Below, piece by piece: positions 1 through 33,691 of a stretch of DNA of 33,691 nt (positions within the stretch are counted from its first letter, which is position 1; every line of letters starts with the position of its first letter). The stretch spans positions 1 to 33,691 of the forward strand of contig CAJCCR010000420.1 in NCBI GenBank assembly GCA_903960945.1. The letters are read 5' to 3'. The notes beneath the pieces were generated by a model. It worked only from the letters and a program-made list of their open reading frames with translations. It searched no databases and was not told the origin of the DNA. The stretch comes from an uncultured Planctomycetaceae bacterium. GTDB taxonomy: Bacteria > Planctomycetota > Planctomycetia > Gemmatales > Gemmataceae. The position numbers and the translations under genes were made by a program.

Positions 1-33
1 AACCGGCCCCTTTTTAATTAGACTTCAAACTGT

Positions 34-567
34 TTAGTTTTTTAGAGCTAGATCAATTTCTTTATTGGCTTTCTTGAAGTAAGAAATCAGCAGTTGATTT
101 TCAAAACTAGGGTTTCTAGTTGCATACATGATCTCTATGGAAGTATTGATCGCTTGCTTGGCCTGCCTTAACTTTTTATTTGATGCGTTGGTATCTATGC
201 TTTGTGATTGTGATTGCGAATTAGATTCTTTTCCAGTCGGCATCGCTTTGATGTTTTTTGTTTGTGGCGCATAAATGTTGATCATTTTTATGGCTTTGTC
301 CAACTCTTCTGTAGCTTTGCCTTTGTGACCACCATAAAAAGTTCCAGCAGAGGCCAGGTTTGATTTGGCTACGCCTATCGAGTTCATAAGGTTTGTCAGT
401 GTGGGGGAAAAAGATTGGCCAGGGTTTCGATTTAACTGAGAACTAGAAACTGTTTTGGATCCAACCGTACAGGTCGATCGCGAAGGGCCGGTGCCTCAGG
501 CACCCCGGGTATCATTAATATAGCCTAAAGATAAAATAATCGCTGTCAAAGTAGTGAATCGGAACAT
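34..567 (-). pseudogene. Small secreted protein gene, interrupted after the signal peptide
   Basis: An ATG at 567 is preceded by a good ribosome binding site (AAAGGGG) and starts a signal-peptide-like sequence (MFRFTTLTAIILSLGYIND). The same frame meets TGA at about 496-498, inside a GC-rich palindrome, then stays open to the TAA at 34-36. The downstream part (from 387, 117 residues if read from its first ATG) is hydrophilic, rich in Lys, Asn and Ser, with helix-like stretches and a short Gln/Ser run. That internal ATG has no visible ribosome binding site. I infer an exported small protein, originally about 160 residues, broken by the palindromic insert. I do not recognise a family. Alternatively the downstream ORF is a separate gene with a weak start. 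Confidence 0.6.
465..509. repeat. GC-rich palindromic insert (REP-like)
   Basis: The stretch contains the perfect palindrome GGTGCCTCAGGCACC (490-504), flanked by CCGTAC on one side and CCCGGG on the other, in an otherwise AT-rich gene. CCGTAC and CCCGG-type blocks recur in the repeat cluster at 33485-33602, so it may belong to the same family; that link is inference. It supplies the in-frame stop that breaks the surrounding gene. Confidence 0.5.
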
Positions 568-667
568 TTTGCACCCCTTTGTTTTGACCAATCACTTCAT
601 CCCATTGTACCATCTTGCAATAAAAAAGATAAATAATGCGATCTTAAAAAGTAAGTATTGAGTAAAT

Positions 668-702
668 AGTTTTATCGCACTACTTAGTAGAGCGATAAAA
701 CT
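668..702 (-). terminator. Hairpin, probable terminator of the NTF2-like gene
   Basis: An 11-bp perfect stem (AGTTTTATCGC at 668-678 with GCGATAAAACT at 692-702) closes a 13-nt loop that can itself pair (CTACT/AGTAG). It lies about 70 bp past the stop of the minus-strand gene 771-1244. A moderately T-rich tract follows on that strand. Confidence 0.5.
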
Positions 703-770
703 TATCTAAAGGGGCCAAAATTATTCGAATATGAATTATTTGCAGGTTTGTTGCAGCAATGGTGTGATTT

Positions 771-1244
771 TTACTTCTCTGAAACCTTGCTTACTCCAAC
801 CACAGAAGCTTTACCTTGGCGTAGCGCTACTGCAATTGCAACAGTCATTTCTTTGTCGCCAATTTTTACTTCCAATAAAACCACCCGGTCGCCATCATTT
901 AAAACCTTATCAATTTTTTCTTTATCTTCGTTGATCTTTTCTTTGATGGTTTCGAAGGAATGGATTTCTTTGACCGAATGAGTAAGGTCATCTACTTTGC
1001 CTGCATTCTTTTTAAATTCTTCAGTGAAATGTTTTTCTAGCTCGGCCTTATCTTTAATCAGGTCGCGATTTTTTAGATAGAAAGGAGTGCTCGCAATTTT
1101 CATTGCAGCTTCAACCTTGTTGGATTTAAATGCATCGAGAAAATCGCCTGCAGTTTTTTTTGCCAATTCATCGGCGTTTTCCGCTGCTTGTACCAACACG
1201 GTTGAAACCAAAAATGCCATTACGCTAAACAGTAACTTTTTCAT
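771..1244 (-). CDS. Secreted NTF2-like small protein
   Basis: A 157-residue protein with a clear signal peptide (MKKLLFSVMAFLVSTVLVQA, cleavage near residue 20) and AAAGGGA before the ATG. After the signal come an N-terminal helix (DELAKKTAGDFLDAFKSN), a charged middle, and alternating strands ending in DRVVLLEVKIGDKEMTVAIA. This helix-then-sheet pattern suggests an NTF2/SnoaL-type cone fold, common among exported planctomycete proteins. No catalytic residues can be named. It starts 32 bp after the hydrolase gene 1277-2122 on the same strand, so the two are probably co-transcribed, with the hydrolase first. Family assignment is from pattern only. Confidence 0.75.
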   Translation of the reverse strand: MKKLLFSVMAFLVSTVLVQAAENADELAKKTAGDFLDAFKSNKVEAAMKIASTPFYLKNRDLIKDKAELEKHFTEEFKKNAGKVDDLTHSVKEIHSFETIKEKINEDKEKIDKVLNDGDRVVLLEVKIGDKEMTVAIAVALRQGKASVVGVSKVSEK

Positions 1245-1276
1245 GATAAATCCCTTTGCTGGTTAAAATAAGAGCC

Positions 1277-2122
1277 TTACTTCTTCAACACTTTTTCAAG
1301 AAACGAATACAGTTCAATCGTTGGTTTGTCTTCAACTTTCCCAAGGTCTGCGTTAATGCTGCCATGGGTTTTGCCCTCAGATGGATAGGCACTAGCAGAA
1401 ATCCCTGCAGCCCTTAACTCTTTCACCAATCGCTGAGATTGACCGCCGGTTTCCGGATGGCCTGCTACATGCAATATTAAAAAGGGAGGTATATTTTTAC
1501 CTTTTGCTACATGAGTCACAGGCGATAATTCCTTCTGTTGTTTTTCATCCCCGAACTTCTTTCTATAACTGATTGCACTACGTTCAATAACCATTGCGAT
1601 TTGCATGGGTACATCATAGGTGTTGCCATCGACGGGCACGCAACCTTTGATAATCGTCAGGGGTAATTTTTCAGCTTTCAAGTAAGAGTCATCGGTGGAA
1701 AGAAGTGCAGCAAGTTGCGCCCCTGCGGAATGCCCCATAACAAGGAAGGTGCTGGGGTCGCCTCCATATTCTTTTGCATGATCAAAAACCCAGCGCATTG
1801 ATTTTGCGATATCTCCAGCCATTTCTTTGATGGAGGCAGCGGGGATTAAGCGATAATTGGTCGAGACAAAAATGAAACCTTTTGCGGTGAAGGCCTGGGG
1901 TTTGATTTGAACATCTTCCTTGTTGCCTGCTTGCCAGCCTCCCCCATGTATCCAAAATATGATCGGTAGGTTTTTTGCATCAGGCGGAGCGAATAGATCA
2001 AGGGTTTGCTTTTCGTTCTTCGTATCGGTGTAAGGAATATTGAGAAAGGCTTTGGGCTCTGCTGCAAATAATGGCGAAGAAAGGATAAGCATGGTAAGCA
2101 TGGGAATTAAGGTGGTTCGCAT
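1277..2122 (-). CDS. Exported alpha/beta hydrolase, BD-FAE-like esterase
   Basis: The start is placed at the ATG at 2122 because a signal peptide begins there (MRTTLIPMLTMLILSSPLFA) with AGGA 7 bp upstream; the frame is open further upstream without a signal. The product is 281 residues. The oxyanion-hole motif HGGGW is at residues 59-63, the nucleophile elbow GHSAGA has Ser132, and a likely catalytic His is in THGSI (His253). The fold matches bacterial esterases of the BD-FAE/carboxylesterase type, which hydrolyse ester side groups on polysaccharides or small esters. The loop where the acid of the triad usually sits reads HVAGHPETGGQ and has no Asp, so activity is uncertain. It is probably the first gene of a two-gene unit with 771-1244. 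Confidence 0.85.
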   Translation of the reverse strand: MRTTLIPMLTMLILSSPLFAAEPKAFLNIPYTDTKNEKQTLDLFAPPDAKNLPIIFWIHGGGWQAGNKEDVQIKPQAFTAKGFIFVSTNYRLIPAASIKEMAGDIAKSMRWVFDHAKEYGGDPSTFLVMGHSAGAQLAALLSTDDSYLKAEKLPLTIIKGCVPVDGNTYDVPMQIAMVIERSAISYRKKFGDEKQQKELSPVTHVAKGKNIPPFLILHVAGHPETGGQSQRLVKELRAAGISASAYPSEGKTHGSINADLGKVEDKPTIELYSFLEKVLKK

Positions 2123-2349
2123 GGTCGTTATCCTATGGGAAATATAAGACTTTATAGTACTCTTTTTGATTCTTTCGTAATAGGCTAATAGTTGATCCAT
2201 ATTCCCTATCTTCTTGAATAAATAGGTTTCATACAAAAGAATGCTACCGTTTTTTCTCAGATTACCAGTTCCAAAACAGATATTGATAATTACGGGAAAT
2301 TACTATTAAGTGCCTATTAACTTTCGTAGATGAAAAGCTTAAATGGGCT
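2123..2349. promoter_or_regulatory. Divergent intergenic region
   Basis: This AT-rich gap separates the minus-strand hydrolase unit from the plus-strand E2-like gene and must hold both promoters. No clear sigma-70 pair or operator could be assigned by eye. Confidence 0.3.
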
Positions 2350-3123
2350 GTGTGGAATATGACAAAAGCATCCGGGCATTACCTCTCCCTTTCTCCTTAC
2401 AGAAAAATCGTGCTCGATCTGATGCACTTCAGTGCCAAGATCCCAATTGCAACTGTTGAGAGAAAAATGAGCTTATCTTCGGTGAAGATTGCTAGGCAGA
2501 TGTCCCCTGATAAACCGAGTTGGACAAGTATTTTTGCAAAGGGTTATGGTTTGGTCGCTCGGGATTTTCCCGAATTGCGTAGAAGCTTCATGAGTTTCCC
2601 TTGGCCTAAATTTTACGAACACCCTCATAGCATCGCATCGATTAATGTTGAACGGGTTGTCAATGACGAAAATATTGTGATCTATGGCTATGTGCGTGGG
2701 CCAGAAAATCGCACCCTTGTTGAAATAGATGATATCATCAGGCATCACAAGGACGACCCGATTGAAGAGGTCCGATCTTATACCCGAACCCGGGCCCTTA
2801 GCCTTGTACCTTCAATTATCAGGAAATTCATTTGGTGGTACACCTTAAATGTGGAAGGTCCTAGGCGATGCCATAACTTTGGCACTTTTGCGATTTCTTC
2901 GGTAAGTTCCATGGGTGCAGGTTTGCTAAATCTTATGCCCATTCTTACCACCCAGATTCATTACGGCATGCTTGATAAAGAAGGCAACCTTGATGTACGC
3001 CTCACTTTCGATCATCGAGTTTTGGATGGAGCTACTGCTGCGCGTGTACTTGTTGCACTCGAAGATGTCATGAAATCTACACTTGTCCGCGAGATGAGTT
3101 CTGAAAAACGGATGGCTGCGTAG
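2350..3123 (+). CDS. Stand-alone 2-oxoacid dehydrogenase E2-type acyltransferase domain
   Basis: Up to 257 residues from a GTG at 2350; an ATG at 2359 is equally possible, as neither has a strong ribosome binding site. The C-terminal DHRVLDG (residues 221-227, His222 and Asp226) is the catalytic signature of the E2 acyltransferase and chloramphenicol-acetyltransferase superfamily, followed by the usual final helix (ARVLVALEDVM). The N-terminal part (PSWTSIFAKGYGLVARDFPELR) matches the start of the E2 catalytic domain. There is no lipoyl or E1/E3-binding domain, and no E1 or E3 gene nearby, so this is not a normal pyruvate dehydrogenase subunit. It probably transfers an acyl group from a CoA or carrier donor to an unknown acceptor. 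No signal peptide is visible. Confidence 0.8.
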   Translation: MWNMTKASGHYLSLSPYRKIVLDLMHFSAKIPIATVERKMSLSSVKIARQMSPDKPSWTSIFAKGYGLVARDFPELRRSFMSFPWPKFYEHPHSIASINVERVVNDENIVIYGYVRGPENRTLVEIDDIIRHHKDDPIEEVRSYTRTRALSLVPSIIRKFIWWYTLNVEGPRRCHNFGTFAISSVSSMGAGLLNLMPILTTQIHYGMLDKEGNLDVRLTFDHRVLDGATAARVLVALEDVMKSTLVREMSSEKRMAA

Positions 3124-3223
3124 GTATTACATCTAAACGAGCTTTCGTTAAAATTCTGCTTGCATGTGATTTTTGAAACCTTCATGATAATTAGAATCTA
3201 ATTATTATCATGGAGACGATGCT

Positions 3224-4111
3224 ATGCGATTTGCAGCTTTGATGGCTTTACTTCTTTCAGTTTCTGCAACCCTTGCTTTTTGGGATGCACCAAAGTTGGA
3301 ACAGTTGCCTACTTCTGAAAAAGCAAAAAAAATCGTACTTATCGCAGGTAAACCCGAAGCCAAACCCACAGGCGAACATGAATACTTCGCAGGTATTGTT
3401 CTTTTGGCGAACATGCTTGAACAAACCCCGGGCGTGCATCCTATTTTAGTGCGAGATGGCTGGCCAAAAAATGAAAAAGTTTTTGATGATGCCTCTGCGA
3501 TCGTTTTTTTCTTAACAGGTGATGGTAAACAAGCCTATCTGGAACCTTCCAAACTTAAAGTAATCGAAAATGCAGTTTCCAAAGGTGCAGGTTTGGTTCA
3601 TTTGCATAATTGCATCGAATACCCTGCGGATCGCAAGAGCCTTGCATTGGAATGGGCAGGCGGCGTTTGGGAGAAAAGTATTTCTTGCAGAGGCCATTGG
3701 GTTTCAACGGTGGATCAGTTTGCAAAACATCCAATCACACGGGGAGTCACTCCATTCGAAGTTGATGAAGGCTGGTTGTTTCATATGAACTTTGCAGCTA
3801 AGGGTGTTACCCCATTAGTTATGATCAATCCTCCTGAAAAAATGCGAACCACAGCTTCATCTAAGAAGAATGCACCAAATCCCGAAACCGTTGGTTGGGC
3901 ATTTGAATCTTCCAAAGGAGGCAGGGCTTTCTCTTATACAGGTGGCCATTTGCAATCTAATTGGGGCAAGGATGGTTTACGCCAGTTGGTTGTCAATGGC
4001 ATGCTTTGGAGTGCCGGGTTAGAGATTCCAGAAAAGGGTGCGCCTAATAAACTCGATCCCGCTGACCTTAACAAGCACCTTGAAAATAAAGTCGCACCCA
4101 AGAAGAAGTAA
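3224..4111 (+). CDS. Exported ThuA-like protein
   Basis: A 295-residue protein with a signal peptide (MRFAALMALLLSVSATLA) and GGAG upstream of the ATG. The mature part follows the ThuA-like, glutamine-amidotransferase-like fold: KIVLIAGKPEAKPTGEHEY, then IVFFLTGDGKQAYL, GAGLVHLHNCIEYP with the His pair, HPITRGVTPFEVDEGWLF, and a final GRAFSYTGGH. ThuA proteins are linked to trehalose or other sugar use, and related exported forms are numerous in planctomycetes; the exact substrate is unknown. The end of the gene is duplicated: its last 66 bases plus GT recur at 5161-5228 with 85 percent identity, bracketing the toxin-antitoxin-like genes that follow. It lies 100 bp after the E2-like gene. Confidence 0.85.
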   Translation: MRFAALMALLLSVSATLAFWDAPKLEQLPTSEKAKKIVLIAGKPEAKPTGEHEYFAGIVLLANMLEQTPGVHPILVRDGWPKNEKVFDDASAIVFFLTGDGKQAYLEPSKLKVIENAVSKGAGLVHLHNCIEYPADRKSLALEWAGGVWEKSISCRGHWVSTVDQFAKHPITRGVTPFEVDEGWLFHMNFAAKGVTPLVMINPPEKMRTTASSKKNAPNPETVGWAFESSKGGRAFSYTGGHLQSNWGKDGLRQLVVNGMLWSAGLEIPEKGAPNKLDPADLNKHLENKVAPKKK

Positions 4112-4113
4112 GT
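4046..4113 (+). repeat. Direct repeat copy 1: 3' end of the thuA-like gene
   Basis: These 68 bases encode the last 21 residues and stop of the ThuA-like protein plus two bases. They align without gaps to 5161-5228 (58 of 68 identical). Similarity begins and ends abruptly on both sides. Confidence 0.9.
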
Positions 4114-4356
4114 CTAATAAGGCTGAAATAACACTCAAGATTTAAAATAAGCTCTTGGAAAAAACACCAAAAGTATGTTGTTTTAAGAATATGTAAACAT
4201 TTAGTTTTTGTGTTGTTAGAATACAATTTTAATGTACCAGAAGAATTCCTAGAAGAATGGTCATTGAGTTTAGAGGTTGTATTGAAAACATTTTGAGTTA
4301 ATTTAATTGTTGCATTTATATTTAACCCTTTTATAAAACCAAGTGACCTAATAAGC
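4112..4356 (+). promoter_or_regulatory. AT-rich leader of the toxin-antitoxin-like pair
   Basis: About 245 bp of strongly AT-rich sequence with no supported ORF on either strand. It separates the thuA-like stop from the kinase start and should contain the promoter of the pair. A TAGAAT hexamer near 4217 is a possible -10 element, but no convincing -35 partner was seen. Confidence 0.3.
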
Positions 4357-4962
4357 ATGTCACAAAATAAGAAAGACCATACGCCTAAGGTATATGTAAT
4401 TGCTGGTCCCAATGGTGCAGGTAAAACTACTTTTGCAAAAGAATATCTCCCTGGTTTTGCAAGCTGTTTAGAATTCCTAAATGCAGATTTAATTGCCGCA
4501 GGGTTAAATCCGTTTGCCCCCCAAAATGAAAATGTTCGTGCAGGCCGACTTCTCCTTTCTCGTATTCGTGAATTGAGACAGGAAGGCAAAGACTTTGGAT
4601 TTGAAACAACATTAGCAGGTCGCAATCATGCCCAGCAAATATCCCAATTAAAAGCCCTAGGTTATCGTGTAATTTTGTTTTTCCTTTGGTTACCGGATGC
4701 CAATTTTGCAGTACAGAGGGTTTTAGCAAGAGTGTTGCAGGGCGGTCATAATATTCCTGAAGTTGATATTCGCAGAAGATTTGAATCCGGGTTGGGTAAT
4801 TTATTTGAATTATACAGGCCTTTGGTGCATGAATTAGTGATTTATGATGGTTCCCAACTAGTTCCTAGATTGATTTCATGTGAGATAGAAGGTAATATGG
4901 AAATTATTGAGCCTGATTTATTTAGCTTAATATCTTTAGCGCAAAACAGAAAAAAACAATGA
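4357..4962 (+). CDS. Zeta-toxin-like P-loop kinase
   Basis: A 201-residue soluble protein with a Walker A motif GPNGAGKTTF at residues 17-26, followed by the FLNADLIAAGLNPF segment and GFETTLAG, both typical of the zeta-toxin/COG4185 'predicted ABC-type ATPase' family. Later come a predicted strand (YRVILFFLWLPD), the arginine-bearing helix VQRVLARVLQGGHNIPEVDIRRRF that would form the lid, and VIYDGS. Zeta toxins phosphorylate UDP-N-acetylglucosamine or related substrates and block wall synthesis; whether this one does so is inference. The start lacks a clear ribosome binding site. The stop overlaps the next gene by 4 bp (ATGA), so the two are translationally coupled. The unit is bracketed by copies of the thuA-like 3' end. 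Confidence 0.85.
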   Translation: MSQNKKDHTPKVYVIAGPNGAGKTTFAKEYLPGFASCLEFLNADLIAAGLNPFAPQNENVRAGRLLLSRIRELRQEGKDFGFETTLAGRNHAQQISQLKALGYRVILFFLWLPDANFAVQRVLARVLQGGHNIPEVDIRRRFESGLGNLFELYRPLVHELVIYDGSQLVPRLISCEIEGNMEIIEPDLFSLISLAQNRKKQ

Positions 4963-5150
4963 TAAATCAAGATCTCCCGAACCATAAAAAATCTACAAGT
5001 TCTATGCTTCTCGAAGTCCAAATAGCATTCAAGCAGGTAACCCTCAAAGTAATTGAAAAAGCACGCCAAACCAATACACCAATTATTGTGTGGGATAATG
5101 GAAAGACGGTATCGCTTTCCGCGGATGAAGCAGAAAAGCTTCAACAATAA
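4959..5150 (+). CDS. Small partner of the zeta-like kinase, putative antitoxin
   Basis: A 63-residue protein starting in the 4-bp overlap with the kinase gene. Its core (KVIEKARQTNTPIIVWDNGKTVSLSADEAEKL) has the helix, 'TPIIVWDNGK' strand and C-terminal helix seen in small proteins that commonly accompany COG4185 kinases. I infer it neutralises or regulates the kinase. The order is toxin first, unlike the classic epsilon-zeta pair where the antitoxin precedes. No DNA-binding domain is obvious, so autoregulation by this protein is not evident. Only 10 bp separate its stop from the second copy of the thuA-like gene end. Confidence 0.75.
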   Translation: MINQDLPNHKKSTSSMLLEVQIAFKQVTLKVIEKARQTNTPIIVWDNGKTVSLSADEAEKLQQ

Positions 5151-5160
5151 TTTAATTTTA

Positions 5161-5228
5161 AATAAACTAGACCCTGCAGATATTAACAAACATCTCGAAA
5201 ATAAAGTCGCGCCCAAGAAGAAGTAAGT
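5161..5228 (+). repeat. Direct repeat copy 2: displaced 3' end of a thuA-like gene
   Basis: The 68 bases still read in frame as the last 21 residues of a ThuA-like protein and its stop, with no start. Of ten differences from copy 1, nine are silent third-position changes and one gives Leu to Ile. That pattern means both copies diverged while coding for protein, so this is a stranded gene end rather than a neutral short duplication. Confidence 0.9.
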
Positions 5229-5258
5229 ACTTCTCTAGGCGATGCATTAAAGTATAAA

Positions 5259-5294
5259 AACCAAGCCATGTGATTTAAAGCACACGGCTTGGTT
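5259..5294 (-). terminator. Terminator of the FG-GAP gene, possibly bidirectional
   Basis: AACCAAGCC (5259-5267) pairs with GGCTTGGTT (5286-5294), and the stem continues with TGTG/CACA after one mismatch. On the minus strand it is followed by TTTTTATACTTT, a proper U-tract, 20 bp beyond the stop of 5315-9394. Plus-strand readthrough from the kinase pair would also meet this hairpin. Confidence 0.8.
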
Positions 5295-5314
5295 AGATAA
5301 AGATCTAAGTTTAC

Positions 5315-8300
5315 TTAGCCTACAAATATTCCTTTTTTGTAATCTTGATCATCAGAAAAGAAGTCACTTAATATTTCATAATTGAGACCAGAATAAACTT
5401 TTACGCGGGGTCCACCGCCGGGCCCTGCGCCAGTAACAAGGTCTTCAACACCATCGTTATTGAGGTCGGAAATTCCAACCCTGATACCTCCCGAAAACAA
5501 ATCATCGCCATTCGTGGAGGAATCTGAGAATTCCATAAAATCACGATCTAAATTTAATGTTTCATAATCCCAAATTTTCACATTAGGACCACCACCTGCT
5601 CCAGGACCGGTGATTATTTTGAAAACATTATTAGCTGCATCATCAACGGAACTGGTATTAATTGCCCCGATTCCAATTATGCCCGCACTAACAAAGACAC
5701 CCCCGGTAAAAGATGGATCGTAAGCTAAAAATTCTTTTAGAATAGAAAGATTACTTCCATTAAATACCCTGACATGCGGGCCACCTCCAGGGCCTGCCCC
5801 GGTAATAATGTCAAAAATACCATCCTGATTAATATCAGCCGAGCTTACGCTGACACCCCCTGTAAAACTTAAATCGTAAGCAAAGAATGAGGCTATTGGC
5901 TCTCTTGTGAAAGGGTTGAAAATTTTCACATGGGGGCCACCCCCTGGACCTGCCCCAGTTATAATTTCGCCCAATCCATCACCGTTGTAGTCTCCAATCG
6001 AAACGGAGACACCACCCAGAAAAGAGGGATCATAGGCAAAAAAGCTGGAAATTTCAGCGCCTGTTAAACCGTCAAATGCGCGGATATGAGGGCCGCCACC
6101 TTGGCCCGCACCTATAACCACGTCGGAGTAGCCATCGCCTGTAATGTCGCCTGAAGCAACTTGCAAGCTTCCAGTAAATCCAGGAAAGACATCAAATTGT
6201 CGGATAACTTGATTATTGGAGTCGTATTGATTGACTGTAGAGCCTCCCACAAAAAGGTAATTAAAATTACCATTTTGACCTTTCCCATCAATATCATTGG
6301 CAACCAAAGGAATTGAAAGAATGGTGCTTGCCTGTAAGCCGGTTTTAACTTCTGTTGCAATTCCAACAACCGTTAAAGTAATGGCAGCTTCATTGGCCAA
6401 AACAATGGAAAGCCCATCAAGCTGTTCCGGGGTAAGCAGCCATTCCCCGTTTGACTGCTTGGTTCCAGCAGAAAGTACAGCATCATCAGGAACACCAGAA
6501 ATTACAACAGAAAGTGTTTCCAAAAGATCTTGATTTGATTTGGATATTTGAATTGGAACTTTTATCTGGCTTCGTTCATTACCATTCAGACCATTTGGCC
6601 CTTCCATATTTGGGCCATTGGGGCCTTGATTGATTCCATAGGATCTACCACCAAGGCCATCAACATTTTCTCCCATCGTGCCAGACCAAAAAAGGCCATA
6701 ATTTCCGGTACTATTTCGGGCATAAACAGGAAGGATTTGGGGGCCAGAGGTAACGGAATTTACTAATTGTTCCCCACTTTCAGGCGTTGCATCCGCCCTG
6801 AATTGTCGTTGATAAATTCCCCAACTGGAACCGTCCTGTTCTATGGTCTGCCAAGCAATCGCAAACCGACCAAATTGATCCACACCAATGGATGCAAATC
6901 TTTGTGGTTTTGGCGAAGTTTCATTTACTTGGAATTCTTGAGCCTGAGGCGATGTACCATCAGGTCTAAACTGTCGGGCAAACACATCCCAAGATGGCCC
7001 GGTTCCAGTTGCCTGATTAATACTCTGCCAAGCAACAACCATATCTCCTGCTGCATCAATTCCAATTGATGGGGCTTCCTGAGCATCTTTTACATAGACT
7101 GTAGCAAGGAATTCAGGATTTGGTGCTACTCCGTCTGCGTTAAACCATCGTACAAAAATACTTTTCTCCGTATCGTTTTCATCATTTGCAATATTGTGGT
7201 CACTTACCCACGCAATAGCAAACTGCCCATTAGCATTCATTGCAACCTTGGGCGATACTTGTGAAGTGGCAGTATTTGTATTTACACGGAAAATAGCTCC
7301 TGTTGCAGTTCCAGTTGCTGAAAAGCGCTGTGCATAAATCTCGGTAATATCCTCATCGCTTTCCTGGGCATCTGATTCCCAAGCAACAATAAAGTTTCCC
7401 TGAGAATCTGAGGCAATTGTTGGATGAGTCTGATTTCCCATTTTTTCAGGCGGAATACAAGAAAATTCCTCTCCACCCACGATAGTTCCAGATCCATCAT
7501 TTGTAAATATCCGCCCAAAAATGGATTCCACGGAAGGATCATTTTCTAATTCCCCTCTCACTTCACTTTGCCAAACTACTGCAAAGCCACCATTGGGAAG
7601 CGCACTAACAACAGGATGAGTCTGGTATCCTAGGGTGGTTTGGTTTATCAGGAATTTAGCGCCAATAAGAGTTCCATCGGGCGCGACAATTTGACCATAA
7701 ATGCCATAACCGCTGGCATCCTCGGGGTTTTCAAAAGATGCCCATGCTACTATGAAATTCCCATCAGAGAGTGCCGTGGCAGCATTTGGAGTGTCTTCCC
7801 CAGCACCTACGACACTAATCTGAAATTCCAAGCCGTTGACGTTCAATGCATCGGCGCCGGGTGATCTGTCGACCGATCCTGCGGAATCAAAAATTCTACC
7901 GAATAAGGATGGCTGATGACCACCACTACCTTCGATTCCTTCTTCTTCTGTGCCTTCCGCCCCTGATTCTCCACCATGGCTAGGTACAAAAGGGCCCGCC
8001 CAAACAACAATTGTTTTGCCATCTGGTGCCATACTGATAGTTGGTGTTGTTTGTGGACCTTTTTCGTTCACATTGATTAAAAAATCGTTGGAGTTAAGAA
8101 CATCATTCACATCTCGGGCATCTGATCCATCGGAATTAAATGCCCTGCCCACGACCCCCCAACTAAACGCATCTGTTTTCTGACTTTGCCAGGTAACTAG
8201 GTAATTACCGCTTTCATCTATGCCAACAGCAGGGGTTCTTTGTGGCTGTTTGGTTTGCGTATTTACAAGAATATTTGCTGTATCTAAACGATCTCCAGCG

Positions 8301-9394
8301 CTATCAAGCCTGATGGAAAAAACATCAGAACCAGAACCTTCATTTCCTTCAGCCTGCCATGCAAGAATAAAATTGCCTGAGGAATTCATTCCAACTGCTG
8401 GTTCGACTTGGTCTTTTTGTACTGTATCATTAGGGTCTGTTAGTTGGTAATAAGTATGAGCTTCATCTACGGGATTAATTTCACTGATTGGTGAAGAATA
8501 AGAATAAAGTGTTCCGCTGATCACAATAGATGATTCTTCCTCTCCGCCATCGTCTTCCCCGCCACCTTCCTCTCCTTCACCACCTTGAAGCGGAAGTATT
8601 ACCGGTATAGGTGCAGGCCCAGACCAAGCAATAATAAGCTTGCCGCCATCAGTTTCATTAAAGCCCATGGAAGCAGTTGGTTGTTGCTGGTCACCAGCAC
8701 CAGCGGTAATTTCAAAATCATTATCATTTACAAACATACCTTCACTCATCAAATCGAACTTCCCATACCTTGCATAAATATCGATTCCCGAGACGGTGGA
8801 ATTTTGATCGGATTGCCAGGCAATCGTGAAATTGCCTTCATTATCCATGGCTACTGTCGACCTAGTTTGATTTCCTTCTAAAACGGTGTTTACCATCAAT
8901 TCGTCCGAGACCAATGATAAATTAGTAGTTCCGTCAAAGGTTCCCACCTTATACATGATGTCGTAGGAATCCCCGCCATCAGTTTGGCTTTGCCAAGAAA
9001 TTATGACATTCCCCAAGCCGTCACTTCCCAAAGAGGGGCGGGATTGATTTCCCTGAATCGTATTGTTGACAAGTTGCGGAGCACCCACGGGCGTTCCATC
9101 AGCCATAAAACCTTGGGCATAAACCCCGATTCCGCTGCCATCTGTTCCCAAACTTTCCCACGAAACAACAAAATCCCCATTTTGATTTACAATAGCTACA
9201 CTTGGTGCCCCAGCCTCAGCACCTTGTGAATCAGAAATGGTGAATTGGGGCCCTAAAGGATTGGCGCTGGGGGTAATTCTATTTTCCATGAATTCCAATG
9301 CCGGCCTGAAACGAGAAGGGTGTTTTCTTGAAATGGAATTTGAACCTGAAGCAGAAATCAACTTTTTAAACCAATTTCGTGGTAAAAATCTCAT
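5315..9394 (-). CDS. Large exported surface protein with W-motif repeats and FG-GAP repeats
   Basis: The ATG at 9394 is chosen because AAAGGG lies just upstream and the N-terminus (MRFLPRNWFKK) matches other planctomycete surface proteins; the frame is open to 9466. The product is 1359 residues. Residues 33-42 hold the lineage-specific N-terminal motif (LEFMENRITP, usually LEDRxTP). Residues about 45-900 carry 14 repeats centred on a Trp strand (such as DFVVSWES, FAIAWQT), each followed by an Asp/Gly loop. Residues about 910-1040 resemble a cadherin/RTX-type beta domain (ISGVPDDAVLSAGT). The C-terminal 317 residues contain five FG-GAP/VCBS units with GAGPGGGPH loops and calcium-type DxNxDG sites (DYNGDG, DINQDG, DLNNDG). 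It is probably a secreted or cell-surface adhesion or binding protein. Its upstream region shares an ECF-like motif with the giant DUF11 gene. Confidence 0.85.
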   Translation of the reverse strand: MRFLPRNWFKKLISASGSNSISRKHPSRFRPALEFMENRITPSANPLGPQFTISDSQGAEAGAPSVAIVNQNGDFVVSWESLGTDGSGIGVYAQGFMADGTPVGAPQLVNNTIQGNQSRPSLGSDGLGNVIISWQSQTDGGDSYDIMYKVGTFDGTTNLSLVSDELMVNTVLEGNQTRSTVAMDNEGNFTIAWQSDQNSTVSGIDIYARYGKFDLMSEGMFVNDNDFEITAGAGDQQQPTASMGFNETDGGKLIIAWSGPAPIPVILPLQGGEGEEGGGEDDGGEEESSIVISGTLYSYSSPISEINPVDEAHTYYQLTDPNDTVQKDQVEPAVGMNSSGNFILAWQAEGNEGSGSDVFSIRLDSAGDRLDTANILVNTQTKQPQRTPAVGIDESGNYLVTWQSQKTDAFSWGVVGRAFNSDGSDARDVNDVLNSNDFLINVNEKGPQTTPTISMAPDGKTIVVWAGPFVPSHGGESGAEGTEEEGIEGSGGHQPSLFGRIFDSAGSVDRSPGADALNVNGLEFQISVVGAGEDTPNAATALSDGNFIVAWASFENPEDASGYGIYGQIVAPDGTLIGAKFLINQTTLGYQTHPVVSALPNGGFAVVWQSEVRGELENDPSVESIFGRIFTNDGSGTIVGGEEFSCIPPEKMGNQTHPTIASDSQGNFIVAWESDAQESDEDITEIYAQRFSATGTATGAIFRVNTNTATSQVSPKVAMNANGQFAIAWVSDHNIANDENDTEKSIFVRWFNADGVAPNPEFLATVYVKDAQEAPSIGIDAAGDMVVAWQSINQATGTGPSWDVFARQFRPDGTSPQAQEFQVNETSPKPQRFASIGVDQFGRFAIAWQTIEQDGSSWGIYQRQFRADATPESGEQLVNSVTSGPQILPVYARNSTGNYGLFWSGTMGENVDGLGGRSYGINQGPNGPNMEGPNGLNGNERSQIKVPIQISKSNQDLLETLSVVISGVPDDAVLSAGTKQSNGEWLLTPEQLDGLSIVLANEAAITLTVVGIATEVKTGLQASTILSIPLVANDIDGKGQNGNFNYLFVGGSTVNQYDSNNQVIRQFDVFPGFTGSLQVASGDITGDGYSDVVIGAGQGGGPHIRAFDGLTGAEISSFFAYDPSFLGGVSVSIGDYNGDGLGEIITGAGPGGGPHVKIFNPFTREPIASFFAYDLSFTGGVSVSSADINQDGIFDIITGAGPGGGPHVRVFNGSNLSILKEFLAYDPSFTGGVFVSAGIIGIGAINTSSVDDAANNVFKIITGPGAGGGPNVKIWDYETLNLDRDFMEFSDSSTNGDDLFSGGIRVGISDLNNDGVEDLVTGAGPGGGPRVKVYSGLNYEILSDFFSDDQDYKKGIFVG

Positions 9395-9847
9395 GTTTAA
9401 CCCTTTCAATAAAAAATGTGAAATTGGGACATCGCTAAACAGGAAATGAATGTTTGGCGATACCACCTTGCTAATTAATCAACGGTGTTCGCAACTTAAA
9501 CATGCCAAAAAAAATTGATTTTTATAAAAGCGACTGTTTTTGAAATTAGTTTTTCGAATGCAATCAATGAGCCCAGAATGTTTATTACCCAACGAGTGTT
9601 AAACATTAAACCAATCGTATAAAAATTATAAATTATTTTAGTTTGAGTTTTATTCTTGAGCCTACCGAAGAGGGGAAGTGCATTTGCCAAACAAGTTATT
9701 AAATCAAATTATTGTAATTCGTTTTTTGGCATCTACACTTTGTAGAACGATTAACAGCTATTAATCTGAGTTGCTTGAAACTAACTTGTGGATCTTATTT
9801 AACTAGGTGAATTATTATTTAAAGCCATTTGCATTTATGCTTTTACA
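9395..9847. other. 453-bp intergenic region, AT-rich
   Basis: It holds the leader and putative promoter of the FG-GAP gene in its first 125 bp. The remainder is AT-rich, with no RNA gene or supported ORF seen, and contains the 3' flank of the acyltransferase gene. The small ORF on the minus strand at 9496-9690 has no ribosome binding site or recognisable domain. Confidence 0.5.
9480..9517 (-). promoter_or_regulatory. Putative ECF-type promoter of the FG-GAP surface protein
   Basis: On the minus strand an eight-T run is followed by GGCAT (9502-9506), exactly 17 bp, then CGTTG (9480-9484), about 90 bp before the start codon. The same architecture (T run, GGCAA, 17 bp, CGTTG) occurs before the giant DUF11 gene. 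ECF sigma-factor promoters typically have GGAAC, 16-17 bp, CGT; assignment to that class is inference. Confidence 0.5.
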
Positions 9848-11548
9848 CTAAGCTTTACGGAACCAAGGCATTATTCGGCCATTCAAAAGCCATCCAATCC
9901 AAGTCGAACGAACCAGCAAATGATAACTGACAAGAAGCAGGGTGATCGTCGCAATATTGATCAGTAGGAATTTTAATAAAGAATTAATAGGCAATTCTCT
10001 AACAAGGAATTGCAACACTAACACTAAAGGCAGATGTACAATATAAATCCAATAAGAAGAATCCGATAAATATCGAATGAACATGTTTTCTTTCTTGATG
10101 AGTGCATGAAACATACCCATCATTCCAAATACCATGTTCCATATTAAAAGTGTTTGCATCAAAAGGTTCAAAGGTAAGTTGTCCTTGAATACAATTTCTG
10201 CAGGAAAAATCATGAACAAAGCTAATGGCAGCATGATGTACCAAAAGCGTGTGAGTTTACAGGCGTAATCATTTAAGTCAAAGTAGATCAAGCCGAAGCT
10301 GAAAAAGATCATGTAATAAAACAACATGTGTGGGGGTGGGAGTATCCCGGTATAAGTATCAGGGCCAAGTATTTCACCCATAAGGCAAAGTGGTAACAAA
10401 GGTGCTGGGATTAAAATATAAAGCATTGTCTTTTTAAGGATGCGCATGGCGTTGGTGTTTAAATTGCGAAATAAAAGGGACCCCAGATTGAAAAAAAGCA
10501 GAAATAATGGAAGCATCCAACAGAGAAACCAAAGAAACCAGAGGTGATGAAAAATACTAGTTTTAAATAAATGAACTGGTTTGTTACCGAAATTTATCTG
10601 AAAAGAAGTTGAAGTAACCCAAGATTGATAGCGTTTATAAAATCCCATTTGTTCTTTTGGTTTGTCTATTTCGACTGTATTGGATTGATTTTTTGAAGCG
10701 GGTGTTAAAAACTGGTTTAACAATAATCTGCTGCGAACACTAATTCTTCCTGAAGTTAAATCAGTTTCAGTGGGTGGTTGAATGCCAAGAATATTCAAAA
10801 TTGAGGTTGTGGTATTGGGATCTGCAAAAGTACCTTCCAGAGCGGTAAAGCCTGCTTTGCTGACTTTGCTGGCATTGGCACCATTGAATAATAGAAGTTT
10901 TACAATTTCATCTCTGCCGAAAAAAGCTGCGCCATGCAGTGCGGTGGTATCATCCTTGTTAGTTGAATTTACATCTGCCCCTAGCTTGATTAATGCGGAA
11001 ACTGTTTCGAGATCTCCTATCATTGCAGCCCATGAAAGAGGAGTTACCCCTAATTTTTTGTCTGGTTTTTCAACTTCACCGGGGTTGATGAGGTATAGAT
11101 TGATGGTTTTTCTGTCGCCTTTGCGGATTGCCCCTGCGAGCGAATTTTCATCCAAGTGCACACTTATCGAACCTGCTTTGACTGTTTCATTTGAAACATA
11201 ACTTAATAGTGGAATAATGGTGAAACACCCAATCAAGCAAGGTAGAAGAATGCGGAGTGTCCTTTGTAAAATCAATGATTTGATATTTCTTTTCCGGTAA
11301 ATCAGCATGGTAAAATAACCACTCAGTAGAAAAAACAAGGGCATTCGAAAGCTATGTACGAGTACTATGAAAAAAATAAAAATGGGAGGTTGTGTAATAT
11401 CCTGAACAGGCCAGGGAAGTGAAACAAAAGTTAAGGATGCATGCAATCCAATACCAAGAAACATGGCAAATGCACGCAAGGCATCCAAGTCATGTCTGCG
11501 ATTTTGAATTTGAATTTCTGGTGTTTCAAGTGTGATATTTTGGCTCAA
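9848..11548 (-). CDS. Membrane acyltransferase (acyltransferase-3 family) with inserted ankyrin repeats
   Basis: 566 residues, read from a TTG at 11548 with AGGA 7 bp upstream; no ATG precedes the conserved region. The N-terminal RRHDLDALRAFAMFLGIGLHA (conserved Arg and His36) and FRMPLFFLLSGYF (68-80) are the signature of acyltransferase-3 membrane O-acyltransferases, of the OpgC/MdoC-like type. FHHLWFLWFLCWM (333-345) resumes the family pattern, and several membrane helices follow to the end. Between them, residues about 134-259 form roughly three to four ankyrin repeats (GVTPLSWAAMIGDLETVSAL; TTALHGAAFFGRDEIVKLLL; GFTALEG). If the N-terminus is cytoplasmic, three preceding helices would put the ankyrin block outside the inner membrane. 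The gene starts 21 bp after the alginate-lyase-like gene, suggesting an operon that acylates and cleaves one polysaccharide. Confidence 0.85.
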   Translation of the reverse strand: MSQNITLETPEIQIQNRRHDLDALRAFAMFLGIGLHASLTFVSLPWPVQDITQPPIFIFFIVLVHSFRMPLFFLLSGYFTMLIYRKRNIKSLILQRTLRILLPCLIGCFTIIPLLSYVSNETVKAGSISVHLDENSLAGAIRKGDRKTINLYLINPGEVEKPDKKLGVTPLSWAAMIGDLETVSALIKLGADVNSTNKDDTTALHGAAFFGRDEIVKLLLFNGANASKVSKAGFTALEGTFADPNTTTSILNILGIQPPTETDLTSGRISVRSRLLLNQFLTPASKNQSNTVEIDKPKEQMGFYKRYQSWVTSTSFQINFGNKPVHLFKTSIFHHLWFLWFLCWMLPLFLLFFNLGSLLFRNLNTNAMRILKKTMLYILIPAPLLPLCLMGEILGPDTYTGILPPPHMLFYYMIFFSFGLIYFDLNDYACKLTRFWYIMLPLALFMIFPAEIVFKDNLPLNLLMQTLLIWNMVFGMMGMFHALIKKENMFIRYLSDSSYWIYIVHLPLVLVLQFLVRELPINSLLKFLLINIATITLLLVSYHLLVRSTWIGWLLNGRIMPWFRKA

Positions 11549-11569
11549 CGGCGGTCCTAAAAATAAAAA

Positions 11570-12661
11570 TTACTTATCGCGGGCAGCGTTAATTACAAAT
11601 TGCCACGATGGATAATTCGACGCTGTACGGGCATTAGCTTGGCAATAGACTTCGGAAAGATTTTTATCAAAGGCTGCAGCAAGTTCTAAAGTGTGCCCGC
11701 CTTTTTTGGGATCAAAAAGATGACCAGCTTTATAGTTTTCATCCCCAGATTCAGCGCGCTTGCGGTCGAAAGCTACAGATGATTTGACAAACTCGGCATG
11801 TTTTTTTTCGCCCGAACAAAAAGGCAGAAGAAACTTGACCGATTTTTCCAATGATGCACCACTTTTTGATTTGTAGGTATAAAGATTGGTCCCATTGTTA
11901 TTGGCCGCTATCGCAAGTTCCAGCAAGGGTTCCACATCGTAGCAGTGGTAATGCAATGCATCGCGTTCGTGAAAATCAATACTTGATCCATCAGGCCTGA
12001 GATTTACCTCGACCTGTCTTTTGAAACTTTCGATTGCATAATCGATGTATTTCTTTTCTGAAAGGGTGTAACCAATCAACCCAACGATTTTAAGGCGGTG
12101 GCTCTGCCAATTATTTTTAGATATACCATCCCCTTTTCTTGCATGCATCAAGCCGATGGCAATTTGAGTGTCCGCTACTTTGCGCAACCAGGTTTGGGCT
12201 ATTTTTTTTTCTGCATTTGAAAACGTCGCTTGTGTGAGGTCAAAAGCGAAGAAAAGATCATCTAGGCTTGTTTCATCAATTGGATTACCCGTTGGGATAT
12301 TTTGTTGCGACCAAGCCAGTATGAATTCGCGTGCCTTATCTGCGTATTGGGTATCGCCTGTTGCAGCGAAAATGTAAGCGAAGAAATACATTTTACGCAT
12401 ATCTCCTAGGCTTTCGCGAGTTTTGATTGCAAGAGGATCGGTCTTAAGTTTGCCTTCGCCCTGGATGATCCGTATAGGATTTGGCTTATCATTAATTGCT
12501 TTGTCTGCAGCGCGTTTTAAGGTTTCAAAACGGGCCTTGGCATCTTTGTCAGTTTTAATTAATTCCATCAACTTGGTGCGTTGCTGGGCGTTAAGACTGA
12601 TGGGGTTTTCTGCCGCCGCTAGGGCTATAGCAAGTGCACATAGTAGGACTATTGTTTTCAT
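11570..12661 (-). CDS. Exported alginate-lyase-like polysaccharide lyase
   Basis: 363 residues with a signal peptide (MKTIVLLCALAIALAAA). The protein is largely helical, as expected for the alpha/alpha-barrel of the alginate lyase (PL5/AlgL-like) superfamily. NNWQSHR at 183-189 fits the conserved Asn-Asn-x-x-x-His catalytic segment, and DGSSIDFHERDALHYHCY (224-241) fits the second conserved block with Arg233, His237, His239 and Tyr241. These enzymes cleave uronate polymers by beta-elimination in the periplasm or outside the cell. The substrate is inferred to be an acidic polysaccharide, not proven alginate. It is the first gene of a unit with the ankyrin-containing acyltransferase 21 bp downstream. 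Confidence 0.82.
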   Translation of the reverse strand: MKTIVLLCALAIALAAAENPISLNAQQRTKLMELIKTDKDAKARFETLKRAADKAINDKPNPIRIIQGEGKLKTDPLAIKTRESLGDMRKMYFFAYIFAATGDTQYADKAREFILAWSQQNIPTGNPIDETSLDDLFFAFDLTQATFSNAEKKIAQTWLRKVADTQIAIGLMHARKGDGISKNNWQSHRLKIVGLIGYTLSEKKYIDYAIESFKRQVEVNLRPDGSSIDFHERDALHYHCYDVEPLLELAIAANNNGTNLYTYKSKSGASLEKSVKFLLPFCSGEKKHAEFVKSSVAFDRKRAESGDENYKAGHLFDPKKGGHTLELAAAFDKNLSEVYCQANARTASNYPSWQFVINAARDK

Positions 12662-12956
12662 GCCTTAATTAAACTTCACTTTTTCTTGATTGTCAAATGC
12701 GTTTAAGGGTCATGATTGAAGCCGGTAATAGGGTGCCTAAATAAAAGGTTAGATCGCAATATAAAATTTATTTTATTGAATTTGCTGTACAAAAAATGAA
12801 GAGAGGTAAAGTTATGTTATAGCGGGACTGATTCTTTTTTTTGCAAAGAACTTTGCACCAAAAAATTAATGAAAGAACCACCCTTAATATAACGTAATGT
12901 TTTTAAGGGTGGTCATATAACCAATAAAGCAAGTAATGCTTACCTGATGACTAAGC
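12662..12956. other. Intergenic region with two hairpins
   Basis: It contains the TGCAAAG-AA-CTTTGCA palindrome (12842-12857) and a strong hairpin at 12877-12913. The portion next to the lyase start (12662-12750) presumably holds its promoter. No ORF with a ribosome binding site and useful length was found. Confidence 0.4.
12877..12913 (-). terminator. Hairpin terminator of the small membrane protein gene
   Basis: A perfect 11-bp stem, ACCACCCTTAA (12877-12887) with TTAAGGGTGGT (12903-12913), closes a 15-nt loop. On the minus strand it is followed by a T-rich tract that includes TTTTTT. It lies 44 bp past the stop of the minus-strand gene 12957-13184. Confidence 0.6.
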
Positions 12957-13184
12957 TTACTTACCTGATGATTCCTTGGCAAAGTGGGATAGCCTGTGGC
13001 TAAGAATTAAAAAAGTGGGTGCCCATAGTCCCACGAAAATTCCAAATCTTTCAGCATGTGCTTTGGCATCTGGTAAATCAGAACCGCCCTTAAGGTACCA
13101 AATTGCGATGGAACCAATGATGCTTGCAAAGCCAGCGAAAAAACATACGTGACCAAGCAATGCTGCAGGTTTAGACAAATTCAT
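12957..13184 (-). CDS. Small two-helix membrane protein
   Basis: 75 residues from the ATG at 13184; a GTG four codons upstream is the alternative. The ATG is preferred because a GAGTGAG stretch lies 8-14 bp ahead of it. Two hydrophobic segments are visible: AALLGHVCFFAGFASIIGSI, and FGIFVGLWAPTFLILSHRL near the end. They are joined by a hydrophilic loop (KGGSDLPDAKAHAERF). I do not recognise a family. It stands alone, with its own hairpin terminator downstream and a divergent gene upstream. Confidence 0.6.
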   Translation of the reverse strand: MNLSKPAALLGHVCFFAGFASIIGSIAIWYLKGGSDLPDAKAHAERFGIFVGLWAPTFLILSHRLSHFAKESSGK

Positions 13185-13429
13185 AATAGTGCTCACTCAA
13201 AGACTATGTTTAGAGATTGGTAAGGGCCAACTTGACGCTTGTAAAGTTTTAATCTCAATATTGATAAATTCATTGTAACAGAAATAGTGGGATTTTTTGT
13301 TAAAAAGCAACTGAAATTAGTAAATTTTAAATTGTAGGTGATAGGTAGATTGTGATTAATTAATGAAGATCTTATTACAAAATAACAAAGATCCGTCTAA
13401 TCGATGGCCATTTAATAAAAGGTAAAATC

Positions 13430-14020
13430 ATGTTAAGTCGTAAAACCTATTTTATTAGAGAGCATGTAGGCGTGTTCAAGCTTTCTGATACTTATGATAT
13501 TCTTGACCCTGAAACCCATGAACAATTAGGAATAGCCAAGGAAAAGTCGGGCACGCTCGTTCATGTATTGCGCTTCTTAGTGGGAAAAAGAATCCTGCCA
13601 ACGAAGGTTTTTGTTTATGAAGGGTCTGATTTTGATGATCCATCAAGGTTATTGTTCTCTATTCAAAAGGGATACACATTCCTTAGATCAAAGGTTGATA
13701 TATGTGATGCCAATGGGGTAGTGCTGGGCTGGCTTAAAAGCAAATTATTTAGCATTGGTGGAGCGTTTTATGTTTACGATTCTTCAGGAAATGAAGTTGC
13801 ATTGGTGCAGGGAAATTGGGTTGGATGGACTTTTAAATTCCTTGATAAAGAACAAAACGAAATAGGAACAATTACAAAGAAGTGGGCCGGTGTAGGAAAA
13901 GAAATGTTCACCTCTGCAGATAATTACATGATCGCTTTAAATGATGAGCCTTCCCCCGCTAAAGCAATTTTAATGCTAGCAGCAGGCCTTGCAGTGGATA
14001 TCATTTATAAAGAAAAGTAA
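13430..14020 (+). CDS. Phospholipid-scramblase/LURP-one-like protein
   Basis: 196 residues with AAAGGT before the ATG. The pattern of short beta strands (FKLSDTYDILDPETHEQLG; CDANGVVLGWLKSKLFSIGG; FYVYDSSGNEVALVQGNWVG) and the segment EIGTITKKWAGVGKEMFTSA followed by a hydrophobic C-terminal helix are typical of the Tubby-like C-terminal fold shared by LURP-one and scramblase families. Bacterial members have no settled function; membrane or lipid association is likely from the final helix (AILMLAAGLAVDIIY). No signal peptide is seen. The HELGH gene starts 60 bp downstream on the same strand and may be co-transcribed. Confidence 0.75.
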   Translation: MLSRKTYFIREHVGVFKLSDTYDILDPETHEQLGIAKEKSGTLVHVLRFLVGKRILPTKVFVYEGSDFDDPSRLLFSIQKGYTFLRSKVDICDANGVVLGWLKSKLFSIGGAFYVYDSSGNEVALVQGNWVGWTFKFLDKEQNEIGTITKKWAGVGKEMFTSADNYMIALNDEPSPAKAILMLAAGLAVDIIYKEK

Positions 14021-14080
14021 TCAGCCAAAGTTTTCTAAAGATTGTTGTTGGTTGCTATAAACCAGCGGCGGAGCGTTTGC

Positions 14081-14950
14081 ATGAACCATAAAAGTATCCT
14101 TCTCAGTCTTTCATTCATTTTATGTTTTACAAGCATGGGTGCACTCGCATTCCCGTCTGAAGGAATTCCCCTACCCCAACAATTGGTATTTCGAATAGAA
14201 GCTGGGGGATGGGGTGGTGCATCGCCAGAGGATATTCGCAGGGTTCTCGAATCCACAGGGCGGGAGTTGCTGAAGCATATTCCGCAGAACAAGATCATCC
14301 GCATCTATGTTGTAGCTTCAGATACTGTGCCTCAAGTTGATTTTAAAAGGGCGGCAAATGGGGAATTCACAGTTCGGTTGGCTGTTAAGGGTCGTTTTTG
14401 GGCGCAGCTTGCTTTTCAGTTTGGTCATGAACTTGGCCATATTGTTTCTCACTATGAACGCATAAACGATAATAAGATTGGGAATGAGAATAAGTGGTTT
14501 GAAGAAACGGTTGGTGAGGTGGCTTCATTATTTGTGTTAGCGCAAATGGCAGAAACATGGAAGACTGATCCACCTTATATGAATTGGAAAAGTTTTGCGC
14601 CTGCCCTTAAAGAGTATCTCGATAAATTGTTAAAAGATACCGAGATACCAACCGTAGAAAAAATGCCCCAGTGGTTTAATGATAACCGTCCAGCTCTAAA
14701 AGCTGATCCCCATCTTCGTGTTCGCAATCGAGTTGTTGCGATCCATATTTTTAAAATGCTAGAGCGTGATCCCAGCCAGTGGGAAGCTTTTCGCTACCTA
14801 AACCTTGGTAGGCCTGATGCCACTAATAGTTTTGAAAGCTTTTTGGATAACTGGTATTTCAGCGCACCGAAGAACAACAAGGCCTTTGTCAAGGAAGTTG
14901 CGAATCTCCTCGGAATAAAAAGCAAGCTGATTAATGATAATGCTAAATGA
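14081..14950 (+). CDS. Secreted putative zinc metallopeptidase (HELGH)
   Basis: The ATG at 14081 is chosen because it begins a signal peptide (MNHKSILLSLSFILCFTSMG, cleavage near ALA) with GGAG upstream; the frame is open from 14042. The product is 289 residues. HELGH at 116-120 supplies two zinc ligands and the catalytic Glu, and the downstream helix WFEETVGEVASLF has Glu141, Glu142 and Glu146 as candidates for the third ligand, giving a gluzincin-like arrangement. The rest shows no family I recognise. It probably acts in the periplasm or outside the cell. It converges on the DUF4440-like gene 58 bp away. Confidence 0.75.
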   Translation: MNHKSILLSLSFILCFTSMGALAFPSEGIPLPQQLVFRIEAGGWGGASPEDIRRVLESTGRELLKHIPQNKIIRIYVVASDTVPQVDFKRAANGEFTVRLAVKGRFWAQLAFQFGHELGHIVSHYERINDNKIGNENKWFEETVGEVASLFVLAQMAETWKTDPPYMNWKSFAPALKEYLDKLLKDTEIPTVEKMPQWFNDNRPALKADPHLRVRNRVVAIHIFKMLERDPSQWEAFRYLNLGRPDATNSFESFLDNWYFSAPKNNKAFVKEVANLLGIKSKLINDNAK

Positions 14951-15008
14951 TAAAAGTTCATTACCTGAACATTTTTGTTTTAGTGATGAACTCTAACAAA
15001 ATTGATTA

Positions 15009-15503
15009 CTATTTTACCGGTACACTCGAGGCATGGCCGCTGACGCATTGCCATTTGCCTTCTTTTAGAACCCAAACATTGGTGAAGCGGGACAATCTTT
15101 CGAAAGGCTTGCCGTCCTTATCCGTGCCTACTTCTTTGTAGTCGCCGATATCAACTGCAACTGTTCCGCCACCATAAACACGAACATCAATCGAGCCAGC
15201 CACTGCAGAAGTAAGTTTTTCTGTACTATTTTTCATGCCCGCGATTCCTTCTGTTTTGTTGAACCTTTTTCCATTTGGTTCGACATAGATGAAATCGGTT
15301 GCCCAGATTCGTTCAAGAATGCTGGCATCGCCCTTAAGCATTGCAGTAGACCAATCGGTGGAGAGTTCCTTAATAATGGCAACGATACTTTCCTGAGATT
15401 TATTTCTGGTACGTTTGGGCGCTTGAGCAAATGATTCTGAAGCAATGGTCGTAGTAATAATAAATACTGCAATTACTTTAAGTATGGAAAACTTGGTGGT
15501 CAT
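15009..15503 (-). CDS. Secreted DUF4440/SnoaL-like protein
   Basis: 164 residues with a signal peptide (MTTKFSILKVIAVFIITTTI, cleavage near SFA). The mature part begins with a helix (IVAIIKELSTDWSTAMLKGD) followed by ILERIWATDFIYVEPNGKRF and later ends with RFTNVWVLKEGKWQCVSGHA, the classic order of DUF4440 proteins in the NTF2-like superfamily. The conserved 'D.I.V.PNG' and 'W...G.W..V..H' positions are present. Members may bind small molecules or act as isomerase-like enzymes; no specific role can be given here. Confidence 0.85.
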   Translation of the reverse strand: MTTKFSILKVIAVFIITTTIASESFAQAPKRTRNKSQESIVAIIKELSTDWSTAMLKGDASILERIWATDFIYVEPNGKRFNKTEGIAGMKNSTEKLTSAVAGSIDVRVYGGGTVAVDIGDYKEVGTDKDGKPFERLSRFTNVWVLKEGKWQCVSGHASSVPVK

Positions 15504-15635
15504 GTTTGTCTCTTTTGGGTTTTTAAGTCAAATAACAGGTGCCTGGCATAATTGCCAAAGGGGATAATGGCATATTGCTTCAAAAAACACAACCATCCTT
15601 TATCAATGATCTAAGGGTTTAAATATTAATTATAA

Positions 15636-15740
15636 GATGGGCATCAGGGAGGCAGGCGTTATACCCTAACCGATGAAGGTTATCTGCTGTTGAAGCGCTG
15701 GGTGGATAATCAGCCCGTGTTTCAAAAAAAGAAAGAGTAG
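15636..15740 (+). pseudogene. Possible 3' remnant of a lost gene
   Basis: A short open stretch without a start codon reads as a plausible protein tail (GGRRYTLTDEGYLLLKRW, then VDNQPVF and a lysine-rich end) and stops at TAG 15738-15740. Its composition looks coding, with a winged-helix-like flavour, but no upstream continuation is visible in any frame. It sits just past the stop of the HMA-like gene. It could be chance. Confidence 0.25.
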
Positions 15741-15750
15741 TTGAAAGCGT

Positions 15751-16317
15751 TTATTTGGTAACCTGATCTTGTTTGAGGATTACATTGCGCTTTTTTAGAG
15801 TATCTTCCAAAACAGCTTTCTGTGTTTTAGCGGGATCGATTAATGCGGTTATCAAGCCATCTTTAAAGCTACAAGTTGCTTGTTCTACGCCATCAACGCC
15901 TGCAACGATATTGTATGCTGCAAAACTGCAAGCCTTGCAATCGAGGCCAACCACACCAATTTCAATTCGAACCAGCTTATCTTTGGCCACAGTGGATAAG
16001 GGCTTGATACCAAAGGTTTGGTTGCTTTCGGTACGAAGTTTGTTATCAAGGTTGGTGATGATCTGCTCAGGTTTGGCCTTTGGGAACAACTTATCAGCAT
16101 CGAAAACAAATACACCTTCTGCATGTTTGAAATCGATTGACTCTAGTTTGATGTCGGTCCATTCATCGGTAATTTTCCGGAGGTCTTTTTCTCGGTCGGG
16201 AGAGAAAACTCCAAACAGGCGGACTTTGGTTTTTGTTTCTTCCGCATGAACATTCAGGGCTACGAGTAAGAAACCCATAGTCATAGCGGTCTTAATTAAT
16301 GCATTTGAAATAGTCAT
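15751..16317 (-). CDS. Exported HMA-like (heavy-metal-associated) protein
   Basis: 188 residues with a signal peptide (MTISNALIKTAMTMGFLLVA, cleavage near VHA). Two similar alpha/beta units follow. The second (residues about 115-185) has GLDCKACSFAAYNIV with Cys127 and Cys130, the metal-binding CxxC of HMA domains, and the expected VDGVEQATCSFKDGLITAL. The first (about 30-95) has the same outline but no Cys pair, so it is probably structural. It may bind copper or a similar metal. The gene starts 23 bp after the DUF1592-class gene, so it is likely the last gene of that operon. Confidence 0.8.
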   Translation of the reverse strand: MTISNALIKTAMTMGFLLVALNVHAEETKTKVRLFGVFSPDREKDLRKITDEWTDIKLESIDFKHAEGVFVFDADKLFPKAKPEQIITNLDNKLRTESNQTFGIKPLSTVAKDKLVRIEIGVVGLDCKACSFAAYNIVAGVDGVEQATCSFKDGLITALIDPAKTQKAVLEDTLKKRNVILKQDQVTK

Positions 16318-16340
16318 GATTATAGGCCTAGATAAAATTA

Positions 16341-18977
16341 TTAGCGGGTCTGAAACATTTCGCTTTGTACAAATTCTTGCAGCAGGGTTCGAACGCCCGC
16401 TTTGTTTTTCATGGTGGCTTCAACTAGGGTTGCTATTTGATCCCGATCGCTAAAAGCAATGGGTCTGCCTGTGCTATACACTGCAAATTGCTCCAACAGG
16501 TTTTTCAACAATCGCTCGGGATTTGCAGCAAGAATTACTTGCAACTCTTGGATATCTTTGAACTGTTTATCACCCAGCATTACACCCGAAGGATCAACTG
16601 GTTGCCCTAGTTTGAACTTGATATTGATGAAAGGATCAATCGGCCCGCGTTCTGGTTTGTCGCCTTCGCCTATGGAGCGGTAACGAGTTCGGAATCCGCC
16701 AATCACATCAAAGGATTCGAGGGCAAAACCGGGTGGATCAAACTTGGCATGGCATGAAGCGCAAGAAGAATCGGCACGATGTTTTGCGAGCTGTTCGCGT
16801 ATGGTGGTTGCTCCTTGAACATCTGGTTCGACTGCGGGAGTATTTGGAGGGGGCGGATCGGGCCGTTCTCCAAGAATGCGTTCGAGAACAAAAGCCCCGC
16901 GTGGCACAGGCGAAGTGGTTGTGCCGTTGGCTGTTACTTTCAAGATTGCGGCTTGGGTAAGAAATCCTCCGCGGGGGCAATCTTTTGGTAAGGGAACTTT
17001 TCTAATCTCAGCGCCTGTCACACCGCTAATACCATAATGCTTGGCAAGCTTTTCGTTGATCATGACAAAGTCAGACTTCACGAGGTGCGATGCATCCAGA
17101 TTTTTTTCGATGAGTTCGCGGAAGTAGGCCCGGGTTTCTGCAACCATGGAATCCTGCAAATAAGGGTTCGCTTCTGGATACAACGCACGGTCAGGATCGT
17201 TGGCAGCAATCTGCCTAAGCTTTAACCATTGGCCTAAAAAGTCTTCGATAAAACGCTGCGAGCGAGGGTCTTTTAATAGCCGATCAACTTCCACACGTAG
17301 AGCTTCCTTTGATTTTAACTTTCCTTTGGAGGCATGTTCAAGGAGTTGGGAATCGGGCATCGAGTTCCAGAAGAAGTACGATAGACGGCTTGCAAGAGCA
17401 TAATCATCAAGCTTGTTATCTGGTTCTACATGGTAGAGGAAATCAGGGGAACACAGCGCTGCCCGGTAAGCCCAACGCATTGCTGTTTCAAAACAATCGC
17501 CCGCTTTTAAACGCTCTTCTACCCGAGCGACATATTCTTTGCGAACCTCATCTGAAACTGGCCTGCGGAAAGCTTTGGGAAGAAAAGAAGCCAAAAGGCG
17601 ATCAGCATCTTTCAATGGGTTTTCACTTTTCACAGTCCAGAGTCCGGTAACAAGATCGGGCCGGTTTTTTCCTGCGCCTAACTGTCTGATTGTCTTTCGC
17701 TGAGGCGGTCTTACCTCTTTTTGCTCAGCTTGTTTGAACTCCGTGAGGGGAAGATCGCCATACAAAGTCTGATGGCTTTTTGGAGGCCATACGGTGTGCA
17801 ACGGCCCTTCGATATCGAGCCAATCGCAAGCTATTCCCGGGCCGGTGAAGGCCATTGCCCGGCCTTTTCTTGAGTAATTTGCAACGGGTGCTAGTGAGGC
17901 GGTGTTGAATCCGATGATCTCGTTGTGATTCAACCAAGTGGTTAATTCGTGTTCCTTGGATTCAAGGGAAGGGGCGTTGTAATAACCCAGTACATAACTG
18001 GGATGCTGGCCACCACGACCATCGCCTGTAAGTTGCACAACCGATAACCGGGCGGCTTCCGTACCACGCGACGGAAGTACCTGACCCTTATCCCATTGGA
18101 AACTCCATAGGGAGGTGCGAACACGATAGAGCCCAGGATAAATCGTTACATGTTCGATAAAGTACGGGCTTACAGATTCATCTTCATGGCGGAAAAGCCC
18201 AACGCTGGAACCATTACGAAAAGACCCCATGCGTTCGTGAGCCCCTTCATCCAGATGGTTCTGTTCTGCAGCGGGTGGAAAATCAGGATCAGGTTTCTTA
18301 TTTTTTAGCAACACACCATCGCCATTGAGGATGATATGCGCAACGAAACCGCCTGGGTTTGCAAGAGAGATGCGACGCTTTTGCACGATAGGGGGATTTG
18401 GTCGGGTTGCGGTTGCAAGGTCGAGGGCGAGGTTTGCAGCTTCAACATATTTGGAAAGGTTGACATGCGAAATATCGAGGGCATCGCTGTTTTTATCGAA
18501 ACCATGGGCGGAGCCATCTGCAGGCAGCAAGCCCTGCAGCGCAATACCAGGCATATCGAAAAGATCGCGGATAGTGTTTTCGTATTCGGTTCGAGTAAGC
18601 CTGCGAATACCAGTCCGACCCATACCTGCAAGCTTTGCCTGCTCGGTTTTTAAAAGCGATTCTTTCAGGGATTTTGTGTATGCAGCTTTGTCAGTTTCGG
18701 AAGGTCGGGGTTTATTTTTCGGGGGCATCTCACCCGATTGAATGCGATCGTGAATTTTCACCCACGAGCTGAAGTTATCTGAATTGCTCAGATCGACCTT
18801 TAGTAGAGTAAGATCAAGCCCGCCTTTTTTATTGGCGCCCTCATGGCAAGCAATGCAGTGCTTTTCAAGGAAGGGATTAATTGTTGGTTCTGCAGCAAAT
18901 GAATGGTGCACCAATACAAGATAAAGACCAAGAGCCCAAAGGGTTTTGGTTTGAATAATTCGCATGGAATTGATCAC
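16341..18977 (-). CDS. Planctomycete cytochrome-type protein (DUF1587/1595/1592/1588/1585)
   Basis: 878 residues. A GTG at 18977 is favoured because GGAG lies five bases upstream and it overlaps the preceding stop by 4 bp; an ATG at 18965 is the alternative. A signal sequence ends near SFAAE. Two haem-type CxxCH motifs are present: CIACH (41-45) and CASCH (739-743), the second followed by the DUF1588 hallmark DPPGFALESFD. Between them are the DUF1587 segment (RRLTRTEYENTIRDLFDM), and DUF1592 (LASRLSYFFWNSMPDSQLLE). The C-terminus matches DUF1585 (FAVYSTGRPIAFSDRD). Such proteins are abundant in planctomycetes, nearly always beside DUF1552, and are thought to be exported haem proteins; their reaction is unknown. 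Confidence 0.93.
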   Translation of the reverse strand: MINSMRIIQTKTLWALGLYLVLVHHSFAAEPTINPFLEKHCIACHEGANKKGGLDLTLLKVDLSNSDNFSSWVKIHDRIQSGEMPPKNKPRPSETDKAAYTKSLKESLLKTEQAKLAGMGRTGIRRLTRTEYENTIRDLFDMPGIALQGLLPADGSAHGFDKNSDALDISHVNLSKYVEAANLALDLATATRPNPPIVQKRRISLANPGGFVAHIILNGDGVLLKNKKPDPDFPPAAEQNHLDEGAHERMGSFRNGSSVGLFRHEDESVSPYFIEHVTIYPGLYRVRTSLWSFQWDKGQVLPSRGTEAARLSVVQLTGDGRGGQHPSYVLGYYNAPSLESKEHELTTWLNHNEIIGFNTASLAPVANYSRKGRAMAFTGPGIACDWLDIEGPLHTVWPPKSHQTLYGDLPLTEFKQAEQKEVRPPQRKTIRQLGAGKNRPDLVTGLWTVKSENPLKDADRLLASFLPKAFRRPVSDEVRKEYVARVEERLKAGDCFETAMRWAYRAALCSPDFLYHVEPDNKLDDYALASRLSYFFWNSMPDSQLLEHASKGKLKSKEALRVEVDRLLKDPRSQRFIEDFLGQWLKLRQIAANDPDRALYPEANPYLQDSMVAETRAYFRELIEKNLDASHLVKSDFVMINEKLAKHYGISGVTGAEIRKVPLPKDCPRGGFLTQAAILKVTANGTTTSPVPRGAFVLERILGERPDPPPPNTPAVEPDVQGATTIREQLAKHRADSSCASCHAKFDPPGFALESFDVIGGFRTRYRSIGEGDKPERGPIDPFINIKFKLGQPVDPSGVMLGDKQFKDIQELQVILAANPERLLKNLLEQFAVYSTGRPIAFSDRDQIATLVEATMKNKAGVRTLLQEFVQSEMFQTR

Positions 18978-20215
18978 ACCATCTCCAATCCGGTCATGGT
19001 GCCTTTCGATGTGGAGAAGTCTTTCGCTTCGATCCCCAATCTGTGCAGCATGGAAAGATAAAGATTGCTAAGCGGATAATTATTCTTGGTATCGAACGCA
19101 AGATGTTGGCCATGCTTGAACCCGCCACCCGCAAGCAACACGGGCAGGTTAACATTAGAATGCGAGTTGGCGCTGCCCATGCAAGTGCCATAAAGCACCA
19201 TGGTGCGTTGCAACAGCGACTGCCCTTCTTCCTTAGCTTCGCTCAAGCCATTGAGGAAGCCATTAAGTACATCGAACTGGCCTTCTTCTTTAGAGCGCAG
19301 TTCCGCAATCACTTCTGGTCGGTTGCCATGATGGGTGATGTTATGGATCACGGTGGTATCGATAAACAATGAAATGATACGGGAGGAATCGGTTTCCAGT
19401 GCCAGCTTCATGACATCAAACATGAGTTTAGTTTTCTTGACAAACTCGCGTGAATCTTCGATGTCTTCGGGTGGCAGCGCGTTAACTTTGGGCTTGGGTT
19501 TGTATTCCCATTCTTCCGAGCTTTGCAATCTTTTTTCAAGCTCTCGTACGGAAGAGAGATACTGATCCATGCGTGCCTGATCTGTTTTCGAAAGTGAACG
19601 GTTCAATCTTTTCGACTGATCGCCCACGAAGTCGAGCATACTGCGACCTTGCTTGATGGCTTCAATGTTGGCAGCAACTTCTTCCTTCTTGCCTTGCAGG
19701 AACAAAGTTTGGAAAACCTTCTTCGGGCTTCTCTCTGCGGGGATAGGGGCGCCACTGCGTGTGTAACTTAGGGTTGCACCTTCGCTGCTCATTGCCAGCA
19801 CAAGGGAAGGGTAGCGGGTTTGGTTACCCATTTGTTCGGCAGCGAATTGGTCGAGTGAGATCCAGTTACGGAAGCCGCCTCGTTCAGGATGTGGGGTTCC
19901 GGTGAGGAAACATTTTTCAGCAGCGTGCGAGCCTGTAACTCCAGGAAGGCTTACGCCAGAGAAGATGGACATTTCTTTGCGATGGGCGCCCAACCTTTGC
20001 AAGTAGGGTGATAGTTCGTAATCTTTGCCCGCTTTTTCTGGGAAGAAGAATTGGGGCAGGATACCCATGTTCGTTTGGATTGCAACCATTCTACGGGGGA
20101 TAGCTTTTGCTTTTTCTGCAGCGCCAAGCTTTGCTTCCATGGCATCTAGCATGGGCAAAGCCATGGTCATGCCCGCGGCGCGAAGAAAAGTTCGTCTATT
20201 GAGGGGTTTTAACAT
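18974..20215 (-). CDS. DUF1552 protein with twin-arginine-like signal
   Basis: 413 residues with AAAGGG before the ATG. The N-terminus (NRRTFLRAAGMTMALPMLDA) has the RRxFLRxxG pattern of a Tat signal, suggesting export of a folded protein. The body matches DUF1552, including the Arg-rich start, SRIISLFIDTTVIHNITHHG and the final MLHRLGIEAKDF. Sulfatase/alkaline-phosphatase-like relatedness has been suggested for such families, but the chemistry is not established. It is the first gene of an operon, and its stop overlaps the DUF1592-class start by 4 bp, so the two are translationally coupled and probably act together. Confidence 0.92.
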   Translation of the reverse strand: MLKPLNRRTFLRAAGMTMALPMLDAMEAKLGAAEKAKAIPRRMVAIQTNMGILPQFFFPEKAGKDYELSPYLQRLGAHRKEMSIFSGVSLPGVTGSHAAEKCFLTGTPHPERGGFRNWISLDQFAAEQMGNQTRYPSLVLAMSSEGATLSYTRSGAPIPAERSPKKVFQTLFLQGKKEEVAANIEAIKQGRSMLDFVGDQSKRLNRSLSKTDQARMDQYLSSVRELEKRLQSSEEWEYKPKPKVNALPPEDIEDSREFVKKTKLMFDVMKLALETDSSRIISLFIDTTVIHNITHHGNRPEVIAELRSKEEGQFDVLNGFLNGLSEAKEEGQSLLQRTMVLYGTCMGSANSHSNVNLPVLLAGGGFKHGQHLAFDTKNNYPLSNLYLSMLHRLGIEAKDFSTSKGTMTGLEMV

Positions 20216-20545
20216 TAGAATCCCTTTAGGAATGATGGTGCAGGTGCTAAAAATAAAATCGGCTTGAATAACAATAATTAAACCTTAACTATTATCCGAT
20301 TGAATTGTATGGATTGCAAGTTCAAGCTTGGATTTCTGCAAGGTAAAATGTCGTATGTGGGCTATTTTCAGGGATTACAACAGCGCTTACTCAAATCGAT
20401 GGCGAATGTAGGGTGATTTCAGAAGTCCTCGCTTAGTAATAAACACGCTTACGTTTCAATAAAAGGTTTTCATTTCCAAACAATATCGTTAGCCATTACG
20501 ATGTCGTTTGGTTTCATGCTAAATATCATGCGGGAGATTTCTGTC
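20216..20545. other. 330-bp divergent intergenic region
   Basis: It separates the DUF1552 operon from the NHL gene and must carry both promoters. No ORF of note, RNA gene or strong hairpin was found. The GGGAG at 20531-20535 belongs to the NHL gene. Confidence 0.5.
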
Positions 20546-21616
20546 ATGCGAATTTTTGTCCTTGCCTGTTCTCTTTTCCTTAGCATCTCGGTTATTGCGG
20601 AAGCTGCCAAAATAGTTTTGGTTGCAGGCTCAGGAAAAAATCCTCCCCCTGCCCTTGCAACTGAAGTTCAATTGAAAGGCCCCTTTGGCGTTGATTGGAA
20701 CTCTTCAGGCGACCTTTACATCATCGAAATCGCAGGCCATCGGGTCATGAAAGTTGATTCCAAAAATAACCTCACCCTTGTAGGCGGTACCGGTGCAAAA
20801 GGTTCTTCAGGCGATAATGCCAATGCGCAAGAAGCTACTTTCAATGGCATGCACAGTGTGATCATTGGCAAGGATGATTCCATCTATGTTGGCGATACCT
20901 GGAATAACCGGGTGCGTAAGATCGATCCTAAAACAAATATCATCACTGCATTTGCAGGCACGGGCGATAAAGCATTCGCAGGCGATAATGGCCCCGCTAC
21001 GAAAGCAGTTTTCACTGGGGTATTCTGCATTGCTTTTGATGCTGCTAAAAAGAACCTCATCATTACCGACCTAGAGAATCGTCGAATCCGTTCTGTCAAT
21101 CTTGAAACCAATATCGTTACTACCCTTGCAGGCAATGGTAAAGGTGGCGTGCCTAAAAATAACTCGAAGGCGGTGGATAGCCCTCTTGTGGATCCGAGAG
21201 CTGCTTGCATGGATGCTATGGGCAATCTTTATATCTTGGAACGTGGAGGCCATGCCCTCCGAATGGTTGATAAGGATGGCATGATCAAAACCGTGGTTGG
21301 CACGGGTAAGGCTGGAAATAAAGGCGTGGGCGGCCCTGCATTAAATACCGAATTGAACGGGCCCAAACATTTGTGTGCCGATAGCGATGGCACTATCCTT
21401 ATCGCTGATACTGATAATCATAGGGTGTTACGTTATCATCCTAAAACCGAAACCACTTCTTTGGTCGCGGGCACAGGAAAAAAAGGCAGCGCTGGAGTTG
21501 ATGGCCCGCCTGAAAATGTGGAACTCTTTCAACCTCATGGCGTACAAATCAGCCCGAAGGGTGAACTCTTTATCACGGATAGTTTTAACAACCGCATCCT
21601 CAAGATTGTCAAATAA
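20546..21616 (+). CDS. Exported NHL-repeat beta-propeller protein
   Basis: 356 residues from the ATG at 20546, chosen because it begins a signal peptide (MRIFVLACSLFLSISVIAEA) with GGGAG upstream; the frame is open from 20501. About six NHL-type blades follow, recognisable by GDLYIIEIAGHRVMKVD, SIYVGDTWNNRVRKIDPKT, LIITDLENRRIRSV, NLYILERGGHALRMVD, ILIADTDNHRVLRY and ELFITDSFNNRILKI. Each blade is followed by a V(A/V)GTG-type turn. The fold is a secreted propeller, probably for binding or, less likely, lactonase-type catalysis. It converges on the giant DUF11 gene with a shared terminator between. Confidence 0.88.
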   Translation: MRIFVLACSLFLSISVIAEAAKIVLVAGSGKNPPPALATEVQLKGPFGVDWNSSGDLYIIEIAGHRVMKVDSKNNLTLVGGTGAKGSSGDNANAQEATFNGMHSVIIGKDDSIYVGDTWNNRVRKIDPKTNIITAFAGTGDKAFAGDNGPATKAVFTGVFCIAFDAAKKNLIITDLENRRIRSVNLETNIVTTLAGNGKGGVPKNNSKAVDSPLVDPRAACMDAMGNLYILERGGHALRMVDKDGMIKTVVGTGKAGNKGVGGPALNTELNGPKHLCADSDGTILIADTDNHRVLRYHPKTETTSLVAGTGKKGSAGVDGPPENVELFQPHGVQISPKGELFITDSFNNRILKIVK

Positions 21617-21669
21617 TAATCTATACAAGCCAGCAAGTTGGGGTAATTTTAATTAAAGTTTAGAAAATG

Positions 21670-21709
21670 AAAAACCCCCACATCAACTTTATGCTGATGC
21701 GGGGTTTTT
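21670..21709. terminator. Bidirectional terminator between converging genes
   Basis: AAAAACCCC pairs with GGGGTTTTT, with an inner CATCA/TGATG stem after a small bulge. A-run and T-run flank both sides, so it can terminate the NHL gene on the plus strand and the DUF11 gene on the minus strand. Confidence 0.85.
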
Positions 21710-21726
21710 AAATGGATATCCATAAA

Positions 21727-24700
21727 CTAGATTTTGAATAGTTTGTTGACGTCGTAAGCTAAATTGTTATTTGGAGTATCGTCTGTAACTCCCGATGTAG
21801 GCGCAATTTTAGCAATATTTATTATGTCTCCCATCGCTTTAGGGGATATCAAACCTTTTATTGTAATGGAAATGCCTTTTCCCGCCCCTAGGCTTAATCC
21901 ATTCCATAACCCTGTATTACTGTTATAAAACCCAGAAGAAGGCATTCCAAAGGTTGGGTTTAAAAACCATTCAGAGAAAATATTGTTTAGAATGAGACTT
22001 TTTATCGTGCTGGGGCCTTTATTGGTTATAGATACCGTATAGGTGTTATATGTCCCCGGTGCCACAGATTTTGTAGCATCTGCAAGCATTACAGAAAGGC
22101 TTGCGATTGGGGTAAGTGAATCCGTGTCAACAGATGTATTATTTGCTGTGTTTAAATCTGTCATACCACTTGGTGTTTTTACAGTTACGGTGTTGGTGAT
22201 GGAACCAGTTGCAGTAGGTGAGATGGTTCCAGTAAGAGTTATGGTTACGCTATTGCCACTTGTGAGGTTTAGCCCACTCCACAACCCTGTGCTGACATTG
22301 TAACTCCCTGAGGATGGGGTGCCAAAAGTTGCCCCAAGCAAGCTTGCTGGAATCACATCTGTAAGGGTAAATCTTACAACGGTGCTGGGCCCGTTGTTGG
22401 TGACGGTGATGGTATAGGTATTGCTGTTTCCTGGAACCACCGAGGTTTGACCATCAGTTTGGGTAACAACCAAATCAGCCTGTGGTGTCAGTAAATTAAT
22501 ATCACTTGCATTGTTATTTGATAACTTTGTATCTGTTACTCCATTGGGAGCAGCCACCGAAACGGTATTGGTTATTGAACCGGTTGCAGCAGGGGCGATT
22601 GTTCCGCCAAGGGTAATTCTCACGCTGTTGCCTGCACCAAGACTTAAACCACTCCATACCCCTGTAATATTATTATAAGTTCCCGACGATGGTGTTCCAA
22701 AGGTTGCATTTAGCAACTGTGCGGGAATGACATCTGTCATGGTGAAGCTACTAACCGTGCTGGGGCCGTTGTTGGTGACGGTGATGGTATAGGTTGTGCT
22801 GGTTCCAGGGACCACCGAGGTCTTGCCATCGGTTTGAGTGACTACCAAATCAACTTGCGGGGTAAGGGTGTCCACATCCGTGGAAAAGTTGTTGTCGGTA
22901 TTAGAATCGACATAACCATTGGCGGGGGAAACCGAAACAGTGTTGGTGATTGTGCCTGTTGCAGTAGGTGATACCGTACCACGCAGATTCATACTTACAC
23001 TCTTACCAGAAGCCAGATTCAGGTTAGTCCAAAGCCCAGTAACGTTGTTGTATGTTCCCGAAGATGGTGTTCCAAAGGTTGCATTTAGCAACTGTGCGGG
23101 AACGACATCAATCAATGTGAAACTACCTATGTTTGTTGATCCATTGTTGGTAACGGTGATGGTGTAGGTGTTGATGGTTCCTGGTATTGCAGAGGTCTTG
23201 CCATCGGTTTGGGTGACCGATAAATCCACTATTGAACCAAGTACATCAATATCAGTAGCACTGTTGTTTGCTGAATTGGTTTCAGTTACTCCGCTTAGCG
23301 GCGAAACCGAAACGATATTGGTGATTGTACCAGTTGCGTTAGGGTCAATGGTGCCAGTAAGGGTAATAGTTACGCTATTGCTTGAAGCGAAGGAGAGACC
23401 ACTCCAAACCCCTGAGGCGCTATTGTAAGATCCTAATGATGGAGTTCCAAAGGTGGCGCCTAATAACCCCGCAGGTATTGCATCAGTTAATGTAAAGCTG
23501 CTGATGGTGCTGGGCCCATTGTTGGTAACGGTTATGGTGTAGGTGGTAGAAGTTCCTGGAGCTACTGAGGTTTTGTTATCGGTTTGCGTTACTACCAAAT
23601 CAACTTGTGGAGTAAGAGTATCGAAATCTGTAGTACTGTTATTGTTTGAATTAATTTCGGCAACTCCGCTTAATGGCGAAACCGAAACGATATTGGTGAT
23701 AGAGCCAGTGACGCTAGGGTCAACAGTGCCAGTGAGAGTTATAGAAACGCTATTGCCAGAAGCGAGAGTTAAGCCATTCCAGAGGCCGGATACGCTGTTG
23801 TAAGTTCCAGAGTTGGGCGTGAAGACAGGGTTAAGCAAGCCAGTAGGAACAATATCATTCAATGTAAAGCTGCTGATGGTGCTGGGCCCGTTGTTAGTAA
23901 CGGTGATGGTGTAGGTATTGGAAGTTCCTGGAACTGCAGAAGTTTTGTTATCGGTTTGTGTTACTACCAAATCAACCTGCGGGGTAAGTTCGTTAGTATC
24001 AGTTGCGCTGTTGTTGGCAGAATTAGTTTCTGATACTCCGCTTAATGGCGAAACCGAAACGGCATTGGTAATAGATCCAGTGGCAGTAGGGGCAATAGTG
24101 CCAGTGAGGGTAATAATTACGCTATTTCCAGAAGCTAGGTTTAAGCCATTCCAAATACCCGAAACACTATTATAAGTTCCAGAGCTGGGCGAAAATACAG
24201 GATTAAGCAAACCAGCAGGAACGACATCAGCCAATGTTAAACTGCTGATGGTGCTGGGCCCGTTGTTAGTTACGGTGATGGTGTAGGCGTTGAAAGTTCC
24301 TGGCACCACTGAGGTTTTGTTATCGGTTTGCGTTACCGACAAATCGACTTCCGGAGTAAGGTCGTTAGTATCAGTTGCGCTGTTGTTGGCAGAATTAGTT
24401 TCTGATACTCCGCTTAATGGCGAAACCGAAACGGCATTGGTGATGGTACCAGTTGCGTTAGGAGAGATGGTGCCAGTAAGGGTAATGGTAACGCTATTGC
24501 CTGAACTTAAATTTAGGCCATTCCATACACCCGAACTGCCATCGTAGTTTCCAGAGGATGGTGCGCCAAAGGTTGCATTGAGTAAGCCAGCGGGTATGAC
24601 ATCGTTTAGTAAGAAGCCGTTAATGGTGCTCGGCCCGTTGTTAGTTACGGTGATGGTGTAGGTGTTAAAAGTTCCGGGCACCACCGAGGTCTTGCCATTC

Positions 24701-27700
24701 GTTTGTGTAACTCCCAAATCAACTTCGGGAGTTAGCGTATCAATATCGGTAGCACTGTTGTTAGCGGAATTGGTGTCAGTAACTCCACTAGGAGGGGAAA
24801 CTGAAACGATGTTGGTAACGGAACCAATTGCGGTAGGGTCAATCGTGCCCGTGAGAGTTATGGTCACGCTGTCGCCACTAACCAAAGTTAAATTATTCCA
24901 GATCTTGGTAATGGTATCGTAATTCCCAGAAGATGGATCCCCAAAGCTGGCATTAAGCAAGCCTGCAGGAATAAGATCATTGAGTAAGAAACTATTAATG
25001 GTGCTGGGTCCATTGTTAGTGACGGTGATGGTGTAGGTGGTGTTGGTTCCAGGAACTATCGAAGTTTTGTTATCGGTTTGCGAAACAGATAAATCGATCT
25101 CCGATTCCGATGTATTTACATCGGTAGCACTGTCGTTAGCGGAATTGGTATCTACAACTCCACTAGGGGGCGAAACCGAGACAACATTGGTAACGGAACC
25201 CGTATAGGCAGGGTCTATAGTACCAGAGAGAGTAATGGTCACACTATCGCCTGAAGCCAAGCTTAAGCCGTTCCAAACGCCCGAAGTTTCATCATAGGCG
25301 CCGAATGATGGAGTGCCAAAGGTTGCACCTAATAAACCAGCAGGAATGACATCAGTCAATGTGAAGTTGGTGATGGTGCTGGGCCCGTTGTTAGTTACGG
25401 TGATGGTGTAGGTGGTGTTGGTTCCCGCAATAGCGGAGGTTGTGCCATCAGTTTGGGAAACAGATAAATCAACCTGCGGAGTGAGGGTATCTTCATCCAT
25501 AGCACTGTTATTGGAAGATTCGATATCAGAATCTGAAGAAATATTTACCACGTTAATCATAGAACCAGTCAACGATGGCGAAATATTAAAGGTAATAAGA
25601 TAGGCGATGCTCATTCCTGAAGCCAAGCTTGTTATAGTGTCTGCTAATTCGCCCGTTCCAGAACTTCCATTTGTTCCTTCCCATAATGCTGAAATAACGC
25701 CAGTTGGAAGCAAATTACTTACTGTTACATTGGTTGCTGTGCTGGGTCCGGCATTATTGACGGTGATGGTATAGGTGTTGCTGGTGCCAGGTATTACGGA
25801 AATCTTGCCATCAGATTGCGTGACGGATACGTCCACCTGTGGGGTGAGTATGTCTTCGTCAACCGAGGTATTGTCCATCGGATCAGTTTCAAAATCTGTT
25901 GAAACATTGATCAAATTAACTACCGAGCCTGTCAACGACTCCGAGACAATGCAGGTTAGCGAATAGGTCACGCTTTCTTCGGAAGCCAGACTTACAATGG
26001 TGTCTGATAAGTTGCCATTTCCAGAGCTTCCGTTTGATCCATTCCAAACTGCTGATAACAATCCATCTGGCAATAGATCACTTACTTTAACATTGGTTGC
26101 TGTGCTAGGGCCGGAATTTGTGACGGTGATGGTGTAAGTGGTACTGGTTCCGGGAACTAATGAATTTACATCGTTGCTTCCTTTTACATTTATATTTACC
26201 TGGGGACTTAATGTGTCTTCATCAATGGTGGTGTTATTCAAGTTGTCTGTATCGTTATCTGTTTCAACACTTACGATATTGACTATCGAACCTGTTAAAT
26301 CTTCTGGAATATCAAGTAAAAGAAGATAATCAACGCTCTCGCCTGAATCCAATGTTGCGATGGTATCTTTTAATTCTCCAGATCCAGAACTATCATTTGT
26401 ACCTACCCACATTGGTAACTTAATACTATCTGGCAGTAAGTCACTTACTTTGATATTCGTAGCAGTGCTGGGGCCGAAGTTTGTCACAGTGATCATGTAG
26501 AACGAGGTTGTACCAGGAACTACTGCATTTCCATTGTTACCTGCCGTGACACCAATATCGACTTGAGGCGTCAAGATATTTACATCGGTGGCAGTGTTAT
26601 TCAAAGTGTTTGTATCATTGTCTGAAGTAACATTGACCTCGTTAATCAGGGAACCTGTTGCTGTACCCGCAATGTTAAATGTAATTTGATAAGTTACACT
26701 CTCGCCCGAAGCCAATGTTGGTATGGTGTCAATAAGTTCTCCTGTTCCTGAATTTCCATTTGATCCAGTCCAAATTGCTGATGTTACCCCATCTGGCAAC
26801 AAATCAGTTACCACCACACTTGTTGCTCTGCTTGAACCATTGTTGGTCACAGTGATGCTGTAGGTGTTTGTTGTGCCCGGGATTACGGAAGTCTTCCCAT
26901 CAGATTGGGTGACTGATAAATCTACTTCTGTTGTCAAGGTATCGATGTCGGTTGAACTATCGTTTGCAGAATTGGTATCAGTAACGCCATTAGGAGCAGA
27001 AATGAAAACAGTGTTGTTTATAGAACCAGTTACTGTGGGGTCAATAGTGCCTGTGAGGGTAATGGTAATGCTATCGCCTGAAGCGAGAGTTAAGCCATTC
27101 CAGAGGCCGGATACGCTGTTGTAAGTTCCAGAGCTAGGCGTAAAGACAGGATTAAGCAAACCAGCAGGTACTGTATCAGTTAATGTAAAGCTGCTGATGG
27201 TGCTTGGCCCGTTGTTGGTTACGGTGATGGTGTAGGTATTGGAAGTTCCGGGAACCACAGAAGTCTTGTTATCAGTTTGCGTTACTGATAAATCAACTTC
27301 GGGGGTAAGGGTATTAATATCATCTGCACTGTTGTTGGCAGAATTAGTTTCGGCAACTCCGCTTGGTGGCGAAACTGAAACGATGTTGGTGAAAGAACCC
27401 GTTGCTGTTGGGTCAATGGTGCCAGTGAGAGTTATGGTAACGCTATCGCCTGAAGCTAGGGTTATACCACTCCATATTCCTGTAATGCTGTTGTAAGAAC
27501 CCGAGGACGGTGTGCCAAAGGTTGCGTTAAGTAAGCTAGCGGGAATGATATCGTTCAATGTGAAATTGTTAATGGTGCTAGGACCAGAATTAATAACCGT
27601 GATGGTGTAGGTGGTGTTGGTTCCAGGAACGACAACAGAGTTGTTGTCACTTTGAGAGACAAACAAATCAACTTCGGGAGTAAGGGTATCGACATCTGTA

Positions 27701-30700
27701 GTACTGTTGTTATTGGAATTAATTTCGGTAACTCCGCTAGGTGCAGAAACCGAAACGATATTGGTAATAGAACCCGTTGCTGTTGGGTCGATGTTGCCCG
27801 TGAGAGTTATAGTTACGTTATCGCCTGAAGCGAGAGTAAAACCGTTCCAAAGGCCTGAAGCACTGTTGTACGATCCTGAACTGGGCGTACCAAAGGTGGC
27901 ATTAAGCAGGGCCGCGGGTACGGAATCAGTCATGGTGAAGCTGTTAATAGTGCTGGGGCCATTGTTGGTGACGGTGATGCTGTAGGCGTTGGAAGTGCCG
28001 GGAACTGCAGAGGTTTTATTATCGGTTTGGGTTATTGACAAATCGACTTGGGGAGTAAGGGTGTCGGTATCGGTGGAACTGTTGTTGGCGGAATTAGTTT
28101 CGGACACTCCACTTAAAGGTGAAACCGAAACAGTGTTGGAGATGGACCCAGTAGCGGTTGGGTCAATGGTGCCTGAGAGGGTAATGGTCACACTATTTCC
28201 AGAAGCGAGATTTAAGCCACCCCAAAGGCCGGAGGAACTGTTATACGATCCTGAACTGGGTGTGCCAAAGGTGGCATTAAGCAGGGCAGCAGGTATGGAA
28301 TCAGTCAATGTGAAGCTGTTAATCGTACTGGGACCATTGTTGGTGACGGTGATGGTGTAGGTGTTGGAAGTTCCAGGAGTAACCGAGGTTTTATTATCAG
28401 TTTGCGTGACAGACAAATCAACTTGTGGAGTAAGGGTATCGATATCGGTAGCAGTGTTATTAGATGAATTAGTATCGGATACACCGCTTGGTGGAGAAAC
28501 CGAAACGATGTTGGAAATGGACCCAGTAGCAGTTGGGTCGATGGTGCCCTCAAGGGTAATGGTAACGCTATTGCCCGAAGCCAGAGTTAAGCCATTCCAG
28601 ACGCCGGAGGAACTGTTGTAAGTTCCAGAACTGGGTGTGAATACAGGATTAAGCAAACCAGCAGGTATGGCATTAGTTAACGTTAAGCTGCTGATGGTGC
28701 TGGGCCCGTTGTTAGTAACGGTGATGGTGTACGTGTTGGAAGTTCCAGGAACGATAGAAGTTTTGTTATCGGTTTGAGAGACAGATAAATCGACTTGAGG
28801 AGTAAGGGTATCGGTATCAGTGGCACTGTTGTTAGATGAGTTGCTATCGGATAAACCGCTTGGTGGAGAAACTGAAACAGTGTTGGAGATAGACCCAGTA
28901 GCAGTTGGGTCAATGGTGCCCGTGAGGGTAATGGTAACACTATTGCCGGAGGCGAGAGTTAGGCCATTCCATAATCCTGTAGTACTGTTATAAGTTCCTG
29001 AGCTTGGGGTGAAAACTGGGTTGAGAAGTGCAGTAGGTAAGGAATCAGTCAGTGTGAAGTTGCTAATAGTGCTAGGGCCATTATTGGTGACGGTGATGGT
29101 GTAGGTGTTGGAAGTTCCTGGCACTACAGAAGTTTTGTTATCGGTTTGAGAGACAGACAAATCTACTAGGGAAGTAAGGGTATCTGTATCAGTAGCAGTG
29201 TTATTAGATGAATTAGTATCGGATACGCCGCTTGGTGGAGAAACCGAAACGGTGTTGGTAATGGAACCCGTTGCGGTAGGAGAAATCCTACCAGTGAGGG
29301 TCATGGTAACACTATTCCCGGAGGCTAGAGTTAGGCCACTCCATAATCCTGTAGTACTGTTGTAAGCCCCTAGGCTTGGAGTGAATACCGGATTGAGAAG
29401 TCCAGCAGGTACGGAATCAGTCAATTTGAAACTGCTAATGGTGCTAGGGCCATTGTTGGTGACAGTGATGGTGTAGGTGTTGGAAGTTCCAGGAGTAACC
29501 GAGGTTTTATTATCAGTTTGCGTGACAGACAAATCAACTTGTGGAGTAAGGGTGTTGGTATCGGTTGCACTGTTGTTGCCAGAATTTGTTTCGGACACAC
29601 CACTAGGAGCAGAAATCGAAATGGCGTTGGTGATGGAACCAGTGGCGGTCGGAGAAACCATGCCCGTGAGGGTTAAGGTTACACTATTTCCAGAAGCCAG
29701 AATTAAGCCATCCCAAAGGCCTGAAGCGTTGTTGTATAATCCTGAACTTGGGGTGAATACTGGATTGAGAAGTCCAGCAGGTACCGCATCATTTAATGTG
29801 AAGTTGTTGATGGTGCTAGGGCCATTGTTGGTGACGGTGATGGTGTAGGTATTGGAATTTCCCGGAACGATTGAAGTCTTACCATCAGATTGAGAGACAG
29901 ATAAATCAACTTGGGGAGTCAGAGTATCGACATCAGATGCCGTATTATTTGAAAGGTTCGGATCATCGACATTACTTGGGGCAGTAATCGTTACGGAATT
30001 GGTTAATGATCCTGTGGCTGAAGCAGAAACAGTACCGGTGAGGTTTATGGTCAGACTTTTGCCGGTCTTTAAGGTTATTCCATTCCAAAGGCCGGAGTTC
30101 CTATCGTAAGATCCAGAGGATGGAGAACCAAAGGTTGCGCCTAATAATCCTGCAGGAATTGAATCGATTAGCGTCAAACTTCTTACTGTGGTAGGCCCGT
30201 TGTTGGTGACGGTGATGGTGTAGGTGGTATTTGCCCCTGGAACCAGTTGGGAGGTTAGGTTTCTAACATTTACGGCGAGATCGGCTAATGGTATTGCATC
30301 GGTGAACGAGAAAGTTGCTATCTGGTCATCTGTTGTTCCTAAAATATCATCCAAGCCACTTCCTTTAGCGGTAAGAAGAAAAGTCTCGTTCAGGGAATCA
30401 TCAGGATTAACATACCAAGAGGTTTGGACAAGTCCGTTTGCAATACCATCAAAATCGCCAATTCCGCCATCGGTTACAATCCAGGCTTCATGACCATCCC
30501 CAGTGTTGTTTCCGAGGATATCATCAAGAGTTCCTAACTTTCCATCAGCCCCAGGGCCAATAATATGAACCACTTGAAATGTAATGTCAGAACCAGGCAA
30601 AAAATGATTAGCACTAATGATTGCAGTGCTTCCCGGTGGATAATCAGCAAGATCTGTGGACACATTAGGAATCAACAAGGATGATTGAGAGAGTAGGGAT

Positions 30701-30858
30701 GTAGAATCAAGGATCAAAGTAGCAGGCGTAATGCGATCTTCGAGTTGTAAAAGAAATGGAAGGCGAAGATGTTTTTGCTTCTTTTTGGATTCGGGGCCTG
30801 AAAAAGAATTGAAGCCTAGAAAATTGTTTTTGAGAATGTCTTTAATGTTTTTGAACAT
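21727..30858 (-). CDS. Giant exported surface protein with 23 DUF11 repeats
   Basis: 3043 residues with AAGGGA upstream of the ATG. Residues 39-46 are LEDRITPA, the planctomycete N-terminal motif of large exported proteins. Residues about 68-188 form a domain seen in other giant bacterial surface proteins (DYPPGSTAIISANHFLPGS, GHEAWIVTDGG, SWYVNPDDSL). From residue about 191 to the end there are 23 DUF11 repeats of about 124 residues, each with VDLSVTQTDNKTS, PGTSNTYTITVTNNGPST, a (V/I)PAGLL turn, LASGNSVTITLTGT and NSANNSATDTDTLTP. Repeats 10-13 are a distinct subtype (LLPDG, GSNGSSGTGEL) without the usual YNS..GLWNGL strand. The last repeat is degenerate and ends in LFKI. No enzyme domain, anchor or sorting signal is evident. 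The protein probably forms a long extracellular stalk or adhesin. Confidence 0.92.
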   Translation of the reverse strand: MFKNIKDILKNNFLGFNSFSGPESKKKQKHLRLPFLLQLEDRITPATLILDSTSLLSQSSLLIPNVSTDLADYPPGSTAIISANHFLPGSDITFQVVHIIGPGADGKLGTLDDILGNNTGDGHEAWIVTDGGIGDFDGIANGLVQTSWYVNPDDSLNETFLLTAKGSGLDDILGTTDDQIATFSFTDAIPLADLAVNVRNLTSQLVPGANTTYTITVTNNGPTTVRSLTLIDSIPAGLLGATFGSPSSGSYDRNSGLWNGITLKTGKSLTINLTGTVSASATGSLTNSVTITAPSNVDDPNLSNNTASDVDTLTPQVDLSVSQSDGKTSIVPGNSNTYTITVTNNGPSTINNFTLNDAVPAGLLNPVFTPSSGLYNNASGLWDGLILASGNSVTLTLTGMVSPTATGSITNAISISAPSGVSETNSGNNSATDTNTLTPQVDLSVTQTDNKTSVTPGTSNTYTITVTNNGPSTISSFKLTDSVPAGLLNPVFTPSLGAYNSTTGLWSGLTLASGNSVTMTLTGRISPTATGSITNTVSVSPPSGVSDTNSSNNTATDTDTLTSLVDLSVSQTDNKTSVVPGTSNTYTITVTNNGPSTISNFTLTDSLPTALLNPVFTPSSGTYNSTTGLWNGLTLASGNSVTITLTGTIDPTATGSISNTVSVSPPSGLSDSNSSNNSATDTDTLTPQVDLSVSQTDNKTSIVPGTSNTYTITVTNNGPSTISSLTLTNAIPAGLLNPVFTPSSGTYNSSSGVWNGLTLASGNSVTITLEGTIDPTATGSISNIVSVSPPSGVSDTNSSNNTATDIDTLTPQVDLSVTQTDNKTSVTPGTSNTYTITVTNNGPSTINSFTLTDSIPAALLNATFGTPSSGSYNSSSGLWGGLNLASGNSVTITLSGTIDPTATGSISNTVSVSPLSGVSETNSANNSSTDTDTLTPQVDLSITQTDNKTSAVPGTSNAYSITVTNNGPSTINSFTMTDSVPAALLNATFGTPSSGSYNSASGLWNGFTLASGDNVTITLTGNIDPTATGSITNIVSVSAPSGVTEINSNNNSTTDVDTLTPEVDLFVSQSDNNSVVVPGTNTTYTITVINSGPSTINNFTLNDIIPASLLNATFGTPSSGSYNSITGIWSGITLASGDSVTITLTGTIDPTATGSFTNIVSVSPPSGVAETNSANNSADDINTLTPEVDLSVTQTDNKTSVVPGTSNTYTITVTNNGPSTISSFTLTDTVPAGLLNPVFTPSSGTYNSVSGLWNGLTLASGDSITITLTGTIDPTVTGSINNTVFISAPNGVTDTNSANDSSTDIDTLTTEVDLSVTQSDGKTSVIPGTTNTYSITVTNNGSSRATSVVVTDLLPDGVTSAIWTGSNGNSGTGELIDTIPTLASGESVTYQITFNIAGTATGSLINEVNVTSDNDTNTLNNTATDVNILTPQVDIGVTAGNNGNAVVPGTTSFYMITVTNFGPSTATNIKVSDLLPDSIKLPMWVGTNDSSGSGELKDTIATLDSGESVDYLLLLDIPEDLTGSIVNIVSVETDNDTDNLNNTTIDEDTLSPQVNINVKGSNDVNSLVPGTSTTYTITVTNSGPSTATNVKVSDLLPDGLLSAVWNGSNGSSGNGNLSDTIVSLASEESVTYSLTCIVSESLTGSVVNLINVSTDFETDPMDNTSVDEDILTPQVDVSVTQSDGKISVIPGTSNTYTITVNNAGPSTATNVTVSNLLPTGVISALWEGTNGSSGTGELADTITSLASGMSIAYLITFNISPSLTGSMINVVNISSDSDIESSNNSAMDEDTLTPQVDLSVSQTDGTTSAIAGTNTTYTITVTNNGPSTITNFTLTDVIPAGLLGATFGTPSFGAYDETSGVWNGLSLASGDSVTITLSGTIDPAYTGSVTNVVSVSPPSGVVDTNSANDSATDVNTSESEIDLSVSQTDNKTSIVPGTNTTYTITVTNNGPSTINSFLLNDLIPAGLLNASFGDPSSGNYDTITKIWNNLTLVSGDSVTITLTGTIDPTAIGSVTNIVSVSPPSGVTDTNSANNSATDIDTLTPEVDLGVTQTNGKTSVVPGTFNTYTITVTNNGPSTINGFLLNDVIPAGLLNATFGAPSSGNYDGSSGVWNGLNLSSGNSVTITLTGTISPNATGTITNAVSVSPLSGVSETNSANNSATDTNDLTPEVDLSVTQTDNKTSVVPGTFNAYTITVTNNGPSTISSLTLADVVPAGLLNPVFSPSSGTYNSVSGIWNGLNLASGNSVIITLTGTIAPTATGSITNAVSVSPLSGVSETNSANNSATDTNELTPQVDLVVTQTDNKTSAVPGTSNTYTITVTNNGPSTISSFTLNDIVPTGLLNPVFTPNSGTYNSVSGLWNGLTLASGNSVSITLTGTVDPSVTGSITNIVSVSPLSGVAEINSNNNSTTDFDTLTPQVDLVVTQTDNKTSVAPGTSTTYTITVTNNGPSTISSFTLTDAIPAGLLGATFGTPSLGSYNSASGVWSGLSFASSNSVTITLTGTIDPNATGTITNIVSVSPLSGVTETNSANNSATDIDVLGSIVDLSVTQTDGKTSAIPGTINTYTITVTNNGSTNIGSFTLIDVVPAQLLNATFGTPSSGTYNNVTGLWTNLNLASGKSVSMNLRGTVSPTATGTITNTVSVSPANGYVDSNTDNNFSTDVDTLTPQVDLVVTQTDGKTSVVPGTSTTYTITVTNNGPSTVSSFTMTDVIPAQLLNATFGTPSSGTYNNITGVWSGLSLGAGNSVRITLGGTIAPAATGSITNTVSVAAPNGVTDTKLSNNNASDINLLTPQADLVVTQTDGQTSVVPGNSNTYTITVTNNGPSTVVRFTLTDVIPASLLGATFGTPSSGSYNVSTGLWSGLNLTSGNSVTITLTGTISPTATGSITNTVTVKTPSGMTDLNTANNTSVDTDSLTPIASLSVMLADATKSVAPGTYNTYTVSITNKGPSTIKSLILNNIFSEWFLNPTFGMPSSGFYNSNTGLWNGLSLGAGKGISITIKGLISPKAMGDIINIAKIAPTSGVTDDTPNNNLAYDVNKLFKI
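28349..28437. repeat. 89-bp tract identical to 29465-29553
   Basis: The tract lies at the junction of DUF11 units 2 and 3 and is base-for-base identical to the segment 1116 bp away (three units), while neighbouring sequence differs. This fits recent gene conversion or unequal exchange within the array. Confidence 0.8.
29465..29553. repeat. Partner of the 89-bp identical tract at 28349-28437
   Basis: Identical to 28349-28437 throughout; identity ends at a G/A difference on one side and a TA/GT difference on the other. Both copies encode the unusual SVTPG variant of the DUF11 unit start. Confidence 0.8.
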
Positions 30859-30935
30859 GATATTTCCCTTCGATTTTGAAAAGCGTCCGGAATAAGCATC
30901 CGAAATCAGCTTTGGTGGTTCTCGAATAGGGAATA

Positions 30936-30972
30936 CAACGTTGGGTAATCCGGAAACTTGCCAAAAAAATTG
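30936..30972 (-). promoter_or_regulatory. Putative ECF-type promoter of the giant DUF11 protein
   Basis: On the minus strand a seven-T run precedes GGCAA (30958-30962), then 17 bp, then CGTTG (30936-30940), about 80 bp before the start codon. Both blocks, the spacing and the distance to the start match the element before the FG-GAP gene. The GTTT after GGCAw is also shared. Confidence 0.5.
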
Positions 30973-31153
30973 GAAATATGAAATAAATTTTAAAATAAAT
31001 AAAGGTGTGAAGCAGTTTAAGACCTATTGCAAAAACTATCTTTCTAGGGATAATTGCGATGGTTTTAAAGTTTTAATAAATTGTTTTTGAAAAACTTGAT
31101 GTATTCAATAATCCTGTTGTTTCAAATTGATTTGCAACAGTAGATGATTGGTT

Positions 31154-32062
31154 TTAAGGCGTTTTCAGTAAACCTCTGCGTTGCATCCATTCTTCGCAGC
31201 GTTTGGGCCAAGTGGTGATGGGTAGAGTGTTCACCAACCGTAGGCCGTAGCCATGGCCGCCTGCATCGTAGATGTGAAGTTCTGTTGGAACGCCCGCTTT
31301 CTTTAATTCCACTGCAAGGGCAAGAGAATTATTCGCGGTGACTGGATCATCAAATGCATGAATTAAAAACATGGGCGGAGTATCTTTTGTTACCTTGATG
31401 CTCTCGCGCATTTGAGCCTGACCCTTGGTATCAAAGCCCCCTGGATAAATAAGGATTGCAAAATCAGGTTTGCAGGAAACCTTATCTACATCATCCGCAC
31501 CGGTGTATTGCCTTTCCTCAAGAAACAAAGAAGTCAAGCCTGCGGTTTCGCCCCCTGCGCTGAAACCACAAATCCCAATACGCTTGGGGTCAAGGTTCCA
31601 TTCAATAGCCTTACTTCGCACTAAGCTTACAGCTCTCTGTGCATCTGCAACTGCAGCGCCCCAACGCTTATCTGGGTTCCTAAAAGGGACCCGATATTTC
31701 AGAACGATTCCTGTTACACCAATGGTGTTTAGCCATTCTGCAACTTCAGTTCCTTCGAGATCGTAGGCAAGAATATGATGACCGCCACCGGGGCAAATGA
31801 TTACTGATGCACCAGTATCTTTTGATTTTTCTGGCTTATAAACAGCTATTTGGGGCGTGGAAACATTGCCCAGCTTGATGATACGTTTGCCTGCGATTAA
31901 CTTGTCGGTATCTTTGGTGAGATCAACTTCGGGGGGAAGCTCTTTGGTTTCGCCCGGTGGTTTTCCCGGCCAGATATTCAAGATGGTTGGAGTTGCAGCC
32001 AAGCTGGTAGTGGCCATTATTCCAAGCATGATAGAACACATTGCAAATTGTTTTAAGTTCAT
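31154..32062 (-). CDS. Exported alpha/beta hydrolase, esterase-like
   Basis: 302 residues with a signal peptide (MNLKQFAMCSIMLGIMATTS, cleavage near LAA). The oxyanion region reads PGGGHH (91-96), the nucleophile elbow GFSAGG has Ser168, HAFDDPV gives Asp238 or Asp239, and DAGGHGYGL gives His270, so the triad is complete. The layout matches exported planctomycete esterases annotated as xylanase-associated acetyl esterases or dienelactone-hydrolase-like proteins. A carbohydrate ester is the likely substrate. It begins 5 bp after the HELAH gene on the same strand, so the two form a tight operon, with the metallopeptidase-like gene first. Confidence 0.88.
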   Translation of the reverse strand: MNLKQFAMCSIMLGIMATTSLAATPTILNIWPGKPPGETKELPPEVDLTKDTDKLIAGKRIIKLGNVSTPQIAVYKPEKSKDTGASVIICPGGGHHILAYDLEGTEVAEWLNTIGVTGIVLKYRVPFRNPDKRWGAAVADAQRAVSLVRSKAIEWNLDPKRIGICGFSAGGETAGLTSLFLEERQYTGADDVDKVSCKPDFAILIYPGGFDTKGQAQMRESIKVTKDTPPMFLIHAFDDPVTANNSLALAVELKKAGVPTELHIYDAGGHGYGLRLVNTLPITTWPKRCEEWMQRRGLLKTP

Positions 32063-32067
32063 GAATG

Positions 32068-32793
32068 TTACTTTCTAGTTGAGGGTGTATCCCAAGTATT
32101 TTTTAGAACCTCATAGATCTGGGGTTCTGATTCTTTAAGTTCTGCACGGTTGAAGGGGAAGAAATCGTTGGTGCCAAAATAAGCTTCCGTCATTTCAGCA
32201 AAGAATTCCATTTGGTTGGTAAGTGCATAATGCTTGACCCGTTTGCCATTGTATAAAAGAGCCATGTCGCCTTTGCCACTCTTTTTATAATTTTCATAGG
32301 CATCTTTAATGCGTGGTTCATCGAACCCCAGAAACAGATCATGGTAGGCATGAGCCAGTTCATGAAGAATAACCCAGGGTTGTTCGTTGGTGTTGCGCTT
32401 GGTAACCAGATCATCAATACGAGGAAGATGAACGCATTTCACAAGGTCTGCGGAGTAGCCATTGGATGTAAGCCAGCCAGCGCCTGGATGATATTGCATG
32501 GAGCTAAGCTTGCCATGGGTTTGATCTAGTACGATGGTTACCGTCTGCAGTTTTTTCACTTTATCTTCTGGAACTACGATCTTGATATCAACCAGCTTGG
32601 CTTCAAGAAAGTGAATAGCACGATCAAGCTTTTCTTTGTTTTCTGGTTGAAGCAGACGATCATCAACTCGGACCGTCCAGCCTTCCACATTTCTCTTGGT
32701 ATGGGAGGTGGGTTTGTTATCATCTGCTGCCCGGGCAGCATGATTCCACAACAAAAGCAGACCTAGAGTAAATAACACTTTGAAACTATGCAT
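32068..32793 (-). CDS. Secreted zinc metallopeptidase-like protein (HELAH)
   Basis: 241 residues with a signal peptide (MHSFKVLFTLGLLLLWNHAA, cleavage near ARA). HELAH at 144-148 is followed by the helix MEFFAEMTEAYFGTNDFFPF, where Glu200 or Glu203 would be the third zinc ligand. That combination resembles the anthrax-lethal-factor-like (ATLF) peptidase domain. The N-terminal half (WTVRVDDRLL, LQTVTIVLDQ) fits the strand-rich start of the same group. The substrate is unknown. It is co-transcribed with the downstream esterase (5-bp gap). An AGAGAT ribosome binding site precedes the ATG. Confidence 0.8.
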   Translation of the reverse strand: MHSFKVLFTLGLLLLWNHAARAADDNKPTSHTKRNVEGWTVRVDDRLLQPENKEKLDRAIHFLEAKLVDIKIVVPEDKVKKLQTVTIVLDQTHGKLSSMQYHPGAGWLTSNGYSADLVKCVHLPRIDDLVTKRNTNEQPWVILHELAHAYHDLFLGFDEPRIKDAYENYKKSGKGDMALLYNGKRVKHYALTNQMEFFAEMTEAYFGTNDFFPFNRAELKESEPQIYEVLKNTWDTPSTRK

Positions 32794-32931
32794 GATGTTT
32801 ATCTCTTTTATTAAGGGTGTAAGGCTAGGGTGAGTTCAACTCTTATGGTAAGGATCATACGGATCAATAAGCTGCTATCTTCATGCATTTTTTGGGCTAG
32901 TGCAAGCGGCTTTCTCTTTTGCTTTCTTTTG

Positions 32932-32955
32932 CTTTTACTTTTACTTTTACTTTTC
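32932..32955 (+). repeat. Pyrimidine hexamer tandem repeat (CTTTTA)n
   Basis: Three CTTTTA units and a final CTTTTC follow a related CTTTTG-rich stretch from about 32916. It is a simple-sequence tract of the type that varies in length by slippage. Confidence 0.7.
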
Positions 32956-33057
32956 TTCCCCCAACTCCCAACCCTCTTCCCTCCGGGAAAAGGGCCCTTC
33001 GCTTCGCTAGCACGGGTTTCTAACCTCCACCACTACTTTTGTAACTTTCGTCTTATT

Positions 33058-33086
33058 GAGCGGCGGATGTAAATCCGCTGGTGCTC
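33058..33086. repeat. REP-like palindrome (GCGGAT/ATCCGC)
   Basis: GCGGAT (33063-33068) and ATCCGC (33073-33078) form a stem with loop GTAA, enclosed by an outer GAGC/GCTC pair. The pattern of a rare GC-rich hairpin in AT-rich flank is typical of REP elements. Confidence 0.6.
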
Positions 33087-33154
33087 GCCCTGTGCCTTTT
33101 TCTTATTCTTCCTTTTACTTCCCATTAATTGATAGGGGTTTGTTTAAAGACAGA

Positions 33155-33187
33155 GGAGTTGCGATGGGGAAGCCCCACTGCAACTCC
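33155..33187. repeat. Two-part hairpin (GGAGTTGC/GCAACTCC)
   Basis: An 8-bp outer stem and an inner TGGGG/CCCCA stem with loop AAG, separated by a two-base internal loop. It could be a REP element or a terminator, but no U-tract follows on the plus strand. Confidence 0.6.
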
Positions 33188-33230
33188 TTCATTTGAACCT
33201 TTTGTTCAATCCATTCGTGGCTTTTAATAT

Positions 33231-33260
33231 CCATGGATTCCCTGCTTTCGCGGAGAACGA
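33231..33260. repeat. REP-like fragment (CCCTGCTTTCGCGGAG)
   Basis: The core resembles the widespread CCCGCTTTCGCGGG palindrome but with mismatches, so it appears to be a degenerate copy. Confidence 0.4.
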
Positions 33261-33276
33261 TTTGCATTGATTCCTA

Positions 33277-33473
33277 AGCCCCGAAGGGGCGAAATGTGAT
33301 AGCCCGGGGTAAAGCGCAGCGCAACCCCGGGTAATAAATCCCCCATCAAATAAGCCCTGAAAGGGCGCAATAATCAGCTACCGAAGACTTTCGCCCTTTC
33401 AGGGCTGGGGGTTTTATTGTGCCATTTTCCCAGGGCGTTGCCCTGGGCTATCTCATTTTGCCCCTTCAGGGCA
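33277..33473. repeat. Nested inverted repeat of three REP palindromes
   Basis: The left half runs AGCCCCGAAGGGGC, AGCCCGGGGT...ACCCCGGGT, AGCCCTGAAAGGGCG. The right half holds CGCCCTTTCAGGGCT (33392-33406), CCCAGGGC...GCCCTGGGCT (33429-33449) and TGCCCCTTCAGGGCA (33459-33473). Order is reversed and complemented, so the whole 197 bp forms one large imperfect inverted repeat. An ATAAA(A/T)CCCCC block is also shared between the halves. Confidence 0.85.
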
Positions 33474-33484
33474 AATGCAGGCAT

Positions 33485-33610
33485 ACCGTACAGATTTCCC
33501 GGGCCCTGAGTTTAACGGCCAGTTCGACAAGCTCACTGACCGTACAGATTTCCCGGGCCCTGACCGTACTGAAGGAACCCCGGTCCCTGAGCTTGCCGAA
33601 GGAACCCTTC
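33485..33610. repeat. Direct 25-bp repeats with an inverted GACAAGCTCA/TGAGCTTGCC pair
   Basis: Identical 25-bp blocks lie at 33485-33509 and 33539-33563 (54-bp period). GTTCGACAAGCTCACTGACC (33522-33541) is the near reverse complement (16 of 20) of 33582-33601. CCGTAC occurs three times, at both repeats and at 33564. Confidence 0.8.
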
Positions 33611-33691
33611 CCAAACCGTATATTTATACCGTCGCTCACGCTTCCGGCTCTGAATGCAGTGTGTTTTTTCGTGGCTAATTTTCTGCTTGGT

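Follow-up and report, generated by a model that had tools for sequence, protein, structure and literature searches.

Insertion with long target duplication is said to have been described for restriction-modification systems by Nobusato and colleagues in 2000 and by Furuta and colleagues in 2010. Another class of elements, the CIMEs, have kept their attachment sites but carry no integrase. For restriction-modification systems, insertion with long target duplication is cited in PMC3874152 and PMC3031569, and the duplications are given as long and variable, of about 100 bp (PMC3874152, citing Nobusato et al. 2000). At the R.PabI locus of H. pylori ELS37, the duplication was inferred to stem from DNA that came in through a homologous junction on one side and a non-homologous one on the other (PMC4615327). 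The islands of the SGI1 family, which are located at the 3′ end of trmE/mnmE, are about 42-47 kb long and have int and xis genes of their own (PMC4958241).

We analysed a stretch of 33,691 nucleotides (the window) in which a zeta-like kinase and a small partner gene lie behind a thuA-like gene and are bracketed by two copies of its 3′ end (Table 1). We see in the insertion at this site a variant of two known kinds, the insertion with long target duplication and the cargo-only islet; what is new is a second copy which, in the simplest reading, is partly foreign. With the restriction-modification insertions it has in common that a selfish unit of two genes without a recombinase is flanked by direct repeats of the order of 100 bp (here 68 bp with 85% identity) and that empty sites occur (genomes G005, G006 and G004). 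It differs in that the unit is a zeta-like kinase pair and the repeats are diverged gene ends. Furthermore, the two copies are not both derived from the resident gene: copy 2 goes with the module in its left part, and half of the stranded copy would thus be foreign rather than a fresh target duplication. The R.PabI locus is similar in that related incoming DNA leaves a partial gene duplicate which brackets the insert, but there the duplication has 1577 bp and the insert is an ICE of ~50 kb, as compared to 68 bp and a 1-kb pair at the thuA site. As in CIME-like islets, the 3′ end of a gene or tRNA gene is duplicated at the far side of an insert without integrase while the gene itself stays intact, which applies to thuA and to the tRNA-Phe and tRNA-Lys genes of the related loci L271 and L263. 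The modules described here differ from such islets in having one to three genes and long imperfect repeats. One related module (L146) occupies the same 18-bp site at the mnmE end as the SGI1-family islands, but has only two genes in a span of ~0.95 kb, with repeats of 120 bp.

The module behind thuA

Copy 1 and copy 2 of the thuA end are identical at 58 of 68 positions, with a spacing of 1115, and their homology stops 2 nt past the stop codon. Nine of the ten mismatches are at third codon positions, which confirms what the preliminary description had counted, and there is one amino acid change (Leu to Ile). That description had also placed the gene pair exactly between the copies. The copies and their positions were right, but a leader of 243 bp precedes the kinase start and a spacer of 10 bp separates the partner stop codon from copy 2. 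The kinase and partner ORFs overlap by 4 nt and are the only genes seen between the repeats, where no transposase was found. An integrase is likewise missing among the listed ORFs of the window, in agreement with the earlier view that the module has none that is visible. The bracket score at the thuA site was almost never reached in a cross-locus control, and the brackets in the window are beyond chance. An assembly artefact is not the cause, as module and second copy were found again in an independent genome, G003.

Table 1 Features of the window and repeats found at related loci. The first eight rows refer to the window.
Sequence	Feature	Position	Strand	Remark
Window	thuA-like gene, 295 aa, intact; 3′ end read as its own native one	3224..4111	+	Pfam ThuA PF06283, E=1.5e-13
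Window	Copy 1: last 21 codons of thuA, stop codon and 2 nt; host-type	4046..4113	+	
Window	Left border of the module and leader	4114..4356	+	Common to G003 up to 4278
Window	P-loop kinase of the Zeta_toxin family, putative toxin	4357..4962	+	PF06414, 43 bits; deleted in G003
Window	Small partner encoded downstream of the kinase (63 aa), putative antitoxin	4959..5150	+	97% aa identity in G003
Window	Copy 2: stranded thuA 3′ end, probably foreign in its left part	5161..5228	+	Sequence comparison of carriers
Window	Inverted repeat with 18-nt arms, terminator-like	5259..5294	.	Between copy 2 and convergent FG-GAP gene
L146	mnmE 3′ end repeated			
L090	gatB 3′ end repeated			
L100	3′ end of AIR-synthase-related (selD-like) gene repeated			
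L080	tspO 3′ end repeated			
L144	3′ end of PIN gene repeated			
L114	3′ end of metalloenzyme gene repeated			
L124	Repeat is 5′ end of downstream gene			
L145	Repeat is terminator of upstream gene			
L110	Repeat looks like partner remnant			
L281, reverse complement	ParE-type pair, 152-bp repeat, includes 5′ end of downstream gene	1023-1174 and 1831-1981		93%
L294	ParE-family locus, 66-bp bracket			

At a distance from the module, the window codes for a protein of 3043 aa (21727-30858), in which a unit of about 120 aa is repeated many times almost unchanged.

The thuA site in congeneric genomes

The genome of the window (G000) was compared with six congeneric genomes (G001-G006), with G004 as outgroup. 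thuA orthologues within the genus have 94-98% amino acid identity; the contig of G002 stops inside thuA and G001 has no thuA match. G005, G006 and the outgroup G004 have a single thuA end and no module. G003 has the same insertion as G000, with the same left border, partner and second thuA end, but a deletion that fuses window positions 4278 and 4919 has removed the kinase. As the outgroup is empty, an insertion is favoured, in line with the first of two explanations in the preliminary description. There, an empty site with a single end that matches copy 2 had been named as support for an insertion with end replacement; single ends were indeed found in three genomes, but copy 2 is about equally far from all congeneric thuA ends. 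In a tree of the upstream region, G003 groups with G002, and G005 with G006, so that the presence of the module is patchy; the tree allows for one gain plus loss as well as for two gains. The module is thus seen at the thuA site in two carriers, G000 and G003, both of which are fragmented draft genomes. A candidate for another stranded thuA end in G005 (C70) turned out to be a gene cut by the contig edge.

The preliminary description had offered, as its second explanation, that a tandem thuA-like pair has collapsed around the module. Although both copies look coding, as a collapsed pair would have them, tandem copies of thuA were found in no congener or family member, the paralogues are only 34-39% identical and are located elsewhere, and the outgroup and two close relatives are single-ended. 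Tandem collapse would also leave unexplained why the same anatomy occurs at mnmE, gatB and tRNA genes (see below), and we consider it very improbable.

The intergenic space between thuA and an acyltransferase gene also contains an FG-GAP-repeat gene coding for 1383 aa (window 5315-9466) in G000 and G005, which is absent from that space in G003, G006 and G004. According to this pattern, there has been another insertion at this spot, distinct from that of the module. In the acyltransferase segment (window 9850-11278), G000 and G006 are 97% identical as compared to about 91% in the neighbouring DNA and elsewhere, which points to recent recombination events among these species and to background recombination in the complex.

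Which of the two gene ends is foreign

The two carriers differ at 58 of 295 third codon positions of thuA. For comparison, we counted module sites that are mostly neutral (the leader from 4158 to 4276, the third positions of the partner and the left part of copy 2), and only 14 of 221 differ (Fisher p=1e-5). The interior of the module has thus been exchanged more recently than the hosts split. When the two carriers are compared over the first 38 nt of the repeat, 10 differences are found in copy 1 and a single one in copy 2 (p=0.007). A different picture is seen in the last 30 nt, where copy 2 differs at 6 positions, and in both copies the stop codon and the next bases are host-specific (TAAGT in G000, TAGAGCG in G003). 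A core of 17-21 nt near the stop codon is shared in the two carriers.

In the simplest reading, copy 1 is native, positions 5161-5198 of copy 2 were borne by the module, and 5199-5228, with the stop codon and flank, are host-type, so that a crossover would have occurred within the last ~25 bp of the repeat. The mapping of this crossover rests on few bases, as there are only two carriers and the informative stretches are short. Since copy 1 goes with the host, and copy 2 in its left half with the module, the end of thuA has probably not been replaced. The preliminary description is therefore supported in its proposal that the module brought along a diverged gene end of a related strain, but not in letting it replace the end of the resident gene: thuA functions with its native end, and it is the incoming end that became stranded.

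In a strict version of gene-end replacement, the present end of thuA would be module-borne and copy 2 would be the displaced native end. This is in accordance with the host-type right side of copy 2 and with the single end of G006, which has 7 differences to copy 2 of G000 and 11 to copy 1. Many tRNA-associated islands, moreover, look like gene-end replacement. At the thuA site, however, the carriers differ in copy 1 to the extent known from native ends, but not in the left part of copy 2. Strict replacement is therefore unlikely.

The left border has a history of its own. The first 44 bp after copy 1 show 9 differences between the carriers, a host-like divergence, while the next 119 bp of the leader show 7, partly at the edge of the deletion in G003. 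This suggests that the insert may be old in both lineages and that exchange took place inside it later on. The host-like border would also fit an ancestral insertion with long target duplication, followed by vertical descent, with loss of the module via the repeats in G005 and G006 and divergence of the copies in place. Duplications of about 100 bp are known for restriction-modification units (PMC3874152), clean loss through the repeats is possible, and the patchy distribution on the tree is compatible with it. However, the similarity of the two carriers is much greater in copy 2 and in the module interior than at host third positions. Moreover, if a non-coding copy had decayed neutrally, nine of ten differences would not have come to lie at third positions, even though copy 1 could have contributed some. 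We thus regard such a purely vertical history as improbable, although less so than strict end replacement.

We consider it probable that a recombinase-less two-gene module entered behind thuA by recombination at the shared gene end. The incoming DNA would have consisted of the two-gene unit and, on its far side, the thuA 3′ end of a related strain. This incoming end would have been linked to the resident flank by a crossover within its last ~25 bp (5199-5226). The host's thuA would have kept its own end as copy 1, and the hybrid copy 2, with a foreign left and a resident right part, would have been left stranded after the module.

The kinase and its partner

The kinase of the window (201 aa) is a member of the Zeta_toxin family as judged by its profile match, with 43.2 bits to PF06414 at a curated cut-off of 22.3. 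In an alignment of seven kinases, the P-loop GPNGAGK[ST] and the motifs NAD, FETTL and RR are conserved, and the family's P-loop pattern GxxGxGK[ST] is thus accompanied by conserved acidic and arginine positions. Membership in this Pfam family is what the locus has in common with the epsilon/zeta (PezAT) systems. In contrast to these, the partner is encoded downstream, and it has no match to a known antitoxin family or any other entry in Pfam or NCBIfam. Between thuA and the kinase there is no ORF of at least 50 aa on the + strand that could be an upstream antitoxin of the epsilon/PezA type. For these reasons, the locus is not an epsilon/zeta operon. The order of kinase and then small partner is conserved in other Planctomycetes, in other phyla and on Synechocystis plasmid pSYSG, and this recurrence in other Planctomycetes and on pSYSG indicates that the pair is a real unit. 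The kinase may function as toxin and the partner as antitoxin. That the partner persists in G003 after the loss of the kinase, and that decayed kinases occur elsewhere, is compatible with a toxin but is no proof.

On pSYSG (L305, 745-5426), the pair is found among DUF433/PIN, restriction subunit S, nucleotidyltransferase, DUF4433 and macro-domain genes, a region named as a defence island in a published survey (PMC4963859).

Behind a tRNA-Lys gene, locus L307 has a three-gene module with a small gene of the VbhA family (PF18495, E=1.4e-7; 6855-7052) directly upstream of the zeta-like kinase. Its position beside a kinase is odd, as VbhA-type proteins are known as Fic antitoxins.

Brackets at related loci

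Related loci were collected with the seven-kinase alignment, and the 500 bp upstream of the kinase were compared with the 900 bp downstream for direct repeats of at least 40 bits. Such brackets were found in 12 of 103 loci but only at 4 of 458 pseudo-module positions from the same loci (p=8e-7, per position). At the level of loci the enrichment is borderline (p=0.05), each control locus having been sampled many times, and the test per position is the like-for-like comparison. Half of the brackets (6 of 12) represent the 3′ end of the upstream gene, 3 are intergenic, and the others are specified in Table 1. A second sample from other genomes gave brackets in 4 of 26 usable loci, which is qualitative support only, as the flanks were wider than in the controls; two of these represent the 3′ ends of tRNA-Phe and tRNA-Lys genes. 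It had been suggested at the outset to look for other kinase-pair modules followed by stranded gene ends, in order to see whether this is a general mobile unit; that such modules exist is borne out by these cases, which come from distant bacteria.

Six coding cases taken together have 50 mismatches, of which 32 affect third positions (p=9e-6), so that here, as proposed earlier for the thuA site and upheld there, the repeat copies have diverged as coding sequence. When the gatB, mnmE and selD-like ends were compared with relatives of their hosts in a donor test, the two copies could not be separated. About 85-90% of the related loci have no detectable bracket; either the repeats decay or there are other routes of entry. 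No bracket was found for viral relatives of the kinase. Bracketing is not private to kinase pairs, as a few brackets also occur among the ParE-family loci used for comparison (L281, L294).

Several candidates were not accepted as gene-end brackets. The repeat of L135 is a microsatellite, those of L110 and L137 look like kinase or partner remnants, and those of L134, L085, L150, L273 and L250 are intergenic or unassigned. Also rejected was L129, where a repeat with 70% identity lies beside a tRNA-Asn gene and a recombinase is found inside.

In L231, a relative of the gatB locus L090, gatB is directly followed by a decayed kinase, in the position that the intact-looking one has in Methylomonas lenta.

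Homologous recombination or an integrase in trans

The module may have moved by homologous recombination at the shared gene end. It would then have been either a Campbell-type circle or a linear fragment, in which one junction would be homologous and the other illegitimate. Alternatively, an integrase might act in trans on sites at 3′ ends. We infer the circular or linear intermediate, the acting enzyme and the direction of transfer. All bracketed gene-end cases need a junction inside the end that is shared by donor and recipient, and ordinary homologous recombination there is sufficient for them.

As a subtype of entry at a shared gene end, gene and tRNA 3′ ends could be true attachment sites, and the two-gene units cargo-only islets mobilized by an integrase in trans. 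In some cases this is favoured by the use of tRNA 3′ ends, the duplicate in L271 and L263 following directly after the partner gene, and by the mnmE copies of L146. These end in TTCTGTATTGGGAAATAA, which is identical at 17 of 18 positions to attL of the trmE island MGIVchHai6, TTCTGTATTGGGAAGTAA (PMC4958241). In L129 (3621-6381), the order is tRNA-Asn gene, diverged repeat of 255 bp, kinase, serine recombinase of 436 aa and second repeat, and this is possibly a compact integrative element that carries a kinase. The upstream gene is intact and co-directional with the kinase in all nine gene-end cases as compared to a background of 68%, which is weak evidence. On the other hand, attachment cores are much shorter and less diverged than most of the brackets, which have 50-120 bp. 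A Pfam search of the main ORFs in the neighbourhood of the two tRNA cases, up to a distance of about 7 kb, gave no integrase, nor is there one among the listed ORFs of the window, and most related modules have no visible recombinase of their own. A 26-base pattern of the thuA end was not found in viral contigs. We know of no integrase that has thuA, gatB or tspO as its target. Taken over all cases, we hold an integrase in trans to be possible but the less likely route, and sequence alone cannot separate it from homologous recombination.

Implications

Our proposal for the thuA site, that a two-gene module entered at the shared gene end, can be extended, if only tentatively. Zeta-type kinase pairs, together with at least some ParE pairs, might be widespread mobile units of ~1 kb without a recombinase, which enter at the 3′ ends of conserved genes and of tRNA genes in a fixed orientation, carry a foreign end as landing homology and leave it stranded, and reuse classical sites of integrases, of which the mnmE end is one.

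It is a long-standing question how small toxin-antitoxin units can move if they have no recombinase. A diverged gene end that has been left stranded can be read as a footprint, which marks an insertion, dates it and can point to the donor lineage. Stranded gene ends allow for a simple genome-wide search for such units, and particularly for defence genes. That brackets recur at tRNA ends and at the trmE/mnmE site ties these modules to integrase biology, so that their mobilization in trans becomes testable.

Follow-up and report, generated by a model that had tools for sequence, protein, structure and literature searches.

The window, by which we mean the whole stretch of 33,691 nucleotides analyzed here, carries on its reverse strand a gene for an acyltransferase-3 (AT3) membrane protein in which ankyrin repeats are embedded (ANK-AT3; Table 1). 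The Pfam family Acyl_transf_3 (PF01757) was matched in two stretches, the better at residues 19-130 (E 1.9e-29; 103.2 bits against a cut-off of 31), and between them lie the repeats, detected as Ank_2 (PF12796) at residues 139-226 (E 1.4e-14; 54.9 bits against a cut-off of 27.3). Both motifs that mark AT3 proteins are present, R25/H36 in TM1 and RxxR at TM3. There is no SGNH domain at the C-terminus behind an 11th helix; no such Pfam domain was matched and the protein ends after TM10. Elsewhere in the window are genes encoding a bacterial scramblase/LURP-one-like protein at 13430-14020 (+) (PF03803, 2.4e-13) and, at 21727-30858 (-), an open reading frame (ORF) of 3043 amino acids.

Table 1. 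Coordinates within the window of the ANK-AT3 gene, the parts of its protein, and the adjoining gene.
Feature	Position	Strand	Details and basis
ANK-AT3 gene	9848..11548	(-)	566 aa; TTG start, AGGA six bases upstream
AT3 first half, residues 1-118, TM1-TM3	11195..11548	(-)	Pfam stretch 19-130; family hydropathy
R-x10-H motif (R25, H36), D22 just ahead	11441..11476	(-)	Invariant 17/17 and 99/99
RxxR motif (R96, R99), cytoplasmic side of TM3	11252..11263	(-)	Invariant 17/17 and 99/99
Ankyrin domain, residues 131-262, TM3-TM4 loop	10763..11158	(-)	Pfam Ank_2 139-226; AF2; Foldseek; alignment
Conserved hydrophobic patch, concave face (W173, M176, F209, F210)	10919..11032	(-)	Alignment columns
Linker from ankyrin domain to TM4, residues 263-327; conserved G267-R268, L275	10568..10762	(-)	Alignment
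AT3 second half, residues 328-566, TM4-TM10	9848..10567	(-)	Second Pfam stretch; hydropathy
Alginate-lyase-like gene	11570..12661	(-)	PF05426, E 2.6e-33; 21 bases upstream of ANK-AT3

The preliminary description of this DNA had placed about 125 residues of ankyrin repeats inside the acyltransferase, and their presence there is borne out by the Pfam matches, by structure prediction and by Foldseek. The length it gave is correct for the repeats and too short for the insert as a whole: the ankyrin part proper, at approximately residues 131-262, is followed by a 65-residue linker, and the entire stretch between TM3 and TM4 (residues 118-336) comprises 218 residues as compared to 39-59 in nine AT3 proteins without insert from the same taxonomic family. 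An AF2 model of residues 118-335 contained ankyrin-type helix pairs at approximately 137-221 (pLDDT of the block 59-85 over ~128-220) with a weaker pair at 232-253, and a Foldseek search with this model returned DARPins as the top matches (E 6e-5, probability 1.00). Thus, both a profile match (PF00023/PF12796) and the helix pairs of ankyrin repeats were found. The full-length AF2 model, made with five close sequences, was poor (mean pLDDT 40), and the predicted structure consequently supports the ankyrin part only.

An assembly fusion of two genes, which the preliminary description had raised, would have some plausibility in a draft genome of 458 contigs with 5.2% contamination. However, the same open frame was found in four other loci of the same genus (L032, L033, L034, and L035; 72-96% identity, with L034 cut by a contig end), which also have the gene order around ANK-AT3 in common, and in a paralog of the same build, 36% identical, within the same genome. 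The search for the same insertion in further planctomycetes that had been proposed likewise found it widely. A profile (A2) built from 17 ANK-AT3 members matched, at the level of the order, 21 of 102 genomes (E <= 1e-45) and, at E <= 1e-50, 90 of 397 from the class and 18 of 392 from the phylum, these being counts that take in fragments and a few insert-less proteins, with the phylum draw repeating genomes of the class draw. From outside the taxonomic family, 80 matched places were fetched for inspection of their ORFs; the N-terminal half, the ankyrin part and the C-terminal half were in one ORF in 76 of them, including five from assemblies listed as a single contig (G144, G157, G331, G208, and G487). 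Two others (L165 and L198) had both AT3 halves without ankyrin, and in the remaining two (L163 and L197) no ORF with both halves was found. The ANK-AT3 gene is therefore no assembly fusion, the probability of which is practically nil; the occurrence of the same build in many planctomycete genomes indicates a real and old design.

Ankyrin repeats were present in 100 of 124 AT3 candidates overall, the 24 ankyrin-less ones having been chosen as nearest matches or neighbors and not as a random sample. In a quick tree for which only the AT3 parts were used (123 rows, the partial L034 being dropped), the ankyrin label requires 3 changes compared to 22.3 in shuffles, and the starred branches force one change only, such that a single origin of the ankyrin-AT3 build is possible. 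Two insert-less AT3 proteins within the ANK clade keep most of the clade-specific residues, which fits their having arisen by loss of the insert and would mean that the insert may be dispensable to the AT3 part. One insert-less member of this clade (L165, 541-2619 (+)) has a 258-residue N-terminal extension without a Pfam match. Insert-less AT3 genes also adjoin or lie near ANK-AT3 genes in two genera (L047, 5954-7234 (-); L051, 2982-4214 (-)). Across 99 proteins, the insert ranges from 155 to 440 residues, and some have two or more ankyrin blocks. Among other variants, three tandem ANK-AT3 genes are found beside a 357-aa ankyrin-only protein (L039, 8413-14771 (-)), and one ANK-AT3 ORF has a Rhomboid domain (residues 58-188; 44.5 bits) ahead of AT3 at its N-terminus (L124, 5183-7516 (+)). 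At L017 (1289-2040 (-)), two overlapping ORFs match the ends of ANK-AT3 only (query residues 10-176 and 493-557), and this is perhaps a decaying copy. Beyond the Planctomycetota, coverage consisted of plasmid records, viral records and one contig scan with patterns made from the query only. Of the 30 stretches of viral contigs that fitted a pattern, none was a relative; two plasmid records matched the N-terminal half of AT3 alone; and the contig scan returned four close planctomycete relatives together with one ankyrin-only match titled Arcobacter.

With six same-genus pairs, dN/dS was 0.14-0.32 in the ankyrin part, the corresponding ranges being 0.11-0.26 in the AT3 parts and 0.20-0.42 in the linker; the insert is thus under purifying selection. 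Its conserved positions belong mostly to the general ankyrin framework with four exceptions: W173, L/M176, F209, and L/F210. Tryptophan occupies position 173 in 69% of the ANK-AT3 proteins and phenylalanine position 209 in 72 of 99, while position 210 is hydrophobic in 90%. As a control, 61 repeats were taken from 17 ankyrin proteins of the same taxonomic family picked for their similarity to the insert (20 loci had been fetched, three of them without usable repeats); the equivalent of position 209 was phenylalanine in 3 of the 61, and that of 210 was hydrophobic in 8%. The Fisher p-value for the patch, 1e-18, overstates independence as the control repeats come from related proteins. The pattern persists in 43 representatives less than 50% identical (F209 in 77%), and following the repeats, R268 is found in 95% of these and L275 is kept too. 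Conservation of the patch was scored from alignment columns and not from the patch-motif regular expression, which matches 68 of the 99 proteins, the other 31 often being one letter off. Positions 209 and 210 correspond to the randomized DARPin positions 13 and 14 on the target-facing side. Together, these observations suggest that the concave patch grips something constant. The distance from the motif to TM4 has an interquartile range of 105-132 residues and, among the five motif-bearing proteins with inserts longer than 260 residues, the extra length falls mostly before the motif in four and after it in one, a distribution that is suggestive only. Residues that separate AT3 proteins with and without ankyrin are mostly located in membrane helices, P396 being the only one in another outward loop, and hence the data give no pointer to a docking face.

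The preliminary description had also assumed an N-in topology with the insert on the outer face, and this assumption has support from the sequence. Hydropathy peaks of the family fit ten helices, the insert following TM3, and in all 99 proteins the loops assigned to the inside by the N-in model exceed the others in both number and density of lysine and arginine (mean K+R of 4.4 for loop 2-3 and 0.02 for loop 5-6). With OafB, the TMH3-4 loop is described as long and periplasmic, and R-X10-H and RXXR as essential, RXXR being on the cytoplasmic face of TMH3 (PMC9833829, in part); in ANK-AT3, RxxR likewise immediately precedes TM3, and R-x10-H lies in TM1. Cysteine accounts for only 75 of 21090 insert residues (0.36%), which fits an extracytoplasmic location. 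Given the charge distribution, the OafB topology and the scarcity of cysteine, the insert is most likely extracytoplasmic. The opposite placement, with the ankyrin domain in the cytoplasm through an inverted topology or a re-entrant loop, would be in keeping with most known ankyrin domains, which are cytoplasmic. It also has a precedent in one study of OatA, which gave this protein nine helices, with part of the chain re-entering the membrane and a long loop in the cytoplasm ahead of the last helix (PMC9833829, in part). Against this stand the three lines of evidence above and the motif positions shared with OafB, and we consider it very unlikely.

The genetic context of ANK-AT3 provides no constant companion. 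The preliminary description had suggested that the insert may hold the co-encoded lyase and, indeed, the two genes are on one strand, separated by 21 bases here and likewise in L032 and L033, and probably co-transcribed. However, the lyase was detected in only 3 of 95 genomes of the family (E <= 1e-20), and at L035 (4682-4957 (+)) it is internally deleted beside an intact ANK-AT3, with ~70 N-terminal and ~14 C-terminal residues remaining in different frames. The lyase was accordingly rejected as the partner; holding it as a general role of the ankyrin domain is largely refuted, and the proposal as such is highly improbable. Single-linkage clustering of the neighbors of 93 ANK-AT3 genes, six of the 99 having been lost from the crude gene calls, revealed no constant neighbor. 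The largest clusters comprised an ABC transporter (12 loci), a protein with an opening that we take to be DUF1501-like (12 loci), and an ankyrin-bearing group with a PQQ-ankyrin hub (11 loci, with eight occurrences immediately upstream, at -1, and in the same orientation). The hub itself (L183, 7103-8965 (-)) combines a PQQ/BamB-like propeller with ankyrin repeats. The only two Ank_2 matches in the query genome are the AT3 inserts, implying a domain that is dedicated to this enzyme.

Read from the sequence, the AT3 core of ANK-AT3 is complete, and its TM3-TM4 loop contains an ankyrin module that is under selection and bears a conserved patch. In the arrangement to which we give the greatest weight, with a probability of approximately 0.45, R25, H36 and RxxR would hold cytoplasmic acyl-CoA, from which the acyl group would be taken and passed through the membrane to an extracytoplasmic acceptor; the kept residues lead us to infer that this known chemistry of the family is performed. 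In the outward loop, the ankyrin domain would be a fixed module lying above the exit of the acyl group. Its hydrophobic concave face would most likely grip the linker or the extracytoplasmic membrane surface of the same protein, and the module would thereby shape the site at which acceptors dock. It would occupy the place that in other members of the family is filled by an extra docking or transferase domain, SGNH in the case of OafB. The extracytoplasmic position of the module, its placement over the exit and the grip of its patch on something constant are each inferred.

Packing of the module on its own chain is favored as the neighboring genes vary and the patch does not; the purifying selection and the positive-inside distribution were also counted in its favor. 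A possible, though doubtful, alternative is that the patch docks an unlinked partner found throughout the phylum. Its location at the target-facing positions of DARPins would suit such a role. Furthermore, ankyrin domains mostly bind proteins, as does the periplasmic Bd3460 (PMC4686830, in part), and the question of a partner for AT3-only proteins has been raised in review (PMC9558356, in part). Nevertheless, no neighbor cluster exceeded 12 loci and no partner family was identified. That the insert instead serves mainly to space or stabilize the outward face structurally, and takes no part in recognition, would accommodate the variable number of repeats and length of insert, the proteins with two or more ankyrin blocks and the two clade members lacking it, but it is unlikely given the conserved surface patch, the purifying selection and the conservation of GR and L beyond the repeats. 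Packing on the protein's own linker or membrane surface is preferred over both the unlinked partner and the passive spacer. Quite unlikely is a more far-reaching proposal, that these form a phylum-wide class of ankyrin-guided acyltransferases with an outward solenoid that would replace SGNH and dock a protein acceptor or transferase. Planctomycetes would then acylate extracytoplasmic proteins, or polymers linked to proteins, instead of free glycans.

Among known systems, the best NCBIfam match of ANK-AT3 is MdoC/OpgC (NF003014; E. coli opgC, b1047), an osmoregulated periplasmic glucan succinyltransferase. The score of 117.8 bits over two stretches is below the cut-off of 338, as is that of the paralog (156.8 bits), and ANK-AT3 is hence called an MdoC/OpgC-like AT3 protein and not MdoC. 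Identity to E. coli OpgC is 33% over 131 residues, R-x10-H and RxxR included, but the E. coli protein has 385 aa compared to 566, with 35 residues between its halves and no ankyrin match. The AT3-SGNH proteins OafB and OatA resemble ANK-AT3 in combining an AT3 core with an additional outer-face domain, and OafB shares the long periplasmic TMH3-4 loop; in these, however, the extra domain is an enzyme located C-terminally after the 11th helix, whereas in ANK-AT3 it is an ankyrin solenoid within the TM3-TM4 loop. The fusions named in a review of AT3 proteins are with SGNH and alanine racemase domains (PMC9558356, in part); the word 'ankyrin' does not occur in its main text as searched or in PMC12423673, and no report of an AT3 protein with an ankyrin insert was recognized in the literature as surveyed at the level of listings. 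The preliminary description had called periplasmic ankyrin domains unusual; they are uncommon and yet known, as with Bd3460 of Bdellovibrio, the repeats of which bind protein outside of the cytoplasm (PMC4686830, in part). Bd3460 is a soluble endopeptidase inhibitor exported by a signal peptide, whereas the repeats of ANK-AT3 are found within a membrane enzyme, and the latter add a large set to the extracytoplasmic ankyrin domains of bacteria. The choice and reach of acceptors by AT3 proteins lacking SGNH have been stated to be open (PMC9558356, in part), and a widespread natural AT3 protein with a dedicated protein-binding module in an outward loop, apparently near the exit, provides a handle on this question.
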